Shown here: positions 1 through 64,000 of the stretch, piece by piece
Layout of the letters: each line of letters opens with the position of its first letter
How positions within the stretch are numbered: position 1 is the stretch's first letter
From: Mesotoga prima MesG1.Ag.4.2
GTDB taxonomy: Bacteria; Thermotogota; Thermotogae; Petrotogales; Kosmotogaceae
Assembly (NCBI RefSeq): GCF_000147715.2
Contig: NC_017934.1
Span: forward strand, 1,736,001-1,800,000
Reading direction: 5' to 3'
DNA length: 64,000 nucleotides
Notes under the pieces: generated by a model
The model's database searches: none
The model's input: only the letters and a program-made list of their open reading frames with translations
What the model was told of the DNA's origin: nothing
Translations under genes and position numbers: made by a program

Positions 1-665
1 GAAAGTTTTGCTTTCGGAAGAACCAGCTGAAGAAGCTAAAAGTTGAGAGATCAAAGCTATTGTTGCTGACAGGATTAAGAACCGTTCTTTGTGAAGATCA
101 ATCGAGAAAGATCATTTAGAGACGTTCGCTGCGCTCACGAAAAGGCGAGAAACTTACACGTGCTAAAAAACAACATTCCGACCAGAGGATTGTCAGACAA
201 TGAGAATAAGAAAAAAACTGTCATCCCATGATGGGTCTGCACGGAATCTCGCATCAAATAACCGCTGTAGGCTTAAAGTCAAGGATCCGCTGATCGCTGA
301 ACGTCTTTGAGAAAAGTCTTCCGTTGACCGTCCCGGATCATGGACCCGTCCTTCGAAAGAACAGTTACGAGTTAAATGTTCCAAGTCGCAAGCTGAAGTC
401 CCGAGGAAAAAGCGTCAAATATCGTCATTCCGACAAAGCTCCTGGTCGGAATCTTGATGCTATTGCTTCACGGCGCTCCTCGACGAACGGAGCCGCCAGA
501 GGTAAACCTGTTTCTCTTGCTCTTACGAACCCGCTGCCTGCTAACCAACCACAGTTTCCCAAAAGCCCAAATCCTGAACAGGGGCATTTCAGATGACGAA
601 TTGGGTAGGTTCTCACAGCCAAACGTCAATACTCAATAAGGGTTCTTCCTCCTGCCGAAGGCAGC
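1..665. other. Intergenic stretch made of dispersed repeats
   Basis: I see no convincing gene. The segment from about 240 to 500 is built from modules that recur in the window. The 'tccgacaaagctcctggtcg' module near 430 comes back near 37835 and 57875. The 'ccgttgaccgtcc' module near 323 recurs in every element embedded in the CRISPR array. Short ORFs here overlap each other on both strands and have no ribosome binding site. The right end (about 600-665) is a degraded copy of the array-embedded element described below. Confidence 0.6.
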
Positions 666-752
666 AATTCATACCACCATGGTTCTCACGCAACAAGCTG
701 TAAGTCCTGATCATTAGACAGGCAGCCTAAAGTTTCCATACCACTACGGTTC
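666..752 (-). CRISPR. CRISPR fragment 1 (trailer end, one spacer)
   Basis: Two broken repeats (666-694 and 732-752) flank one 37-nt spacer at 695-731. The first repeat has lost its left end and the second breaks off after GGTTC, where an interspersed element begins. This is the oldest detectable piece of the array, because the leader lies at the far right near 8361. The repeats carry substitutions (CACCATGG and CACTACGG for CACTATGG), as expected for a decaying trailer end. Confidence 0.8.
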
Positions 753-1022
753 ATACAAGAGCAGTCCTCCGTTGACCGTCCAAGAGCATGGACCCGTCCT
801 CCGTTAAGATCAAAGACCAGATCCTGACTAGAAGCACGTCAGGATGACAAGATGAGTTGGTTTTCACAACCTAATGTCCTGCTCCTAGAAGGGTTCTCCC
901 TCCTGGCGAAGCCAGCCATGCGTCCCCGGATGCTTCTCGGGGCATTGCGTCCGCCGATGTTCTTCGGCGCATCACTTCCCGGGATGATCTTCCCGGCACA
1001 GCGTCCTACTAATGCAGCAATT
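753..1022. repeat. Array-embedded element, copy 1
   Basis: About 270 bp. It starts with ATACAAGAGC next to a broken CRISPR repeat and ends with GCAGCAATT before the next repeat fragment. The right half is a run of small hairpins, for example TGGC-gaa-GCCA, CGCCGATG-CGGCG and CCCGGGATG-TTCCCGG. The left half carries a 'gatcctgac...gtcaggatgac' hairpin related to the dispersed genomic hairpin repeat. It is joined to copy 2 through a single 16-bp CATACCACTATGGTTC (1023-1038), which is the core of the CRISPR repeat. Small ORFs inside are repeat-derived. Confidence 0.8.
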
Positions 1023-1038
1023 CATACCACTATGGTTC

Positions 1039-1309
1039 ATACAAGAGCCGTCCTCCGTTGACCGTCCAAGAGCATGGACCCGTCCACCGAAAGGATCAAA
1101 GATCAGATCCTGAACAGGAGCTTTTCAGGATGACGAATTGAGTTGGTTCTTACAATCTAACGTCTTGGCTCTTGAGAGGTTCTCCCTCCTGGCGAAGCCA
1201 GCCATGCGTCCCCGGATGCTTCTCCGGGCATTGCGTCCGCCGATGATCCTCGGCGCATCACTTCCCGGGATGATCTTCCCGGCACAGCGTCCTGCCGAAG
1301 GCAGCAATT
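1039..1309. repeat. Array-embedded element, copy 2
   Basis: Same element as copy 1, with the end sequence CCTGCCGAAGGCAGCAATT. The stretch 1017-1334 reappears, apparently unchanged, at 1724-2041 (offset 707 bp). A block containing two elements and a little CRISPR was therefore duplicated recently. Confidence 0.8.
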
Positions 1310-1460
1310 CATACCACTATGGTTCTTACGCAACGGTGATGAAATGAAGATCTCCACACGGAAGATGACCTAGTTTCCATACCACTATGGTTCTTACGCA
1401 ACGGGAACAGGTGGCAAAGATGACTCCGGAGCAGATCAAGTTTCCATACCACTATGGTTC
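1310..1460 (-). CRISPR. CRISPR fragment 2 (two spacers)
   Basis: A left-truncated repeat (1310-1334), an intact repeat (1373-1402) and a right-truncated repeat (1440-1460) enclose spacers 1335-1372 and 1403-1439. The fragment lies between element copies 2 and 3. The truncations fall at the same repeat positions as in the other fragments. Confidence 0.85.
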
Positions 1461-1729
1461 ATACAAGAGCAGTCCTCCGTTGACCGTCCCAGAGCATGGA
1501 CCCGTCCTCCGAAAGGATCAAAGACCAGATCCTGAACAGGAGCATTTCAGGATGACAAAATAGTTGGTTCTCACAGCCTAACATAATGCCCCTTGAAGGA
1601 TCTTTCCTCCTGGCGAAGCCAGCCATGCGTCCCCGGATGCTTTTCCGGGCATTGCGTCCGCCGATGATCCTCGGCGCATCACTTCCCGGGATGATCTTCC
1701 CGGCACAGCGTCCTACTAATGCAGCAATT
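1461..1729. repeat. Array-embedded element, copy 3
   Basis: Element of the same family, joined tandemly to copy 4 through one 16-bp repeat core (1730-1745), exactly as copies 1 and 2 are joined. It is more closely related to copies 6 and 7 in its middle ('ataatgccccttgaaggatc'). Confidence 0.8.
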
Positions 1730-1745
1730 CATACCACTATGGTTC

Positions 1746-2016
1746 ATACAAGAGCCGTCCTCCGTTGACCGTCCAAGAGCATGGACCCGTCCACCGAAAG
1801 GATCAAAGATCAGATCCTGAACAGGAGCTTTTCAGGATGACGAATTGAGTTGGTTCTTACAATCTAACGTCTTGGCTCTTGAGAGGTTCTCCCTCCTGGC
1901 GAAGCCAGCCATGCGTCCCCGGATGCTTCTCCGGGCATTGCGTCCGCCGATGATCCTCGGCGCATCACTTCCCGGGATGATCTTCCCGGCACAGCGTCCT
2001 GCCGAAGGCAGCAATT
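1746..2016. repeat. Array-embedded element, copy 4
   Basis: It reads as identical to copy 2 by eye, including the 60-codon repeat-derived open frame found on the opposite strand in both. It is followed directly by a repeat fragment that restores the array phase. Confidence 0.8.
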
Positions 2017-2369
2017 CATACCACTATGGTTCTTACGCAACATCTTCTGGTTCGATATTCCTAGTATTACTTCTGCTGGTTTCCATACCACTATGGTTCT
2101 TACGCAACGTTTGGAGAGCAAACATTCATAAGGTTGAGAATCTCCTGTTTCCATACCACTATGGTTCTTACGCAACTCACTACAAGAAATGGTTAAAGTA
2201 TTGTGATCTACCAAGTTTCCATACCACTATGGTTCTTACGCAACTCCAGAGCTGCAAACGAAAATGTAAGCAGAATAATCTCGTTTCCATACCACTATGG
2301 TTCTCACGCAACCCGCACGGCGATGACTCAAGAGGTTGTCGGGGATATGTTTCCATACCACTATGGTTC
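2017..2369 (-). CRISPR. CRISPR fragment 3 (five spacers)
   Basis: Repeats begin at 2017 (left-truncated), 2079, 2147, 2215, 2283 and 2349 (right-truncated), enclosing five spacers of 36-38 nt. The repeat at 2283 carries TTCTCACG instead of TTCTTACG, a variant shared with neighbouring fragments and absent from most of the main array. Confidence 0.9.
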
Positions 2370-2640
2370 ATATAAGAGCCGTCCTCCGTTGACCGTCCCA
2401 GATCATGGACCCGTCCTCCGTTAAGATCAAAGACCAGATCCTGACTAGAAGCGCGTCAGGATGACAAGGTGAGTTGGTTTTCACAACCTAATGTCCTGCT
2501 CCTAGAAGGGTTCTCCCTCCTGGCGAAGCCAGCCTTGCGTCCCCGGATGATTCTCCGGGCATTGCGTCCGCCGATGCTCTTCGGCGCATCACTTCCCGGG
2601 ATGATCTTCCCGGCACAGCGTCCTGCCGAAGGCAGCAATT
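2370..2640. repeat. Array-embedded element, copy 5
   Basis: Same family. The left end has ATATAAGAGC for ATACAAGAGC. The repeat core CATACCACTATGGTTC is present on both sides (2354-2369 and 2641-2656), as expected if the element entered one CRISPR repeat and duplicated 16 bp of it. Confidence 0.8.
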
Positions 2641-3123
2641 CATACCACTATGGTTCTTACGCAACGCCGGGCAGTTCTCTCATAGAAGGATTGCGGCTCA
2701 ATGTTTCCATACCACTATGGTTCTTACGCAACCTACAGCGGGAAGTCGCTTCTATTGCAGCACAAGACACGTTTCCATACCACTATGGTTCTTACGCAAC
2801 TATCCCATCTTTCAGGCGAAGCATACCTATTTTCAGTTTCCATACCACTATGGTTCTCACGCAACTTCTTTTTGCTTATTATGTGTATGGATTCGTTACT
2901 TGTTTCCATACCACTATGGTTCTCACGCAACCTAAGCGTTCCGCACCGTTTTTTCTTCCATGCTTAACAGTTTCCATACCACTATGGTTCTCACGCAACG
3001 GTGTAGATTGGTCGCTTCCTGCGGTATCGTCAAGTTTCCATACCACTATGGTTCTCACGCAACTGAGATTGATCCGGAGGATGTTCTGGATGGTGATGAT
3101 CTGTTTCCATACCACTATGGTTC
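2641..3123 (-). CRISPR. CRISPR fragment 4 (seven spacers)
   Basis: Repeats begin at 2641 (left-truncated), 2703, 2771, 2836, 2902, 2970, 3034 and 3103 (right-truncated), enclosing seven spacers. Those from 2836 to 3034 all have the TTCTCACG variant, marking an older sequence block of the array. Confidence 0.9.
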
Positions 3124-3394
3124 ATACAAAAGCAGTCCTCCGTTGACCGTCCCAGATCATGGACCCGTCCACCGAAAGGATCAAAGATCAGATCCTGAAC
3201 AGGAGCTTTTCAGGATGACAAACTGAGTTGTTTCTCACAGCCTAACATAATGCCCCTTGAAGGATCTTTCCTCCTGGCGAAGCCAGCCATGCGTCCCCGG
3301 ATGCTTTTCCGGGCATTGCGTCCGCCGATGATCTTCGGCGCATCACTTCCCGGGATGATCTTCCCGGCACAGCGTCCTGCCGAAGGCAGCAATT
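3124..3394. repeat. Array-embedded element, copy 6
   Basis: Same family. After its right-hand repeat core (3395-3410) the CRISPR repeat does not resume. Instead, 80 bp of a different hairpin series follows (3411-3490, alternating 'ggccagt...cttcg' units), then copy 7. Confidence 0.75.
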
Positions 3395-3490
3395 CATACC
3401 ACTATGGTTCATTCACCTTCGGTGGCCAGTCGCACTTCGTGCGGCCAGTCTTTGCTTCGCAAAGGCCAGTTCCGACTTCGTCGGGCCTGA

Positions 3491-3722
3491 GAACCGTCCT
3501 CCGAAAGGATCTAAGATCAGATCCTGAACAGGAGCATTTCAGGATGACATAATAGTTGGTTCTCACAGCCTAGCATGATGCCCCTTGAAGGATCTTTCCT
3601 CCTGGCGAAGCCAGCCGTGCGTCCCCGGATGCATCTCCGGGCATTGCGTCCGCCGATGATCTTCGGCGCATCACTTCCCGGGATGATCTTCCCGGCACAG
3701 CGTCCTGCCGAAGGCAGCAATT
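3491..3722. repeat. Array-embedded element, copy 7 (left-truncated)
   Basis: It lacks the ATACAAGAGC left end but has the rest of the element, and it leads into the repeat fragment at 3723 that opens the continuous array. The left truncation coincides with the foreign 80-bp hairpin segment. Confidence 0.75.
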
Positions 3723-6700
3723 CATACCACTATGGTTCTCACGCAACGTTATATAAAAAAGGAGGAAAAATATGAATAAGCTAATGTTTCCATACCACTA
3801 TGGTTCTCACGCAACTGTCCCTGGCCGCAGGGTAAACTCTGTCGGCAAATATGTTTCCATACCACTATGGTTCTTACGCAACCTATCAGCTGTATTCTAT
3901 AGAAGACGTCAGTATTGCGTTTCCATACCACTATGGTTCTTACGCAACATGACAAAGGAAAGCTTGAGAAGTTTGTGTATAACGTTTCCATACCACTATG
4001 GTTCTTACGCAACCAGGTGACGAAAGCACAGCTGTTTGAGTTCCTCGCTTGTTTCCATACCGCTATGGTTCTTACGCAACCGGAATCCGTAAGGTAACCC
4101 CCTATACGTCCTGGACAGTTTCCATACCACTATGGTTCTTACGCAACGCACACGAACTTGGGAAGGAAAGGCATAGGAGGTGGTTTCCATACCACTATGG
4201 TTCTTACGCAACCTTCGGTATTCTTACGATGGAAGCTACCACAGTAACATGTTTCCATACCACTATGGTTCTTACGCAACGCAGAATCGAGAGTTTGACA
4301 CTCAGTGCGTTTTCCAAGTTTCCATACCACTATGGTTCTTACGCAACCTGCACCGGGCATGAATGAAGCCTCGGTAAGCATATGTTTCCATACCACTATG
4401 GTTCTTACGCAACCCGACCGTGACGGTGCAGTTCGCGGTACTGTCCACGTTTCCATACCACTATGGTTCTTACGCAACTCAGGAAGAGGATCGAAACGAA
4501 CACAAAAGTATTCACAGTTTCCATACCACTATGGTTCTTACGCAACAGGATAACAAGGCAAGGAAACGCCACGGATATAAAGGTTTCCATACCACTATGG
4601 TTCTTACGCAACTCAATCGCCAACTACAGTGAACGCTATTGCCCCCACACGTTTCCATACCACTATGGTTCTTACGCAACCTGGTGGCAGCGATGCTAGG
4701 CATGGGTACTCAACTTGCGTTTCCATACCACTATGGTTCTTACGCAACCATACTGAAAATGGTTCACTATGCCAATCGGCTAAGTGGTTTCCATACCACT
4801 ATGGTTCTTACGCAACACATGGAAGAAGCAAGGAGGTTTTATGACTTCTGCCTGTTTCCATACCACTATGGTTCTTACGCAACATGTCATAATAGTCGGT
4901 TATAAAACCGCTCTGTGGATGTTTCCATACCACTATGGTTCTTACGCAACATGTATGGGTGATTTTAGCTCCAAGATGCGCGCTCAGTGTTTCCATACCA
5001 CTATGGTTCTTACGCAACCTGCAGTTTAGGAGGGCGTACAGGCTGAAGATGCAGTAGTTTCCATACCACTATGGTTCTTACGCAACCAGGAGGGCTTCGT
5101 AGTCAACGGATAACTCCCGGGCATGTTTCCATACCACTATGGTTCTTACGCAACTGAGGAAGCAAATTTCTCAAATTCAGAGCGAAACTCGTTTCCATAC
5201 CACTATGGTTCTTACGCAACGGTATAATCATACCAACCCTATAATAAAAATGCAATACGTTTCCATACCACTATGGTTCTTACGCAACTATCTGTGCCTT
5301 TTATTATGTGTTTAATTATATTAAAAGTTTCCATACCACTATGGTTCTTACGCAACAAGCCTATATCGACGTTGTTTATATGGGCTTATTTCATGTTTCC
5401 ATACCACTATGGTTCTTACGCAACTCTTGCTGATACTAGCATATGGAAAAAACTGTTTTGGTTGTTTCCATACCACTATGGTTCTTACGCAACTCAGTTT
5501 TACAAAAAGGCTTATAAGAAGCATATGTAGTTTCCATACCACTATGGTTCTTACGCAACCGGGAATTTATCGATGAGATAGAGGGGCGATTGTAGTTTCC
5601 ATACCACTATGGTTCTTACGCAACTCCTGGTGCAGTTGGTTCTCTTGCTGATACTAGCATAGTTTCCATACCACTATGGTTCTTACGCAACAAAAGGTCA
5701 TCCATCGATCTCAGTCCTCACTTTCGGTTTCCATACCACTATGGTTCTTACGCAACGGCACGGATACAAACTCATCAGTAAAGACCCAATACGTTTCCAT
5801 ACCACTATGGTTCTTACGCAACGAACCTGCCGGAAGAGATGATAGAAGACATGTATAAGGTTTCCATACCACTATGGTTCTTACGCAACGCACAAGTACG
5901 CTGCGGATTACACTGGTCCTTTCACGTTTCCATACCACTATGGTTCTTACGCAACAGGCTTGCGACAATGCCTCTCTATTGAATCTTTATACGTTTCCAT
6001 ACCACTATGGTTCTTACGCAACAATTGGCGTTTATACCTCGTTGAAGATCATCAGAAGAGTTTCCATACCACTATGGTTCTTACGCAACCCTGGAACTAC
6101 CTTCAGAAGACGCTAGGAATATCATCGTTTCCATACCACTATGGTTCTTACGCAACACTTCTCCGCAAGCTCATTAAACTTACTCATCTCAGCAGTTTCC
6201 ATACCACTATGGTTCTTACGCAACTCTATCACCTCCGCCACGAGAGCAGCCACTCTCAAGGGTTTCCATACCACTATGGTTCTTACGCAACTAAGGTCAT
6301 TCAAGGAGACTTTGTCTGTTACAATGTTTCCATACCACTATGGTTCTTACGCAACGCGATTGGTTACATGATGCGATATATGGGAAAGGATTATCGTTTC
6401 CATACCACTATGGTTCTTACGCAACGGCTGTTCTGTACCAGTCCGAGGGAAGGGATCCAGGAAGTTTCCATACCACTATGGTTCTTACGCAACCCTGCGA
6501 ATGTTCGGGGCGATCTTGACCGAACATGAGTGTTTCCATACCACTATGGTTCTTACGCAACAGGAGGGTTGCGATGGTAAAGGATGGGGGTTATAGGTTT
6601 CCATACCACTATGGTTCTTACGCAACAGCGATCTCGTATAGCTTCTCATACACTTCTTTATGTTTCCATACCACTATGGTTCTTACGCAACCTTTCATGC

Positions 6701-8360
6701 TTAACAAGACTGATTCCGTATTTTCCTGTTTCCATACCACTATGGTTCTTACGCAACCCCAGATACACGCACCCAGAGAAGCCCCCATATTTTGTTTCCA
6801 TACCACTATGGTTCTTACGCAACGCACCATTACTTCTCATAAATATATCCAATTCCCTAAGTTTCCATACCACTATGGTTCTTACGCAACACTCTTTCAA
6901 TCGTTGGCATTGCTACCCCTCCGATTCCGTTTCCATACCACTATGGTTCTTACGCAACTTAACCAGGTATCCGATTCCGCCCCCCGTACTTTCAGGTTTC
7001 CATACCACTATGGTTCTTACGCAACTTCTTTTCCGCAATACTTAGCAAAGTATCCAATCACGTTTCCATACCACTATGGTTCTTACGCAACAAAACAGAA
7101 AGTATTGGTTTGATGAGTCAGGATATGTTTCCATACCACTATGGTTCTTACGCAACAGGTTATGTTCGGGGTATTGTTCCTGGTATGCGTAAGGAGTTTC
7201 CATACCACTATGGTTCTTACGCAACTAATGATACTGCTAGCTTCGTGTATACGAAGAAATGAGTTTCCATACCACTATGGTTCTTACGCAACTTAAGACA
7301 AGCCCGCGGATCTTTATCTAAAAAGTATGTTTCCATACCACTATGGTTCTTACGCAACCGAGAGATGACAGGATTGTCCCTGTCCCCGAAGAAATTTGTT
7401 TCCATACCACTATGGTTCTTACGCAACGAAGTTTGCAGAAAGATATTGTAATGCTCACTATACTGTTTCCATACCACTATGGTTCTTACGCAACACCATG
7501 CCAAGGAGACCATCACGCAACACCCGTTAACGTTTCCATACCACTATGGTTCTTACGCAACGAGAGAATAGTCTCTGCTAAGAACGGTCTGCCAAAGTTT
7601 CCATACCACTATGGTTCTTACGCAACCTGCAGATCATGAAGGTACTGATCTTGAGGCTGTATTGTTTCCATACCACTATGGTTCTTACGCAACCGGAAAT
7701 CCCCGAAGGTTGTTTGTGCTAATTGAGGATGTTTCCATACCACTATGGTTCTTACGCAACGAATCTGTAAGGTGGCTTGTTTACTATGTTCTACACGAGT
7801 TTCCATACCACTATGGTTCTTACGCAACAATGTTGAGGCAGGAATTTCCTTTCCTCAACAAAATCGTTTCCATACCACTATGGTTCTTACGCAACCAGTT
7901 AATACCTCGAACTACTTTATTAGCCACGTGAGTGTTTCCATACCACTATGGTTCTTACGCAACGGATACAACGAAAACGGTTTCTGGATTCGCTGCTTGA
8001 AGTTTCCATACCACTATGGTTCTTACGCAACCAAGCAAGGAAGTTATAGAGGGTTTGGAAACTTGCCTCGTTTCCATACCACTATGGTTCTTACGCAACA
8101 TCACCTACCACCCGGACAACTCCATTTTCCCAACTGTTTCCATACCACTATGGTTCTTACGCAACTGAGTTATAGATATGATACGGTGCGAATTGATTTA
8201 GGTTTCCATACCACTATGGTTCTTACGCAACAGGAACGGGGTTTTTATCTATAACATTGATTCTTGTTTCCATACCACTATGGTTCTTACGCAACTCACC
8301 TACCACCCGGACAACTCCATTTTCCCAACTGTTTCCATACCACTATGGTTCTTACGCAAC
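3723..8360 (-). CRISPR. Main CRISPR array, 70 repeats and 69 spacers
   Basis: Repeats of 30 bp recur every 64-70 bp. I counted 70, the first (3723-3747) being truncated; spacers are 34-39 nt. Read on the minus strand the repeat starts GTTGCGTAAG and ends TATGGAAAC, with a CCATA/TATGG stem. An ATGGAAAC 3' end is typical of type I-B repeats, so I read the array from right to left with the leader at 8361. Most right-hand repeats look identical and variants lie at the left, which fits. The spacer at 8296-8330 repeats the one at 8100-8135. Spacers 5425-5463 and 5625-5661 overlap in target sequence. Several spacers contain a ribosome binding site followed by ATG (3748-3785, 6562-6596), suggesting protospacers at gene starts. 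Confidence 0.97.
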
Positions 8361-9048
8361 CGCTTTTATTACAAAGATATTATACAGGTTTTGGGGAGGC
8401 AGAATCAACCAATCGGGAAGATCTCGCAAGCGCCATCGAATTTACATTTCGGCGATTCGCTTGGATTTGATTCTAGATGGACGCAGTGTTATGTGGAGGG
8501 AGAAGGCACCGGTATCTTCTAAGGAAGACCAATTGCAGAAAATACCGGCGAAAAACTCTCCAGCAGAAGCTTACAGAAGAAAGCTGCTCACGATTTCGCT
8601 TTCAATCAAATGACCTATCTGCAGTCGTGTCTGTGTAAACTGTACAGGAATGATTATAAATAGGTCTAGAAGTGTTATTAGGAAATGAGTCTAGAAGAAA
8701 ATGGCATACGATCGATCCGACGAGAATTGGTAACGAAATTATTAACTCGGGAAAGGCTTATGGGAAGGATAATACAACTCTGTTCGGAAAAGCCGATGAT
8801 GATAATCCGCAATATGGCGTTTACATGAAATGATCGCATGTAATCTAGTGCGACAATAAGCTGAATTAACCAATCTTGAAATGCCTCAGTGGAATTGGGT
8901 TTTAGAAGCATAGTGATTTCGACGGCAAGTAGTTCCGAATGGGTATTGACCGAGAATGATTATTGCGGGAATTTTACTTCTGGAGTCAAGAAAATTCGAA
9001 CTTGATGAAAGGATTTGAGAGAATTGTTCTGAATGGGTGTTCTGCCTT
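8361..9048 (-). promoter_or_regulatory. CRISPR leader and untranslated region before the array
   Basis: This 688-bp gap lies between the cas1 stop codon and the first repeat. On the minus strand TTGATT (8403-8408) and a perfect TATAAT (8379-8384) are 18 bp apart and end 18 nt before the first repeat, a good housekeeping-type promoter for the pre-crRNA. I looked for cas2 here in all frames and found none. The longest frames have no ribosome binding site and no Cas2 character. A direct repeat CCCATTC(A/G)GAAC lies near 8935-8945 and 9026-9036. Confidence 0.7.
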
Positions 9049-10032
9049 CTACCACCACATGTGAAGCGCTTTGTAGTCTTCCTCTGAAAGAATAGACCGG
9101 ATCAGTTTGTAGCATTCGGTTAGAAGAAGCGTGTTGTACGAGACTTTCCTTTTTAGTGTTGGATGAAAGACCGTCTCTTCCATGAATTTCTCGAAGTGCT
9201 CAACGTACTTCTTCATTCCTTCATTGGTAAGAAGGGTTGAATTCATTTCCTTATCGAAGTCGTCTTCTGTAATGATGGCTTTGTTCAGTAGAGTCATGAT
9301 CAGTCTGTCTACGATTACAGGTTTGAAAACCTCGCTTATGTCGAGGCAGAGCGAGAATCTCATTTCGCAGGGTTCGTGGAGAAAGCTCACTGTGGGATCG
9401 AGTTGGGTCTGATAGATCTTACTGAGTGTCCTGGTGTAGAGTAGTGAGTTCCCGAAGGAGATCATGCAGTTGAGTATACCCAAGGGAGGCTGTCTGATTC
9501 TTGTTACGAATTCCTGACCGGTAAGCCCCGCAAGAATCGGATAGTAGTATTGTCTGAAAGCGCCCTCGACAGCCATTACTGAGTTTACCCCAGTTGTGTT
9601 TTGAAGTCTTTCTCTAGTGTTCTTCAGCCCCTCTATCTTGTCTTTGTATCCGGGAATCTTGCTGGAGGATCTCTGGAGAACTCTAAGCATGTTGTGCATC
9701 GCTCCGTCGATGAATTCTCTAGATAGTTTCAGCCTTTTAATAGGGTCGAGAAAGGTTTTGATCTGTTCTACTAGGAGTTTCCCCGATACTTTCTGCTTCC
9801 TCGGAACGAAACTCCCGCTGTACCAACCATTATGGGAGAAGACATGAAGCGCTACTTCCTTTTTTGAAAGGAAGGAGAGAAGATGGGTGTTAAGATCGAT
9901 TTCTCCAAAGGTCGAAATCGATTCGATCTTTTCTATTGGAATGAACTTTCTTCTGCCCTCACGTTCAAGCAGAAGAGTGTTGTCCTTTCTGCTCAGCTGT
10001 CCGCTGGCAAAGAGATAGAAGTTCTTCTTCAT
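9049..10032 (-). CDS. cas1: Cas1 spacer-acquisition integrase
   Basis: A 327-residue metal-dependent integrase that inserts new spacers at the leader end. I start it at the internal ATG (10032) because AGGAGG lies 8 nt before it; the longer frame would overlap cas4. The N-terminal beta domain begins KKNFYLFASGQLSRKDNTL, which is Cas1-like. The alpha-domain active-site set can be read as E156 (VMAVEGAFRQYYY), H219 (FLHEP) and D231 (LCLDISEVFKPVIVDRLI). It is the last gene of the minus-strand cas operon, 11 nt after cas4. The protein looks intact, although its usual partner cas2 is not found downstream. Confidence 0.96.
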   Translation of the reverse strand: MKKNFYLFASGQLSRKDNTLLLEREGRRKFIPIEKIESISTFGEIDLNTHLLSFLSKKEVALHVFSHNGWYSGSFVPRKQKVSGKLLVEQIKTFLDPIKRLKLSREFIDGAMHNMLRVLQRSSSKIPGYKDKIEGLKNTRERLQNTTGVNSVMAVEGAFRQYYYPILAGLTGQEFVTRIRQPPLGILNCMISFGNSLLYTRTLSKIYQTQLDPTVSFLHEPCEMRFSLCLDISEVFKPVIVDRLIMTLLNKAIITEDDFDKEMNSTLLTNEGMKKYVEHFEKFMEETVFHPTLKRKVSYNTLLLTECYKLIRSILSEEDYKALHMWW

Positions 10033-10043
10033 GATCAAACCTC

Positions 10044-10553
10044 CTAGGAAAAGCAGAGATCGAAGTACGAACAACCTTTGCACCCTTCTTTGAAGAGCGG
10101 AAGGGGCGCATTATCCAGGTTGAAGATTGTCTTTATCTCATCGAGATCTCTTCTTATTTGTTCTTCGTCTTCTTCAGTAAGTGAGAGCATGATCATTTTC
10201 TTGGCTCTGGGATACGTTAGCCTGGCAGTAAATTCGTGAAGGCCAAGTTTATGCTTTAGATAGTAGAGATAATACTTGACCTGATAGATGTGGCCCTCTC
10301 TCACTTCTTTACCGTACTTGATTTCAACGATTTCTCTTGTGTTTCTGAGTATGTCGAGAGAGATCTCGTCGATCACGATGTCTTTGTCTTCGCCCTGACT
10401 GTATTCTTCTTGAAGTAGCTTGCCGAGTTGAACGCTCTCTGAAGTCGATTCCATTGAGATGTTGTGAAGAAAGAACCAGAGCTGCGTCTTGCAGTAATGG
10501 AGATAGTTGATTGCATTACCCCCGATCCTCGGCTGTCTTTCCGTTATTTCCAT
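10044..10553 (-). CDS. cas4: Cas4 RecB-like nuclease
   Basis: 169 residues. Cas4 trims prespacers and helps choose the PAM side during acquisition. The four iron-sulfur cysteines are visible as C21 (YLHYC), C158, C161 (CKGC) and C167 (FDLC). The nuclease core shows D62 in VIDE, E77 and K79 in VEIKYGKE, and the QVKYYLYYL helix (QhxxY type). It overlaps the cas3 stop codon by one base and is followed at once by cas1, so the three genes are coexpressed. Family assignment is secure. Confidence 0.95.
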   Translation of the reverse strand: MEITERQPRIGGNAINYLHYCKTQLWFFLHNISMESTSESVQLGKLLQEEYSQGEDKDIVIDEISLDILRNTREIVEIKYGKEVREGHIYQVKYYLYYLKHKLGLHEFTARLTYPRAKKMIMLSLTEEDEEQIRRDLDEIKTIFNLDNAPLPLFKEGCKGCSYFDLCFS

Positions 10554-12607
10554 CAGAAGCCCTCGACTATGGAACCTTCGTCTTCTTTCGGACCGAGGTA
10601 GCCGAATGATGGATCGTAGATGATTGGCGCGTAGATGAATCCGTCATCATCCTTTTCCAAGCGTCCGATCACATCTCTTACAGGTACTTTGACAAGTTTG
10701 CCGAGTTTCTGCATCTTGCCCGAATTATCGTTCCTGAATTCAGCAGGTATCACTTCTATAGTCTTGTAGGGGATACGGCGAATCAGGTCGTCTGCAAGCC
10801 TTTGATCGATTGACATCGAATAAATCTGGAAGTTCATCTCTCTCACAAACTGCCAGCTCGCCTTACCGGCAGAGATCTCCTCTTCAATGTTCTCTATTTC
10901 AGAGAGTAAGTCTTCCATCATTTCCCTTAGTTCAAGTCCGCTAGGCGTTTGATGGGCTTTTAGGAGTCCAAGAGATTTGGCGACAAGGTTCTTGTTGTAG
11001 ACAGAATATGAGTTTTCATTCTGAGGGAAGATCATAACCTCACCTATCGGAGTGGTGCCTTCTCTGTTTACTCTCCCGAAACGCTGGGTGAGCGAGTCAA
11101 TCGGTGCAGCTTCTGTTATGAGGACATCGTAGCTTATATCAAGGCTGATTTCGATCGTCTGTGTGGCTACGATGATTCTCGGAGGAGAATCTCCCGTAAT
11201 GCGAGAGAGGATTCTTTCCCTGTCTTCGAGGTTGAAGCGACCGTGATAGAGAATTATTTCTTTATCTGGAATCTTATCTGACAGGGTTTTGAAAGCTTCC
11301 GTTGCCTTTTTGACCGTGTTGAAGCAAAGAATGGCTTTTTTCCCCTTTTTATGTTGCCTCTTTGTCTCTTCAACAGGGTCGACATCTTCTAAATGAGAGA
11401 TGGTGATTCTTCTCAGCGATTCACCTTCGTAATCTCTCACTATCACAGGGTAGTCAAGAACTTCCTTGAGCTTCTGGATCATGTAGGAAGGGAGAGTGGC
11501 GCTCATCACGCAAACTGGAGTACCCATGGCGTTAAGCATTTTTATGCTTTCAAGCAGTATGCCAAATGTGTACGGTTGACTCGCGTGGATCTCGTCGAAT
11601 ATGACCGCCGAATTGACGATATTTACTATCTTTGGCTCCCATCTTCCCCAGTTAAGCGACATGAGAAGAAGCTGATCGAGAGTCGCAACGTTAATTGGGT
11701 TGTCAAAGGCTTTCATCCAGAAGATTCTATCTCGGGTGTCTTCGGAGTATCCTTCGTTAGAATACAAATAGTATGCGATGTTGCCGTGGACCAGACCGGT
11801 TTTGTCGGACACTTCTTCCGTGTATCTTTTGTACATAGCTTCGACTGTTGTCACTGTGGGAAGAAAGAGGGTGGACTTTTCTCTTCCAGTCGATTTTGTC
11901 CAGACAAGAGCGGCGAGAGATTTTCCGCGACCAGTAGGAGCGAGGATTATCGTGTCCTTTCCGGTAGAGGCCTCTGCTTGAAATGTGCGCAAGGGCCGAG
12001 AATCGAGTTTTATGCTTGCTGATGAGAGTGACTTCTTTGCGGAAGCCGACCAATCTGCAAGGTTTAGAATTCCCTGGATCAAGAAATAGAGTCGCCTGTC
12101 GCGAGGTGCGCCAAAAAAGAAGTTGCAGAGTCTCTTGAGAAGTTCTCGAGGAGAAGGTATCTGCAAGTCGAGATCGGGAAGCTCAATTCTGAAGTGACCC
12201 TTCGCATAGTCTTTTATCTCCTTGAATTCATTCACAAGTTCGAGGTTTGGAGTCGCCTGTTGTCTTTGAAATTCCAAGGATGAAAAAGAGTCTTTGAATC
12301 GAGAACCATGATGGCCCAGTATAGACTGGAGGATGTAGTTCTTGATGGGGGATTCTTTAAGAGAGGCCATAGCTATCTGAGCCGAAGCAAGTGAGTGGGA
12401 AAAGCCCTTCTTGTCGAAGGAGAATTCTACACAGCCTTTCCCGATGTCGTGGAAGGCGCAGGCGGTTAGAATTGCTTCTGAGATTTGTTTTGGGTCAAGA
12501 TTCGTGTTTTTGAGGGCGATTTTGTTTTGATCAAGATAGCTATGAGCGTAATCAAGAACTCTCTCGGTATGCTCTACCAGGCTTACTCCCGGCTTTGCGA
12601 GAGACAT
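10553..12607 (-). CDS. cas3: Cas3 HD nuclease-helicase
   Basis: 684 residues from the ATG at 12607, chosen because GGAGG stands just before it and the longer frame runs into cas5. The N-terminal HD nuclease domain has FHDIGKG with H53-D54. The middle carries the superfamily 2 helicase motifs: Walker A APTGRGKS, DExH as FDEIHAS, then MSATLPS. The second RecA domain follows, with ATQTIEISLDISYD and the QRFGRVNREG motif. Cas3 is recruited by Cascade and unwinds and cuts the non-target strand. HD and helicase are fused in the usual order. It begins 4 nt after cas5. Confidence 0.96.
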   Translation of the reverse strand: MSLAKPGVSLVEHTERVLDYAHSYLDQNKIALKNTNLDPKQISEAILTACAFHDIGKGCVEFSFDKKGFSHSLASAQIAMASLKESPIKNYILQSILGHHGSRFKDSFSSLEFQRQQATPNLELVNEFKEIKDYAKGHFRIELPDLDLQIPSPRELLKRLCNFFFGAPRDRRLYFLIQGILNLADWSASAKKSLSSASIKLDSRPLRTFQAEASTGKDTIILAPTGRGKSLAALVWTKSTGREKSTLFLPTVTTVEAMYKRYTEEVSDKTGLVHGNIAYYLYSNEGYSEDTRDRIFWMKAFDNPINVATLDQLLLMSLNWGRWEPKIVNIVNSAVIFDEIHASQPYTFGILLESIKMLNAMGTPVCVMSATLPSYMIQKLKEVLDYPVIVRDYEGESLRRITISHLEDVDPVEETKRQHKKGKKAILCFNTVKKATEAFKTLSDKIPDKEIILYHGRFNLEDRERILSRITGDSPPRIIVATQTIEISLDISYDVLITEAAPIDSLTQRFGRVNREGTTPIGEVMIFPQNENSYSVYNKNLVAKSLGLLKAHQTPSGLELREMMEDLLSEIENIEEEISAGKASWQFVREMNFQIYSMSIDQRLADDLIRRIPYKTIEVIPAEFRNDNSGKMQKLGKLVKVPVRDVIGRLEKDDDGFIYAPIIYDPSFGYLGPKEDEGSIVEGF

Positions 12608-12611
12608 TATT

Positions 12612-13307
12612 CTACCTCCAGAGGGGAAAGACAGTATCTGAGACATCTACTGCCTCTCCAGAGTATTCGACCGGTTCGGAGATGTATGTGTAAGGAGATC
12701 TGTTTTTTGGCCTCCGTGCTTTCGGGTTCCGTTTATCTCTATCAAATTCGCTATTCAGCCAGTAAGTCTTGAAGTGAGGGATACTCCCTTCATTTAGAGC
12801 GGTGATGTTGATCTTGCCTTGAAGGTCTCCCTTAACCACAGTGTTGTGTATGACTGATCTCTCCACTCTCTCTGCGGTCTCTAATTCAGACTGGATAAAG
12901 GTTATGAACTCGTCGTCTCTTCCCAGACTTAGGGGGAAGCAGGGATCGGAAATAGCTTTCTTAATCTCTTTTAGTTTGGTCTCGGGGCCCACAATTAGAA
13001 GTCTAATATTGGGTTGATAGAGGACCTCTCTTATCACGACAGCCTTACCAATGGATCTTCCACCGTCTTTTACCTTCTTTATCGCCCATGCGTCTTTTGC
13101 AATTCCTTCATTCTCCTGTATGTGTACGCCGAAAGAAAGGTCCCGGCAATAGTTCTGTGCTTCGAAGTATTCTCTGCCGGTAGCTGCGCCGATTATTCCA
13201 GTGATCGTGGTGGGCGGAGGAAAGGGCAGGCTCTCCTGATAATTCATGGATGCGGGGCTTCGAAAGGAAGCTGTGTATCCTTTTATTGAGATTTGGAGCA
13301 CTAACAT
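12612..13307 (-). CDS. cas5: Cas5 Cascade subunit
   Basis: 231 residues from the ATG at 13307, which follows GGAGGTGAAAAG at good spacing. The N-terminal RAMP fold shows SIKGYTASFRSP and PFPPPTTITGIIGAATG, both typical of Cas5 of subtype I-B. Cas5 caps the 5' handle of the crRNA in Cascade. A strong hairpin followed by TTTT separates it from cas7 upstream, so it may be made in smaller amounts than Cas7. Confidence 0.93.
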   Translation of the reverse strand: MLVLQISIKGYTASFRSPASMNYQESLPFPPPTTITGIIGAATGREYFEAQNYCRDLSFGVHIQENEGIAKDAWAIKKVKDGGRSIGKAVVIREVLYQPNIRLLIVGPETKLKEIKKAISDPCFPLSLGRDDEFITFIQSELETAERVERSVIHNTVVKGDLQGKINITALNEGSIPHFKTYWLNSEFDRDKRNPKARRPKNRSPYTYISEPVEYSGEAVDVSDTVFPLWR

Positions 13308-13328
13308 CTTTTCACCTCCATTGGAAAA

Positions 13329-13348
13329 GGCCCCTCGCATGAGGGGCC
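13329..13348 (-). terminator. Hairpin between cas7 and cas5
   Basis: A perfect 8-bp GC-rich stem with a 4-nt loop (GGCCCCTC-atgc-GAGGGGCC on the minus strand) followed by TTTTCC. It lies 4 nt after the cas7 stop codon and about 20 nt before cas5. In the middle of an operon it would act as a partial terminator or a block to 3' decay, favouring the many-copy Cas7. Confidence 0.75.
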
Positions 13349-13352
13349 AGTG

Positions 13353-14234
13353 TTATATTGTTGAAAGAATCTCTTTCACTCTGGAGAAGGCGTCTGTCAT
13401 GGGAAGAACTTCAACTGTCTCAGGAACTCCAGCATCCAGCGCAGATGCGTCAAGTACTTTCGTGGTTCCAATGATTACGCGATCGATTATGCTTGAATAA
13501 TTGGTAATGCTATCGATCAGCGTTTCGGCATTGATCTTTCCCTTTGTATCACAGCTTACGGATTCGAGGAGGAAGGGAAGCTTTACTGTTTGAAAGGCGA
13601 AGGCGATGAATTTCGGAGAGATGTCTGATAGTATGTTGGTCTGCTTTCCGCCTGTCCAGAGAGTCATCATGGAATCGAGGAAGAGGTTGAGTCTTCTCAA
13701 GCGCTCTTCTTTCTGTATCTCGAGTGTGGTCTCTTTGATTTCAGAAGGATCGAATTTGCCGACCCTGTCAAGTTCTATAAGTCCGCCGCCTCTGAGATAC
13801 GCGGAGTAGACTTCGGTTTCAACCATGTTTCCGCCCTTGTCGCTGGCTTTTCTTGTCTTTGTAAGTAGATCTCTGTCGCCTCTGTAAGGGAAGAGAGATA
13901 CGAGCGGGGCGATTCTCACGGGAGACGTTCTCTTTCTGTTGTCACCGGTTACTGCGATCATAAAGCCGAAGAGGTCGTCGTCGATGTAGTTCAGCGGATC
14001 TCCGAGTGTAGTTTCGACTTCTCCGTCTACGGGAGTGGAGAGGGCCTCGCCGATTTCTGCAAATCTCTCTCTCAGGCCGTGGCGCTGACATTGTCCGGAA
14101 ACGTAGTTGAAAGCGGATCCGTCGGGAGCGACGATCTTTTTTGCGGTCTGAATGTTGCCTTCTGTGAATCCTGCGTTGGGGTTACCCATAGTGACTTTGG
14201 ATATCGAACCCCAGGAGAGACATTTAATCTGCAA
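13353..14234 (-). CDS. cas7: Cas7 Cascade backbone (DevR/Cst2-type)
   Basis: 293 residues if translation starts at TTG 14234. That codon stands after GGAGGTGAAAAG, the same signal that precedes cas5, and the upstream ATG lacks such a site. The site itself is encoded by the last codons of cas8, so the two genes overlap by 11 nt. The N-terminus (KCLSWGSISKVTMGNPNAG) and the central GDNRKRTSPVRIAPL region fit the DevR/Cst2 branch of Cas7, which binds crRNA in several copies along Cascade. Confidence 0.93.
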   Translation of the reverse strand: MQIKCLSWGSISKVTMGNPNAGFTEGNIQTAKKIVAPDGSAFNYVSGQCQRHGLRERFAEIGEALSTPVDGEVETTLGDPLNYIDDDLFGFMIAVTGDNRKRTSPVRIAPLVSLFPYRGDRDLLTKTRKASDKGGNMVETEVYSAYLRGGGLIELDRVGKFDPSEIKETTLEIQKEERLRRLNLFLDSMMTLWTGGKQTNILSDISPKFIAFAFQTVKLPFLLESVSCDTKGKINAETLIDSITNYSSIIDRVIIGTTKVLDASALDAGVPETVEVLPMTDAFSRVKEILSTI

Positions 14235-15525
14235 TCTTTTCACCTCCATTCTGTGAGGATGCATAATGTCTTGAAAGGTATTTGTTCACGGCGAAGATTA
14301 CAAGAAGTGCTTTGGGCTTCTTCCAGCTTTCCTCATTGAGGATCCTTATGAACTCTTCGGGAATTCTGATTTTCCAATCCTCTTTTGCGTACTTGAATTC
14401 AAGATCGGCAAGGGTGAGCAAGAGATCCTCCAGAGAGCGGCTGTTGCGTAAAGAGTATAGATCGCCGAAGCTCTGGGCTTCAAAGACCGCGTTGCCAATC
14501 ACTTCTCCGGCCTTTTTTGAGAGATCGATTGTCATTTGATCCAAGCCATTCACTCCTTTCATGGTATTTGATGCAACTATCACCTCGTATATAGAATGGA
14601 CAGGGTAATCGAAATCAAAGATGATCATCTGAAGCCTTTCTTCGAGTGGCTTGAAAGAGAGGATCATTCTGGATATCTCTTCACGTCTCGAAACGTCGGC
14701 AGAGGGGCTTCCGGGGATTACCAGACTGTCCATGAATTTCGAGAAGTCGCCACCCAGGGTCTCCACGTTTTCGAAAAAGGTTGTCAGCTCCTCCACTCTC
14801 TCGAATGAGTCGAAGTTGAGAAATGAGTTGTTTCTTCCAGTGTTCGAGACCTGCATAACTTTGAACGAGGAGCGGGGAATGAATCTGGTCTTCTCGAACA
14901 GGGTGTGAAGAGAAAGGAGAAGGGTTTCATAGGGTTCCTGAGGATAGAATCTCGCCTTGACCTTCAGGTTTCTCCATGAACCGGGTTCGTGGAGGTCTTT
15001 CATCCAGAGAAATGTATTGTAGGTCGATTCGAGAGTATCGCTCTCCGGGAAGAGGTAAGTGATCACGTAGTCCTGCCCGTCCTTATAGGATGTGTAGAAC
15101 AAGGCGAGACCGGCCATCATTCCAAGGAACTGGCAGTTAAGGCAGACTTCACCGCTTCCCGAGCCGAAGCTGAAGAAGCTCTGAAAGTTCTCGGCCTTCA
15201 CCGATAGGGGATCTCCCAGCATCGACAGTTTTTCGAGAGTTGAGACTCTAGAACCGCAAAGACTGCATACTTTGCTTCCAATCTTGTTTTCCTCGAGGAT
15301 CTTTGAGACTTTGTCCAGAACTGTGTACTGCTTTAGAAAAGGTCTGAGGTTTGGCGCCCAGGGCTTGCCGTTCTTGTTGAGCATATCTTTGAGGGCGTTT
15401 TCGAAGATTGTCTTTTTGGGCGTCTGTGTCTCGAAAAGGTTTCCCGTGATAGTACAGTCTGCAGTATATCTCTTTATCGCGACCGCTCCGGCCATTTGCC
15501 AGAAACTTCTTATATGAACTCTCAT
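14224..15525 (-). CDS. cas8: Cas8-type large Cascade subunit (zinc-finger, Cst1-like)
   Basis: 433 residues from ATG 15525, preceded by AGAGGTGT. Two CxxC pairs, C87/C90 and C128/C131, form a likely zinc finger as in Cst1/Cas8b proteins. The rest is weakly conserved, as usual for this family. Its position before cas7-cas5-cas3 is the standard place for the PAM-reading large subunit of type I-B. It starts 16 nt after the 57-residue Cys-rich gene. Family name rests on context plus the finger; a profile search could place it in a neighbouring Cas8 group. Confidence 0.82.
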   Translation of the reverse strand: MRVHIRSFWQMAGAVAIKRYTADCTITGNLFETQTPKKTIFENALKDMLNKNGKPWAPNLRPFLKQYTVLDKVSKILEENKIGSKVCSLCGSRVSTLEKLSMLGDPLSVKAENFQSFFSFGSGSGEVCLNCQFLGMMAGLALFYTSYKDGQDYVITYLFPESDTLESTYNTFLWMKDLHEPGSWRNLKVKARFYPQEPYETLLLSLHTLFEKTRFIPRSSFKVMQVSNTGRNNSFLNFDSFERVEELTTFFENVETLGGDFSKFMDSLVIPGSPSADVSRREEISRMILSFKPLEERLQMIIFDFDYPVHSIYEVIVASNTMKGVNGLDQMTIDLSKKAGEVIGNAVFEAQSFGDLYSLRNSRSLEDLLLTLADLEFKYAKEDWKIRIPEEFIRILNEESWKKPKALLVIFAVNKYLSRHYASSQNGGEKIAD

Positions 15526-15541
15526 GTGACACCTCTTTCGG

Positions 15542-15715
15542 TTAAGAATTGTCCTCACAGTTTTCGCAGACGTTTCTTCCTTCCTGAATTGTGCAACCGC
15601 AGCAGTCGCAGAAGACTCCTTTGCACCAGCAGGTCGCGCAGGCGCTGCCTTCTAAACCAAATCCCTCATCTTCATCTAGGCAATCATCCTCGTAGAAATC
15701 TCTTTCGTCTTCCAA
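15542..15715 (-). CDS. 57-residue acidic Cys-rich protein heading the cas operon
   Basis: Starts at TTG 15715, 7 nt after GGAGGTGA. The first 24 residues are strongly acidic (EDERDFYEDDCLDEDEG). The second half holds nine cysteines, spaced CATCWC, CDCCGC and CENC. This looks like a compact zinc ribbon or double knuckle that could bind nucleic acid or RNA polymerase. The shared promoter-like motif lies 23 nt upstream and cas8 follows 16 nt downstream, so it is the first gene of the cas operon. I do not recognise a family. Confidence 0.75.
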   Translation of the reverse strand: MEDERDFYEDDCLDEDEGFGLEGSACATCWCKGVFCDCCGCTIQEGRNVCENCEDNS

Positions 15716-15738
15716 GATGGCTCACCTCCTTCAAGCTT

Positions 15739-15755
15739 TATAATCACACTTTTTT
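15739..15755 (-). promoter_or_regulatory. Shared motif, site 1 (cas operon)
   Basis: AAAAAAGTGTGATTATA on the minus strand, 23 nt before the TTG of the 57-residue gene. One of four near-identical copies in this locus. No TTGACA-like element stands 16-18 bp upstream. The TGTGATTAT part could be read as a poor extended -10, but the flanking A-tract and the GTG are conserved too. Confidence 0.75.
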
Positions 15756-15761
15756 GGAGTA

Positions 15762-16064
15762 TCAGTTCTCGAGTACATATTCCCCGTCAATCTTATGGAG
15801 TCTTGGTGGTTCAAAGGCGATGTTGACCTTACTTAGTAATTCGGATATCTTGTCCAGAGCAGACTGTAATTCCTCTACGCCGTTGTCTTCCTCGCAGAAA
15901 TGGGAGAAGGTAACGAACACGGAAAAGTCGTCCTGCCGTCGGCTGATTTGAATCTGTCCTTCGGGAAGTATCTCTCCATTTTTGAGAGAGTCGAGCAGTT
16001 TTTCTTTGAAGTAATCGACGACAATCCAGGGAGCTTTTGCATAGTATTTGTAGACAAGCTCTAT
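15762..16064 (-). CDS. 100-residue protein with an apparent AUA start codon
   Basis: The reading frame of 99 sense codons has no ATG, GTG or TTG near its 5' end. It begins at ATA (16064), which stands 7 nt after a perfect AAGGAGG, and every other frame from that site hits a stop at once. The protein begins with ELVYKYYAKAPWIVVDYFKE and has charged helices after it, for example EELQSALDKISELLSK. I do not recognise a family. It has its own copy of the shared motif 46 nt upstream and ends just before the next motif copy. The high-quality frame and ribosome site argue that it is real. Confidence 0.7.
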   Translation of the reverse strand: MELVYKYYAKAPWIVVDYFKEKLLDSLKNGEILPEGQIQISRRQDDFSVFVTFSHFCEEDNGVEELQSALDKISELLSKVNIAFEPPRLHKIDGEYVLEN

Positions 16065-16110
16065 GAAATCACCTCCTTATATTGACAGTCATGGCACTCA
16101 GCCTAGGATA

Positions 16111-16125
16111 TATAATCACACTTTT
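16111..16125 (-). promoter_or_regulatory. Shared motif, site 2 (100-aa gene)
   Basis: AAAAGTGTGATTATA on the minus strand, 46 nt before the ATA start codon. The 5' A-tract is shorter than at the other sites, while GTGTGATTAT is exact. Confidence 0.72.
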
Positions 16126-16367
16126 CTGTAATGAGCAGATAGTCTTTTGGTTTTCCTGGGATTTGCTTGGTGAAGAATGACCTCTTCTACCTAGATGGTG
16201 TTTGTGAAGAAGAACGTTAATGTAGGGATTGCTATTCCATAAACGGCACGATTTTCTTAAAGATATGATCTGAATTCTCTAATACAAATAGAATCAGGAG
16301 AGAGAAAGTCTTCGGGTAATTTAAGTATGGAACGGGGATCCAGGTGCCGTTAGCTTGGTGGCGCAGA

Positions 16368-16517
16368 TTACTTGCTCAGTTCTTCCTTGGTCTTCTTGTA
16401 CTGTACAGCTATATGACATGCAGCATCGAATACTTCCAGTCCTACTTTGACAACGAGCATGATTGCTTGTGCGATATTTGTTGGATTGCGAGGTGCTCCC
16501 AGTTCATTTGGTTTCAC
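16368..16517 (-). CDS. 49-residue small protein with a hydrophobic helix
   Basis: I start it at GTG 16517, directly after AAAGGGAGGTGAAACA; the longer frame would place that ribosome site inside the coding region. Residues 15-40 form one largely hydrophobic helix (AQAIMLVVKVGLEVFDAA) and the tail is basic and charged. It could lie on a membrane or pack into a complex. No family is recognised. The shared motif lies 45 nt upstream. Between its end and the next motif there is a 240-nt gap in which I see nothing. Confidence 0.65.
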   Translation of the reverse strand: MKPNELGAPRNPTNIAQAIMLVVKVGLEVFDAACHIAVQYKKTKEELSK

Positions 16518-16562
16518 TGTTTCACCTCCCTTTATCTCAGTTATGATCGTACTTTCATGATT

Positions 16563-16578
16563 CATAATCACACTTTTT
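16563..16578 (-). promoter_or_regulatory. Shared motif, site 3 (49-aa gene)
   Basis: AAAAAGTGTGATTATG on the minus strand, 45 nt before the GTG start. It differs from the others only at the last base, and the distance to the start matches site 2. Confidence 0.72.
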
Positions 16579-16600
16579 AAATTATTGCCGCAAAGACAGC

Positions 16601-17290
16601 TCAGAAGAGATTTAGCTGATTATCATGGCCGGGTTCTCTTGAGATCAGCGCGTTAAAAAGAATCGAATAGGTCTTGATTCCTATTCCTCTAATGTCTAGG
16701 ATCTCTCTGAAACGAGTGACGTCTTCGCGTTTGTCCAGAAGTCTTTTTATGATCGAAGGCCTGAGAGTAAGGCATTTCAGTTCATATTCAGACATCGCCC
16801 TTAGCTGTTTTATCATCGATTCCTCGTTTTTCGAAGGGCTTTTATCCAGACAGAGAAGTATTTCTGCCTTTGAGCTTTCAAATACCTCTCTTGTTATGTT
16901 CTCCGATGTTTGAGGATCTATACCCCCCTTTCCTGCCCCGGCCAGAGGAAGGGCAACTCTTTCAAAATTGCTTTCTGTTATGATCTCTTCCGCACGCTTA
17001 AGAGAGGAACGTATCCATGAGATTTTTGATGGCATCTTCCAGTCTTCTTTGACAAACAGACTGATTATCCTTGGAAAAATATCTCCTCGGAATATCCAGG
17101 CAGAACCGGGCAAAGGACCTTCGTGGGAGCATCTCTCTCTGTAATTATCAAAATAGCTAGGAAATCTAAGTTTGAACTCAAGCGCCAATCCGGCCCCCAT
17201 AACTCCCTCTGTATTGACGGTGTTTGCTATTACGGGGACATTCTCTTCTTCAAACGCGGCAAATACGCTTTTCTTATATACAGTTATCAT
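16601..17290 (-). CDS. darG: DarG-like macrodomain antitoxin
   Basis: 229 residues. The N-terminal macrodomain has ANTVNTEGVMGAGLALEFK, the ADP-ribose-binding signature of DarG, and LPLAGAGKGGI for the second ligand loop. In DarTG pairs this domain removes ADP-ribose from thymidine in DNA. The C-terminal part (about 150-229) is helical, with DIRGIGIKTYSILFNALISRE resembling a helix-hairpin-helix. The usual DarG C-terminal domain, which binds and blocks DarT, is longer. The gene starts 4 nt after darT with GAGGG before its ATG. Confidence 0.88.
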   Translation of the reverse strand: MITVYKKSVFAAFEEENVPVIANTVNTEGVMGAGLALEFKLRFPSYFDNYRERCSHEGPLPGSAWIFRGDIFPRIISLFVKEDWKMPSKISWIRSSLKRAEEIITESNFERVALPLAGAGKGGIDPQTSENITREVFESSKAEILLCLDKSPSKNEESMIKQLRAMSEYELKCLTLRPSIIKRLLDKREDVTRFREILDIRGIGIKTYSILFNALISREPGHDNQLNLF

Positions 17291-17294
17291 AAGC

Positions 17295-17885
17295 TCAGCC
17301 CTCGAAGTAATAGGTGTATCCGCTATCGCGGAGCTGTCTGATGGAGATTCCTTTTATCTTTTCCGCAGTTCTGTCTAGAATTATACATTCGATCCATTCC
17401 GGTTCGATCATGTCGATCTTCACTAAGATCTCGGCACCAAGTCTTTTCTTGAGCAACCAGTTATCGTAGAAATTTCTCGTTGAAAGCACCACTTCAATAT
17501 TTATCTTCTTGAGAGCGGGTTCACTTAGAGTGTAGATCTCGGCATCACTGCAGGCGGCGATTCTGTCAGATACCAGGCAGTCATAGTGAGTTACTAGATC
17601 GCTATTCAGTCTTAGAATCGCGAAATCTCTGTTTTCTTTCTGGTAGCGGAAGGTCATCGCATTCCTGGTATTAAAGAACAGCGGTACATATTCATGTAGG
17701 GACTTTCTTTCTCTGATTGTTTGAACGGTCTGATCGGAGTAATCATCGTATGGTATCTCCAGAGTCTCTACTGCCATCTTGCTCATTACTCCGTGTTCGA
17801 GTATCGAAGGAATATTCTTTACTGGCGAAAGATAGTAGAGATGCTTCACTCCGAACGCCTGTAAAGGATTACTGCTCGTAACCAT
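17295..17885 (-). CDS. darT: DarT-like DNA thymidine ADP-ribosyltransferase
   Basis: 196 residues, typical DarT length. The NAD-binding start is LYYLSPVKNIPSILEHG. HEYVPLFFNTRNAMTFRY corresponds to the YVPFYF-P-S segment of DarT, and RLGAEILV near residue 155 holds the expected catalytic glutamate. Known DarT enzymes modify thymidine in single-stranded DNA and stop replication, and they act in phage defence. It is followed by its antitoxin, reads from a copy of the shared motif 23 nt upstream, and is divergent from the polymerase operon. A start at ATG 17885 has GGGAGGTGAG before it. Confidence 0.88.
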   Translation of the reverse strand: MVTSSNPLQAFGVKHLYYLSPVKNIPSILEHGVMSKMAVETLEIPYDDYSDQTVQTIRERKSLHEYVPLFFNTRNAMTFRYQKENRDFAILRLNSDLVTHYDCLVSDRIAACSDAEIYTLSEPALKKINIEVVLSTRNFYDNWLLKKRLGAEILVKIDMIEPEWIECIILDRTAEKIKGISIRQLRDSGYTYYFEG

Positions 17886-17908
17886 TATCTCACCTCCCTT
17901 TCAGGGTT

Positions 17909-17925
17909 TATAATCACACTTTTTT
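17909..17925 (-). promoter_or_regulatory. Shared motif, site 4 (darTG)
   Basis: AAAAAAGTGTGATTATA on the minus strand, 23 nt before the darT ATG, identical over 17 bases to site 1. It sits only 8 bp from the -35-like element of the divergent polymerase promoter, so occupancy of one could affect the other. Confidence 0.75.
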
Positions 17926-17933
17926 ACGAGGCT

Positions 17934-17961
17934 TTGGATTCGCAAATGGAAAGCGTATAAT
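17934..17961 (+). promoter_or_regulatory. Housekeeping-type promoter of the polymerase operon
   Basis: TTGGAT (17934-17939), a 16-bp spacer and a perfect TATAAT (17956-17961) precede the polymerase gene by about 52 nt. It has no copy of the AAAAGTGTGATTAT motif, which suggests that the host polymerase makes the dedicated one. Confidence 0.6.
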
Positions 17962-18013
17962 ATCGTTGAAACTGAATTACTAATTCTTTGCAGTTGTCTG
18001 TTTTGGAGGATTT

Positions 18014-21000
18014 ATGGTTAATAAAATCACTTATTCCTTGCAGCAGGTCTTCGCCGGTCTAGAACTTCTGATAAAAGAGGACTACAAACTGTTGTTCGAG
18101 AAGTTTTCTCCGGAGTTTGGACTGATCGAAACGCTCGAGGAGCCTTCCGGTTCTGCTCTAGCGAAGTTCTCATTTGAATTCGAAGAAGATCGTTATTCTG
18201 TAGGATTCAAGGTTCTAAATCCCGATCAGGATGGTGCCTTTTCATATCTTTCGAAAAGGTATTCGACGCCGCTAATACTGCTAGAGAAGAGGGGGCGTTC
18301 CTCTGACTATCTCGATCTCGAGAACTTCTGGGTAGTGCCAGGGTATTACTTGAGAATGGCCTTTGTGTGCTTGCAGGTTTTGAGAGAACTGCAGTCAAAA
18401 AACGGCATGGAACGTTTAGATACAGTCCTCGAAACGGCTGAAACTCTTCTCAACAGAACGGTTGTTGGGACCGAGATTCTCAAGCAATACGACACAAGTG
18501 ACATTGAGGAAGAACCCGAGATGAAGAAGCCGAAGTATCTAAAGGTCCCGATCCTCTTTGAACTGCCCTCTTCAAACGGGCTTCTGCAGATATCCGAGCT
18601 GAGAAAGGCGGTCATACCCGGAGACAAAGTGAAGGAATCGCTTAGATTGCCTCATTTCTCGCACTTGGGGAAGCTGGATCTTCTCGAGACTCCTGAATCC
18701 GTGAGAATCGGAATGAATCTCTTCCTTGCGAACGGCGCCCGTTATAATGCTTCGGATCTTGAGATAGAAAGCAGTGGCGAAGATTCCGAAGCCCTTCTTA
18801 GCCCTTCTACGTGTGCTGTTCCTTTCATGGCATACTCAGATGGCGTCAGGGTTACTATGGGAGGCAAGAATCTGAAGCAGGCAGTAAAGGTTGTTTCCAG
18901 CGAAAAGCCAATAATTCGGACTCCCATTGATGAGGAAGTTGATCTTGACTACGGTGTCAATGCCCTAGCCGGATATGCGTTGTTCAACGGCTTGAACTTC
19001 GAAGATGGAATAGTTTGTTCTGAAGGGTTTTCAATGAAAATGTGCATCGTAGAGAAAAAGACAATTGAAATCGTCGACTCAGTTCCTGTATTGCTCGATG
19101 CGAAGGTCAGTGTTAAGAACAGGTCTACGATAGAGCTTTCCAGTGAGGAAGGTTCGATAAGGATTGTTTACAACTTCAGAACTAAAGGTTCGATTGTCAA
19201 TAAAGGTGACTGGCTGATAAGAAGAAATGTCTTTTTTGGTGGAAACGATAATCCCACTAAGTCCTATTCAAAGAATATCTACTATGACCTTTCATATCCA
19301 GGGGAAATCTTGCAGAATCCAGAAGAGAGAATGATCTCGTTCATTATGAGAACTATACCAACCGCCAGGAAGATAAAAAAGGGGGAAAAATTAGTAGACA
19401 ACTTGAACGAGAGCGTCGTCTCCATAAGTGTTCCCTTGACTATCACAAAGCCGCTCGAAATTGGTGACAAGATTACTGGAAGACATGGAAACAAGGGCAC
19501 TATATCGAAGATCGTTTCCGAAAGAGAAATGCCGCATGTTGAAATAGATGGCCAACGCAGACCTCTGGACATTATTCTGAGCCCCTTCGGGGTTATAACC
19601 AGAATGAATCTAGGTCAGCTACTAGAGACGCACAAATCACTTGAAGGTGAATATGTCGACAAACCTTTTAAGAATCTGGATCTCGCTTCCAGGGTCGCCA
19701 AAGGAAGAGACATACCACAGCTGAAGAAGAGACTCTTTTTTGCAGATGGAACTTCGTTTGAGGCAGCAGTCGGTTATCAGTATTTTGTGAGGCTAGATCA
19801 CTGCGTAAGGGACAAATTGCATGTAGTAGATCTTGCGGAGACCTCTAAGATTACGGGACAGCCAGTGAAAGGAAAGCGGAGAGAGGGCGGACAGAGAATC
19901 GGCGAAATGGAGTTTTGGACTCTCTTCGACAACAATGCGCTTGAGACCGTTGGGAGGTTTTCTCAAACTAACATCAGCGATTCTTCAGACTTCATGAAGC
20001 GCTACTTCGATACCTTCAGGCTTCTTATGAACTACTACAGGGATTTTGATGTTGAAATCGAGGACGACCCGTTGAGAATAATTGTTAAGGAGACTTCAAA
20101 TGACTTCCTGGAGAAAGTCGCGAGCGACGAAACCATGAGCGAGTTCTTCAAGCAAATTAAGGGAAGGGCGAAAGACAGGAAAGAGAGAAGATTCCTGCTA
20201 TCTAAGTCAGGATATTTGAGAAAGTACATGCTTGGAAGACGGATTCATTCTTCTGGCAGAACCGTGATCACACCGGTGACAGACATAGACATAGACCATG
20301 TTTATCTTCCCTACGAATTTGCAAAACTTTGGCTTCCTCTGAAAGAGGATTCTAAAGAAGGGATTAAGATTGCTAATGATCTGGCGAAGGAGAGTAATCT
20401 CTATGTGCTTCTCAACAGACAGCCCTCTCTCCATAGACACAGTATTTCCTCTGCTAGGCCGATTTTCTGGGAGAACAAGACAATAGGATTGCCAATTATG
20501 TTGTGCGATGGATTCGGCGCCGATTTCGATGGCGACTCCATGGCTGTTTACCTGCCCGTAGATCAGGATGAAGATCTGAAGAGAGAGCTGAAATCTATGC
20601 TTCCCTCCAACAACCCGTTCAGAATTGGAACGGGAGAACTCACTTTTTCGGTCACTCAGGATTTGGTGTACGGTCTATATAGAAAGAGAGGACTTAACTC
20701 CAAGAAGGTAAAAGAGGAGCTTACACAGATAATAGAGAATTCCAACAATATTTCGAAAGATCTTCTGAAGTGGCAGAATGAAAGCCTTGCAGCGGCAAAG
20801 GAATCGGGACTGAGTCTTGATCTGCGCGATATCGCTTTGATGAGCGAGGTTGCCAAGAGCGTTAAAGATTCGGGCAGTAGAGGAAAACCAGAGCACTTCG
20901 TACAGATGGCTGAGGGGATTGATCTCGATGGAAGAAGGGCTGAAGCCTTTGCGAGAGGAGTATCGAGAGAAGATTACCTTGGTCGTACAGATGGTCTTGA

Positions 21001-21892
21001 TGTGAACATTGCGTCCAGATCGAGGACAGGTTTGATCGACAAGAAACTCCATGTCGCCGAAGCGGGATACTTTACCAGGAAGTTGGTCGAGTTTCTGTAT
21101 CCCGTTTCTGTCACAGAAGAAGACTGTTGTACAGATGACGGAATAGAACTCAATCAATCATTTGTCCAGCATCTGGCATTGCGAAAATACTCTCTTGAAA
21201 GACTGATACTCGGCAGATATGTCAAGAGGCCGATGGACAAAGAGTGGATGCCTGTAACGCGAAGTAATCTGAATGACTTCAGAGACTGCGATCTTCTGCT
21301 GAGAAGCCCGGTTAAGTGTGCGTCCTCAGGGGAGAACGGCATCTGTTCAAAGTGTGCGGGTCTCGAGCTCTCCAGTATGAAGAAGTTTAGAGTCGGCAGC
21401 TTTTTGGGAGTTCTTTCAGGCCATACTATAGGAGAGCGGGGAACTCAGCTTTCGATGAAGACCTTCCAGACGGGCTCATCAGGGTTCAGTATGCAGCGGG
21501 TCTCTTCGGAATTTTTCAAGGCCGAAGAAGAGTTTTCTTCTTATCTAAAACGGCTTGCCGACAGATCTATCGAAGGGATAATGAAGGGTTCATCGAAGTC
21601 GGCATCAGGTTCTGCTGAAGAGGGATCGCCCGTTCTCGGTACCATAGATGTGGCCTCTATCTATTTGGAGGTTCTCTTTAGACATTTGAAGGATACCGAA
21701 ATACGTACTGAGGGGGAATTGAAGAAGAGACTCTCTGATCCAAGGGAAGTCGGGATATTCTCTGCACTTTCTTTCGAGAAAAGCGGCAGTTCAGAGAAAA
21801 TCGGAATCGGAGAAGAAATAGAGGAGAAGTCTCCTAAGGCGAATTATGCGCTTAGGCCGGGAGAGGTGGCTAAATGGGTAGGGAAAAAATAA
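18014..21892 (+). CDS. Single-chain beta/beta-prime RNA polymerase linked to CRISPR
   Basis: 1292 residues, less than half of a normal bacterial beta plus beta-prime. Residues 210-640 follow beta: HFSHLGKLDLLETPE (214-228), NGLNFEDG (325-332), GDKITGRHGNKGTISKI (484-500), LSPFGVITRMNLGQLLE (522-538) and GGQRIGEMEFWTL (625-637). Residues 725-1155 follow beta-prime: SGYLRKYMLGRRIHSSGR, LLNRQPSLHRH, then the catalytic GADFDGD (835-841), bridge helix near 1003-1022, zinc cysteines 1038/1102/1111/1114 and trigger loop GTQLSMKTFQTG. All three catalytic Asp are present. The usual Asn of NADFDGD is Gly and the trigger-loop His is Gln. Only about 90 residues join the halves, so the sigma-binding clamp coiled coil is missing. 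Followed with overlap by an unknown gene, an AAA+ ATPase and cas6. GGAGGA precedes the ATG. Confidence 0.93.
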   Translation: MVNKITYSLQQVFAGLELLIKEDYKLLFEKFSPEFGLIETLEEPSGSALAKFSFEFEEDRYSVGFKVLNPDQDGAFSYLSKRYSTPLILLEKRGRSSDYLDLENFWVVPGYYLRMAFVCLQVLRELQSKNGMERLDTVLETAETLLNRTVVGTEILKQYDTSDIEEEPEMKKPKYLKVPILFELPSSNGLLQISELRKAVIPGDKVKESLRLPHFSHLGKLDLLETPESVRIGMNLFLANGARYNASDLEIESSGEDSEALLSPSTCAVPFMAYSDGVRVTMGGKNLKQAVKVVSSEKPIIRTPIDEEVDLDYGVNALAGYALFNGLNFEDGIVCSEGFSMKMCIVEKKTIEIVDSVPVLLDAKVSVKNRSTIELSSEEGSIRIVYNFRTKGSIVNKGDWLIRRNVFFGGNDNPTKSYSKNIYYDLSYPGEILQNPEERMISFIMRTIPTARKIKKGEKLVDNLNESVVSISVPLTITKPLEIGDKITGRHGNKGTISKIVSEREMPHVEIDGQRRPLDIILSPFGVITRMNLGQLLETHKSLEGEYVDKPFKNLDLASRVAKGRDIPQLKKRLFFADGTSFEAAVGYQYFVRLDHCVRDKLHVVDLAETSKITGQPVKGKRREGGQRIGEMEFWTLFDNNALETVGRFSQTNISDSSDFMKRYFDTFRLLMNYYRDFDVEIEDDPLRIIVKETSNDFLEKVASDETMSEFFKQIKGRAKDRKERRFLLSKSGYLRKYMLGRRIHSSGRTVITPVTDIDIDHVYLPYEFAKLWLPLKEDSKEGIKIANDLAKESNLYVLLNRQPSLHRHSISSARPIFWENKTIGLPIMLCDGFGADFDGDSMAVYLPVDQDEDLKRELKSMLPSNNPFRIGTGELTFSVTQDLVYGLYRKRGLNSKKVKEELTQIIENSNNISKDLLKWQNESLAAAKESGLSLDLRDIALMSEVAKSVKDSGSRGKPEHFVQMAEGIDLDGRRAEAFARGVSREDYLGRTDGLDVNIASRSRTGLIDKKLHVAEAGYFTRKLVEFLYPVSVTEEDCCTDDGIELNQSFVQHLALRKYSLERLILGRYVKRPMDKEWMPVTRSNLNDFRDCDLLLRSPVKCASSGENGICSKCAGLELSSMKKFRVGSFLGVLSGHTIGERGTQLSMKTFQTGSSGFSMQRVSSEFFKAEEEFSSYLKRLADRSIEGIMKGSSKSASGSAEEGSPVLGTIDVASIYLEVLFRHLKDTEIRTEGELKKRLSDPREVGIFSALSFEKSGSSEKIGIGEEIEEKSPKANYALRPGEVAKWVGKK

Positions 21893-22782
21893 CAGAAAAG
21901 ACACCTGAAAAGTCGAAAGGCAAAAACAAGGAAAAGTTTAAATCGCTTACCACGTCCTTTAGAAATAGACCCGTTGAAACCAGCGAAGAAAGTGAAGAAG
22001 AGCTTCCAGATGAAGAAGCGTTTGAGGAAGTTGAATCTGAAGACCACGATAATGACGAGACTTCAAATTCCGATCCGTTCGCATCTGTAGAGAACCTTGA
22101 GAATCTGGTTTTTGAGCCGGCAGAGAGGAATCCGATTTCCGAGAAGAGAGTTGTTCTGGAAATCGTCAAAGGGAAGAGGTACCATTGTCTGAGAAGATAC
22201 AGGTGGAGTTTCGAATTCTCTGAAAACTCTCCCCAAAAAGAAGAACACATGAGGCGTTTTGGGGAAACGGTTAGAAGAACAGGCAGGATTATTGAGAATT
22301 TCCTCAATGGATACCTCGAAGGAGAGACGGCCTCGATTCAAGATCTCTTTGGCTCGCTCAGCTCAAAGATTCTCTTTGGCGTCTCCGATTTGAATGACGT
22401 ATCCAAGAACCAGTTATCCTGGTATCTCTTCCGGATGCCCGACGGAGTTCTATACACTCTCAACTGCCTAACTCCCAGAAGCGGTGCCCCAAATCTTTCG
22501 AAGCAAGCACTGTCGATTATGAGAATCTCAATGGGGGACCCGGAGGTGGGAGAAGTGCTCAAATATAAGTTTGAAGAAGTGATCGCAAAGTCTACCGGGT
22601 TAATTGACTATTCGCTTGAGCTGGAAGATTTGTTGGGGAGAGTCATCTGCCTGAACAGGACCATTATGAAGGCCGGGTATCCCGAAAGCAAACTGGGCGA
22701 ACCGAGAGCTCTATTGAAAGAGCTTAACCGAAGTTCAATAAGACACTATTTTCATCAAATTGCTGGGAGAGCTAGGAAATGA
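21874..22782 (+). CDS. 302-residue protein of unknown family, candidate polymerase partner
   Basis: The frame overlaps the polymerase stop by 19 nt and the next start by 4 nt (ATGA). Translational coupling of the three genes is therefore likely. Residues 1-30 are lysine-rich, 33-75 strongly acidic (SEESEEELPDEEAFEEVESE) and probably disordered. From about 88 on the protein is folded and mixed alpha/beta, with KGKRYHCLRRYRWSFEF, a helical middle and a C-terminal LNRTIMKAGYPESKLGEPRA stretch. I recognise no sigma, alpha or omega signature. Its place between the polymerase and the ATPase makes it a candidate promoter-specificity or assembly factor, but that is context only. Confidence 0.85.
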   Translation: MGREKITEKTPEKSKGKNKEKFKSLTTSFRNRPVETSEESEEELPDEEAFEEVESEDHDNDETSNSDPFASVENLENLVFEPAERNPISEKRVVLEIVKGKRYHCLRRYRWSFEFSENSPQKEEHMRRFGETVRRTGRIIENFLNGYLEGETASIQDLFGSLSSKILFGVSDLNDVSKNQLSWYLFRMPDGVLYTLNCLTPRSGAPNLSKQALSIMRISMGDPEVGEVLKYKFEEVIAKSTGLIDYSLELEDLLGRVICLNRTIMKAGYPESKLGEPRALLKELNRSSIRHYFHQIAGRARK

Positions 22783-24152
22783 GAGTATTCATTGTCGAGA
22801 AGGGTTTTGAAGAGCATGAGCTAAGAGTGCTCAAGGAGATCGTTGATAGTCTTGTTTCTTCAAAAGAGGATCTAAGAGAAAAAGTGGAGATTGTTGAGCT
22901 TTCTGAATTTCGCGAAGAACAGGGAATAATGATCATCTCCCAGCAGGTCATTGGAGAGCTGAATCCTGAACGGTCTTCAGGCCAGTTATTCATAATGTTC
23001 AAAGGAGGTCTTGAAAGCAACATAGTAGGTTTCGCGCAAAGAATGGGTGCTGTCGGAATCTTCCCTATCGATCGTTTCTATGGAGAGAGAATGGAATATG
23101 GGGAGATTTCACGGTTTGAGAATGTCTTGAAAAACGTTTTGAGAGATAGACTTTCAACCCGTTTTCCTGAATGGGACTTTAAAAAAAGGATCGACTGGAA
23201 AATGAAACTTGATGACAAGGCTTTCGAAGATGAAGACGCCTATATTTCGCTATTTGGAGACGAGATTACCCACAAGAACGTCAAGAAGACCAACGAAATA
23301 ATAACGTCTGTCATGCCCTATGTTAAAGAGCTAAAGACGTTTAGATTAAAATCGAAAAGGGTTCTTGAAGAGCTAAAAAAGAAGGAACTCTCTGAAGACC
23401 CGAAACTTGAAGGAGCTAGAATAGCCATAAGAAAACTGAATGATTTGACATCCGAAATGAAGTTCAGAAAGCCGGTTTGTATTCTGCTTACGGGTCCAAC
23501 CGGCTGCGGCAAGACTCTTCTGGCGAAGTACATAGCAAACAGCCTATTTGGCTCCTTGGAGACCTTTTCTAGAATCTCACTGGTCAATATGGGCGATAAC
23601 CTTCTTGAAAGCGAGCTTTTCGGAAGTTTTCCGGGGTCGTGGACCGGGAGTTCTTATAAGGTTGGAAAAATGGTGTCAATGGCGGGAGGAGCGGTATTCC
23701 TCGATGAGATCGGAGAAATCTCTCCTGCCATTCAGGCAAAGCTTTTGACCTATCTGGACGATATGAAGGTCCTTATAGAAGGCCTTTCAGATACTTCGGG
23801 AGTGAGAGTTCCCGTATTGATTATCGCCGCCACGAATCGAGATGTTAGAAAGGAAATGAGCCTCGGCAATTTCAGGTCTGACTTCTATCAGCGTTTTGCC
23901 TACGAGATTCACATGCCTTCGCTTTCTGAGAGGAAGTCAGATTTCAGATATATTCTTAGTCATCTTCTCCAGGTGAAAAAGAAGATTCTGAATCTAAGTA
24001 TAGATGAGATAAGCATAGCCGCAATAGAGAAACTGGAGGGTTACGAGTACCCCGGCAACTATCGAGAACTAGAGAGAGTTGTTACCGCGGCCATGATGAG
24101 CGCAAAGATGGATGGACGGGAGATTGTTCTGTCTAGAGATGTTCAGTTTTAG
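22779..24152 (+). CDS. AAA+ ATPase of the sigma-54-activator type without DNA-binding domain
   Basis: 457 residues. The core has Walker A GPTGCGKT (239-246), ESELFGSFPGSWTG (277-290) at the place of the GAFTGA loop, Walker B VFLDEIGE (307-314), sensor I ATNRD, the FRSDFYQRF arginine-finger helix and sensor II YPGNYRELERV. This is the bacterial enhancer-binding-protein layout. The essential Phe of GAFTGA is Trp, and the chain ends about 25 residues after sensor II, so the usual Fis-like DNA-binding helix-turn-helix is missing. Residues 1-100 look like a worn receiver domain (GAVGIFPIDRF at its end) without a clear phosphorylation site. In this operon it may remodel the dedicated polymerase instead of sigma-54 holoenzyme. 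Confidence 0.9.
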   Translation: MRVFIVEKGFEEHELRVLKEIVDSLVSSKEDLREKVEIVELSEFREEQGIMIISQQVIGELNPERSSGQLFIMFKGGLESNIVGFAQRMGAVGIFPIDRFYGERMEYGEISRFENVLKNVLRDRLSTRFPEWDFKKRIDWKMKLDDKAFEDEDAYISLFGDEITHKNVKKTNEIITSVMPYVKELKTFRLKSKRVLEELKKKELSEDPKLEGARIAIRKLNDLTSEMKFRKPVCILLTGPTGCGKTLLAKYIANSLFGSLETFSRISLVNMGDNLLESELFGSFPGSWTGSSYKVGKMVSMAGGAVFLDEIGEISPAIQAKLLTYLDDMKVLIEGLSDTSGVRVPVLIIAATNRDVRKEMSLGNFRSDFYQRFAYEIHMPSLSERKSDFRYILSHLLQVKKKILNLSIDEISIAAIEKLEGYEYPGNYRELERVVTAAMMSAKMDGREIVLSRDVQF

Positions 24153-24169
24153 TTCTATGGGAGGTAGAT

Positions 24170-24949
24170 ATGAGAGTTAAGCTTACGCTTAGCGGTCTGA
24201 AGAACAAGGCCGTTCCCCGCGATCATTTTCATCAGCTTTCGGGCCTTATTTACGCGATGATACAAAAGGCAAATCCCGATTATTCGAAATGGCTGCACGA
24301 CGAGGGCTTTCTTGACGGAAGCAAGAGCTTCAAGTTCTTCTGTTTCTCCAAGCTAATTCCGGAAAAGAATGCTTATATCAAAGCCGGAGATAATGGCGAG
24401 ATGATTGTCTTCACCAAAGACATCGCTGCTCTATATATATCCTCGCCGGTGAGGGAGATCATGCAGCATCTAGTAGATTTCTTGCTGCTAAACAGGGAAA
24501 TTAGAATCCTCAATCATAATCTGGTGATTCAAAACGCCTTTGCATCGACGGAGAGTTTTGAAAGCGAAGAGGAGCTCTTCAAATGTATTACGCCTATCGT
24601 TCTTTCGACGAGAAACGACGAACATAAGACGCCTTTCTACTTGAGGGCCTATCAGGATCCTGCCCAGTTTGGCGAATTCCTTACTAAGAATGCCAGAGAG
24701 AAATTCAGAGTTTTCTCCGGGAGAGAGAGCAGTGTCAGTATTGTTGTCGATGGCGAATATGTAGAAAAAGTCGGGAGGAAGAGCAACATAAGAATCAACA
24801 TAGTTGACGATATCGAGGTCTTCGGATCGGTCGTCCCAGTAAAGATTTCCGGTACCGGAGAGGAGATTGCGTTTCTGTACGATACTGGACTTGGAGAAAA
24901 GAATTCCCTTGGAATGGGAATGATAGAAATTGCCGGGAAGCGGTTTTGA
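24170..24949 (+). CDS. cas6: Cas6 crRNA-processing endonuclease
   Basis: 259 residues, normal Cas6 length. N-terminal RDHFHQLSGLIYAMIQKANP resembles the first ferredoxin-like helix of Cas6, and the C-terminal glycine-rich loop GLGEKNSLGMGMIEI is the family hallmark. Cas6 cuts the repeat RNA at the foot of its stem to leave an 8-nt 5' handle, here ATGGAAAC. It is placed as last gene of the polymerase operon, 17 nt after the ATPase with GGGAGGT before its ATG, and apart from the other cas genes. crRNA maturation is thereby tied to expression of the polymerase. Confidence 0.93.
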   Translation: MRVKLTLSGLKNKAVPRDHFHQLSGLIYAMIQKANPDYSKWLHDEGFLDGSKSFKFFCFSKLIPEKNAYIKAGDNGEMIVFTKDIAALYISSPVREIMQHLVDFLLLNREIRILNHNLVIQNAFASTESFESEEELFKCITPIVLSTRNDEHKTPFYLRAYQDPAQFGEFLTKNAREKFRVFSGRESSVSIVVDGEYVEKVGRKSNIRINIVDDIEVFGSVVPVKISGTGEEIAFLYDTGLGEKNSLGMGMIEIAGKRF

Positions 24950-25484
24950 GTATAAAAGGGTTTTCTTTAGCAAGCTGGTTTTCGATGCGTGTATTTGAAG
25001 TGAAGGCCGCTTCGATAGAGTAGGTTATCCGCACGGTTTTACCAGAACACGCCTATAATCGTCATGAACCGATATTTTAAAGGTACTGTAGTGGCAACTT
25101 TCAGACCATTATTTTTAGCTATATTGGTTGGCTTCAAAACTTAGACTGACAAACGGATAAGCGCTTGATAATTTACCGATCTCTGCGGACAGAGAGATCA
25201 AAACCAGATCCCGAAACAAGTTCGGGATGACAATGTGAGGGACTTCCCAAACGCGCTGCCCGGATAACTTCATCAGGTGCATAGAAAACCCGAATTGTTG
25301 AGCCGGTTCTGTTCGTGAGACCCCATACGTTGTAATCGATACCCCCCGCTCCGCGTCATGAACTTGTTTCAGCATCTCTATCCTAAGAACCGCTGCACGC
25401 TTAAAATCAAAAACCCGCTGATCGCTGATGAAAACCGCGTTGTCCGTCAGCGGTCCTCCGCAGCCGAGAAGATAAAAACATCGA
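24950..25484. other. Gene-free stretch with dispersed repeats
   Basis: No gene seen. A piece near 25085-25160 (gtagtggcaac... tattggttggcttc) recurs at 27995-28070 and 55928-56000. The hairpin ATCCCGAA-ACAAG-TTCGGGAT is at 25208-25228. A longer module (25229-25480, 'gagccggttctgtt...gagacccc') recurs near 47270-47420 and 59400-59520. Confidence 0.6.
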
Positions 25485-27415
25485 GTAGGAGAGGGGCGGA
25501 GCCCCTCGCCCTCTCACAGAACCGTGCGTACGGGCCGCGTACACGGCTCATGGATCAAGTATCGGATATTTCGACAGGGGATGATGATATTTTGTCATAT
25601 CGACGAGGTTCATCTCTTCAAAGAACCTGTTGGGAATGGCGTAATTGGCTGCTTTTGAATGAGAAGATCGCCATTTGTTCATTCTCATGTTGACTTTCTC
25701 TTTCCATCCGGTCCTTCTGAGAACTCTGTTCAGTTTCTTAGTTGTCTTCCACTGGTGTAGTATGATGGCTCTCAGCCTTCTCCTTATCCAGCTCAGAAGT
25801 CCCCTCAAAATGGATTGGAAATCCACTATCCTGAAATAGCTGGCGAATCCCCTCAACAGTGGATTAAGCTGTTTCACTATCTCCTTTACCGGCCTGCTCT
25901 GATTCCTTCTTGTAAGTTTCCTGACCTTTTCCTTGAATCTCTTCAATCTGGATTTCTCTATCCCTACTCTCTCGCCTTTTATTTCAAAGCCAAGAAAGTG
26001 AAATCCATCTTCAAGTGTTGTGATTCTCGTCTTGTTTCTGTTGACCTTGAGCTTCATGTCAATCTCCAGTATGTTTATCGCGATTGCCAGAAACTCTCGG
26101 GCTTCTTCCTGGGTTTTCGAGAAGATCAGTATGTCGTCTGCGTATCTGACTATCCTTATTCCTCTGGCTTTCATCTTCTGATCGAATTCGTTCAGATAGA
26201 TGTTAGCCAGCAGCGGGCTTATTACTCCTCCCTGTGGACTGCCAGTCTCTGTTGCCTTCCAGACTCCATCTTCCATTACTCCGCTCTTCAGTATTGCCCG
26301 TATGAGTTTGAGTATCTTTCCATCACTCACTCTCTCGGCTACGGAGTCTATTATCTTCTCATGATCCAGAGTGTCGAAACATTCACTGAGGTCAAGTTCC
26401 ACTACATTACACAGTCCGTATTTGGATGCGAAGGCTTTCGCCTTCTCCACTGCCTGCCAGGCATTTCTTCCCTTTCTGTAACCGTAACTGGAGGGATGGA
26501 ATCCTTCCTCGAATATCGGTTCGAGTACCTCCTTGAGAGATTGCTGTACAACCCTGTCCCTTACGGCAGGTATTCTCAATTGCCTCGTTTTACCGTCGGC
26601 TTTCGGGATTTCTACCCTCCTGAGTGACATGGGTTTGTATTCGCCTCTCTTGATTTCTCCGGATAGTCTCTCGATTTCTTCGAGAAGTTTCTCTCCAAAT
26701 GTTTCTACGCTTACTCCGTCTATCCCAGGGGCTCCTCTGTTGGATTTTACCCTGCCATAGGCTTTTAAAAGGTTCTTCTCCAAATAGACTTTGTCGATTA
26801 GACTGTAATACTTCATCTCTTTCTCCTGTATGCTCTCTTCCAACAGTTGTAGTCTCAGATGTTATTGCGACAACTAATGACTGGCTTCTCTACCCTTTCG
26901 GGAATATGTACCTTGTCTTTAACTGTCTAACCTGAATCTCTTCACTGTCTTCCGATCACATTTCTTCGATCCTTCCCCCCTTCGCAAGTGATGGAGCCTT
27001 TCGACTTCCCCATCACCCCCTTGGCTTTTAGCCAAGGTCCCTTCCCCTTTCGGAGAGGTTCTTCACTACTACGGGTTCATCTGCCATCCTCCTGAGCTTT
27101 CCGTTAACTTGGATCACCTCCTTGCTAACGGTTACCCCTTTCGGACTCATGAGGACTTCCCCGGGTAAGATACACCACTTTCATCCGAATCCTGCCATCC
27201 AAACCTTTACAGCTGGAGTCAGGGCTTTCCCTTATCTGGCAGGGTTACCCTACTGTAACGGCCATCCCTGGTTCACTTTCGTTCAGTTCCGGACTTTGCC
27301 TCGGGCTTCCTTCAGATTCACCGTTACCAGTGACACCCTTGCCTCTGGCTAATGCTTCTTTGACTCCCCGCATTCGGGTCTTTCACCCTATAGTTGTGTA
27401 TCATGCCGGGCGCAC
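25485..27415 (-). mobile_element. Group II intron 1
   Basis: About 1.93 kb on the minus strand. The 5' end begins GTGCGCCCGGCATGAT at 27415, the standard GUGYG start. Domain V (25519-25549) has the GAGCCGTGTACGCGG...ACGGTTC form, followed by a domain VI hairpin and an end in CTAC at 25485. The 5' exon side is the dispersed ATCCCGAA/TTCGGGAT hairpin. Insertion beside a terminator-like hairpin is the habit of class C introns. It carries the reverse transcriptase below, whose stop codon touches domain V. Confidence 0.88.
25548..26816 (-). CDS. ltrA: Group II intron reverse transcriptase/maturase 1
   Basis: 422 residues from ATG 26816, which follows AGGAG; a longer frame from TTG 26843 has no ribosome site. 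The RT palm shows GAPGIDGVSVETF, PQGGVISPLLANIYL and the catalytic YADDILIFSK. The C-terminal maturase region ends WRSSHSKAANYAIPNRFFEE, as in class C intron proteins, and has no HNH endonuclease domain. It splices and mobilises the surrounding intron. All motifs are intact, so the intron may be active. Confidence 0.93.
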   Translation of the reverse strand: MKYYSLIDKVYLEKNLLKAYGRVKSNRGAPGIDGVSVETFGEKLLEEIERLSGEIKRGEYKPMSLRRVEIPKADGKTRQLRIPAVRDRVVQQSLKEVLEPIFEEGFHPSSYGYRKGRNAWQAVEKAKAFASKYGLCNVVELDLSECFDTLDHEKIIDSVAERVSDGKILKLIRAILKSGVMEDGVWKATETGSPQGGVISPLLANIYLNEFDQKMKARGIRIVRYADDILIFSKTQEEAREFLAIAINILEIDMKLKVNRNKTRITTLEDGFHFLGFEIKGERVGIEKSRLKRFKEKVRKLTRRNQSRPVKEIVKQLNPLLRGFASYFRIVDFQSILRGLLSWIRRRLRAIILHQWKTTKKLNRVLRRTGWKEKVNMRMNKWRSSHSKAANYAIPNRFFEEMNLVDMTKYHHPLSKYPILDP

Positions 27416-28136
27416 CAGATCCCGAAACAAGTTCGGGATGACAATGTTAGGCGATCACGAAAACATCACATCACGTCATTCTGAACTTGATTCAGAATCT
27501 CGATGATCAAAGAGCTGCTGTACGCTTAAAATCAAAAACCCGCTGGTTGCTGATGAAAACCGCGTTGTCCGTCAACGGTCCACCGTCCTCCGAATCGCGC
27601 GCGGAATGCCGGCGAAAATTGCGCAGGAACTCAAGGCCGGCTGAGTCGGGAAGTGATGTTCGCTGGCGCGAGGAAAGACACCCTCTCCTCTCTGGTTGCA
27701 AAACTTTGTGAAAAGGCGTCTTTAGAGAAGAGCACACACCCCACCGCAAGCGGTCCCCCCGCTCGAGCGGGGATTTAGAAGCCGGACTCGAAAAGAACAT
27801 ACCAGCAAGGATGCCTCCGGCAGGAAGCCTCTCAGGTCCACCGTCAAAGGTTCTCCGTTCTCCGAGGAGACCAAGAGCATAAGTGATGCCGCTTTCAGCG
27901 GGAAGCATTAGGAGCTAGTCAAAAGGCGGGAATCATCGCCGCTAGTACTACTTCGTGGTGCCAGTCTCAGCTTAAAGCTGAGGCCAGTCACTGCAAGCAA
28001 CGGCAACATAGTGACTTTCATTTTGCTTGCAGTATTGGCTATTATCAGAACTTCAACTGACAAGCGCGTAAGAGGCAGCCGAAAGGACCGGCACATATAC
28101 TAATCTCCTGGCACAGTCTGATACATAATGGCAGTC
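27416..28136. other. Repeat-rich intergenic stretch
   Basis: No gene seen. The hairpin repeat at 27419-27439 is the intron 1 insertion site. The module 'gctgctgtacgcttaaaatc... gttgtccgtc' at 27510-27590 also occurs at 25395-25455. A series of short GC-rich hairpins fills 27730-27900, and the 27995-28070 segment is a second dispersed repeat. Overlapping frames on both strands here look repeat-derived. Confidence 0.6.
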
Positions 28137-29117
28137 TCAATATGAGTGCTCTTGAAGGAAGTGGTACAAGATCTCTGAAGTCGTGAAAGCGAGGGCGGTA
28201 ACGGTGTCGGCCGCCCCGTAGTATATGGCGATTCTGCCCGTTTCGGGGTCCTGAAGGCTTGCGCAGGGGAAGGTGACGTTGGGTACGTCGCCAATGTTTT
28301 CGTAAGGCATTCTCGGGTTAAGTATGTAGTGTTTCGACCTTTTGATTACTTTCCAGGGCCTTTCCAGATCGAGGAGAGCGACGCCGGCACTGTACACGAA
28401 GCCGTTGCAGGATGTCCATACTCCGTGATAGATTAGCAGCCAACCTTCCGAGGTTTCTATCGGAATAGGTCCGGCCCCAACCTTGGTCGATTGCCAGCCG
28501 GCGGTGGGTGACATTACATGCCTGTGGCAGCCCCAATGAATCATGTCGGGGCTCTCGCTGTAGAAGATGTCTCCAAAGGGAGTGTGGCCGTTGTCGCTCG
28601 GCCGGCTCAACATTGCAAACTTTCCTTTGATCTTCCTCGGGAAGAGGACCCCGTTTCTGTTGAAGGGAAGGAATGCATTCTCAAGCTGATAAAATCTCTC
28701 GAAATCGTAAGTGTAGGCAACGCCTATGGTAGGCCCGTGATAACCGTTGCACCAGGTTACGTAGTATCTGTCTTCCAGGAAGACGACTCTGGGATCGTAT
28801 CCGTAAACGAATCGGCCGATTTCCGGGTCTTCGGCATTAAATTCGATTCTCTCCTGATCAATGTTCCACGACAATCCGTCTTCGCTTCTTCCCGAGTGAA
28901 GCTCCATGACAAGCTCTTTCGTATCTATACGGAATACTCCCCTGAATTCATCTTTGTAGGCTACGACCGCGCTGTTGAAGATGCTGTTTGCGCCTCTCAC
29001 CGTTTCCCGTGTGATGAGGGGGTTTTTCGAGTATCTCCAGACCGGTTCTAGACAATCTTTGGGTTTCTCTTCCCAGGGGAGATTTTTGAGTTTGTGGCCG
29101 AGTATTGTGATCGACAA
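28137..29117 (-). CDS. GH130 beta-mannoside phosphorylase family protein
   Basis: 326 residues with the five-bladed propeller pattern of GH130. I see [25 protein letters not shown] in pieces, [29 protein letters not shown] and [20 protein letters not shown]. These enzymes split mannosyl-glucose or mannobiose-type glycosides with phosphate, or hydrolyse them; which substrate applies cannot be told from the sequence. It is the last gene of the minus-strand operon with a LacI regulator, a GH1 glycosidase and an Opp-type transporter, so the imported oligosaccharide is broken down inside the cell. Confidence 0.88.
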
Positions 29118-29140
29118 AGAGATCCTCTCCTTCCTCTCTC

Positions 29141-30136
29141 CTATATGGCTTTAACCGAGTCCCTTTCGACAAGGGCCGTGGGCAGAACTATATTCCTGAA
29201 TACTCTCTTCTGGGTGAGTCTCAATCTCTCTATGAGCAGCTGGGCCGCAGCGCTTCCCATTTCGATTCTCGGTTGTGAGACGGTGGTTAATGCGGGGATC
29301 GTATAGGGCGCGTGAACGGAATCGTCGAACCCGATCACGGATACGTCGTCTGGGACACGAACACCGTTTTTGTGAAGCTCCTGCATTGCCCCCATTGCCA
29401 CGTGGTCGTTGACGGCAAAGATCGCCGTGAAATCGATACCGAAATCCCGAAGGTAATCACGGATCGCCTCCTGCCCGTGGTGAGGTTCGAAGCCCCCTAT
29501 CCTCGCGACTTTCAGATCGAAATCCGAGGTCCTCGAAGCGAATTTTCTCAGCCCCTTCAACCTATCCTTTGAAGCATGCACTCCTTCCTGCCCCGGGAGA
29601 AAGAGGACCCGTCTGTGCCCCTTTTCGTAAAGGAATTTCGCAACGTTGTATGCTGCAAAGGAGTTGTCTATGTTTACGGAATCGGCCTTTATTTCTCTTA
29701 TTGGGGAGTCGACGGCGACAACGACTATCCCGCTCTCTATGAACCTGTTGAGCATGTGCTCGTCGCTGTGAAGAGTCGCAACTATGACTCCATCTACCTT
29801 TCGCTGGAAGTATTCGTTCAGAATCTCCTGTTCACGACTGACCATTTCTCTGGCCATGGCAAGCATCACGTTGAAACCGTTTTTGTGAGCATAATCCTCC
29901 ACTCCCATGAAAATTTCGCCGTAATGGTTTCCCATGGTGTTGGGCAGGAGGACGCCCAGGGTTCTGTATAGGCTCTTCTTTCGAATCGAAGGCATGGGAT
30001 GGTAGTTGAGTCTGTTGATGACCCTCAACACGCGCAGCTTCGTATCTTCGGAAACATAGCCGCTTCCGTTCAATACCCGAGAGACGGTCGCTATCGAAAC
30101 CTCAGCTTCGGCAGCCACATCCTTTATCGTCACCAT
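29141..30136 (-). CDS. LacI-family transcriptional regulator
   Basis: 331 residues. The N-terminal helix-turn-helix ([21 protein letters not shown]) and hinge are followed by a periplasmic-binding-type sugar domain with [33 protein letters not shown] and [20 protein letters not shown]. It lies between the GH1 and GH130 genes in the same direction and most likely controls this operon in response to the transported sugar or its product. Only 14 nt separate it from the GH1 stop. Confidence 0.93.
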
Positions 30137-30150
30137 CCAGTCCTTTCCCC

Positions 30151-31518
30151 CTATTCGATGAGCAGGGTTTCGTCAAAAATGTCGTACGGCTCTTTCAGCA
30201 TCTTCTTGAAACCATTAACCGAGCCCTGCTTTATGATTTCTTTCAAAAGGTAGTAGGAAGGTCTCGGAGTGAGGCTTCCATCATTGAAGTCCACACTGAC
30301 CAGTCCGAAACGCATCCCAAGGCCGGAGGCCCATTCGTAGTTGTCGGTGAGAGACCAGTGCATGTACCCCTTTACGCTGAAGCCCTCTTCAATAAGCTTT
30401 TCCACTGCTTTCAGGTGACCTATGAGATAGTATGGTCTCAGTCCGTCCGTGGCATCGGCGATTCCATTCTCGGTTACGAAGACTGGAACGTCGTACCTTC
30501 TCATAGTCGTCTTCAGTATATTGTACAACCCTTCGGGGTAGATCTCCCAGCCGAAATCACTCGTCGGTCTGCCCGATCTGGAAAGCGAGTTGGGCTTGCA
30601 GCCCTGTCCGAATCCCGGCAGGAGTTTGTAACCTATGTCGCTCTCTTCATCGCTTTCTACTACCATCCGTGAATAGTAATTCAAACCAAGGAAGTCCGTT
30701 CTATCTTTTATGCGGTCGATAAATTCAAACTGAGCTTTCAGGGCAGAATCGACCGCCCTTTCCTCCCCGTCTATCCAGCTCATAGCGTAGATCAGTCCTA
30801 CCGGAGAGCTCGTTTCTTTCTTTAGTTCCTCGTATCCAAGAAGATGGGCATTGATCAGATTGTCGCGGGCTACCCCCGCCAGTTCGGGCCTGATTATCGA
30901 GGGAGGGAACCCGGAGGCCCTGTTTCTGTAGCCAAGCGTAGCCAAGACGTTCGGTTCATTCTCGGTCGACCACATGTCGACGATATCTCCAAGTCTCCTT
31001 CCGCAGAGAGCGGCGAATTTACGGAATTCCTCCGCAGCGCGGGGATCGGCCCAGCCCCCGGCGGTGAAATCGGAGTATCTGTTGACCCTAATCGGTTCGT
31101 GGAGCCAAATGGGGAGTGAGAAATGGTTGAGATTTACCATCACCTTCATTCCCCGGTTTCTTATGTCCTCGATGATCCCTCTGTAATGCTCTAACGCTTC
31201 AGTGTTGCATATGTCATCCAAATCATCTGTCCATCTCTCGAAAGTCGGTTTGGGGAGGATTCTAGACCACTCCAGACCTATTCGTATTATCTTCATTCCC
31301 GCGTCGGCCGCAAGTCTGTGGAACTCCTCGAAACCTGTCCAGTAATTCGGCCCGCTTTCGGGAAACGTCCCGCTAACTATCCCGTTTTCGATGTTCAATT
31401 TATCATGAGCCCAAGCGTACCAATCCGAGCCGCGGTCGATGCTCTCGGGAGAGTTCCTACCCATTTCAAACTGAAATCCCGAAAGAGAGGCACCGAACAG
31501 GAAATCTTCGCCAAACAT
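30151..31518 (-). CDS. GH1 beta-glycosidase
   Basis: 455 residues from ATG 31518, preceded by AAAGGAGATG; the longer frame would overlap the ATPase gene. The acid/base glutamate lies in WSTENEPNV and the nucleophile in VFVTENGIAD. The fold begins FLFGASLSGFQFEMG, as in archaeal-type GH1 enzymes. It should release glucose or mannose from beta-linked disaccharides brought in by the adjacent transporter. Start is 4 nt after the ATPase stop. Confidence 0.93.
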   Translation of the reverse strand: MFGEDFLFGASLSGFQFEMGRNSPESIDRGSDWYAWAHDKLNIENGIVSGTFPESGPNYWTGFEEFHRLAADAGMKIIRIGLEWSRILPKPTFERWTDDLDDICNTEALEHYRGIIEDIRNRGMKVMVNLNHFSLPIWLHEPIRVNRYSDFTAGGWADPRAAEEFRKFAALCGRRLGDIVDMWSTENEPNVLATLGYRNRASGFPPSIIRPELAGVARDNLINAHLLGYEELKKETSSPVGLIYAMSWIDGEERAVDSALKAQFEFIDRIKDRTDFLGLNYYSRMVVESDEESDIGYKLLPGFGQGCKPNSLSRSGRPTSDFGWEIYPEGLYNILKTTMRRYDVPVFVTENGIADATDGLRPYYLIGHLKAVEKLIEEGFSVKGYMHWSLTDNYEWASGLGMRFGLVSVDFNDGSLTPRPSYYLLKEIIKQGSVNGFKKMLKEPYDIFDETLLIE

Positions 31519-31522
31519 GTCT

Positions 31523-32425
31523 TCATCTCCTTTGTACGGCAACATAGTGATCCTCTTCAACTTCCACCATTTCATGTTCCGCATCCATGATGGGATCGAA
31601 ACACTTCCGTCCGTCTATTTTCTTTTTGTGATCGCTTTCAATATCCTCCCACTTCTTGTCGAGCCTCGGTACTGAAGAGAGAAGTTTGCATGTGTAATAG
31701 TGCTGGGGGTTGAAGAAAACTTTGTCAGTTCTTCCCATTTCTACGACATGACCTTTGAACAGTATCACAGCTCTTTCGCTTAAATAGTAGCCGAGAGACA
31801 GGTCATGAGTTATGAAGAGGATTGAAAGCCCCTTCTTTTTGAGGTCTGCGAGCAGGTTCAAAACGTCTATTCTTGTAGAGGCGTCGAGCATGCTTATCAG
31901 TTCGTCGGCAACGAGAAGGTTCACGTCCAGCAGCAGGGCCCTGGATATGAGAATTCTCTGGAGCTGCCCGCCGCTGAGCTGATGAGGATACTTGCCCAGA
32001 ATCTGATCCGGATCAAGGCCAACCAGTTTCAGGACCGTGTGGACCTTGTCCATCCAGTCGCTGTAGTGCATCTTCGCAAAGAAGACCGATCTAAGATTCT
32101 CGAAGACTCTGTCAACTTTGAAGATAGGATTATACGAGCTGAAGGGATCCTGAAAGACACCCTGGACCTTTCTGTAATAGTCTCTTAGCTCTGCGCCCTT
32201 CAGCCCGCTTATATCGCGTCCGTCAAGTCGTATTTCCCCTTGGGTGATTGTCAACAATCTCAAGATCATCTTTCCTATGGTGCTTTTTCCGCTCCCGCTT
32301 TCGCCTATGAGCGAGGTGACCTCTCCCTCTTCGATCTTGAATGAGACGTTGTTTACGGCCTTGAGCCTTCCTGAAGAGAACATTCCCGTCTTGAAGACCT
32401 TAGTCAGATTAATGAGCTCAAGCAT
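31523..32425 (-). CDS. Oligosaccharide/peptide ABC transporter ATPase (OppF-like)
   Basis: 300 residues. Walker A GESGSGKST, Q-loop QDPFSSYNP, signature LSGGQLQR and Walker B LLVADELISMLDAST are present. The Walker B motif reads ADEL where ADEP is usual. Its start follows the OppD-like gene without a gap, so the two ATPases form the usual heterodimer that powers the permeases downstream in this list. The Opp class imports oligosaccharides in Thermotogota. Confidence 0.93.
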   Translation of the reverse strand: MLELINLTKVFKTGMFSSGRLKAVNNVSFKIEEGEVTSLIGESGSGKSTIGKMILRLLTITQGEIRLDGRDISGLKGAELRDYYRKVQGVFQDPFSSYNPIFKVDRVFENLRSVFFAKMHYSDWMDKVHTVLKLVGLDPDQILGKYPHQLSGGQLQRILISRALLLDVNLLVADELISMLDASTRIDVLNLLADLKKKGLSILFITHDLSLGYYLSERAVILFKGHVVEMGRTDKVFFNPQHYYTCKLLSSVPRLDKKWEDIESDHKKKIDGRKCFDPIMDAEHEMVEVEEDHYVAVQRR

Positions 32426-33382
32426 CTAGTTCACTCCCCAGCAGGCCACCCAGTGTGAAGGCTCAATTTCAACCATGGGCGGTTCCTCTTCGCACTTTTC
32501 GAAGGCGATGGGACATCTGTCCTTGAATCTGCAGCCCCGCGGGGGCGAGAGGAGTTGAGGGGGTTTTCCAGGGATCCCTTTCAGTCTCTTATCTGTGTAG
32601 TGAACGCCGACCTCCGGCAGAGACGAGATAAGCATCTTCGTGTAGGGATGGACGGGCCTTTTTATTATCACTTCCGTGGCGGCCCGCTCGACAAGCTTAC
32701 CCGCGTACATTATAAGAATAGAATCGGCTATCTGGTAGAGGATCGAGATGTCATGGGTAACGAAGATGATGCTTTTGACGAAACCCTTGTCCCTGAACTC
32801 CACGATCATCTCGGCCACTGCTCGCTGAGTCGAGACATCCAGGGCCGATGTGACCTCGTCGGCTATCAGCAGAGAGGGATTCAGAAGCGTCGAGATAACC
32901 ATTACGGCCCTCTGCTTCATTCCGCCCGACAGTTCCACGGGATACATCTTCAGGACCGAACTATCCAGACCCACGAGATCCAGCCTCCTGTTGAGTTCGG
33001 GGAGAGTTTTTTCGTAACCCACGCCGTGACAGGCGAGAAGATCTGAGATGAGTCTCTTGAGCTTCACGGTGGGATTCAAGGCGTTCATAGCATACTGAGG
33101 GATTATCGAGATTCTCTTGTATCTGAAGTCGTTCATCTTTCTTTGATCGCCGATTGGAAGAGGGCTTCCGTCAAGAGAGGCACTGCCTTCCACGAGTTTC
33201 ATCGGGAGGCGAAGCATTATGAGGGAGTTGCTGAGAGTCGACTTTCCACAGCCCGATTCTCCGGCAATTCCTGCGATCTCCCCATCACGAAGATCGAAGC
33301 TCACACCGTCCAGTGCCTTTATATCTCCCTTAAGAGTCTGGTAATAGACTCTAAGGCCATCCACGCTTAGAGACATCGTCAC
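32426..33382 (-). CDS. Oligosaccharide/peptide ABC transporter ATPase (OppD-like)
   Basis: 318 residues with GESGCGKST, LSGGMKQRAV, LLIADEVTSALD and the C-terminal Cys cluster CRFKDRCPIAFEKC typical of OppD. The start overlaps the permease stop by 4 nt. Partner of the OppF-like subunit. Confidence 0.94.
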   Translation of the reverse strand: MTMSLSVDGLRVYYQTLKGDIKALDGVSFDLRDGEIAGIAGESGCGKSTLSNSLIMLRLPMKLVEGSASLDGSPLPIGDQRKMNDFRYKRISIIPQYAMNALNPTVKLKRLISDLLACHGVGYEKTLPELNRRLDLVGLDSSVLKMYPVELSGGMKQRAVMVISTLLNPSLLIADEVTSALDVSTQRAVAEMIVEFRDKGFVKSIIFVTHDISILYQIADSILIMYAGKLVERAATEVIIKRPVHPYTKMLISSLPEVGVHYTDKRLKGIPGKPPQLLSPPRGCRFKDRCPIAFEKCEEEPPMVEIEPSHWVACWGVN

Positions 33383-34227
33383 AGCTCCCTCAGTTTAGGA
33401 TTGAAGACTTCGTCCAGTCCAGTATTCATAAAGTAGAGCGCGCCGACGATAGCCGTAATGGCTACTCCGGGAGGTATCAGCCACCACCACATTCCGAGCT
33501 GAATTGCGCTCCAAAGAACCGCATTCTGCATCATTAGCCCTAGAGAAATCCCCTGCGTCGGGCCGAGCCCGATGAAATCAAGCGTAACGGCTGCGAGAAT
33601 AGCGCCTCCGAACTGGAGTATGAAGGTCATGAAAAGATAGGACATCATGTTTGGAGCGATCTCCCCAAAGATTATCCTCATGGGTTTCATGCCAGTTATT
33701 CTTGCGAGGTCCACAAAGTCCCTTGTTCTCAAAGTAAACGTCTGGGCCCTTATCGCTCTCGCCGCCCACGGCCAAGAAGTGAGCCCTATAAATATGCTCT
33801 GGACGAGTATTCCCCTGTATGGCAGATAAGCCGCAACAATTAGAAGGAGGGCCAGCGTCGGTATCACGGTGACCACATTGGTCAACATATTGAGCAGCTC
33901 GTCGATCATGCCTCCATGGTAGCCGGCTACGAAGCCGATTAGGACTCCCAGAAGCGTAGCGAGACCTCCGGCAACCAATCCGACCAGGAAGGTTGATCTC
34001 AGCCCGTAAACCGTCTGCGAGAAAACATCCTGCCCGAAGGTTGTGGTCCCTAACCAGAACTCTTTTGAAGGAGGGTGGTAACCTGGCCCCGCATAATCGA
34101 GCGGTCCGTACTTCGCGAAGAGAGGTCCGAAGATCGCGAGTAAGATGAAGATCACCAGTATGAAAAAGCCGACCTTCAGACGTCCGTTCCTCAGGGCGAA
34201 GTATAGAAATTCATTCTTTGTCTTCAT
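33379..34227 (-). CDS. ABC transporter permease (DppC/OppC-like)
   Basis: 282 residues with about six membrane helices and the family start region (LKVGFFILVIFILLAIFGPL, then GTTTFGQDVFSQTVYG). The EAA-type loop near residue 180 reads ARITGMKPMRIIFGEIAPN. It overlaps the next permease by 4 nt. Confidence 0.93.
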   Translation of the reverse strand: MKTKNEFLYFALRNGRLKVGFFILVIFILLAIFGPLFAKYGPLDYAGPGYHPPSKEFWLGTTTFGQDVFSQTVYGLRSTFLVGLVAGGLATLLGVLIGFVAGYHGGMIDELLNMLTNVVTVIPTLALLLIVAAYLPYRGILVQSIFIGLTSWPWAARAIRAQTFTLRTRDFVDLARITGMKPMRIIFGEIAPNMMSYLFMTFILQFGGAILAAVTLDFIGLGPTQGISLGLMMQNAVLWSAIQLGMWWWLIPPGVAITAIVGALYFMNTGLDEVFNPKLREL

Positions 34228-35216
34228 ACAGTCTCTCCTTCTGCCGTGTGCCTGATTCTCGGATCGATCAGTATATACGCGATATCCAGAATGATGTTAG
34301 CCAACAACACGCCGACGATTATGAACAGAAAACAGCCCTGTATTAGGAAGTAATCTTGATTCATTATCGCTTCCTTTAGAAGATGTCCGATGCCGGGGTA
34401 TGAAAAGACGACTTCGGTAGCAAGAGCCCCGGCAACTATGACACCTAGCTGGAGAGCCAGTCCTGTGATCTGAGGAAGAACCGCGTTCTTATAGGCATAC
34501 TGTCTGACCAGTCTTCCCGAGGCACCCAGAGATTCAAGGTACCTGGAATACTCGGCCTCGAGTTCGTAGATGATCATGTTACGCATTCCGATGGCCCAGC
34601 CTCCAAATTGCACGAGAAAGAGAGAGCTGAAGGGAAGTATCCAGTGCTTCAGGAAATCCCAGATGAAGGTCCAGCTCCAGTTGGGGACCATTGAAAAACT
34701 GTAGGCGCCCGCTATGGGAAGAACGTCTAGCGCGACCCCAAAGAACCAGGCCAGAAGTATACCGAGCCACATGTAGGGCGTGGCCGTAAGCACGTACCAG
34801 ATGGGCAAGACGATGCCGTCTAGTTTCTTTTTCCTGGCGGCAAAGGCGCCGAACTTGTTCCCGGCTATATAACTCAACATTATTGCGGGAATCAAAAGGG
34901 CAAGATCAAAGGGCAGGGCCCTGGCTATTACCCTCGTAACGGGAGCGCCTGTAACATATAAGCTGACTCCGAGATCGCCTCTGAAAAGGCCCGCCCAAAA
35001 AGCGAAATACTGATGAAGAGGTGACTTGTCCAGCCCGTAGATCTCGTTAAGGTAGCCGGCGATTACCTCGGTTGTATCCGATCTGGTGGAAAACCTAGAC
35101 AGTAGATTCGTAATTGGATTGCCGGGCATGAATCGCGGTATCATCCAGTCTATCGTAACCGCAAATACAAATGTCAGCAGGTAGATTATTATCTTTCTTC
35201 TGAAATAGGCTCCCAC
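34224..35216 (-). CDS. ABC transporter permease (DppB/OppB-like)
   Basis: 330 residues, six predicted membrane helices, with the N-terminal RRKIIIYLLTFVFAVTIDWM helix, a periplasmic PGNPITN loop and the cytoplasmic SLGASGRLVRQYAYKNAVLP coupling loop. It pairs with the DppC-like subunit. A gap of 480 nt with a terminator separates it from the binding-protein gene. Confidence 0.93.
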   Translation of the reverse strand: MGAYFRRKIIIYLLTFVFAVTIDWMIPRFMPGNPITNLLSRFSTRSDTTEVIAGYLNEIYGLDKSPLHQYFAFWAGLFRGDLGVSLYVTGAPVTRVIARALPFDLALLIPAIMLSYIAGNKFGAFAARKKKLDGIVLPIWYVLTATPYMWLGILLAWFFGVALDVLPIAGAYSFSMVPNWSWTFIWDFLKHWILPFSSLFLVQFGGWAIGMRNMIIYELEAEYSRYLESLGASGRLVRQYAYKNAVLPQITGLALQLGVIVAGALATEVVFSYPGIGHLLKEAIMNQDYFLIQGCFLFIIVGVLLANIILDIAYILIDPRIRHTAEGETV

Positions 35217-35696
35217 AGTCTGAGTCTCCTTCCTTTACCCTACCCACGTGATGGAGAGCTTCATCTTCTTGCCCAACCAAAAGTTATTTTCAGTTGAAAG
35301 TGCGATACTCAATTCCTTCCGATCACCCATTCAGATTCAAGAGTCTTTAGGCTCTCGCTTGACAGAGAGAGGTGATTAGACAGGTTTTTCTTTCTTCATA
35401 AATTGCTGAAAGTTGGTTTTTTAATAATGTTTAGAGACTGCGCGTATGAAGACCCGGGTGCAACCTTATACTCATAGGCAGTCCGGCATCTCGATCTCTC
35501 CAGTCTGTACCATTATCGCTATTGTCTTTCGGTATTCGGACGTCTTGCCAGAACACTCTTGTTCGTCGCTCAGCGAAAAACAACACTCGGAGCCCGAACA
35601 TGACAGGTTGAATCTCGCATGAGCCAAACCGTTTAATCTCAGTCTGCCAAAAGCCCCCACGGGCCGGAAGTCCATGGGGGCGAAGATTATACTCTG
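35217..35696. other. Intergenic stretch between binding protein and permease genes
   Basis: No gene seen. It holds the terminator-like hairpin at 35653-35681 just after the binding-protein gene. The rest is AT-rich, with no further structure I can support. Confidence 0.5.
35653..35681 (-). terminator. Terminator-like hairpin after the binding-protein gene
   Basis: On the minus strand GCCCCCATGG pairs with CCCGTGGGGGC and is followed by TTTTGG. It starts about 15 nt after the stop codon and should limit read-through into the permease genes. Confidence 0.7.
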
Positions 35697-37373
35697 TTAC
35701 TTAGCCTCCAGGGCTGTCAGCATGAATATACCACCGAGCTGCCATTTTCCGTTCCACGTACATGGATAGTAGTGAGGGCCGTGTTCGCTCGGCCAGTTGG
35801 TCCAAACATTGGTACTTGCCTGGAACCACATTCCGTTGAACCAGAGGGGAACGTAGGGAATCTCTTTCAAGAAAAGCTCTTCCAGTTCCGACATGATCTT
35901 TTGACCAGTCTCGTAGTCATCGACAGGCGTTCTGTCGAAGGCTTCCATCAACTCAAAGGCCTTGGGATTGTTGTATTTTCCGTAGTTGCCCTGAGTCTGC
36001 TGCTCTCTGATATCCCAGAATAGCCAGTAGTAGTAACTCCATACTGTGTTAGACAGGTTGCTGTTGAAGTTGTTTATCGCCATATCGAAGTTGCCGCCGT
36101 AAAGCTCGTCCTGATACCTCGAATAGTCGGGGAACTCGGCCTTTGCGTTAATGCCCACGGCGTTCAGGTTGTTGGCAATTATCTTTATCGACTCCATCCA
36201 GTCGGTCCAGCCGAATGGAACTATTATAGAGAGCTCTATCTCGGAACCGTCCGGCGCCTCGACGAATCCGTCTCCGTTAATGTCCTTGTAGCCCGCATCG
36301 GCAAGGACCTTTTTGGAAACCGATGGATCGTACTTGAATCCATACTGCTCGACAACCTTTTCATCGTAATACTTCATCCAGGCGTCGATAGGAAGGAAGC
36401 CAAGTGGGTTAGACTTGATTACCTGGTTCTCGAAAACCCTTGTGACTATGTCGTCGGCGTTTATTGCCCAGGCAACGGCCTTCCTGAAGTTAACATCATC
36501 CATTGGCTTTCTGCTGTTGTTTAGAAAGAGAACTGCCGTATTGTCGGAAAGCATGTAAGGCGGGCCATCGAAATATGTGTGGATTCCGTAAGCGGATTTG
36601 ACGGCTGGGACTCCTGGAAGGAAGAAGTTACTGATATCCAGTTCCCCTTTGAAGATCATACCGAGAGCCACGTTGTTTCCCGAAACGGTGAGATAGACTA
36701 TTCTCTTGGGCGTAGGCTTTATTCCCAGCTGCTCGATAGCCCACCAGTTTTCGTTTCTCAAATAGATCATTCTGTCCTGACCGTAACCTTCGGCTGTGTA
36801 GCAACCCGTTCCAATGGGCCCCTCGTTCGCTCCAGTCAGAATTTCGGCTTCCGTCTTGTTTTTCCATATGTGCTCGGGAACCATGGGCAACTGGTAGAGC
36901 TGGAAGGACCATTGCTGATACAGCGGTTCGGTGAAGTGGACACGTACAGTCAGTCTGTCTACTATCTCCACTTCCTTCATCCAGTTCCACATAGAGCTGT
37001 AATGGACTCCGGGATACTTCTTTGCGATGTCAAATGTGAATTTCACATCTTCGGCATTGAACTCCTCTCCATCCGTCCAGTATACTCCGTCTCGAAGCTT
37101 CAGCTCGTAGGTCTTTTCGTCTATCCATCCTCCATCCACCGCAAGCCAGGGTATCATCTCGTTGCTCAGAGGATCGAACATAAACAGGTATTCATAGATT
37201 AGACCGTTGGTTCCGGTCATAATCGCCCATGGGGTGAATGGGTTCCAGTTGTTTGGTGGACTCCAAAGGCCTCCACCGGCGTACAGAGTTTCTTTTCGAT
37301 CGTAAACTTGACCAATTGCGAGGCTACTAACGAGTATGATGGCCAGAAGTAGTAAAATGAACCTCTTTTTCAT
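35697..37373 (-). CDS. Family 5 extracellular oligosaccharide-binding protein
   Basis: 558 residues with a signal peptide (MKKRFILLLLAIILVSSLA). The family 5 pattern of DppA/OppA is clear: YELKLRDGVYWTDGEEFNAEDV near residue 100 in pieces, then KAVAWAINADDIV and the C-terminal YVPLWFNG. It captures the sugar outside the cell for the OppBCDF-like transporter. A strong GGAGG precedes the start. It is first of the operon and separated from the permeases by a hairpin. Confidence 0.92.
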   Translation of the reverse strand: MKKRFILLLLAIILVSSLAIGQVYDRKETLYAGGGLWSPPNNWNPFTPWAIMTGTNGLIYEYLFMFDPLSNEMIPWLAVDGGWIDEKTYELKLRDGVYWTDGEEFNAEDVKFTFDIAKKYPGVHYSSMWNWMKEVEIVDRLTVRVHFTEPLYQQWSFQLYQLPMVPEHIWKNKTEAEILTGANEGPIGTGCYTAEGYGQDRMIYLRNENWWAIEQLGIKPTPKRIVYLTVSGNNVALGMIFKGELDISNFFLPGVPAVKSAYGIHTYFDGPPYMLSDNTAVLFLNNSRKPMDDVNFRKAVAWAINADDIVTRVFENQVIKSNPLGFLPIDAWMKYYDEKVVEQYGFKYDPSVSKKVLADAGYKDINGDGFVEAPDGSEIELSIIVPFGWTDWMESIKIIANNLNAVGINAKAEFPDYSRYQDELYGGNFDMAINNFNSNLSNTVWSYYYWLFWDIREQQTQGNYGKYNNPKAFELMEAFDRTPVDDYETGQKIMSELEELFLKEIPYVPLWFNGMWFQASTNVWTNWPSEHGPHYYPCTWNGKWQLGGIFMLTALEAK

Positions 37374-38866
37374 ATACCCAACCTCCTTTACTTAGCCTTA
37401 AGGGCTCCGCTAACATAATATTCCTGAAAACATTTACATATTAAAGCGATCTCAGGCCGATATTTCTCAGAAATCTGGAATTATCATCGAACTATGCGTA
37501 ATGCTTTCTACATTCACAAATAATTAACGCTATTTCAAGGTAAACCGTGTAGCCTTCCGCATGCATTATCTGAATTATCTTTAGTGAAGTTCGTGTAAGT
37601 GTTATTCTCTCACAATAGAGTGACAAAGATGAATTTGTTTTTGCCGTTTTATGCGGAGAATGTTTTTCGAAGGACCCAAATGAAATCCTCGCATATGAAA
37701 ATGGTTTTCATGTATCGGTTCGTTAGGGTCGAAATCCTTATGGCAAGAACCCGCCCTTGGATAAGATCAAACTTAGATCCCGAAACAAGTTCGGGATGAC
37801 AGCTAACGGTTACTCCGAAAAGGCTAGATTCCATCGTTCCGACAAAGCTCCTGGTCGGAATCTCGATGCTATTGCTTCCCGGCTCTCCCCGATGGACAGA
37901 GAATCGTTTAACTGAGGACCACTTTCTTTTGCTCTTTCAAACCACGGACCTCCAACCCCCAACCCCGGTCTTTCAATTCCCGAAACAATTTCAGGCTGAC
38001 AGTGTTAGGCGATTACGAAAACTTCACATACCGTCATCAAGAAGCCCGACCTTGATCCTTCCAAGAGCATGGACCCGTCCTTCGGGAAGAACGGTTCTTC
38101 GTTGCTAAGCGTCCGGGTTGTTCGTGGTTTGCCTTCCCGATCAGGTGAGGACTTCTGCGACATCGTATCCTTGTCATTCAGGTCTTTCAATTGATCTTCA
38201 AAGGGTTTGGTTAGTTTTTGGTCGACACTTTACGTAGCTCGTTAAGGAAACGTTCACATTCTTTTCGACCAGCCGTTCAGTTTGTTCACGGGCGGGACCG
38301 TTCCGAGCGTACCGTACGCAGCCGATAACAATCCATAAGAGCCCGCTCGAAAGAATGACTCACCGAGTACAGCGTCGAAGGGCTCTGACGAATCGCTCTT
38401 TCATCGGTTTGGGCAACAAGATTGTTTTAGGTTTCTCATGCAGCCGTGTGGCATTGGAGGATTCACTTTTTCTACTCAGGCAGCGTTATCTTTCCCGACA
38501 ACTGGTCTTTGGTGGCTTTCAATACGTTTTGGGAAGCGGGTCGTCCAGAAGGTTTCTGCCCCAGAGCGGCAACTGAACTCTCGGAACAATCAAACGCAAG
38601 ATTTGCCAGTGCCGATTTGCTCTGCTTCTTTATCGATCTCAGGAGTGACTGGATATACGGCGCATCCCAGCCACCAAGTGTTTTCTTGCTTCCGGCATAC
38701 TCACACTCCGGCTGGCTGTGATTAAACTTTTCAGGGACTTGGCTACCAATTCAGCGAATGATTCGACTCTGTCGGCACATCGATAATGGCTGTCAGTCTT
38801 GTGCCTTGACAGTGTTCCCGAATAAAAACCAGGCGTGAATACAGGCCCTTTCTGGAGTTTCTATCA
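37374..38866. other. Long repeat-rich intergenic region
   Basis: 1.49 kb with no gene I can support. It contains the hairpin repeat at 37777-37797, the 'tccgacaaagctcctggtcg' module near 37835, and several overlapping frames at 38355-38725 that lack ribosome sites and match no family. One branched-hairpin candidate (38667-38715) is described among the findings. Confidence 0.55.
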
Positions 38867-40480
38867 TTAAGCAGGGGAGGGGGAGTTCATGTGCTCGATC
38901 AAAGGTATCGCATAGGCATTCCAGGCCTGGATCGTACAACCGCCAGCGGGAAGTATTTCCGGTAACGCCCCGTACATTTCGCTTTTTAGAGAGTTCTCAA
39001 GAGACAAGATGAACTTTTCAGAAAGGTCCGGCCTTCCGTATCTAATTCCCGCTTCTATGGCAAGGAGAGTGGGAAGTGACCAGACAATATCGTTTTTGTC
39101 TCCCTCTCCATAATCGCCTGCTTCGAAGGTTTTTAGAGGGAGCGAGTGTATCAGCCCCGGCTCTTTGAAGTAGCCTATCTTCTCCATTTTTGCCAGCAAT
39201 CTCTCCCCGATTTCTCTCCGGATGAGACCCATGGACAGTGGGTAAATTTGTATAAAGTGACCCTCGAAATTCCCGCTTTTTTCGGTGAGGGCATCGTAAA
39301 AAAGGCCATCTTTGCCGTACCAGTCTTTTAGAAACTCACGATCGTATCTTTCAAGGAGCCAAGCCGCGAACTGAGAGTTTTTGAGATCTTTCATCATGTT
39401 CGAGTCGCGTAGCTCTTTCAGCATAGAGTATAGCCAGCAGGCGGAATCCAGCAGAGCAAATTCGCCACTGATGGGTACTTCTACGATGCCTTCACCCTGA
39501 GGATACAGCTTTCGCGAAAGGTGACCGGAAACATGTGAAAGCGCGTTGTCCACAAGTTCTAAGTACTCTTTTTTGGAAGTCTTTACCGCATACTTCAGGG
39601 CTAGATAGGCAAAAGCGATTATCTCGTTCATTCTTCCGTAAGCGTATATCCTGCCCGCCGTAGTAACTTCGTGAGGGGCCAGGCCGTTGCCAAATTTCGC
39701 GAGATTGTCTACTGTCTTTCCCACAAGTTCCAGCATGGGCGTGTCGAGCAGTCCGAGGCAGGTATAGACTCCATCGATCCCGAACCACCAGGGGAACTCT
39801 CCCAGCCCAGCGACAAATCCGCATCCCACGTCTCTTTCGAAGAAGAGTTCAAGAGCTCCAGCCCTTGCCCAGAATGGTATAGTGTCCTGGAATGGTGGAA
39901 GATATCGACGGTTGTGTTCCTCCCGCTCAAGGAGGTATTGTTCGTAACCCTCTTTCCCTGGTCTGCCCAGAGCAATAACCGCTTCAAGTCTGCCCCTTCT
40001 GCTGAGTTTCAGCCAGTCGCCTTCCGATGTGGCCTTTCCGTTCACTTTGACGAAAGAACTCATGCCCTCTAATTCGCGCCATACGATCGTGTCCCGGTCT
40101 TGATTCTCCACTCTCAGCGAGATGTTTCCAGAAGGTCTGTCTTCGAGCCACACTAGATCCATCTCCTGTCTGAGGCAGAACTCGATCTTGGCACGACTCT
40201 CAATTCTGATGGCGATAAGTGGCCGTTCAGGGTGGGCAAGAATCCGGAGGTCGGCCCCGGGATAGTTGACAATTCGTTCCGAGACTTTGTTCTGAAAACT
40301 TGTCGGCGAAACCCTCTTTCCATTGAGCGAGAGAAAATACGAAGAGAATAGCCTGTATTTATCTAGCCAAAACCCGCCCATCTTTCCCTTCAAGTGCCAG
40401 CCAATGTTTTCTGCGTTTCCGTCGATACCTCCAAAAAAATATGCCCTTCTACCTGCCACGTAGTAGTCAAAATTATCCAT
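38867..40480 (-). CDS. (alpha/alpha)6-barrel glycoside-hydrolase-like protein
   Basis: 537 residues. GEFPWWFGIDGVYTCLGLL resembles the GLPWFGRDS segment of glycogen-debranching (amylo-1,6-glucosidase) enzymes. DYGEGDKNDIVWSLPTLL and PAGGCTIQAWNAYAIP fit the active-site helices of that clan. The N-terminal half is a beta-sandwich. The substrate cannot be told. It is the last gene of the MalEFG-type operon, with its ATG overlapping the permease stop by one base, so it likely acts on the same sugar. Confidence 0.78.
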   Translation of the reverse strand: MDNFDYYVAGRRAYFFGGIDGNAENIGWHLKGKMGGFWLDKYRLFSSYFLSLNGKRVSPTSFQNKVSERIVNYPGADLRILAHPERPLIAIRIESRAKIEFCLRQEMDLVWLEDRPSGNISLRVENQDRDTIVWRELEGMSSFVKVNGKATSEGDWLKLSRRGRLEAVIALGRPGKEGYEQYLLEREEHNRRYLPPFQDTIPFWARAGALELFFERDVGCGFVAGLGEFPWWFGIDGVYTCLGLLDTPMLELVGKTVDNLAKFGNGLAPHEVTTAGRIYAYGRMNEIIAFAYLALKYAVKTSKKEYLELVDNALSHVSGHLSRKLYPQGEGIVEVPISGEFALLDSACWLYSMLKELRDSNMMKDLKNSQFAAWLLERYDREFLKDWYGKDGLFYDALTEKSGNFEGHFIQIYPLSMGLIRREIGERLLAKMEKIGYFKEPGLIHSLPLKTFEAGDYGEGDKNDIVWSLPTLLAIEAGIRYGRPDLSEKFILSLENSLKSEMYGALPEILPAGGCTIQAWNAYAIPLIEHMNSPSPA

Positions 40481-41364
40481 CAGCCTTTCACCCCGGATGA
40501 AACGCCTGTATCTATGAACTGCCTCTGGAAGATCAGGAAAATGATTATCATGGGAATCGTCATCATTATGGAAGCTGCCATCATATACTGCCAGTACGTA
40601 TAGTAACTTGTCCGGTAAAAATCAAGGCCCACAGTTAGGGTAAACATCTCCTTTCTCGAGGTCATGAGCAGCGGCCAGAGAAAGTCGTTCCAGGTGCCAA
40701 CAAAGATGTATATGGCCAATGCTGAAATGGCCGGTTTTGAGATTGGCAACACGACTTTGAAGTAAGTCTTGATTATCGAGGCGCCATCGATTCTTGCGGC
40801 CTCTTCCATCTCCCTGGGAATAGCCATGAAGAACTGCCTCATCAGAAAGATCCCAAAGACACCGGTTAGCTTGGGGAGAAAGAGGCCGTAATAAGTGTTC
40901 ACGAATCCGAACCTCACCATGAGGTTGTAATTGGGTATCAGCGTGACGTGACCGGGGATCATGAGTGTGGCTAGAAAGAGTGCGAACCACAGATCCCTCA
41001 GCGGAAAACGCAACCTAGCGAAGGCGTAACCTCCAAGGGCATCGAAGATAAGGTGGCCAATTGTTACCAGCGCGGCATAGATGATCGTGTTAAGTATCCA
41101 TCTGGCGTAGGGCGTGATCTTGAAGACTTGTACGTAATTCTCGCCGGTAGCGGGGGCTCCGAAAAACTCCGGAGGCCACTTAAACAAATTTATCTCGGGA
41201 GGCCACTTCATTATATCCGTACCCGTTGTCACACCGTTTTCGGTGTATCTCATAGGAGTGAGAGATACTATGGCCGACCAGAGGAAGGGAAAGAGCGAAA
41301 CGACCGCATAGAGAATCAACACGACGTAGGCGATAATCATACCAATCTTTAGTTTTTTCTTCAT
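40480..41364 (-). CDS. Sugar ABC transporter permease (MalG/CUT1-like)
   Basis: 294 residues, about six helices. The coupling motif EEAARIDGASIIKTYFKVVLPISKPA is present in the expected place (seen in shorter pieces). It pairs with the MalF-like permease 12 nt upstream. No ATPase gene is in this operon, so a shared MsmK-type ATPase encoded elsewhere is implied. Confidence 0.94.
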   Translation of the reverse strand: MKKKLKIGMIIAYVVLILYAVVSLFPFLWSAIVSLTPMRYTENGVTTGTDIMKWPPEINLFKWPPEFFGAPATGENYVQVFKITPYARWILNTIIYAALVTIGHLIFDALGGYAFARLRFPLRDLWFALFLATLMIPGHVTLIPNYNLMVRFGFVNTYYGLFLPKLTGVFGIFLMRQFFMAIPREMEEAARIDGASIIKTYFKVVLPISKPAISALAIYIFVGTWNDFLWPLLMTSRKEMFTLTVGLDFYRTSYYTYWQYMMAASIMMTIPMIIIFLIFQRQFIDTGVSSGVKG

Positions 41365-41376
41365 GTAATCGCCCCC

Positions 41377-42543
41377 TTAAAAATACGACTCTTCCTTTAT
41401 CAGTTTGCGCTGAAGGGCAGTGATCGCGAAAATTATCAGAAAGAGGACCATCGCGATCGCAGAAGCATAGCCCATCCTGTGATATTCAAAAGCGTTCTTG
41501 TATATGTAATAGGAAATCGTTATATTTCGCATGTTTTTGATTAGGAAGTATATCTGGTCAAAAACCTGCAGACAACCTATTATTCCCATTATCGATACGA
41601 AGAGCATCTGAGGTCTGAGAAGGGGCACAGTGATCTTCCAGAAGGTCTTCCAGAATTTCGCCCCATCGAGCTGGGAGGCCTCGTAAATGGATGATGGAAT
41701 ACTCTGCAGCGCGGCCAGAAAGGTTATCATGAAGTAACCGGCTGTGGTCCATATGTTCATCACCATAATTGCTCCGAGAGCCGTATTCGGTTCATTGAGC
41801 CAGTCAACAGCCTGAAACCCGAACGTTGAAAGGAACCTGTTCAAAACGCCGGGCTTGGAGTATATAAGCCAGAAGATCATCGAGATAGCCGCGGAAGAAG
41901 AAATTGAAGGGAGGAAGAAAACCGTCTTGAAGAATCTCTGTCCCATGATTTTCATGTTGGCGGCTACGGCCAGGAGGATTGCCAGTAACGTTTGGATGGG
42001 TACGACTACGATGGAATAGACAAAGGCGTTCTTTAACGAGATCCAGAAATACTGATCCTTGAACATCTCTCTGAAATTCTTTAATCCTACAAATTCCGGC
42101 ACGTATCTCGTGAAGAGTTCACTCTTTGAGGACATGTATTCCTTCATGAAGTCTTTGACAGATACCGAACTGTTGAGCCGGCCTGCCAGAAAGTCTTCTA
42201 CTATTTTGTCCGTATCTAGAAAGCTACTTACGGCTTCCTTTTGCTCTGCGTTCAGTTTTACCCCCATATCCAGCGTCAAGAAAGTTACCGGGTCAAAAAG
42301 AGAGAGAAGCTCATTCTTGACAAGTCCTTCTTCATCGGGGAAAACGCCCAGATGAAATGAAACGGATTCTTCAGGGACGAAGGTCATGTTGAATTTTTGG
42401 GCTTCCGTGGGCTGGTAGTTGGTGAAGCTGTAGTACAAGCCTGCGAAAACAGGATAGATCGTGAAGATCAAGATGGTGATTATTATAGGCGCTGCGAAGA
42501 GATAACCAACCATGGCTTCTCTCGTTTTGAAATTCAGCTTCAT
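41377..42543 (-). CDS. Sugar ABC transporter permease (MalF-like)
   Basis: 388 residues. Membrane helices flank a periplasmic insert of roughly 110 residues (about 50-160) between the first and second helix, like the P2 loop of MalF. The coupling loop reads YEASQLDGAKFWKTFWKITV. It works with the MalG-like permease and the family 1 binding protein. Confidence 0.93.
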   Translation of the reverse strand: MKLNFKTREAMVGYLFAAPIIITILIFTIYPVFAGLYYSFTNYQPTEAQKFNMTFVPEESVSFHLGVFPDEEGLVKNELLSLFDPVTFLTLDMGVKLNAEQKEAVSSFLDTDKIVEDFLAGRLNSSVSVKDFMKEYMSSKSELFTRYVPEFVGLKNFREMFKDQYFWISLKNAFVYSIVVVPIQTLLAILLAVAANMKIMGQRFFKTVFFLPSISSSAAISMIFWLIYSKPGVLNRFLSTFGFQAVDWLNEPNTALGAIMVMNIWTTAGYFMITFLAALQSIPSSIYEASQLDGAKFWKTFWKITVPLLRPQMLFVSIMGIIGCLQVFDQIYFLIKNMRNITISYYIYKNAFEYHRMGYASAIAMVLFLIIFAITALQRKLIKEESYF

Positions 42544-42565
42544 ATCCTCACCCCTCTAAAGAGAT

Positions 42566-42589
42566 CCGGGCGGATCGCAATCCGCCCGG
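42566..42589 (-). terminator. Hairpin after the family 1 binding-protein gene
   Basis: A 9-bp stem CCGGGCGGA/TCCGCCCGG with a 6-nt loop, 11 nt after the stop codon and before the permease gene. It lacks a long T-tract, so it may stabilise the binding-protein message more than end it. Confidence 0.65.
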
Positions 42590-42600
42590 CAAGAGACAGG

Positions 42601-43815
42601 TTATTCGGCTACCCAGCCCGAATAATTCTCTTCGACAAAGGTTAAGGCTTCGGAGAGGCTGATTTTCTGATAGAAGAGATCCTTTAACAACGAATTGAGC
42701 TGGTCGTGTGCTCTGGAAAAAACTCCGCTGGGTGTCTTGACCTTCCAGGGAGTGCCATACTCCGCGCCTCTGTAGAATGCCTGTTTCGTTGGATCGGTAT
42801 CCTTTTCAGCGTTCTGTATGTTGGAGGCCAGTACTCCCGCTTCGCTGACAAACCGCTCTTGTCCCTTCGTAACAAGGAATTTCAAGACTTCCCAGGCTGC
42901 ATCCTTGTTTGGAGTAGTTCGGTTTATGCTCCAGGAGACCGTATAAACCATCGTTGACTTCTCAATAAGATGCGGCATCTCGACTATACCGGTGTTCTTC
43001 AGAACTTCCGGGTAATCGCCGGCGAGGAATCCGATGGTCCAGGGGCCGGTCATCGCCATAGCCACCCTTTCCTTTCCATAAGCTTCTCCAATCCAACCAG
43101 CACCCAGGTTTGCCGGTTCCTGAGCGACTTTGTACTTGTTGACCAGATCGAGATAGAAATTGAGGCCGAATTTGGCATCTGGTTTACCCAGAGCTACGTT
43201 TAGATCCTCGTCAACGATGTCTCCGCCTGTTCCATAAACAAAAGGTAGTATCCTATTGAGATCGGCCGCAAGAACCAGAGGGGTTTCAAAGCCCTTTCTC
43301 TTGAGTTGAAGAGCCTTATCAAGCATATCGAACCAGGTGTCTTCGTCTGTAGGGTAGGCGACATCGTACTGGTCGAATATTTTCTTGTTGAAAACAAGTG
43401 CAAGGGTCGAAAAGTCCTTCGGGATCCCGTAGATCCTATCTTCGTACTTGAAGGCTTCGATGAGATTGGGGTAGAACCAGTCGATGTCGAAACTATCGTC
43501 TCTTTTGATGTATAGATCTAGTGGAAGGAGCATATTCTGCTTGGCCAGTTCTTCGAACCAGAAGGCTTCAACATAGAAGAGATCAGGAGCGGTGCCAGCA
43601 GAATACTGGGTGATAAGCATTTGCCTGAAGTCCCCCGGTATAGGCTGCCATTCGACCACGATATCCGTTTGCATGTTGTTGAATTCTTCGACGTTCTTCA
43701 TTATGACGGCCTCTTCAACAGGGTTTCCAGGCCAGCCGCTGATTCTGATGTTCGTGACCCCTAATACCATGAGTCCAGCTAACAAAACAAGACTTACCAA
43801 CAGAAATCTTTTCAT
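42601..43815 (-). CDS. Family 1 sugar-binding protein
   Basis: 404 residues with a signal peptide (MKRFLLVSLVLLAGLMVLG). ITQYSAGTAPDLFYVEAFW and AMTGPWTIGFLAGDYPEV are typical of MalE/UgpB-like solute-binding proteins. Delivers sugar to the MalFG-like permeases. AAAGGAGGG precedes the ATG. Confidence 0.93.
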   Translation of the reverse strand: MKRFLLVSLVLLAGLMVLGVTNIRISGWPGNPVEEAVIMKNVEEFNNMQTDIVVEWQPIPGDFRQMLITQYSAGTAPDLFYVEAFWFEELAKQNMLLPLDLYIKRDDSFDIDWFYPNLIEAFKYEDRIYGIPKDFSTLALVFNKKIFDQYDVAYPTDEDTWFDMLDKALQLKRKGFETPLVLAADLNRILPFVYGTGGDIVDEDLNVALGKPDAKFGLNFYLDLVNKYKVAQEPANLGAGWIGEAYGKERVAMAMTGPWTIGFLAGDYPEVLKNTGIVEMPHLIEKSTMVYTVSWSINRTTPNKDAAWEVLKFLVTKGQERFVSEAGVLASNIQNAEKDTDPTKQAFYRGAEYGTPWKVKTPSGVFSRAHDQLNSLLKDLFYQKISLSEALTFVEENYSGWVAE

Positions 43816-43830
43816 ACTAAACCCTCCTTT

Positions 43831-45642
43831 TCAGGCGTCCAGCGCCTTGGATATTACTAGAACAGTTCCTATAGACCACAGCTGAGGTGAGCAACTTGTT
43901 GGATATTCAATCAACTTTCCAGATGTTTCAGATACTGACAGACCGCTAAAGAGCTCGGGGAGGCGATTGTCATGATGTTTGTCCTTCACTTTCAACAGAT
44001 CCCGCGCGAGCTGTCTGGCCTTTTCGTAAAAACCATATTTTATCAGGCCAAGCATAATCAGTGAGTTGTCGTGCGGCCAGACACTTCCGTTGTGGTAGGA
44101 GAATGGATTGTAACGCTTCATTTTGCTGGAGAGCGTTCTTATCCCCCATCCGGTGTATAGTTCATCGGAAAAGAGACGGTTCACCAACGCCTCGGCTCTA
44201 TCTTCGTCCACTATGCCCGTCATTAGGCAGTGCCCGGGATTTGATGTTATTGAATCGACCGGTTTCTTGTTTTTATCCAGCGCCGTAGCGAAGTAGTCTT
44301 CGCTCTCCAGCCAGAAGTCCCGGTTGAAATTTTCTTTCAGGGCGGCTGCCTTCAGTGCATACACATTTGCCCTTTCTTCGTCCTCAAAGAGAGCCATGAG
44401 TTTTTCGAGACACTTGAAGGCATCATACAGATATCCCTGGACCTCTACTGGCGCCAGTGGAGGCTCTGCCAGCGTACCGTCGGAGAAGCTCACGGAGTCG
44501 GCGGAATCTTTCCAGCTCTGAATAGATAGACCGGTGCCTGAAGGTGCGAATTCGATGTATCCGTCGTTATCTAGATCAGCGTAAGTATCGATCCATTTGG
44601 CAGCTGCCATGATGCTGTTTTTTATAGATCTTATAAAGTTCCAGTCATTAGTCTGTGAGTAGTACCTGTGTGAGAGCATAATGAACAGGAGCGTTGCATC
44701 TATCGATCCGTAGTATCTTTCAAAAGGTAGCCTTCCGGCTAGCGATAGTTCATTCAGACGGGTTTCATGAACGATCTTTCCGGGTTGTGCTTCGGTCTGG
44801 CTGTCTTCTTCTTTACTTTGAAGATGAGTATGCACCGTAAGGATATTTCTCGTTATTTCAGGAAGAAGATCCACGGTCTGGAGGCCAAAGATAAGGCTAT
44901 CCCTCCCAAAAACTGTGGCGAACCAGGGTAGGCCTGCGCCTGGAAAATCACCGTAGACTGTGGGAATCATGAGCATTTTCAGATCTCCCAGTTCCCTTTC
45001 ATCCAGCAGCGAAGTCTTTTTGATAGGCGCAATATCCTTCACCGGTCTTTCGGACAACATCTTCTTGAAAACAACGTCCTTTTTCACATATTTGCCGAGC
45101 CTCAATTTCCCGGATACTCTCTCAATCTGACCTGGTCTAACTTCCAGAGAGAGTGAAGTCAGAGAGTTCTCAACGGTATCCCTTTCGAGGTCGGTCTCAT
45201 ATTGAAAACTCCTCGGTGGAGAAGAGGAAAGAGTTCTCGAGCTTTCGAGCTCATTGTATGAGTCATTCTTTTTCCTCACTGAGAAAATGTCTTCGAAGAC
45301 GCAAATGATATCATATTCGAAAGAGATCCGAACTTCTTCCAGAGAATAACTCCTCACCGTCAACTCTGTTTGAAGAGCATTTCCTTCAGCCCGGAGACAT
45401 TCGGAGACTGCGATATCGTAATGTGGAATTCCCGGTTTTGATCGCCCCAGATAATGGGTTTCAATCCTGTCCCAGGAAAAATCTGTGTGTAGTCTTCTGA
45501 GCTTGTGCGAGGACTTTAATATCATTCTGGATATGAAACGGGTATCCTCCAGATAAAGTCCGGCCGCCTTTTCATACTCGCAGTCGATGATCCCTCTGTC
45601 ATCGGTAACTACCATAAGGTTTCCGTTCTTGAAAACCTTCAT
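43831..45642 (-). CDS. Glycogen-debranching-like amylo-alpha-1,6-glucosidase family protein
   Basis: 603 residues. The N-terminal beta domain begins NLMVVTDDRGIIDCEYEKAA, as in the GDE N-terminal family. The C-terminal (alpha/alpha)6 barrel has GLPWFATVFGRDSLIFGLQ and NPFSYHNGSVWPHDNSLI. Enzymes of this type remove alpha-linked side chains or act on related glycosides in the cytoplasm. It overlaps the LacI stop by 4 nt and precedes the binding-protein gene. Confidence 0.9.
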   Translation of the reverse strand: MKVFKNGNLMVVTDDRGIIDCEYEKAAGLYLEDTRFISRMILKSSHKLRRLHTDFSWDRIETHYLGRSKPGIPHYDIAVSECLRAEGNALQTELTVRSYSLEEVRISFEYDIICVFEDIFSVRKKNDSYNELESSRTLSSSPPRSFQYETDLERDTVENSLTSLSLEVRPGQIERVSGKLRLGKYVKKDVVFKKMLSERPVKDIAPIKKTSLLDERELGDLKMLMIPTVYGDFPGAGLPWFATVFGRDSLIFGLQTVDLLPEITRNILTVHTHLQSKEEDSQTEAQPGKIVHETRLNELSLAGRLPFERYYGSIDATLLFIMLSHRYYSQTNDWNFIRSIKNSIMAAAKWIDTYADLDNDGYIEFAPSGTGLSIQSWKDSADSVSFSDGTLAEPPLAPVEVQGYLYDAFKCLEKLMALFEDEERANVYALKAAALKENFNRDFWLESEDYFATALDKNKKPVDSITSNPGHCLMTGIVDEDRAEALVNRLFSDELYTGWGIRTLSSKMKRYNPFSYHNGSVWPHDNSLIMLGLIKYGFYEKARQLARDLLKVKDKHHDNRLPELFSGLSVSETSGKLIEYPTSCSPQLWSIGTVLVISKALDA

Positions 45643-46622
45643 CTTTTCACCTCTGAGGATTCTCTGACAATCAGCTCGACCGGAAGAATCGTCGTTTCCG
45701 TGTGGTCTTCGGATATGAGTCTGATAAGATTGATAGCGGCCCTTCTTCCGACCTCGTCTATTGGCTGGTGGATCGTTGTCAGAGAGGGCGAAACGTCTGA
45801 TGAAATGGGAATATCGTCAAATCCCACGACTGGCAGAGAAACCCCCTCTTCCCTCAAGGCTTTCAACGCGCCAATCGCCATCAGGTCTGAAGCCGCAAAG
45901 ATGCCGTCGAACTGGCCAAGGTGTTTTTTCGTTATTTCGAAGCCGCTCTTTTCAACGAAGTCTCCATTGCGGCCGAGAAAGGTGAAATTCATTTCCTGCG
46001 CCGCTTTTTGAAAGCCGCGTTCCCTCCATAGAGAAACGCTTTGATCGGCTGGGCCGTTAATAAAGAGAACATGCGAGCAACCTTTTCGGGCGAGGTGCTT
46101 CCCTGCAAGATACGCACCTCCTTCATTATCGGTATCTACAAATGAGATGTCCTTATCTTTTTCGTTTCTACCGACTGCCACAAAAGGAATGTTCCGCAAT
46201 TTGAGAAAGTCCACTCTTTCGTCTTCGTTTTTCAAGTCAAGTACCACAAATCCATCCACTAGTCTTTTGTCTGTGAATACACGGTAAGTATCTATCACGG
46301 AGTTATGTGGTTCGTCGGTTGTCAGAATAAGATGGTAACCGAGACGACTCAATTCGAGCGAGGTCTCCCTCAAGAAAATCGAAAAATACGGATATGTGAA
46401 GAGATAATCAGCGCTGTGCGGAACAATAATCGCAATCATCTTCGTCTGCTGGCTTCTAAGGCTTCGCGCCTGCTGATTTGGCACGTAGCCTAGCTTGCTT
46501 ATTACACTTTCAACTCTCTCGCGGGTTTTAGCTGATACCTTCTCTGGATTGTTTATTACCCGGGAAACAGTCGCCGTAGATACTCTTGCCATCTTCGCTA
46601 TTTTGGAAATGTTAATGTTCAT
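45639..46622 (-). CDS. LacI-family transcriptional regulator
   Basis: 327 residues from ATG 46622, preceded by AGGAGTT. The helix-turn-helix (NISKIAKMARVSTATVSRVI) and the binding-protein-like domain (DGFVVLDLKNEDERVDF, ASDLMAIGALKAL, VVGFDDIPISSDVSPSL) are intact. As first gene of the operon, with a palindrome just upstream, it probably represses itself and the sugar genes that follow. Confidence 0.94.
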   Translation of the reverse strand: MNINISKIAKMARVSTATVSRVINNPEKVSAKTRERVESVISKLGYVPNQQARSLRSQQTKMIAIIVPHSADYLFTYPYFSIFLRETSLELSRLGYHLILTTDEPHNSVIDTYRVFTDKRLVDGFVVLDLKNEDERVDFLKLRNIPFVAVGRNEKDKDISFVDTDNEGGAYLAGKHLARKGCSHVLFINGPADQSVSLWRERGFQKAAQEMNFTFLGRNGDFVEKSGFEITKKHLGQFDGIFAASDLMAIGALKALREEGVSLPVVGFDDIPISSDVSPSLTTIHQPIDEVGRRAAINLIRLISEDHTETTILPVELIVRESSEVKR

Positions 46623-46656
46623 ATAAGCAACTCCTGCAAAAGATGTAATCGATTTC

Positions 46657-46674
46657 AATGTAATCGATTACATT
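46657..46674. promoter_or_regulatory. LacI-type operator
   Basis: A perfect 18-bp palindrome, AATGTAATCGATTACATT, lies 34 bp before the LacI start codon. A second half-like copy, GATGTAATCGATTTCA, begins at 46642. The central CG and dyad symmetry are those of LacI-family operators. Confidence 0.8.
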
Positions 46675-47977
46675 ATATAGACAGTTAGTTTTTAACAACA
46701 AACACAAATGCCGGCAATTTGCAGGCATTTTTCCTGTTTATTCATTAATAGGGACGAATGTACGGTTTTTCCTCACTGTACGGGAAAGTTTGGCAGAATT
46801 CCATAATTTCTAGATATGAGAAATGTGAGTAGTCTCGCTGGTTCTCTCGAGAGCAGTTTCAGGTTACCAATTTCAGAGCGGGATGCTGTGGGCATTGACA
46901 AGAGACTGACAGCGATGTGTTCAGAAGCTTGCGGCGGACTATATACCTATGTTTTCACTCTCCATATCGAAAAGCATCAGTGCCATGCAACCTTGTGGCC
47001 CAATATTTAGCCTGTGAACCAATAATACAAAAAAACTCACTCATCATATTGTCCCTTGCCCTCGTGACTCCATTTTCTGCATTCAGTCAACCTAGGGATC
47101 AGGATACCAGGAGATAGACTCTTGTTGTTGAGGTCTCCCTGGTCCTCCGTGACCGCAGGCCCATCCTTCGAGCAGAGCCGCGCGACTCTGATGAAAACCA
47201 CGTTGTTTGTCAACGGTCTACCGTCCTCCGAGAGGATCAAAACAAGATCCCGAAACAAGTTCGGGATGACATTGTGAGGGGCTTCTTGAAGCCGCTGCTC
47301 GGATAATTTTTTTCAGTTGCAGTGAGCCCCTGAATTGATTGCCGGTTCTGTTCACGAGACCCCATACCCTGTAATCGATACCCCGTGCTCAACGTATCTG
47401 AACCTGTTTCAGCATCGATGGTCGTCCCAGCGAGCAGCGTCTCTTAGCGAGCGACAAGCGTCTCTCTTCAACTATGACCTGCTTAACGGACAGTTTTTGA
47501 TTAAAATGTCCAGTATATAAAACACAATTTCATATTGTCGCTCTAGAGATCTTTTGATGAGGAATGTAAAGCTGTATTCTTCGCTCAGGATTTTTCCCTC
47601 TCGCATCCGGCTCTCCTTACCTCCAATTCTCGCTCTTGCTCATGGTCAAATCAGAAGCTAAGGAATTGATTATAGGCTCTTACTGAACAAGGTTGCGCTT
47701 GGAATTGACAACTGTTCCGGTTCACTTGGTCTGGCCGAACTAAACATCCCAGCGACACTGAGGAATACGACCCTTTCATGCAGCATTCTGAAAATGAAAG
47801 GGTGAGATTCTTTCAGCTGGTACACGTTCGAAAACTACTCTTAATAGAGAACACAGTGTAATGGTCTATATGCCGCATAAAAGCTTAATTGCAGCAAAAG
47901 AAACGCTTCACGAAGAAAGTGTAGAATAAAACTGGTATAGACATATAGATATCTGTGTGTGAATGCGAGGTGTCAAC
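46675..47977. other. Long intergenic region with dispersed repeats
   Basis: No gene I can support. The hairpin repeat is at 47247-47267, the 'gccggttctgttcacgagac' module follows near 47340. Frames near 46816-47117 have no ribosome site or family resemblance. 47520-47900 shows nothing recognisable. Confidence 0.5.
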
Positions 47978-48694
47978 ATGATACCTATCTATCTTAAAAT
48001 CAGAAACTACATGATCAAGCAGATCGAAAAAGGCATACTTATCCCCGGTGACAGAATTCCGTCTGAAAGGGAGCTTGTTGATCTCTTCAAGGTAAGTCGC
48101 ATGACTGTTAGACACGCCATCGATCAGCTGGTTAACGATGGAATCCTTGTCAGAATGGTAGGCAAGGGTACTTACGTAAGCAGTGAGAAGTTTGCAACCG
48201 AGCTAAATGTTTTGAGAAGCTTCTCAGAGGAAATAATCTCTACCGGGCATCGCCCCTCAGCCAAATTGATACGGATCGAGAGAGGTCAGGCTGGAAACTC
48301 AGTCACTTCTCTTCTAAGGATTGACAGCAGTCATGAGGTGATGAGAGTTGAAAGACTGAGGTTGGTTGACGATCTAGAAATGGCGATTACTGTTTCGTAC
48401 TTTCCTTTGTCAAGAGCATTTCCGGTAGATGAGATAGACTTCAGCGCGACTTCGATCTACAACCAAATTGAGTCCCTAGGCCTTCGAATAGAAAAGGCTA
48501 CCGAAACGGTTACAGCTGAAGCAGCCGACAAAAGGACTGCGAACTTTCTGCGTGTGAAAGACAAAGCCCCCCTCCTGAAAATAACTAGGCTCACATTTAT
48601 TTCGAACAACGTACCTATTGAATACATGGAGGGATTGTTCAGGCCAGACAGATATTTTATATCCCAAGAACTCTATAGACAGGAAGTGAGATGA
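47978..48694 (+). CDS. GntR/HutC-family regulator
   Basis: 238 residues from ATG 47978, after GCGAGGTG. The winged helix-turn-helix shows IPSERELVDLFKVSRMTVRHAIDQL and GKGTYVS. The UTRA ligand domain follows (VMRVERLRLVDDLEMAITVSYF split, IEYMEGLFRPDRYF). It heads the nucleoside-type operon, overlapping the next start by 4 nt, and probably senses a phosphorylated intermediate of that pathway. Confidence 0.94.
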   Translation: MIPIYLKIRNYMIKQIEKGILIPGDRIPSERELVDLFKVSRMTVRHAIDQLVNDGILVRMVGKGTYVSSEKFATELNVLRSFSEEIISTGHRPSAKLIRIERGQAGNSVTSLLRIDSSHEVMRVERLRLVDDLEMAITVSYFPLSRAFPVDEIDFSATSIYNQIESLGLRIEKATETVTAEAADKRTANFLRVKDKAPLLKITRLTFISNNVPIEYMEGLFRPDRYFISQELYRQEVR

Positions 48695-49515
48695 TGAAGA
48701 TGTTTGAAGAAATGTTTGGAAAGAAGCTCCCAATAATCGGTGTAGTTCATCTGCAGCCACTGCCAGGTGCGCCGAGATATGAAGGAATGTCTATGAAAGA
48801 GATTACCAGGCTCGCTGTTGAAGAAGCCAAAACCATGGTGGAGAATGGCGTGGACGGCCTGATAATCGAAAACTTCCGCGACATGATGTTCAAAAAGAGA
48901 GTCGGTCCCGAGACCGTTGCATCTATGACCTATGTTGCTTCGGAAGTAGTCGCTAATCTCTCTGTTCCAATAGGGCTCTGCGTTCTCCAATCCGATGCGA
49001 TTTCTGCTCTTGCGATCGCGAAAGCAGTTGGGGGCAAGTTTATCAGGGTACCTTACTACACGGAGACATACATAGTTGATGCTGGAATGATGGAGAGTAT
49101 TGCAGCCGATGCACTGAGATTCAGAAAGATGATCGAAGCCAGAGACGTAAAGATATTTGCAGATGTACACATCAAGCACGGCTATTCGCTTTCACGCAGA
49201 CCCATTGAGGAATCGGCCGAAGATGCCTTTGAACGAGGACTTGCCGATGCCGTTATTGTCACGGGGAAAAAGACCGGCGGCAAGACCAAACCAGAGGATG
49301 TAAAGGCGGTAAGAGATTACCTTCCAAAGCTTCCACTTATTGTGGGAAGCGGGGTGACTCCAGAAAGTCTTTCCGAGTACTTCCCACAACTTGGCGATGC
49401 TGTAATTGTTGGAACGAGCCTTAAGAAAGACGGTAAGACTGAAAGCCCTGTGGACCCCGAGAGAGTCAGGCAGTTTGCAAATCATATGGAGAAGTGCAGA
49501 AAGGAGCTTGATTGA
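48691..49515 (+). CDS. BtpA/SgcQ-family TIM-barrel protein 1
   Basis: 274 residues with PIIGVVHLQPLPGAPRY, GVDGLIIENFRD, FADVHIKHGYSL and VIVTGKKTGGKT, the marks of the BtpA family. The biochemical activity of this family is not settled. Placed with a PfkB kinase and a nucleoside-type importer, it may act on a sugar or nucleoside breakdown product. A second paralogue follows directly. Confidence 0.88.
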   Translation: MMKMFEEMFGKKLPIIGVVHLQPLPGAPRYEGMSMKEITRLAVEEAKTMVENGVDGLIIENFRDMMFKKRVGPETVASMTYVASEVVANLSVPIGLCVLQSDAISALAIAKAVGGKFIRVPYYTETYIVDAGMMESIAADALRFRKMIEARDVKIFADVHIKHGYSLSRRPIEESAEDAFERGLADAVIVTGKKTGGKTKPEDVKAVRDYLPKLPLIVGSGVTPESLSEYFPQLGDAVIVGTSLKKDGKTESPVDPERVRQFANHMEKCRKELD

Positions 49516-50333
49516 TGACCACAATAACTGAGTTCAACCAGTTGTTTGGTACTTCGAAACCAATAATTGGGATGATTCATCTAAAGCCATTACCAGGCTC
49601 ACCAGTTTATGATGGGGAGGGTTTAAGAAAAGTAATAGATCATGCGCTGGACGAAGCGGGAAAGCTCATTGAAGGCGGAGTAGATGGCGTTCAAGTCGAG
49701 AATTACAACGATCCGTCTTACTTCCCGGATGTTGCCGCCCCCGAGACTGTTTCCTCGCTCTCCATTGTTGCACACGAAGTTCACAAAGCTTTTCCGGATA
49801 CGCCTATGGGCATCTGTCTTCTTGCCGATCCAATAGCATCCATTGCTGTAGCGCATTCCTCCGGCGCGAAATTCGTGAGAGCGACCGTGTTCACCGAAGC
49901 ATCTGTAGATGTTTCGGGCTTAGCAATAAGAAGACCTCATGAAATTCTTAGATACCGCAAATTCCTCGATCCTTCCATAAGGATCTTTGCAGACGTTCAT
50001 ATCAAACATTCCGCGCCTCTTGCGATGAGACCGATTGAAGAATCCGCCTACGATGCCGCATATTTCCTGGCGGATTCTGTAATCATTAGTGGAAAGCACA
50101 CTGGATTTGAGACGCCTCTCGAAGATCTGAAAAAGGTGCGAGGCGTACTTCCAAATTACCCGATTATGGTGGGTTCAGGAATGAACAAGGTTAACGCTGG
50201 AAAGATCTTCGAAGTAGCTTCAGGAGCTTTTGTTGGTTCCACTTTCAAGGTCGACGGTGATTCTTACAAGTCAGTGGATTCCGAGAGAGTCAAGGAGTTC
50301 ATGAAGGTCATCAAGGAGATAAGAAAGCGATGA
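49512..50333 (+). CDS. BtpA/SgcQ-family TIM-barrel protein 2
   Basis: 273 residues, clearly a paralogue of the previous protein (PIIGMIHLKPLPGSPVY, GVDGVQVENYND, FADVHIKHSAPL, VIISGKHTGFET). All the shared motifs are kept in both, so both should be active, perhaps as a heteromer or on successive substrates. Starts and stops overlap by 4 nt on both sides. Confidence 0.88.
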   Translation: MMTTITEFNQLFGTSKPIIGMIHLKPLPGSPVYDGEGLRKVIDHALDEAGKLIEGGVDGVQVENYNDPSYFPDVAAPETVSSLSIVAHEVHKAFPDTPMGICLLADPIASIAVAHSSGAKFVRATVFTEASVDVSGLAIRRPHEILRYRKFLDPSIRIFADVHIKHSAPLAMRPIEESAYDAAYFLADSVIISGKHTGFETPLEDLKKVRGVLPNYPIMVGSGMNKVNAGKIFEVASGAFVGSTFKVDGDSYKSVDSERVKEFMKVIKEIRKR

Positions 50334-51289
50334 GCAGATCCGTTCTTGTTCTGGGTGATGTAAACGTAGATATAATCGGGAAGTTTGATGGGTTTCCCAC
50401 ACCGGGTAGCTGTGCCTACAGCGAGAAACCGGCTTTGCGACCCGGTGGCTCAGGACTGAACACTTATGTTGGATTGAGAAAGCTTGGGATCGATGCTGAT
50501 TTTTTCACTATGATAGGAGAGGACATTTTTGGCGATTTCATAAAGGCCGAACTTTTGACACTTGGAATTGAATTCTCTCCTAAAATCTCGGAGTCGTATT
50601 CAACCGGTGTAGTGTTTTCTCTCTCTACAAACAACGAGCGGACCTTCTTCTCATTCAGAAGAGGTGCGGCCGATGTACATATAACTTACGAAGATCTTTC
50701 GGGAACCTCTCTGGATTCAGGTATATTGTATCTTACGGGTGTGTCTGTTGTAGAAGGTGAGGAGACTTTCGAGACATTTCTTAGAGTTGTTGAGGAAACC
50801 AAGTCTTCCGGCACGAAGATCTTCTTCGATCCCAACATAAGAAAGACCGATTTGGTTTCGATTTCGAGAATAGAAAAGATAATTCCTTTCGTGGATGTCT
50901 TCCTTCCCGCTCAAGATGAGTTGAAAGCTCTATTTTCAAAGTCTGACAAGTTCAGGTTTTGCTCGGACTTGCTTTCAACTGGTATTTCTGACATCTGGAT
51001 AAAGAGAGGAGCAAATGGTTGTTCTCTCTTTTCGAAGGATAGCTGTTTTGACTTTCCCGCTCCAAGAGTAACGGCTCTTGAATGCACGGGAGCAGGTGAT
51101 GCCTTCAACGCAGCCGTTATCTGGGGTTATGTCAACAATCTTGAAGAGAAGGAGATTGGCATTTACGGAAATATTTACGCAGGGATCAGCACAGAAAGAA
51201 TCGGTGCTGCTACATCTTATCCCTATAGAAAAGAGATGTTAGAAAGCAAGCACTATAAATCTATCAAAACGGGGGTGAAAGTATCATGA
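50330..51289 (+). CDS. PfkB-family carbohydrate/nucleoside kinase
   Basis: 319 residues. RPGGSGLNTYVGLRKLG is the first PfkB signature and ECTGAGDAFNAAVIWG the second, with the catalytic Asp and anion hole. FFDPNIRKT also fits. It would phosphorylate the imported sugar or nucleoside. Pseudouridine or ribose-type kinases are plausible, but the substrate is not visible from sequence. Confidence 0.92.
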   Translation: MSRSVLVLGDVNVDIIGKFDGFPTPGSCAYSEKPALRPGGSGLNTYVGLRKLGIDADFFTMIGEDIFGDFIKAELLTLGIEFSPKISESYSTGVVFSLSTNNERTFFSFRRGAADVHITYEDLSGTSLDSGILYLTGVSVVEGEETFETFLRVVEETKSSGTKIFFDPNIRKTDLVSISRIEKIIPFVDVFLPAQDELKALFSKSDKFRFCSDLLSTGISDIWIKRGANGCSLFSKDSCFDFPAPRVTALECTGAGDAFNAAVIWGYVNNLEEKEIGIYGNIYAGISTERIGAATSYPYRKEMLESKHYKSIKTGVKVS

Positions 51290-52272
51290 AACGAATGATT
51301 CTCGTTCTATTTCTACTGGGGATCGTTGCAACGGGTTTCGGCGCATTGAAGGTGGCCATTGTTGCAGGAGACGCAATCGGAGACCGTGGATTTACGGACA
51401 TGGCTTACATTGGCATTCAAGAAGCAGAAAAGCAGTTCGATATTGAATACAAAGTATTCGAGTGCCATGTCGACCCTTCGAAGTATTTTGATTCTTTGAG
51501 AGCGGCAGCTATGAACTACGATCTAATCTTCGTAGATCCTGGCTACTTCTTTGACAAGGAGCTCGCGGAGGTAAGCGCAATGTTCCTGTCGAAGACCTTT
51601 GTCTATATCGACGGCGCATCGGATCTTCCAAACGTCGTTTCAGTTCCTTTCAAGCAGAATGAAGGAGCTTTCCTCGCTGGATGCCTTGCTGCGCTATTGA
51701 CTGACAAGACTGAACTGTGCAAGATCAATTCCGAGAAGATAGTTGGATTTGTCGGCGGTTTCGATATGCCCGTAATCAGGGACTATCAGGTCGGTTACGA
51801 ACATGGTGTCAGATATGTCGATCCAGAAGTCAAGGTCATTGCGAGATATGCCGGAGATCATTACGATCCAGCCCTTGGAAAAGAGACGGCCTATTCAGTA
51901 TCTAAAGAAGGAGCCGATGTGATTTTCCAGGCCGCGGGCCCCACGGGTCTCGGAATTCTCGAGGCAGCTAAGGACTATGGCTTCTTTGCAATTGGCGTTG
52001 ATACGGATCAGGGCTATCTTCAGCCAGGTTTCATAGTGTCTAGTATGATGAAAAAAGTTGACGTCGCAGTTCTGGATATCGTTAGAATGCAGGTTGAGAA
52101 TAAGCTTGAAAAGGGTTCCCTCCATGTCTACGGTATTGCTAATGGCGGAGTGGGACTCGCGTATAACGAATTCATGATGGATACAGTACCAGCGTCAGTC
52201 TACATAGAAATCAGAGAGATTCAGGAGAAGATCGCGAACGGAGAAATCGTAGTAGACTCATATCTCAACTGA
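51286..52272 (+). CDS. BMP-family nucleoside-type binding protein
   Basis: 328 residues with a signal peptide (MKRMILVLFLLGIVATGFG). VAIVAGDAIGDRGFTDMAY, FKQNEGAFLAGCLAAL, GFVGGFDMPVIRDYQVGY and IFQAAGPTGLG are typical of Bmp/PnrA lipoproteins that bind nucleosides. No lipobox Cys is evident. Delivers ligand to the ABC subunits that follow. Confidence 0.93.
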   Translation: MKRMILVLFLLGIVATGFGALKVAIVAGDAIGDRGFTDMAYIGIQEAEKQFDIEYKVFECHVDPSKYFDSLRAAAMNYDLIFVDPGYFFDKELAEVSAMFLSKTFVYIDGASDLPNVVSVPFKQNEGAFLAGCLAALLTDKTELCKINSEKIVGFVGGFDMPVIRDYQVGYEHGVRYVDPEVKVIARYAGDHYDPALGKETAYSVSKEGADVIFQAAGPTGLGILEAAKDYGFFAIGVDTDQGYLQPGFIVSSMMKKVDVAVLDIVRMQVENKLEKGSLHVYGIANGGVGLAYNEFMMDTVPASVYIEIREIQEKIANGEIVVDSYLN

Positions 52273-52280
52273 TGTTTTTT

Positions 52281-52300
52281 GGAGCCCCTCCGGGGGCTCC
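52281..52300 (+). terminator. Hairpin between binding-protein and ATPase genes
   Basis: GGAGCCCC-tccg-GGGGCTCC, an 8-bp GC-rich stem, 8 nt after the binding-protein stop codon and followed by GTCTTC. Likely reduces ATPase expression relative to the binding protein. Confidence 0.65.
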
Positions 52301-52319
52301 GTCTTCAATATCTCGGGGG

Positions 52320-53855
52320 GTGTTACCAATTCTTGTCTGCAATAAAGTCTCGAAGACATACCCAAATGGCCTGGAAGCACTCAAAGAAGTGAGTTTCGAT
52401 GTAAAAAGAGGCGAGATTCACGCGATCGTGGGAGAGAATGGCGCTGGAAAGTCGACTCTGATGAACATTCTATTTGGAATGTTCAAACCGACTTCGGGAG
52501 AAATAACGTTCAAGGACAAGCAGTTCTCGCCAAAACATCCCTCGGAAGCGATAGGCCTTGGCATAGGAATGGTACACCAGCACTTCAAGCTCGTGCAGAG
52601 CATAACGGTTGCCGAGAATGTAGTGCTTGGTATGGAGAAACGCTTTCAGAACAGAATTGGAAAGATCAACAACGCCGAGATGAACAGTTCGGTTTCTTCG
52701 TTGATTGAGAGGCTTAGAATGTCGATCTCTCCGGATGACAGAATACAGGACTTACCGATAAGTAAGAAGCAGCAGGTTGAGATTCTTAAGGTTCTCTATA
52801 GAGATACGGATTTCGTTATTCTTGATGAACCAACCGCAGTGCTAGCCCCGAACGAGGTGGATGACTTTCTTGAATTTGTGACTGGAATTAGGGACATGGG
52901 TAAGACGGTGGTTTTCATCTCTCATAGACTGGGAGAGGTCTTCGCTATTGCTGACCGAATAACGATTTTGAGAAGGGGCAAGGTCGTAGGTACTTTTGAC
53001 AAGAAGGACGTGAACAGAGAGAGTGTGGCAAACATGATGATCGGAACAGCCAGTGATCTCTATGAACGACCAGAAAACTTCGTGAGAGATGAAATCGTTT
53101 TGTCTGTGAAGCAGATTTCCGACGCATCGGGAATACTAAAGAATTTGAGCTTTGACCTCCACGAAGGGGAGGTCCTAGGTTTCGCAGGAGTTGGAGGAAA
53201 TGGTCAGGAGGAGCTCTTTGAGGTGCTTGCAGGAAATCTGATGTTGTCCTCGGGAGAAATCTTACTAAAGGGATCTTCGATCGAATCACTAAATACGCTC
53301 GAAAGAAGAAAAGCAGGACTTGCCTATATCACCGACGATCGAATGAAGAAGGGGCTAGCGCCTGACAGAAGTATAGTCGAGAACAGCATTGCGGGCCACC
53401 ATAAATCTGGAAGATTTGGGAAACTGGCGATAAATAGCTCGAAGGCAAACGCGTTCACCGAGTCAATCATTGCCGATTACGACGTTAGAACAGGTAAGAA
53501 TATTCGAACCCCTGTGAGGGCTTTGTCGGGGGGCAACATGCAGAAACTTCTCGTCGGACGCGAAATCGCATATGATCCTGCCGTTCTTATTGCTTCTCAG
53601 CCCACAGCAGGAGTCGATGTGGCAGCGAGAAAGCTCATCCACGATTCGTTCAGGAGACTTTCAAAGAGTGGTTCCGGTATTATCTTGATCAGCGGTGATC
53701 TCGAGGAGATAATGGATCTTGCGAATAGAATTATTGTGTTATACCGCGGTAGAGCCGTTGCGGAGCTGGCATACCCTCATTACGATACGACGGAGATCAG
53801 TTATTACATGACGGGGATAAGGGGGTCGCAGAATGCAAGCTGCACGAACTCTTAG
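52320..53855 (+). CDS. Nucleoside-type ABC transporter ATPase, double cassette
   Basis: About 511 residues with two ATPase cassettes: Walker A GENGAGKST near residue 37, Walker B VILDEPTAVL, then the degenerate second cassette with GVGGNGQEE and signature LSGGNMQKLLVGRE. This is the RbsA/YufO layout. The start is uncertain. An ATG at 52272 would place the hairpin inside the gene, so I prefer GTG 52320. An ATT at 52329, well spaced after GGGGGGTG, is another option. Works with the two permeases downstream. Confidence 0.88.
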   Translation: MLPILVCNKVSKTYPNGLEALKEVSFDVKRGEIHAIVGENGAGKSTLMNILFGMFKPTSGEITFKDKQFSPKHPSEAIGLGIGMVHQHFKLVQSITVAENVVLGMEKRFQNRIGKINNAEMNSSVSSLIERLRMSISPDDRIQDLPISKKQQVEILKVLYRDTDFVILDEPTAVLAPNEVDDFLEFVTGIRDMGKTVVFISHRLGEVFAIADRITILRRGKVVGTFDKKDVNRESVANMMIGTASDLYERPENFVRDEIVLSVKQISDASGILKNLSFDLHEGEVLGFAGVGGNGQEELFEVLAGNLMLSSGEILLKGSSIESLNTLERRKAGLAYITDDRMKKGLAPDRSIVENSIAGHHKSGRFGKLAINSSKANAFTESIIADYDVRTGKNIRTPVRALSGGNMQKLLVGREIAYDPAVLIASQPTAGVDVAARKLIHDSFRRLSKSGSGIILISGDLEEIMDLANRIIVLYRGRAVAELAYPHYDTTEISYYMTGIRGSQNASCTNS

Positions 53856-54867
53856 TCTAAGAAAGCTCCTTCTCTCGCTTCTTCTCGTAGTTTGTATCTT
53901 ATCGGTTTGGGCACTGATTATATGGTTTGGCGGAGAGTCACCTTTCAAAGGATTCAGCTTTATTATTGAAGGTTCACTAGGCAACCACTATCAGCTTTTG
54001 TCTACTTTAAACAAAATGGTTCCATTGATTTTAGCCGCAGCCGCCGTTGCCGTTCCTGCATGGACCGGAATGTGGAACATCGGTGGAGAGGGTCAGTTAT
54101 TGTTGGGAGCATTCGGGGCTGCTCTAGTCGGTTTTTCTATAGATTTCGGAGCGGGTATCGTGAACATTGTCGTGGCCCTTTTGGTATCTGCTGCATTTGG
54201 TATGGCCTGGGCTGCGTGGCCTGCGATATTCAAGATCAAGTTGAGAATGGATGAGGTAGTTACTACTCTGATGGGGAACTACATCGCCGCTCAGTTGATA
54301 GCCTATTTGATCAACAAACCATTTAGAGACCCTCGATCACCTCTTGCCCAGACTCCCTATATAAAGTCGAATTATGTCATTCCATATTTGTTCGAAGGGT
54401 CACAGTTTTCCGCGACTTTTTTTATTGCTATAGGGATAGTTTTGGTTCTATTCGTATTCAGGAAGAAGTTCATCATGGGATATGAATTTGAAATCACTGG
54501 AAGCAACTCGGTTTTTGCAGAGTTGAGTGGAGTTAAGGTCAAGAAGATAAAGCTTCTGTCGATGCTCATTGGAGGTGCTTTGGCAGGTCTAGCCGGTGGT
54601 CTTCTGGTCCTGGGAATGACACAAAGGGTTATGCAAAGTTTTCCACCGGGATACGGATTTACTGGTCTCCTGATTTGTCTACTTGCATTCAATGATCCAC
54701 TGATCATTATTGGGATTGCCTTTCTCTTCTCTGTACTTCAAACCGGAAGTGTGAATCTACAGTTGTTCTCGTCGGTTCCGGCTGAGATTAGCGGTGTTCT
54801 TCAAGCGGTTATGGTTTTATTTGTAGCTGCATTCAAGACCTTCATTGTTGGACGGGGGGATAATTAG
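53833..54867 (+). CDS. Nucleoside-type ABC transporter permease 1
   Basis: 344 residues, nine or so membrane helices; GMWNIGGEGQLLLGAFGAA and the cytoplasmic GSNSVFAELSGVKVKKIKLL loop fit the YufP/RbsC class. It overlaps the ATPase gene by 23 nt. Confidence 0.92.
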   Translation: MQAARTLSLRKLLLSLLLVVCILSVWALIIWFGGESPFKGFSFIIEGSLGNHYQLLSTLNKMVPLILAAAAVAVPAWTGMWNIGGEGQLLLGAFGAALVGFSIDFGAGIVNIVVALLVSAAFGMAWAAWPAIFKIKLRMDEVVTTLMGNYIAAQLIAYLINKPFRDPRSPLAQTPYIKSNYVIPYLFEGSQFSATFFIAIGIVLVLFVFRKKFIMGYEFEITGSNSVFAELSGVKVKKIKLLSMLIGGALAGLAGGLLVLGMTQRVMQSFPPGYGFTGLLICLLAFNDPLIIIGIAFLFSVLQTGSVNLQLFSSVPAEISGVLQAVMVLFVAAFKTFIVGRGDN

Positions 54868-54868
54868 A

Positions 54869-55768
54869 ATGGACATGGAATTGATCACTACACTATTTCG
54901 AACATCAATCCGAATGGCGACTCCAATTCTGCTTGCATCGTTAGGAGGGGCACTAACTTATCATGCAGGTATAATCAACGTGGCTATGGAAGGACTCATG
55001 CTGATTAGCGCCTTCTTCTCCGTAGTGTTTTCATATCTTACAGGGAATGCTTTTTACGGCATAATTGCCGGAATGATGGCTTCCATTCTAATATCATTGC
55101 TGTACTCAGTTTTTGTAAGTTTCTTGAAAGCAAACAACTTCGCAATCGGTTTTGCAATAAACATATTGGTGAGTTCACTCACTTTATTCCTTATGAGAAT
55201 CATGTTTAAGGGAGAAAATGCATTCAACTCTCCAGATATAGCGCCAATTCCTGAACTCAAACTCATAACTGGAAACTACTTTCTAGACAACTACATTCTG
55301 AATTTCAGTATACTCACTTATCTTTCAATTCTGATTGCTTTTGTCTTGGCATTCATAGTCTACAAGACCTCCTTTGGGCTCAGGCTTAGGGTTTGTGGAG
55401 AGATGCCTCAGGCCCTTACAACAGCAGGTGTGAAGGTGGGGTTTGTTCAACTGTGTTCCAGCGTTTTGTGTGGAGCTCTCTGTGGACTTGCGGGGGCACA
55501 GCTTTCGCTATACAACGTAAGGATGTTCTCCCGCGAGATGACGGGCGGGAGAGGTTTTGTAGCACTTGCCGCGATTCTAATTTCGGGGGGAAAACCGAAG
55601 AGGATACTTGTCATCTCTCTGCTCTTTGGTGTTTTCGATGCTCTTTCTGTCAAGCTGCAAGGCGAGAAGGTCGCGCCTCAGTTCGCTCTAATGCTGCCTT
55701 ATGTGATGAGTGTAGTCGTTCTGCTGTTGTTTCATCTGAAGTCCAGAAAGGGACTGAAGAACGCCTGA
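54869..55768 (+). CDS. Nucleoside-type ABC transporter permease 2
   Basis: 299 residues from ATG 54869, after GGGGGGAT. Membrane helices and YHAGIINVAMEGLMLISAF, AGAQLSLYNVRMFSREMTGGRGF match YufQ. It completes the importer (binding protein, ATPase, two permeases) and is the last gene of the operon. Confidence 0.92.
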   Translation: MDMELITTLFRTSIRMATPILLASLGGALTYHAGIINVAMEGLMLISAFFSVVFSYLTGNAFYGIIAGMMASILISLLYSVFVSFLKANNFAIGFAINILVSSLTLFLMRIMFKGENAFNSPDIAPIPELKLITGNYFLDNYILNFSILTYLSILIAFVLAFIVYKTSFGLRLRVCGEMPQALTTAGVKVGFVQLCSSVLCGALCGLAGAQLSLYNVRMFSREMTGGRGFVALAAILISGGKPKRILVISLLFGVFDALSVKLQGEKVAPQFALMLPYVMSVVVLLLFHLKSRKGLKNA

Positions 55769-56745
55769 AGCAGAATCTTTCACATGGCTGGACTAGATTA
55801 CTTGAGCAAGTCAACTTCTGAATCAAGATACCCAAATTATGCGGGCCACAAAAAAGACTGAGCTCTTTTGTGAAGAGCACTTCAAATAACCGTCAATAAG
55901 CCTTATGAAACTAGCTTCTTAGGACACCCGTAGCGGCAACATTGCGCCTTTCGTTTTGCTGGCGGTATTGGCTATTATAAGAACTTCAAATGACTAACTC
56001 GGAAGCAATTGTGTGTGCACAATCTGAAGCTACAGCTTTATCTTACTGTGGTAGTGAGTTTTGATTCTGTTTCAATAGAGATTTCCTGTAGCCTGATGAA
56101 GGTTGACGGGTTGTTAAAAATGGAGTCCAGAAAAGGTTTTTCATCCAACGGCAGGAAGGAAGGGATTGCATGCCACTCTCTAGTAACAGATCAACCTAGA
56201 CATGTGATGATCTCAATCTGCTTAATATGCGTATGAACCAGAAATGCTAGTTTGGAAAAGACTACACTTTACACTTATTAGTTATGTAGACTTATACTGA
56301 AAAGCCAACTTTGTGAACGAAAATCCGGAGCATAAAGTGGCATTTTTTATTTTCGCAGTGACTAACCGTATGTTAACTATTTAGAGAAAGCTGACGAATA
56401 TCATACCTCAAAGTCTGTCTTGAACTGCCAAAATCCTTCGTATTCTTCAGACTCAGTGATACCCATTGAGCTTACTATAATTTGTTGAGGCTTATCCTAA
56501 GCGATTATTGTCACTTATAGTTCTTAATCATTGGTTTTTTACTCAATAAAAGACATAAATGGACCAGGCTCTCTTTCTTTATGTAACTAATCACATTGTC
56601 TAATTAGAACAGGGAAACTTCCATTTTGTTTATAATGTAACAAGTGGTATATTAATCGCATCAGTACATTGCACCTCTTCCCATATTTTCCCTGAGCCCT
56701 CACTTATTTTGTATAGATGCAAAGCCTCACTTGTGGAGGTGGGTA
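55769..56745. other. Gene-poor AT-rich intergenic region
   Basis: I find no gene. A dispersed repeat unit (cggcaacattgcgcc ... ctattataagaac) lies at about 55928-56000. Beyond it the sequence is AT-rich without a supported frame or structure. Confidence 0.5.
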
Positions 56746-57100
56746 ATGAAGAGCGAAATTTTCTCGTTTTGTTTGCTGGTGCTTATAGCAGCTGTGGTGC
56801 TATTTATAAGTCGATGTCCACCCGTTCCAAACACGCTTCCAACAATCACCAAAGCAAGTAGCCCTTCCGGAGCAATATCCCAGAACAGCAGCACATTCAG
56901 CTGGAATGGAAGTGATCCGGATGGAACTATTTCCAAGTACGAATACAGAAAAGATGGTGACAGCTGGGTAAGAATGGCACGAGCACAAGCTATACATGGA
57001 GTGGATACTCTAAAGGCTTGCACACATTCGAAGGCAAGGCTCAGGACAACGAAGGTACTAACTCGAGTGTGATAAGCGAATTGTTTTCTCTCATGAATTG
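56746..57100 (+). pseudogene. Frameshifted lipoprotein with an Ig-like domain
   Basis: A signal peptide (KSEIFSFCLLVLIAAVVLF) leads into SPSGAISQNSSTFSWNGSDP and DGTISKYEYRKDGDSW, a domain common in extracytoplasmic proteins. The frame then shifts: a second frame continues with TSTSYTWSGYSKGLHTFEG and KAQDNEGTNSSVISEL, completing the same domain. One indel near 56965-56975 therefore breaks the gene. The original protein probably extended further; the following sequence to 57300 has lost coding potential. Confidence 0.65.
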
Positions 57101-58196
57101 CAAATGCAACCTACCGGTTCGCCGAATAACCTAGATGGAACTACGAAGACGGGTTTGAAAGTATGCGTTTTAAACGAACAAGGAGATTATTCGCCTGAAA
57201 TGAAAAACCACTGGTATTCCTGGGAAGATGTTTTTCACAGTACAAGGAGCTAATTACTTCGAGAATATGCAAGTTGCCGAAATGGTTACTGAATATCGCG
57301 GGTTTATAATAATATAGGAGGTAAGTTGATGCCGCAATTTCAGTTTGTTGTTTTACGATCCAATAGAGTTTCTTACCGCTTTTAGAAAAACCTATAACCT
57401 TTTGGGAAGTTAGTACCCATTTCCGATAAAATGCCGATATATTTCCGATAAATTGCTTCTTTCGTTCTTTCGTGACTCCATTTTTTGCATTCAGTTAACC
57501 CTGCTTTTTTTGCTATGAGATAGATCTTCATTCGAGAGCTAAGAGCTTTGCTCTTGGTCCTTAGGAAGCCCTCGGCGGACGCGCTGCCGACTCCATTGAG
57601 AAGTGATACAGTTGTAGAACATTGAACGCAAGGCTGTGCAAGAACTGCCCAGGTCGCAATGCCCGCTTCGCGGGGAAAGAGCGGATGAACGCTGCTAAAA
57701 ACCACGTTATCCGTCAACGATCTTCCGGCCCCGCCGAGAGGATCAAAACCAGATCCCGAAACAAGTTCGGGATGACTCTGAACAGGAGACCCCAAACAGG
57801 GGCCCTGAGCAAGAGCATTTCAGGGTAGGCTCATTGGGGTGACAACTAACGGTTATTGCAAAAGGCTAGATTCCGTCATTCCGACAAAGCTCCTGGTCGG
57901 AATCTCGATGCTATTGCTTCAAAGTTCTCCTCGGCGAACGCTGACTACTCTCTTGCTCTTCTGACCTCTGACCACTGACCTCTAACCTCGGCTTCTCCAA
58001 AACCCGGATCCCGAAACAAGTTCGGGATGACAGAGTGAGGAGTCTCACAGGAATGACGCATAGAGAAACTTTCAAAAACCCGTTGTTCGATAACGCAGTG
58101 AGAGCTACAGGAAAGCCGCTACTGGACAACGATGTTTGATAATTTTAGGAGACTCCAACGGTTTTCAGGGTCTCCACAACATTCAGCCAGATAGAA
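57101..58196. other. Repeat-rich intergenic region
   Basis: Two copies of the hairpin repeat (57753-57773 and 58008-58028) and the 'tccgacaaagctcctggtcg' module near 57878. Overlapping frames on both strands here derive from these repeats. No gene seen. Confidence 0.55.
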
Positions 58197-58814
58197 TTAC
58201 TTTTTTGTTGTGAAACTCCAAATTGGACCAACTACTGGTTCTGAGCCTTCGTTCTTTGCGGCGATCTTCCAGTAGTATGTAGTATTTGGAAGGAGGCCGA
58301 TTTTGTTATAAGTGTTCGTAGTTCGATTCGATCTGAAAAGGGAAGGATTGTGGAAAGTAGAAAGGTATAAATCGTACAATACCGCATCCCCGTCGGGATC
58401 TCCGCCTTCCCAAGACAAGAGAACTTCAAGATCAGTGTCTTTCGCGTCATTTGCAGGGGAAGGGTTCGAGGGAACGTTGGGGAATGATTTGACCGTTACT
58501 GTGAATGTCTTGTCAGATGACGCTTCCTTCTCGTCTTCTGCTTTTATAGTAACTGCAATATCGCCGAGTGGTCCGCTGACTGTCCATTCATAAAGGCTGC
58601 CTGAGACGGTTCCCGGTCCTCCAATAAGACTATATGAAAGAAGATGGCCGTCCGGATCTGAACAATAGTTGGCAAGGTTGATCTGGATTAGCTCTCCAAT
58701 ATTCTCGACAATTGTCTCTATGACACCCCATTCAGGCTTGCTATTCTTAATTGGACAGGCCGTAAGAAATAATACAGTAAGCACAAGAACCACCGTCAGG
58801 CGAAAACTCTTCAT
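58197..58814 (-). CDS. Exported lipoprotein with Ig/Fn3-like domains
   Basis: 205 residues from ATG 58814, after GTGGAGGATAATG. A lipobox-like LTVLFLTAC places the Cys at residue 20 after a short signal peptide. Residues 30-110 form a cadherin/PKD-like fold (NYCSDPDGHLLSYSL) and 110-205 a fibronectin type III-like domain (LSWEGGDPDGDAVLYDLYL, TTYYWKIAAKNEGSEP). It is a relative of the broken gene at 56746. No partner genes nearby. Confidence 0.8.
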   Translation of the reverse strand: MKSFRLTVVLVLTVLFLTACPIKNSKPEWGVIETIVENIGELIQINLANYCSDPDGHLLSYSLIGGPGTVSGSLYEWTVSGPLGDIAVTIKAEDEKEASSDKTFTVTVKSFPNVPSNPSPANDAKDTDLEVLLSWEGGDPDGDAVLYDLYLSTFHNPSLFRSNRTTNTYNKIGLLPNTTYYWKIAAKNEGSEPVVGPIWSFTTKK

Positions 58815-59553
58815 CTCATTATCCTCCACAATCTGAATTAGGAGATGAGAATGCTGCTTAGTCTGAAAAGTGAGTGGTTCTCTAACAAACATCTCCTTAT
58901 AGATTTTAGAACAGTATCGGCCGATTCAGGCTCTTCTGGCCAGAGTGTTCTTTGCTGATTCCTTGGAGAAGGAGTTAAGATACACGTGTTCCTACGATAA
59001 GATCAGCCGAGAAAGAGCATTATAGAGAGTTTGCTGCGCTAACGAGAGACGAGAAATGGAGAAGCCAGTCTTCTGGCGCAGGCCATTCAAAAGGCGATAA
59101 TCATCGCTGCCAGTGAAGGCTTCGCCTTCGCCAGTACCACTTCGCGGGAGAAGAGCCGCTGCACGCTTAAAAGCGGAGAACCCGCTGAACGCTGTGAAGA
59201 GCCGGTTCTTCGATAAGATCAAAAAACTAAAGAGGTCAGAGGTATGAGGGTAGACGTATGAAGATCAAGATCAAACATCACATACCAACATCATGAACTA
59301 TTATCAGTATCTTGTGTTCCGTAGCTCTTTTCGAACCTGCAACCACCTACCTGCAACCCCGATCGGTTCAAAACCAGATCCCGAAACAAGTTCGGGATGA
59401 CAGAGTGAGGGGCTTCCATGAACCGCTGCCCAGACAGCTTCCTCAGTTGCAGCAAAACCTTGAACTGCTGAGCCGGTTTTGTTCACGAAACCCCAGACTC
59501 GAGGCCCGAGACCCGTTTTGTTGGGCTTTTTACTTACAACTTGGAACTGGTGA
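58815..59553. other. Repeat-rich intergenic region
   Basis: No gene seen. The hairpin repeat lies at 59378-59398 and the 'gccggttttgttcacgaaac' module follows. The region ends at the 3' splice site of intron 2. Confidence 0.5.
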
Positions 59554-61447
59554 GTAGCCCAGGGGGATTTCACCCCCAGGCTCTCTCAGAACCGGACTTG
59601 AACCTCTCGATTCATCCGGCTCCCATTATCCAGCCGTATAGAATATCCCCATTGTCCAGTGTACAAATAGACGAGGCTCCCTGCGAGCAAGAGTTTCTAG
59701 CCATTTACCCGCTTTTGTACGACCTCTCCTTTTCTTGTACTTGTTTCTTACCCACTGAACTAAGGCTTTGTTAAGTTGACTCAGTACTGTATACATCTCA
59801 AATCTGCGAAAGTGTCCATAGTAGTTTATCCAACCTCTTATTACCGGGTTGATTCTTTCTGAGAGTTCTTCAATACTCAGGTATGACTTGGTTTGAAGTC
59901 TCATTCTCCGGATCTTCTGTCTCATCGCCTTCTTTGCCTGTTCACTCACTGCAGGGGTGAAGCTGTAGAAGATCCTCCCGTTTCTGGCTTTGCAGCTACG
60001 GACTCTGAAGGTGTATCCTAGAAAGTCAAAGCTTGTATTTGGATACTCGCCCTTCCTTTTATCGTCTTTGCAGTAGACAATACGGGTCTTCTCTGGATGA
60101 AGCTTTAGTTTGCATTCTTCCATTCTTTCTTTGAGACTTTCAAGAAGAAGCCGGGCTTCCTCCAGAGTTCTACAGTGTATCACTCCATCATCTGCGTATC
60201 TGGCAAAGGGCTTATCCGGATGAGTTCTCTCCATCCACTTGTCGAAGGCGTAATGCATGAAGAGGTTAGCCAGTACAGGGCTTATTACCCCTCCCTGTGG
60301 CGTTCCCTTGCTCCTCTCTTCGACTCTTCCATTCGCTTGCATAAAGGGTGCTTTCAGCCATCTCTCTATGTAGAGTATTAGCCATGGAATCTTCACATGT
60401 TTCTTGACTGCCCTCATTAGTAGTTCATGGTCTATGTTGTCGAACAGTCCTTTAATGTCGAATTCCAGTACCCAGTCATACTGCCAGCATCTCTGCCTCG
60501 TTACTTCAAGGGTATCTATCGCTGACTTTCCCTCCCTGTATCCGTAGGAGTCCTTATGGAAGTATGGATCTACCAGGGGATTGAGATAGATTTTGGCTAC
60601 CATCTGGGCTACTCTGTCCCCCACTGTGGGGATTCCCAGTACTCTCTTTCCTCCACTCTTCTTTTCTATCTCTATAGCTTTTACTGGAGGTGGAAAGTAA
60701 CTGCCCGAGGTCATTCGATTCCAAATCTTGTAGAGATTGTTGTCAAGATCGGCTTCGAACTCTTCCAGGCTTACCTCGTCTATTCCTTCTGCCCCTCTGT
60801 TCTCTTTCACTTTCTTGAATGCTTCCAGTACTACTTTCTTGGGGATTTCATACGACCTCATCTTGTCTGCTGGCTCCTTCCTTGTCTCTGTTCACAGTTC
60901 CTCCCTTTCGGTTGTCTGCACAGAGTTGGTTGACTAACCAACAAAACTGGATAACACAGTCCCTTCGCTCCACTCCCATTACAGGAGCTTCATCACTACT
61001 ACGGACTGTTCCGCCCCTGAATCTGGCATCGGTACTTTCACCCTCGTGGGTTCTTCCACTTGCGGCTTTTCCCTTAACATCCAGATCCAGGTTCCCAAGT
61101 TCCTAATCAAAGCCTGTACCAGGGTCACGCCACCTATATGCCGGTCACCATCTGGACAGTAAGCAGGTTTCCTCCAGACTTATCCCGGGATAGTTGCACC
61201 TCCCGGTTTAGATGACACTAGTAGTTGTTACGACACGTTCACGGTGGTTCACTTGTATTCGTCTCCTCTGGTACTCACCTGACGGGATCACTGTCCCGCC
61301 TTTTCCCGTAACGTTCACTACCATGGCTCTTTACCACAGCAGCTTACGGTGGTTTGAAGCCTCCACCTGCATGGCGGCTTCGAGGGGCCCTCCCTCATCT
61401 TCAATTAAGCATGGCTTGAAGTTTCCTTCTTCGCCTTCTTGGCACAC
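59554..61447 (-). mobile_element. Group II intron 2
   Basis: About 1.89 kb on the minus strand. Domain V (59589-59622) has the form GAGCCGGATGAATCGAGAG...GTCCGGTTC. It is followed by a long domain VI hairpin and an end in GGGCTAC at 59554. A GTGTGCC 5' end is proposed at 61447. This is a different intron lineage from intron 1, as the domain V sequence and the protein differ. It lies close to hairpin repeats on both sides. Confidence 0.8.
59626..60861 (-). CDS. ltrA: Group II intron reverse transcriptase/maturase 2
   Basis: 411 residues. RT motifs NRGAEGIDEVSLEEF, PQGGVISPVLANLFM and YADDGVIHC are intact, followed by a maturase region with RINPVIRGWINYYGHF. It has no endonuclease domain. The stop codon is close to domain V. 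It assists splicing and mobility of intron 2. Confidence 0.93.
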   Translation of the reverse strand: MRSYEIPKKVVLEAFKKVKENRGAEGIDEVSLEEFEADLDNNLYKIWNRMTSGSYFPPPVKAIEIEKKSGGKRVLGIPTVGDRVAQMVAKIYLNPLVDPYFHKDSYGYREGKSAIDTLEVTRQRCWQYDWVLEFDIKGLFDNIDHELLMRAVKKHVKIPWLILYIERWLKAPFMQANGRVEERSKGTPQGGVISPVLANLFMHYAFDKWMERTHPDKPFARYADDGVIHCRTLEEARLLLESLKERMEECKLKLHPEKTRIVYCKDDKRKGEYPNTSFDFLGYTFRVRSCKARNGRIFYSFTPAVSEQAKKAMRQKIRRMRLQTKSYLSIEELSERINPVIRGWINYYGHFRRFEMYTVLSQLNKALVQWVRNKYKKRRGRTKAGKWLETLARREPRLFVHWTMGIFYTAG

Positions 61448-61813
61448 TGCATCTTGCAACTGATCCTTTGCTCTTTCCAACCCCCAATCCGCTACCACCG
61501 GCCACGGTCTTCAAAACCCAGATCCCGAAACAAGTTCGGGCTGACAGAGTTGGGGGCTTCCATGAACCGCTGCCCGGATAACTTCCTGCCGTTGTTATCC
61601 CCACACTTTGATCTTTCGTTTCTCTACGGCTCTATCTGTGGTATAAACTGTATATCAGGTGTTTTAACGCGGAGCAACAGTGCCATGCGGCTGTCGCATT
61701 ACCTTCAAATCGACTGGATAGTGAAGGTTGTTCTTTTCGTGATTAAAAGTCGCTGGTGATATAATTGTGGTGCAAATACCTTAACGTCTAAAAAAGATAG
61801 GTGGAGGTGTTTT
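61448..61813. other. Intergenic stretch before the phosphatase fusion gene
   Basis: A variant of the hairpin repeat (61522-61542, ending GGGC for GGGAT) and its flanking module. A likely promoter for the next gene has GATATAAT near 61755-61762, upstream of GGTGGAGGTG. No gene seen. Confidence 0.5.
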
Positions 61814-62869
61814 ATGCTTAAAAGAGGGTTTTTACTGGGTGTATTTGTGGTTCTGTCAGCTTTGATGCTAGCCGGAATCGTTGGTGCAGTAGCTGAAATT
61901 GATAAGTACGGTAACGTTCATACTAATATCCCGATGGAAGCAGTTGTTTACGCCGCTATTGAAGCGGGAGATCTGGTTTACGTAACGATGGGAACGACCA
62001 CTATCATGGTTCCGTTCGTGACCACATACGGTGATGTCGACAGAGGGAAGCCGCTTGCGAGATATTCCGACGATCATGTTCTTCTTGCGATCAACTATGG
62101 CAATTTTGCGAAGACTTATGGACTGGAAGTTGGAAGTCCCGTCTATATGGGTCTAGTCGAGAAGGGGGCTTACAAGGATGAGCTGGAGATAAGACATCTT
62201 GTGAGAAGCGACGTAAGGGAAGATTACGCGAGCGATGAGATTTTCGCGAACTTCAGAGAGATTACCCTCGGAGATATTGCTCCAGGTAAGCTTTACAGAT
62301 GCTCCCATCCCTCGATAGACGATCCCAGGGCTCCGTACGCATCGGCTCTTATCGAGCAGGCCGGTATCAAGACTGTCATCAATCTCTCCGACTCGGATGA
62401 AGAGCTCGCATCAAATCTTGAATACTCGGAGTACTACAAGTCCATCAGCGAGGCCGGCAACCTAATCAATTTGAATATGGGTGTCGATCCTCTCGCAGAC
62501 GACTTTGCGAAGAAGCTCGGAGAAGGCCTTAGATTCATGATAGCTCACGAGCCTCCGTACCTGATTCACTGTGTCGAAGGCAAGGATAGGGCCGGAATCG
62601 CATCTGCTCTGCTTGGCGCAATCATGAACGCCAAGACCGACGAGATCTATGCCGATTATGTCAAGTCTTACGAGAACTACTATAATGTAGTACCGGGAAC
62701 CGCAGCTTACGAAGCAGTAAGAAAGATCATCGTTGATCTCTTCGTTATAATGAACGACGGCAATCCCGTCGACGATCTCAACGTGAAGAGCGTTGCTTTA
62801 GACTACCTGACGAAGAAGGCCGGTCTCTCTTACACCGAGATCGCTGCAATTCAGGATATTCTTAGATAG
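61814..62869 (+). CDS. Exported protein: SAM-hydroxide-transferase-like barrel fused to a tyrosine phosphatase
   Basis: 351 residues with a signal peptide (MLKRGFLLGVFVVLSALMLAG). Residues 28-125 have EIDKYGNVHTNIP and NYGNFAKTYGLEVGSPV, like the C-terminal barrel of SAM hydroxide adenosyltransferase-type proteins (DUF62). Residues 140-300 are a tyrosine-phosphatase domain with a C(x)5R loop, HCVEGKDRAG, and an upstream general-acid Asp region. Export plus phosphatase suggests a secreted phosphotyrosine or phospholipid phosphatase. I have not seen this domain pair described. Good RBS (GGTGGAGGTG). Confidence 0.8.
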   Translation: MLKRGFLLGVFVVLSALMLAGIVGAVAEIDKYGNVHTNIPMEAVVYAAIEAGDLVYVTMGTTTIMVPFVTTYGDVDRGKPLARYSDDHVLLAINYGNFAKTYGLEVGSPVYMGLVEKGAYKDELEIRHLVRSDVREDYASDEIFANFREITLGDIAPGKLYRCSHPSIDDPRAPYASALIEQAGIKTVINLSDSDEELASNLEYSEYYKSISEAGNLINLNMGVDPLADDFAKKLGEGLRFMIAHEPPYLIHCVEGKDRAGIASALLGAIMNAKTDEIYADYVKSYENYYNVVPGTAAYEAVRKIIVDLFVIMNDGNPVDDLNVKSVALDYLTKKAGLSYTEIAAIQDILR

Positions 62870-62893
62870 TTTTATAGAGAGTGTTATTATCGA

Positions 62894-62920
62894 GGGGCGG
62901 TCTAGAACCGCCCCTTTTCT
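62894..62920 (+). terminator. Rho-independent terminator
   Basis: GGGGCGGT-ctag-AACCGCCCC followed by TTTTCTT, 24 nt after the phosphatase stop codon. A textbook intrinsic terminator. Confidence 0.88.
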
Positions 62921-62944
62921 TAGAGATTATGGTGGTGTTCTAGA

Positions 62945-63514
62945 ATGTGGGATGCGCTTAATCAGATTGAGCTTTCGGTTATGGATTCGCTTAATGCAGT
63001 TATGTCTGGACAGTTTATGGATCTCTTTCTCTCGTTCATGCTGTTTCTCGAGAGGGGAGCCTTAGTATGGATCCTGCTTACGGTCTTTCTCCTCCTAGAT
63101 AAGAAATACCGTAGGGCAGGTTATATGACTTCGCTGGGACTCGGTATAAGTTTACTGATTGCCTTCGTTATCTTTAAGCCCGTTTTCGGGCGGCTGCGGC
63201 CGCTCGAGTTTATCGAGGGGTATACTATCATCTTTCCAATTCCCGAGACTTATTCCTTTCCGTCTTCTCCGGTTGCCGTCGCTTTTGCCTACACTGCAGT
63301 CTTATGGAACAGCGTCAAAATGCTCAGGGTCCCGCTAGCTCTACTTTCTTCTCTAATAGCTCTGGCAGAGGTTTACGTCTATTTCAGCTATTTCTCGGAT
63401 GTTATTGCCGGTGCCCTTATCGGTATAGCATGCGGAATTCTCACCGTATGGCTCTTCGATAAGTACACTATTATCAAGCCCGAGAGAAACGACAAGTCTG
63501 ACAGCTTAGAGTAA
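62945..63514 (+). CDS. PAP2-like membrane protein with an altered active site
   Basis: 189 residues, five or so membrane helices. The phosphatase superfamily motifs can be traced as KPVFGRLRP, then SFPSSPVAVAF and YFSYFSDVIAGALIG. The His of the SGH motif is replaced (SFPSSPV) and the HxxSD-type His is also missing (YFSD). The core Arg and Ser remain. It may be inactive as a phosphatase or have another role. A GGTGGTG ribosome site stands before the start. Confidence 0.75.
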   Translation: MWDALNQIELSVMDSLNAVMSGQFMDLFLSFMLFLERGALVWILLTVFLLLDKKYRRAGYMTSLGLGISLLIAFVIFKPVFGRLRPLEFIEGYTIIFPIPETYSFPSSPVAVAFAYTAVLWNSVKMLRVPLALLSSLIALAEVYVYFSYFSDVIAGALIGIACGILTVWLFDKYTIIKPERNDKSDSLE

Positions 63515-63534
63515 CTACGTTTCTAGTAGGTGAT

Positions 63535-63999
63535 TTACCAGTCGACCGCTGCCCTGAAGAGGTCGGTGTTGCCTGGAACGATTCCCATAAGGGTTCCTGT
63601 AAATGCATATGCGCTGGAAATCGCTACTACTTTACCTCCCCCGATATTGGATGCTACTACAATCGGTATGGGAGGAGTAGCCTCCGGTACATAGGTCACT
63701 TCATCGCCACTGGGTACATAGGTAGTGAAGATTGCAGATGATTCCGCAAAGATCGCGACTGTCGCATTCCCTTCCACAGTAAGCTTGGTAGCCATCATCA
63801 TGGCGATCTTCGCAGAGAGGGTAGATGCAAGCGGGTGGGTCGTGAAGTTATCGGTTGTTATCATCATCTTGTTTCCGCCGATGTTGTTGACGGTATCCGT
63901 TACAAGCCCCCACACAAAACCTATGCCAGTATTGAGGCCGTCGGAAAGAGCATCTAGAAAGAAGGTGCTTGCCGGCGGAACCTCAGCAAGGATATCCAT
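63535..63999 (-). CDS. C-terminal part of an exported protein, cut by the window end
   Basis: 154 codons are visible and the frame is open to the edge, so the start lies beyond the window. DNFTTHPLASTL and VVASNIGGGKVVAISSAYAF with GNTDLFRAAVDW resemble the end of GATase-like extracytoplasmic domains. No firm family can be given from this piece. Confidence 0.65.
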   Translation of the reverse strand: MDILAEVPPASTFFLDALSDGLNTGIGFVWGLVTDTVNNIGGNKMMITTDNFTTHPLASTLSAKIAMMMATKLTVEGNATVAIFAESSAIFTTYVPSGDEVTYVPEATPPIPIVVASNIGGGKVVAISSAYAFTGTLMGIVPGNTDLFRAAVDW

Positions 64000-64000
64000 C

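Follow-up and report, generated by a model that had tools for sequence, protein, structure and literature searches.

Short repeats ahead of defence genes in Mesotoga prima are likely the promoters of a dedicated second RNA polymerase, which would be sigma54-like, ATP-activated and devoted to a defence regulon; that it transcribes these genes is inferred. We analysed 64,000 nt of Mesotoga prima MesG1.Ag.4.2 (NC_017934.1, positions 1,736,001-1,800,000 of the forward strand; hereafter, the window), which hold four copies of the repeat and, divergent from them, an operon for a fused beta-beta' enzyme. Positions are those of the window unless labelled otherwise, and G000 designates the whole Mesotoga prima genome (2.98 Mb, Thermotogota).

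Copies of the element in Mesotoga prima and other Thermotogota

We found the 14-mer AAAAGTGTGATTAT without mismatch at 15740-15753, 16112-16125, 16564-16577 and 17910-17923, each time on the minus strand, and an exact-match search of the 64-kb window returned no fifth copy. The sites and the genes behind them are as follows.

17900..17923, minus strand: site 1, AAAAGTGTGATTATAAACCCTGAA, ahead of darT (exact 14-mer match)
17295..17885, minus strand: darT (Pfam DarT, 9.6e-33)
16601..17290, minus strand: gene for a darG-like macro-domain antitoxin (Pfam Macro, 7e-10)
16554..16577, minus strand: site 2, AAAAGTGTGATTATGAATCATGAA, ahead of the 49-aa gene (exact 14-mer match)
16368..16517, minus strand: 49-aa gene without family match, 96% identical in G029
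16102..16125, minus strand: site 3, AAAAGTGTGATTATATATCCTAGG, ahead of the 100-aa gene (exact 14-mer match)
15762..16064, minus strand: 100-aa gene with an ATA start, without family match, 99 aa identical in G029
15730..15753, minus strand: site 4, AAAAGTGTGATTATAAAGCTTGAA, ahead of the 57-aa gene and the I-B cas operon (exact 14-mer match)
15542..15715, minus strand: 57-aa Cys-rich gene heading the cas operon, 100% identical in G029
9049..15558, minus strand: type I-B cas operon with cas8b, cas7, cas5, cas3, cas4 and cas1 (PADLOC matches)

Among the four window sites, site 3 has the most divergent 3' half. The 100-aa frame behind it has no ATG, GTG or TTG behind its Shine-Dalgarno sequence, and starts with ATA here and with ATC in a sister species. 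The Shine-Dalgarno sequence of darT starts at element base 24 of site 1, and that of the 57-aa gene at element base 22 of site 4.

Exact copies of the 14-mer number five in the whole 2.98-Mb genome, all on the same strand, versus 0.04 expected per genome of this size from base composition, and the reversed 14-mer, searched as a control, had no copy in the whole genome. The fifth copy lies at G000:C1:1726004 (L006:10003-10016), ~10 kb ahead of the window start; a 1031-aa helicase gene follows 162 nt downstream, and then the gene of a 1076-aa HD protein that is 34% identical to the first gene behind a site in G008. A variant copy, AAAAGTGTGAGTATG, is located at C1:1735376-1735390, also outside the window and <10 kb ahead of its start. 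It is followed by a small membrane protein gene, cas2, a CARF7-type gene, Cmr1, Cas10/Cmr2, Cmr3 and more RAMP genes, which together are a type III-B CRISPR system. The six clear copies (five exact and the variant) span no more than 28 kb, and each lies ahead of defence genes. The reverse complement of the copy at C1:1726004 contains TATAAT and was also considered as a plus-strand sigmaA -10 element; this reading was dropped, as no convincing gene follows in that direction, whereas the minus-strand helicase has a motif-bearing relative in another genus.

A preliminary description, made from sequence alone, had reported the four copies at coordinates that proved right within 2 nt, with no further copy in the window, which held for exact copies. 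Its gaps of 23 and 45-46 nt to the gene starts held in part: from the 14-mer to the start codon we measured 24 nt (57-aa gene and darT), 46 nt (49-aa gene) and 47 nt (100-aa gene). The polymerase was correctly said to diverge from site 1 (the fourth copy by coordinate), its operon beginning at 18014 on the plus strand. The same description had called for a search of the genome and its relatives, which found further copies outside the window, and had stated that many copies at unrelated host promoters would refute a promoter reading. This did not occur, as the clear copies in this genome are the six at defence genes.

Elsewhere in the Thermotogota the element takes the form of an asymmetric stretch of ~23 bp, AAAGTGT-RNN-TRWAAA-N-YTGRR, which recurs near the polymerase cassettes described below, diverged yet recognisable, for example as AAAGTGTGTGTATAAGTTTGAG (L102), AAAGTGTAAATGTATAACTTGAA (L048) and AAAGTGTGCATATAAATATGGA (L108), with further diverged examples in AAAGTGTACTTAAAAACATGGA (L055) and AAAGTGTGATTAAAGAATTTGAA (L100). 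A logo of 39 sites showed AAAGTGT to be invariant save for one base in one site, although partly by construction, as the sites were gathered by AAAGTGT itself. It is followed by R, N, N, T, R, W, AAA, N, Y, TG, R and R, and no other conserved position was seen in this logo from -45 to -3 of the element.

Across Thermotogota the element precedes cas operons (I-B, III-A and III-B), cas6, cas2, cas4-cas1, darT and helicase genes; cas10, Cmr1, cas8b and a uracil-DNA-glycosylase-like gene are also found downstream of it in other genera. The gene darT lies behind the element in G000, G008 and G010 (with the same cassette-linked operon in G002), a helicase gene in G000 and G020 (39% identical to each other), and cas6 in G008, G010, G020, G094 and G095. 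The independent recurrence of cas, darT and helicase targets in several genera supports the promoter reading. The element, its distribution and its neighbours are shown by these comparisons.

At least one clear site was detected in 13 of the 27 cassette genomes, and by our count ~29/45 pattern matches in cassette genomes are on or near the cassette contig region. No clear copy was found near the cassette in the other 14, including G023 and G026 of the same genus, and a de novo motif search of element-free cassette loci (G023, G026, G006/G007, G012 and Petrotoga-like) turned up no motif in its place. Simple 8-mer enrichment gave no useful information even for the positive control, and an exact-repeat search recovered the element in L044 and L100. 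Sites are also present without a fused polymerase in G010, G024 and G021; draft gaps may explain its absence in the first two, not in the single-contig G021. Both the 14 cassette genomes without a clear nearby copy and these three genomes stand against the dedicated-polymerase explanation. With the relaxed pattern the background across the phylum is ~1 match per genome, and for this reason genome counts on their own were given no weight. Some sites are arranged as tandem pairs, spaced by 71-119 bp. We attributed to chance a weak site within a CRISPR spacer (L105:10278), and we discarded antisense matches that fall within the G066 polymerase gene (L064).

The fused polymerase cassette

The operon on the other side of site 1 contains the following genes.

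18014..21892, plus strand: fused beta-beta' RNA polymerase, 1292 aa, with an ADFDGD catalytic motif (Pfam Rpb2_6, Rpb1_2 and Rpb1_5; PDB profile matches)
21874..22782, plus strand: 302-aa middle protein, proposed as a reduced sigma54-type factor (ELH-HTH; 25-member family)
22779..24152, plus strand: 457-aa receiver-like AAA+ ATPase of sigma54-activator type (Pfam Sigma54_activat, 1.2e-32)
24170..24949, plus strand: cas6, downstream of the AAA+ gene (Pfam Cas_Cas6_C; PADLOC Cas6b)

The fused polymerase is a single reading frame in which beta and beta' are not separate, with only ~75 residues between the halves. It has both catalytic double-psi barrels, a GADFDGD motif and Rpb1/Rpb2 domains, meeting the NADFDGD criterion of cellular cores. 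Its beta' part aligns from about residue 329 in the pairwise match, and most of the N-terminal ~330 beta' residues (zinc finger, clamp and clamp helices) are missing. This N-terminal region of beta' is the usual anchor of sigma70. Ordinary rpoB (1187 aa) and rpoC (1574 aa) genes are located elsewhere in the genome, at 783-788 kb, so the fused polymerase is an extra enzyme.

The three-gene cassette (polymerase, middle protein and AAA+ protein), or a clear part of it, was found in 27 genomes across the phylum by our count, Mesotoga prima included, with middle proteins of 150-317 aa and with cas or CARF genes close to it in most of the genomes. A CTVGAS-type CARF gene (CARF read by eye) lies directly ahead of the polymerase in three AT-rich genomes. 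Among the contigs scanned, close relatives of the cassette were present only in Thermotogota. The close-relative scan of viral contigs found nothing, a profile scan of them gave fused viral polymerases without the cassette, and phage and plasmid records had only ordinary or partial rpoB/rpoC matches.

The 302-aa middle protein matched no Pfam or PADLOC family. Its 25 homologues have a C-terminal domain in common, and most carry a basic Q/K-rich N-terminus and then an acidic stretch (compare sigma54 regions I/II), which are disordered in the model and could not be aligned by profile. Confidence in the AlphaFold2 model is high from about residue 87 onward. A structure search with this model returned sigma54 in all of its top eight rows (Z 6.8-4.0 over 99-113 residues; next row Z 3.5), with model residues 81-210 matching sigma54 268-415 (195-334 in the Aquifex protein), where the extra-long helix and the helix-turn-helix (HTH) are located. 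Against a Thermotogota sigma54 alignment, hhalign gave an E value of 0.0046, with a probability of only 7.6%, on STVSRAV..KFVQTPVGTFPIRYFF; the other two cassette families, run as controls, gave 0.63-0.66. At residue 178, which aligns with the R of STVSR, 18 of the 25 members have R and the other 7 have K. By our count the R of STVSR corresponds to sigma54 Arg383 in Klebsiella/E. coli, which forms crosslinks with promoter DNA (PMC5505868).

Of the two sigma54 promoter elements, -12 is recognised by the HTH and -24 by the RpoN box (PMC7057263). The RpoN box ([SA]RRTVxKYR) is absent from all 25 middle proteins and present in Thermotogota rpoN proteins, and a middle protein without this box fits a promoter with a single strong element. 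The structure search found no match to the sigma54 core-binding domain in the middle protein, and its C-terminal helices (208-301) remained without a match. The cassette and these sequence and fold similarities are shown; that the middle protein works like sigma54 is inferred as most likely. We did not file it as an RpoN member because the link rests on three modest, concordant signals. Against the dedicated-polymerase explanation, the sigma54 link is modest (Z below 8, besides the low hhalign probability), and without a known sigma54 core-binding domain the way in which the middle protein would bind the polymerase is unexplained. The resemblance to a reduced sigma54-type factor adds to the preliminary description and provides a target for the AAA+ protein.

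The model of the 457-aa protein aligned to NtrC1 (1ny5) over residues 1-457, and its full-length structure matches were receiver-AAA+ proteins. The GAFTGA-loop position reads GSWTGS here, and GAFTGA, GAYTDA and similar in the family, departing from the strict consensus. A C-terminal HTH is absent from all AAA+ members (25-member alignment), each of which ends just behind the AAA+ lid; some known bacterial enhancer-binding proteins also lack a C-terminal HTH. The best match of the AAA+ part, PADLOC RtcR_PspF2, covers residues 189-441 only. No phosphoacceptor aspartate was evident, by our reading, in the N-terminal sequence. Given the adjoining type III CRISPR and CARF genes, a nucleotide second messenger is conceivable as the signal, and nothing here tests this. 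No rpoN was detectable in the cassette genomes G006, G007, G053 and G054, thus the target of the AAA+ protein there is not ordinary sigma54.

Probable promoter function and rival explanations

A ribosome-binding site and start codon lie within 120 nt downstream of 30/44 sites, compared with 8% of random positions and with only 10/44 on the mirrored side of the sites. Counted from the first A of AAAGTGT, the first Shine-Dalgarno base never falls before base 19 and falls at 19-24 in several cases; if these ribosome-binding sites are functional, the transcript has to begin no later than about base 17-20. GTGT would thereby be placed near -14 to -11, which is inferred without 5'-end mapping. The triplet after AAAGTGT hardly varies among the sites of one genome but changes from genome to genome (93% vs 43% identity, 0/20,000 shuffles), as expected for one genome-specific factor reading all sites, although this statistic is overstated, with related genomes and some tandem sites not being independent. 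The sequence of the element covaries with the genome, not with the downstream gene.

Around 40 sites, matches to a sigma70/sigmaA promoter (-35 TTGACA, -10 TATAAT, 16-18 bp spacing) equalled those in shuffles, and the sigma54 promoter TGGCAC-N5-TTGCW (-24/-12) showed no excess over shuffles. The logo has one strong box only, AAAGTGT, and the earlier claim that no -35 element is shared held for 39 sites. The promoter reading put forward in the preliminary description is supported and extended because the element is long, asymmetric, one-directional, recurrent, genome-covarying, clear of ribosome-binding sites and without a sigma70 or sigma54 signal. Transcription itself is unproven, with no transcript data.

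The element could instead be an operator, bound by a separate DNA-binding regulator (activator or repressor) and transcribed by the ordinary sigmaA polymerase. The sites in three genomes without the fused polymerase and the tandem pairs speak for an operator, but we consider it improbable: the element is asymmetric, oriented with the gene and situated at the point required for the transcript start, sigma70-like signals around the 40 sites do not exceed those in shuffles, and the sole DNA-binding domain in the cassette is that of the sigma54-like protein. Less probable still is a promoter for the housekeeping polymerase with an alternative sigma factor, either ordinary RpoN or an unidentified one. 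An rpoN gene is present in Mesotoga prima, and TRWAAA looks like a -10 element; however, TGGCAC-N5-TTGC had no match above shuffles, the site-bearing cassette genomes G094, G095 and G097 have no rpoN match over the cut-off, and AAAGTGT is not known as a -35 or -24 element.

An RNA element in the 5' leader, acting through a ribosomal or RNA-binding regulator and transcribed from promoters further upstream, would agree with a strand-specific position directly ahead of ribosome-binding sites. We consider it very unlikely, as the distance to the start codon varies from 27 to >200 nt and no other promoter is visible upstream.

No copy of the AAAGTGT element was found upstream of the polymerase operon itself. 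A TTTGGA-N17-TATAAT stretch there (9/12) is a weak hint that this operon may be expressed by the housekeeping enzyme.

Proposed mechanism and known systems

Under the preferred reading of a dedicated polymerase, the fused enzyme (18014-21892) would bind the 302-aa middle protein as a sigma54-type factor in much reduced form, whose HTH would read AAAGTGT as a single -12-like element and keep the complex closed. Upon an unknown signal, the AAA+ ATPase, which is receiver-like and has no DNA-binding domain, would then remodel the closed complex with ATP, and transcription would begin near the YTGRR end, at about 17-20 bp counted from the first A of AAAGTGT. The predicted Mesotoga prima regulon consists of darTG, the two small genes, the I-B cas operon, the III-B CRISPR operon including cas2 and the CARF gene, and the operon of the helicase and HD protein. 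Recognition, start site, ATP activation and the inducing signal are inferred. A bolder reading is a complete second transcription machine (minimal fused polymerase, mini-sigma54, ATP-driven activator and its own promoter class) that turns on an immune regulon of type I-B/III CRISPR, DarTG and helicases upon infection, independent of the housekeeping polymerase; on balance we lean slightly against it.

In the textbook view, a bacterium has a single core RNA polymerase that sigma factors direct to different targets, and additional polymerases of multisubunit type have been described in viruses and plasmids. The literature searched, which left most subscription journals and bioRxiv out of scope, contained no description of a polymerase devoted to CRISPR and defence genes. 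If the proposal is true, immunity would have a new level of control, in the form of a polymerase encoded by the cell and with promoters at CRISPR and toxin-antitoxin genes. Such an enzyme could evade phage proteins that inactivate the host polymerase, and it would reveal what small part of sigma54 suffices for activator-driven initiation. The promoter list makes the dedicated-polymerase idea directly testable.

A close parallel in parts is the sigma54 (RpoN) holoenzyme with NtrC/PspF-type activators (PMC7057263, PMC5505868), which likewise has an activator-class AAA+ ATPase, a factor with an ELH-HTH, a basic residue at the Arg383 position and, comparable to what most middle proteins show, a basic Q-rich N-terminus and acidic stretch, and a promoter element near -12, a position inferred for the element here. 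In contrast to sigma54, the system here has no RpoN box, no recognisable core-binding domain and no -24 element, and has its own fused polymerase and an activator without a DNA-binding domain. RtcR-like CARF-AAA+-HTH regulators (PMC4012209; PADLOC RtcR_PspF2) similarly combine a sensor with a sigma54-activator AAA+ domain near defence genes, but they carry an HTH and are predicted to act via ordinary sigma54, whereas the sensor here is receiver-like and the HTH is absent.

Fused or reduced polymerases are known elsewhere. The polymerase of yeast cytoplasmic virus-like elements (PMC6211774) is also a fused beta-beta' enzyme, and its UCS promoters have one short conserved element (ATNTGA) 20-40 nt ahead of each gene; unlike the cassette enzyme, it is poxvirus-related, resides in the yeast cytoplasm, transcribes the element's own genes and has no sigma54-type factor. 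The non-virion polymerases of jumbo phages (AR9 gp226; PMC7598289) share a reduced multisubunit-type enzyme with its own sigma substitute and own short promoter, and differ in being phage-encoded, with split subunits, template-strand uracil promoters and no AAA+ activator. The viral single-chain fused beta-beta' polymerases on IMG/VR contigs are larger (about 2000-2200 aa), viral and without a middle factor or cassette ATPase nearby, and resemble the cassette enzyme as single open reading frames matched by the polymerase profile.

Arrangement and distribution of the element

The promoter-like element occurred in tandem at three loci of other genomes, with both copies of each pair on the same strand and spaced 71-108 bp apart, and with cas10 or small genes downstream.

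L054: 11590 and 11661, tandem pair
L055: 322 and 400, tandem pair; 11858 and 11931, tandem pair
L057: 3653 and 3761, tandem pair

Element copies were also present in genomes without a detected fused polymerase.

L101: 7663 and 9045, element copies
L111: 907, element copy
L110: 10670, element copy

The element precedes cas6, darT and a cas2/III-B operon in genomes G010 and G024, where the fused polymerase was not found. A single isolated copy was detected in genome G021. One spacer of a CRISPR array of genome G020 contains a weak, nearly palindromic match to the element (L105:10278).

Start codon of the 100-aa gene

Window: 15762-16064 (-), 100-aa gene
L044 (sister species): 7968-8267 (-), its counterpart

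The gene starts with ATA in the window and with ATC in the sister species, preceded by a good Shine-Dalgarno sequence. Despite these non-standard starts, 99 residues of the product are identical between the two.

Disrupted genes, viral polymerases and neighboring genes

The cassette polymerase of genome G059 is disrupted into several frames (L059:9998-13334), and a frameshift splits cas6 of genome G026 (L045:2983-3760). Genome G011 lacks a fused polymerase but encodes an ATPase closely related to that of the cassette, with 37-40% identity along its entire length.

L052: 7302-8705 (-), ATPase relative of G011

Matches to the cassette polymerase profile revealed single-chain fused beta-beta' RNA polymerases of ~2000-2200 aa in many viral contigs (IMG/VR, L130-L209); the middle factor was absent nearby in all of these polymerase-bearing contigs.

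A further gene adjoins the cassette and cas6 in the window.

Window: 25548-26843 (-), group II intron reverse transcriptase/maturase

In three AT-rich genomes (L065, L067, L069), a CTVGAS-type (CARF-like) gene lies immediately 5' of the polymerase on the same strand, possibly suggesting a link to type III signaling.

What the first reader, a model, noticed from the sequence alone, without database searches (positions are those of the whole stretch)
17886..18013. Divergent control region mixing two promoter types
Within 128 bp the darTG side carries the shared motif and the polymerase side carries a TTGGAT-16-TATAAT promoter; the two are 8 bp apart. The CRISPR leader also shows a TTGATT-18-TATAAT promoter. 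This supports a cascade in which the host enzyme makes the polymerase, Cas6 and pre-crRNA, and the dedicated enzyme makes the effector genes and the toxin pair. Close packing suggests mutual interference.
Basis: inference. Interest (0 to 1): 0.7.

Follow-up and report, generated by a model that had tools for sequence, protein, structure and literature searches.

The report
Switch for a CRISPR-dedicated RNA polymerase
A bacterium of the Thermotogota carries, inside its CRISPR immune locus, what looks like a second, private RNA polymerase, and this 128-base switch holds side by side the ordinary promoter that makes that polymerase and one of the special promoters found in front of immune and toxin genes.

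Summary
The minus-strand motif occurs four times in the window (0.01 expected) and six times in one 28-kb CRISPR island. It precedes darTG, the I-B interference operon, two small ORFs and, outside the window, a III-B Cmr operon and an alt-Cas3/CARF operon. On the other side, TTGGAT-16-TATAAT starts exactly 8 bp away; weak as a consensus match, it is conserved in another genus whose polymerase is 46% identical. The "polymerase" is a real fused beta-beta' enzyme (1,292 aa, catalytic motifs intact, sigma-docking clamp helices and rifampicin-site residues missing). It occurs in 27 of 103 Thermotogota genomes, usually in a fixed module: polymerase, small unknown protein, sigma54-activator-like ATPase without a DNA-binding domain. 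The family is monophyletic and distinct from cellular and phage RNAPs. The two-block motif (AAAAAGTGT-N10/11-TTGRA) faces away from the polymerase operon in ten of 24 loci against 0.25 expected. The cascade reading (host RNAP makes the dedicated RNAP, which makes effectors) is the best explanation, but no transcription was measured. Corrections: Cas6 is not host-driven in every genome, mutual interference is untested, and the small protein's sigma54 resemblance is inconclusive.

The parts
17886..18013 (.). divergent control region
   Evidence: 98.5% identical in sister genome G029, layout conserved in G020
17900..17925 (-). dedicated-promoter motif (A6 GTGTG AT TATAAA CCC TGAA) just before darT
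17934..17961 (+). sigma70-like promoter TTGGAT-16-TATAAT of the polymerase operon, with conserved spacer CAAATG
18014..21892 (+). fused beta-beta' RNA polymerase, 1292 aa
21874..22782 (+). small unknown 'middle' protein, 302 aa; proposed promoter-specificity factor
22779..24152 (+). sigma54-activator-like AAA+ ATPase, receiver-like N-terminus, GSWTGS loop, no DNA-binding domain
24170..24949 (+). Cas6, last gene of the polymerase operon
17295..17885 (-). DarT toxin
16601..17290 (-). DarG macro-domain antitoxin
16554..16578 (-). motif copy 2, before a 49-aa hydrophobic small ORF (about 16370-16519)
16102..16125 (-). motif copy 3, before a roughly 98-codon frame that has no ATG/GTG/TTG near its RBS
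15730..15755 (-). motif copy 4, before a Cys-rich 57-aa ORF and the I-B interference operon
9049..15558 (-). type I-B operon: Cas8b (14224-15558), Cas7 (13353-14264), Cas5 (12612-13340), Cas3 (10553-12646), Cas4 (10044-10553), Cas1 (9049-10083)
8379..8408 (-). CRISPR leader promoter TTGATT-18-TATAAT
1305..8360 (-). CRISPR arrays, 86 repeats found (30 bp, GTTGCGTAAGAACCATAGTGGTATGGAAAC in the transcribed sense)

Best explanation
The region is the switch point of a two-tier transcription cascade. Host RNAP with the housekeeping sigma factor reads the TTGGAT-16-TATAAT promoter and makes the operon polymerase - middle protein - AAA+ activator - Cas6 (promoter conservation shown; use by the host enzyme inferred). 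The fused beta-beta' enzyme has an intact active centre but lacks the beta' clamp helices on which sigma70 docks, so it probably needs its own specificity factor; the middle protein encoded next to it in nearly every locus is the best candidate (inferred). This holoenzyme reads the two-block promoter AAAAAGTGT-N10/11-TTGRA in front of CRISPR interference operons, CARF/alt-Cas3 effectors and DarTG (motif distribution shown; recognition inferred). The sigma54-activator-like ATPase, which has no DNA-binding domain, probably remodels the closed complex and is the gate through which an infection signal turns the regulon on (inferred). CARF genes adjoin the polymerase in several loci, so cyclic-oligonucleotide signalling is a plausible trigger. 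A polymerase lacking sigma-docking and rifampicin-site residues could keep immune genes transcribed when a phage shuts down host RNAP.
For: Motif: 4 sites in the window against 0.01 expected; 5 exact copies in the genome, all in one island, same strand, upstream of genes. It also precedes a III-B Cmr operon and the C3a193/CARF operon. Aligned sites from seven genomes give A5GTGTGnnTATAAnnnTGRA; G020 keeps the GTGT-to-TTG distance although TATAA shifts. Divergent motif within 320 nt of the polymerase operon in 10 of 24 loci, 11 matches against 0.25 expected. Exact motif in 8/27 polymerase-positive against 3/76 negative genomes (P=0.0009), two or more copies 4/27 against 0/76 (P=0.004). Module: polymerase in 27/103 genomes, the matching ATPase also in 27, 26 shared. 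Catalytic and trigger-loop motifs invariant; clamp helices absent; rifampicin-site residues not conserved. Seven module-bearing genomes show no sigma54 gene, two of them about 99% complete, so the ATPase must have another partner there.
Against: No transcription start, binding or activity datum exists. G024, G010 and G011 carry motif-preceded immune operons although no fused polymerase was found; G024 is a fragmented draft, but G010 and G011 are about 96% complete. In 14 of 24 loci no recognisable motif faces the polymerase operon, so the promoter has diverged or is absent there. G057 and G064 have the module with no recognised cas gene nearby. The middle protein has no detectable family and its predicted structure is poor.
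Confidence: 0.7

Rival explanations
1. The motif is the binding site or promoter of a regulator acting with the host RNAP (the GTGTG block an operator, TATAA a host -10), and the fused polymerase does something else, for example makes RNA from phage or single-stranded DNA.
For: TATAA resembles a -10 box; G024, G010 and G011 have motif operons without a detected fused polymerase.
Against: Motif abundance tracks the polymerase (P=0.0009) and sits divergently at its operon in several genera. In G020 the TATAA block shifts while the GTGT-to-TTG distance stays fixed, unlike a host -10.
Confidence: 0.2
2. The ATPase acts on the ordinary sigma54-RNAP, and the motif is a variant sigma54 promoter.
For: The ATPase is a clear sigma54-activator relative and this genome has an unlinked sigma54 gene.
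Against: Seven module-bearing genomes show no sigma54 gene; the motif lacks the GG-N10-GC signature; the ATPase has no DNA-binding domain and its GAFTGA loop is altered in most members.
Confidence: 0.06
3. The polymerase module is a domesticated or captured mobile/viral enzyme with no regulatory link to the neighbouring immune genes.
For: Phages carry fused RNAPs; distribution in the phylum is patchy.
Against: It forms a clade of its own separate from the viral RNAPs, no close relative was found in IMG/VR, phage or plasmid sets, and most loci lie near cas or CARF genes.
Confidence: 0.04

Closest known systems
Non-virion RNAPs of jumbo phages (AR9, phiKZ; PMC7598289)
   Same: RNAP without alpha subunits, own short promoters, a separate specificity protein (AR9 gp226) with no sequence similarity to sigma
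   Different: Here beta and beta' are one 1292-aa chain, chromosomal, serving a bacterial immune regulon, with a sigma54-activator-like ATPase
Phage fused beta-beta' RNAPs (IMG/VR loci, about 1,900-2,460 aa; the crAssphage type is named in PMC7481178)
   Same: Single-chain beta-beta' two-barrel RNAP
   Different: Separate clade in the tree, nearly twice as long
Thermus phage P23-45 RNAP cascade (PMC10770324, abstract)
   Same: One polymerase makes the gene of a second polymerase, which reads the next gene class
   Different: Viral, both enzymes phage-encoded; here the first tier would be the host enzyme and the target is defence
sigma54 / bacterial enhancer-binding protein systems, including RtcR (CARF-AAA-HTH; PMC9650030)
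   Same: AAA+ domain with a GAFTGA-type loop; RtcR-type models are the best PADLOC match
   Different: No DNA-binding domain, receiver-like rather than CARF N-terminus, found also in genomes without sigma54, tied to its own polymerase
Type I-B and III-B CRISPR-Cas with CARF effectors and DarTG
   Same: Standard gene sets
   Different: No dedicated polymerase was found in the held literature and none is in PADLOC-DB 2.0.0

Membership tests
Two-barrel (multisubunit-type) RNA polymerase | NADFDGD-type metal-binding loop, bridge helix and trigger loop | tested here: met
   GADFDGD; DKKLHVAEAGYFTRKLV; GHTIGERGTQLSMKTFQTG, invariant residues across seven members
Cellular bacterial RNAP core | Separate beta and beta' with beta' clamp helices for sigma70 | tested here: not met
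   Single ORF; the RNEKRML clamp-helix region is a gap in nearly all CRISPR-linked members shown
Phage fused RNAP clade (IMG/VR) | Groups with viral fused RNAPs in a tree | tested here: not met
   26 CRISPR-linked, 24 viral and 4 cellular sequences form three separate groups
sigma54 activator (bEBP) | AAA+ domain with Walker A/B, arginine finger and GAFTGA loop | tested here: met
   PF00158 1e-32; loop GSWTGS here, GAFTGA or GA[FY]TD[AS]-like elsewhere; NtrC1 top fold match
sigma54 activator (bEBP) | C-terminal Fis-type DNA-binding domain | tested here: not met
   Protein ends after the AAA lid in every full-length member
sigma54 factor (middle protein) | Detectable homology to RpoN | tested here: inconclusive
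   Profile-profile match to the RpoN HTH reached by 2/300 column shuffles, but profile-sequence scores no better than decoys
sigma54 promoter | GG-N10-GC (-24/-12) | tested here: not met
   Aligned sites lack it
Type I-B CRISPR-Cas | Cas8b, Cas7, Cas5, Cas3, Cas6 | tested here: met
sigma70 promoter (polymerase side) | -35/-10 hexamers at 16-18 bp | tested here: inconclusive
   9/12, not above chance, but conserved across genera

The most novel reading that the evidence does not exclude
Bacteria of the Thermotogota own a second, self-contained transcription apparatus reserved for immunity: a fused beta-beta' core, a minimal sigma54-like specificity factor and a dedicated AAA+ activator, switched on by infection signalling, insensitive to host sigma and to phage shut-off of host RNAP, reading one private promoter class in front of type I and III CRISPR effectors, CARF proteins and DarTG.
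Probability: 0.4. Interest if true: 0.97.

Novelty: categorically new. Interest (0 to 1): 0.88.

Why it matters
If right, a cellular chromosome encodes an RNA polymerase whose job is immunity, with its own promoter class; as far as I know such private polymerases have been described for phages, plasmids and organelles but not for a bacterial defence regulon. It would explain how defence genes could stay on while a phage disables host transcription, and it gives a small single-chain two-barrel RNAP with a candidate sigma54-like start mechanism for study.

Tried and rejected
Sigma54 homology of the middle protein: suggestive alignment to SRAVxxKYxxTPxGxFPLRYFF, 2/300 shuffles, not supported by hmmsearch with decoys. 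Structure of the middle protein: pLDDT 46, no fold match. ATPase N-terminus: secondary structure looks receiver-like and the NtrC1 match covers it, but pLDDT is mostly under 50. Search for relatives in phages, plasmids and IMG/VR by single sequence: only distant or ordinary RNAPs. The promoter scan does not list the polymerase promoter because its -35 box has only 3/6 matches. De novo 14-mer search in loci without the motif gave only repeats and chance words. Literature searches found no description; the CARF survey of 2020 is not held, so prior mention there cannot be excluded.

Full report
Observation. The 128-bp gap 17886-18013 lies between the divergent genes darT (minus) and a 1292-aa polymerase (plus). 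On the minus strand, 17925-17900 reads AAAAAAGTGTGATTATAAACCCTGAA; 8 bp further, on the plus strand, TTGGAT (17934-17939) is followed after 16 bp by TATAAT (17956-17961). The motif core occurs four times in the window, all minus, against 0.01 by shuffling. In the whole genome there are five exact copies and two with one mismatch; six of the seven lie in one 28-kb island on one strand. The polymerase-side promoter is not significant as a consensus match (375 of 1000 shuffles do as well) and the promoter scanner does not list it, but the string CTTTGGATT..CAAATG..GAAA..GTATAAT..GTTGAA recurs upstream of the polymerase in G020, another genus, above all 500 shuffles. In G023 and G026 a TAGGAT-17-TATAAT reading with the same TTCAAAT spacer is visible by eye. 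The leader promoter TTGATT-18-TATAAT is at 8408-8379 minus, about 19 bp before the first repeat, conserved in G029.

What the polymerase is. It matches RNA polymerase beta (Rpb2 domain 6) and beta' (Rpb1 domains 2 and 5) in one chain. Catalytic loop, bridge helix, trigger loop and the beta motifs GDKxTGRxGNKG and GGQRIGEMEFWTL are conserved. Compared with the genome's own RpoB and RpoC it covers about 55% and 35% of the residues and lacks most of the beta' N-terminal clamp, including the clamp helices on which sigma70 docks; the rifampicin-site residues are not conserved either. 27 of 103 Thermotogota genomes have it. In a tree it forms one clade (support 1.0) apart from Thermotogota cellular RNAP and from phage fused RNAPs. 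No close relative was found in IMG/VR, phage or plasmid collections. PADLOC-DB does not contain it.

The module. Directly downstream come a small protein (180-302 aa; Lys/Gln-rich then acidic N-terminus; conserved R..L..Y..x.DG..YPLS.FT..G core) and a sigma54-activator-like AAA+ ATPase. The ATPase has Walker motifs, arginine finger and a GAFTGA-type loop (GSWTGS here) but ends after the AAA lid, without a DNA-binding domain. Searching the phylum with the ATPase profile returns 27 genomes, 26 of them polymerase genomes (G002's contig ends just after the polymerase; G011 has the ATPase beside an HD-domain protein and no polymerase). Seven polymerase genomes (G006, G007, G053, G054, G094, G095, G097) have no sigma54 gene, so the ATPase must act on something else there; the natural candidate is the linked polymerase through the middle protein.

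The middle protein. It has no Pfam, NCBIfam, PHROGs, PADLOC or PDB match. A profile comparison aligns its core with the sigma54 helix-turn-helix, reached by 2 of 300 column shuffles, but sequence-profile searches do not separate it from shuffled decoys, and the structure model is poor. I treat the sigma54 link as a lead only.

The regulon. In the window the motif precedes darT-darG, a 49-aa hydrophobic peptide gene, a small frame without a usual start codon, and a Cys-rich 57-aa ORF followed by cas8b-cas7-cas5-cas3-cas4-cas1. Just outside, it precedes a Cmr operon with a CARF gene (L068:19376) and an operon of C3a193 (possible alternative Cas3), CARF-CYTH-HD-HEPN-CARF and CARF-RelE (L068:10003). 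In other genomes it precedes cas8 (G101), a UDG-like gene plus I-B cas genes (G008, G011), DarT and cas6 (G010), Cmr/CARF genes (G024) and a helicase-Cas4-Cas1 operon (G101). Aligned sites give A5-GTGTG-nn-TATAA-nnn-TGRA, with the nn genome-specific (AT, TG, CA, TA). In G020 the TATAA block moves but the GTGT-to-TTG distance stays 11 nt, so the fixed parts are the two outer blocks.

Statistics. Exact AAAAGTGTGNNTATAA: 8 of 27 polymerase genomes against 3 of 76 others (P=0.0009); two or more copies 4 against 0 (P=0.004). A broadened pattern facing away from the polymerase operon within 320 nt: 11 matches in 10 of 24 loci against 0.25 expected (the pattern was partly derived from G000, G029, G002, G095 and G097b; G020 and G097a had been seen by eye before; G094, G006 and G066 had not). 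So the divergent layout in the finding is itself conserved.

Function. The cascade is the best reading (0.7). Shown: enzyme integrity at sequence level, gene linkage, motif distribution, promoter conservation. Inferred: which enzyme reads which promoter, the roles of the middle protein and ATPase, the trigger. CARF genes stand next to the polymerase module in G006, G008, G020, G038, G041, G044, G066, G094 and G095, so cyclic-oligonucleotide signalling is a plausible input.

Weak points. G010, G011 and G024 have motif-preceded immune genes without a detected polymerase; G057 and G064 have the module without recognised cas genes nearby; many divergent members have no recognisable motif. The literature library lacks the main CARF and CRISPR-neighbourhood surveys, so earlier mention of the gene is possible.

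Noticed in passing
L120-L199 (IMG/VR loci): 71 of 80 viral RNAP loci encode beta and beta' as one ORF, about 1,900-2,460 aa where sampled; they form one clade apart from cellular RNAP.
   Followed up: partly
L256:8484-13041: G011 has the ATPase next to a 1035-aa HD-CE protein with no fused polymerase, suggesting an alternative partner.
   Followed up: partly
window 16065-15770, minus: A roughly 98-codon frame behind a motif and a strong RBS would start at ATA; no ATG/GTG/TTG fits the RBS.
   Followed up: no
window 15542-15715, minus: A 57-aa Cys-rich ORF between the motif and cas8b looks like a small zinc-binding protein.
   Followed up: no
window 16370-16519, minus; L263 near 12190: Short hydrophobic helical peptides follow motif copies in both Mesotoga and Athalassotoga; they could be toxins or signalling peptides.
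   Followed up: no
L263:11084-11881, L257:5888-6661: A uracil-DNA-glycosylase-like gene heads the motif-driven I-B operon in Athalassotoga-type genomes.
   Followed up: no
L093/L094 (G059): The polymerase gene in G059 is interrupted by stop codons, so the module is decaying there.
   Followed up: no
window 25490-26843: Sequence and an ORF that look like a group II intron with reverse transcriptase (by eye, untested).
   Followed up: no
window 737-2036: 286-bp tandem repeats beside the CRISPR arrays.
   Followed up: no
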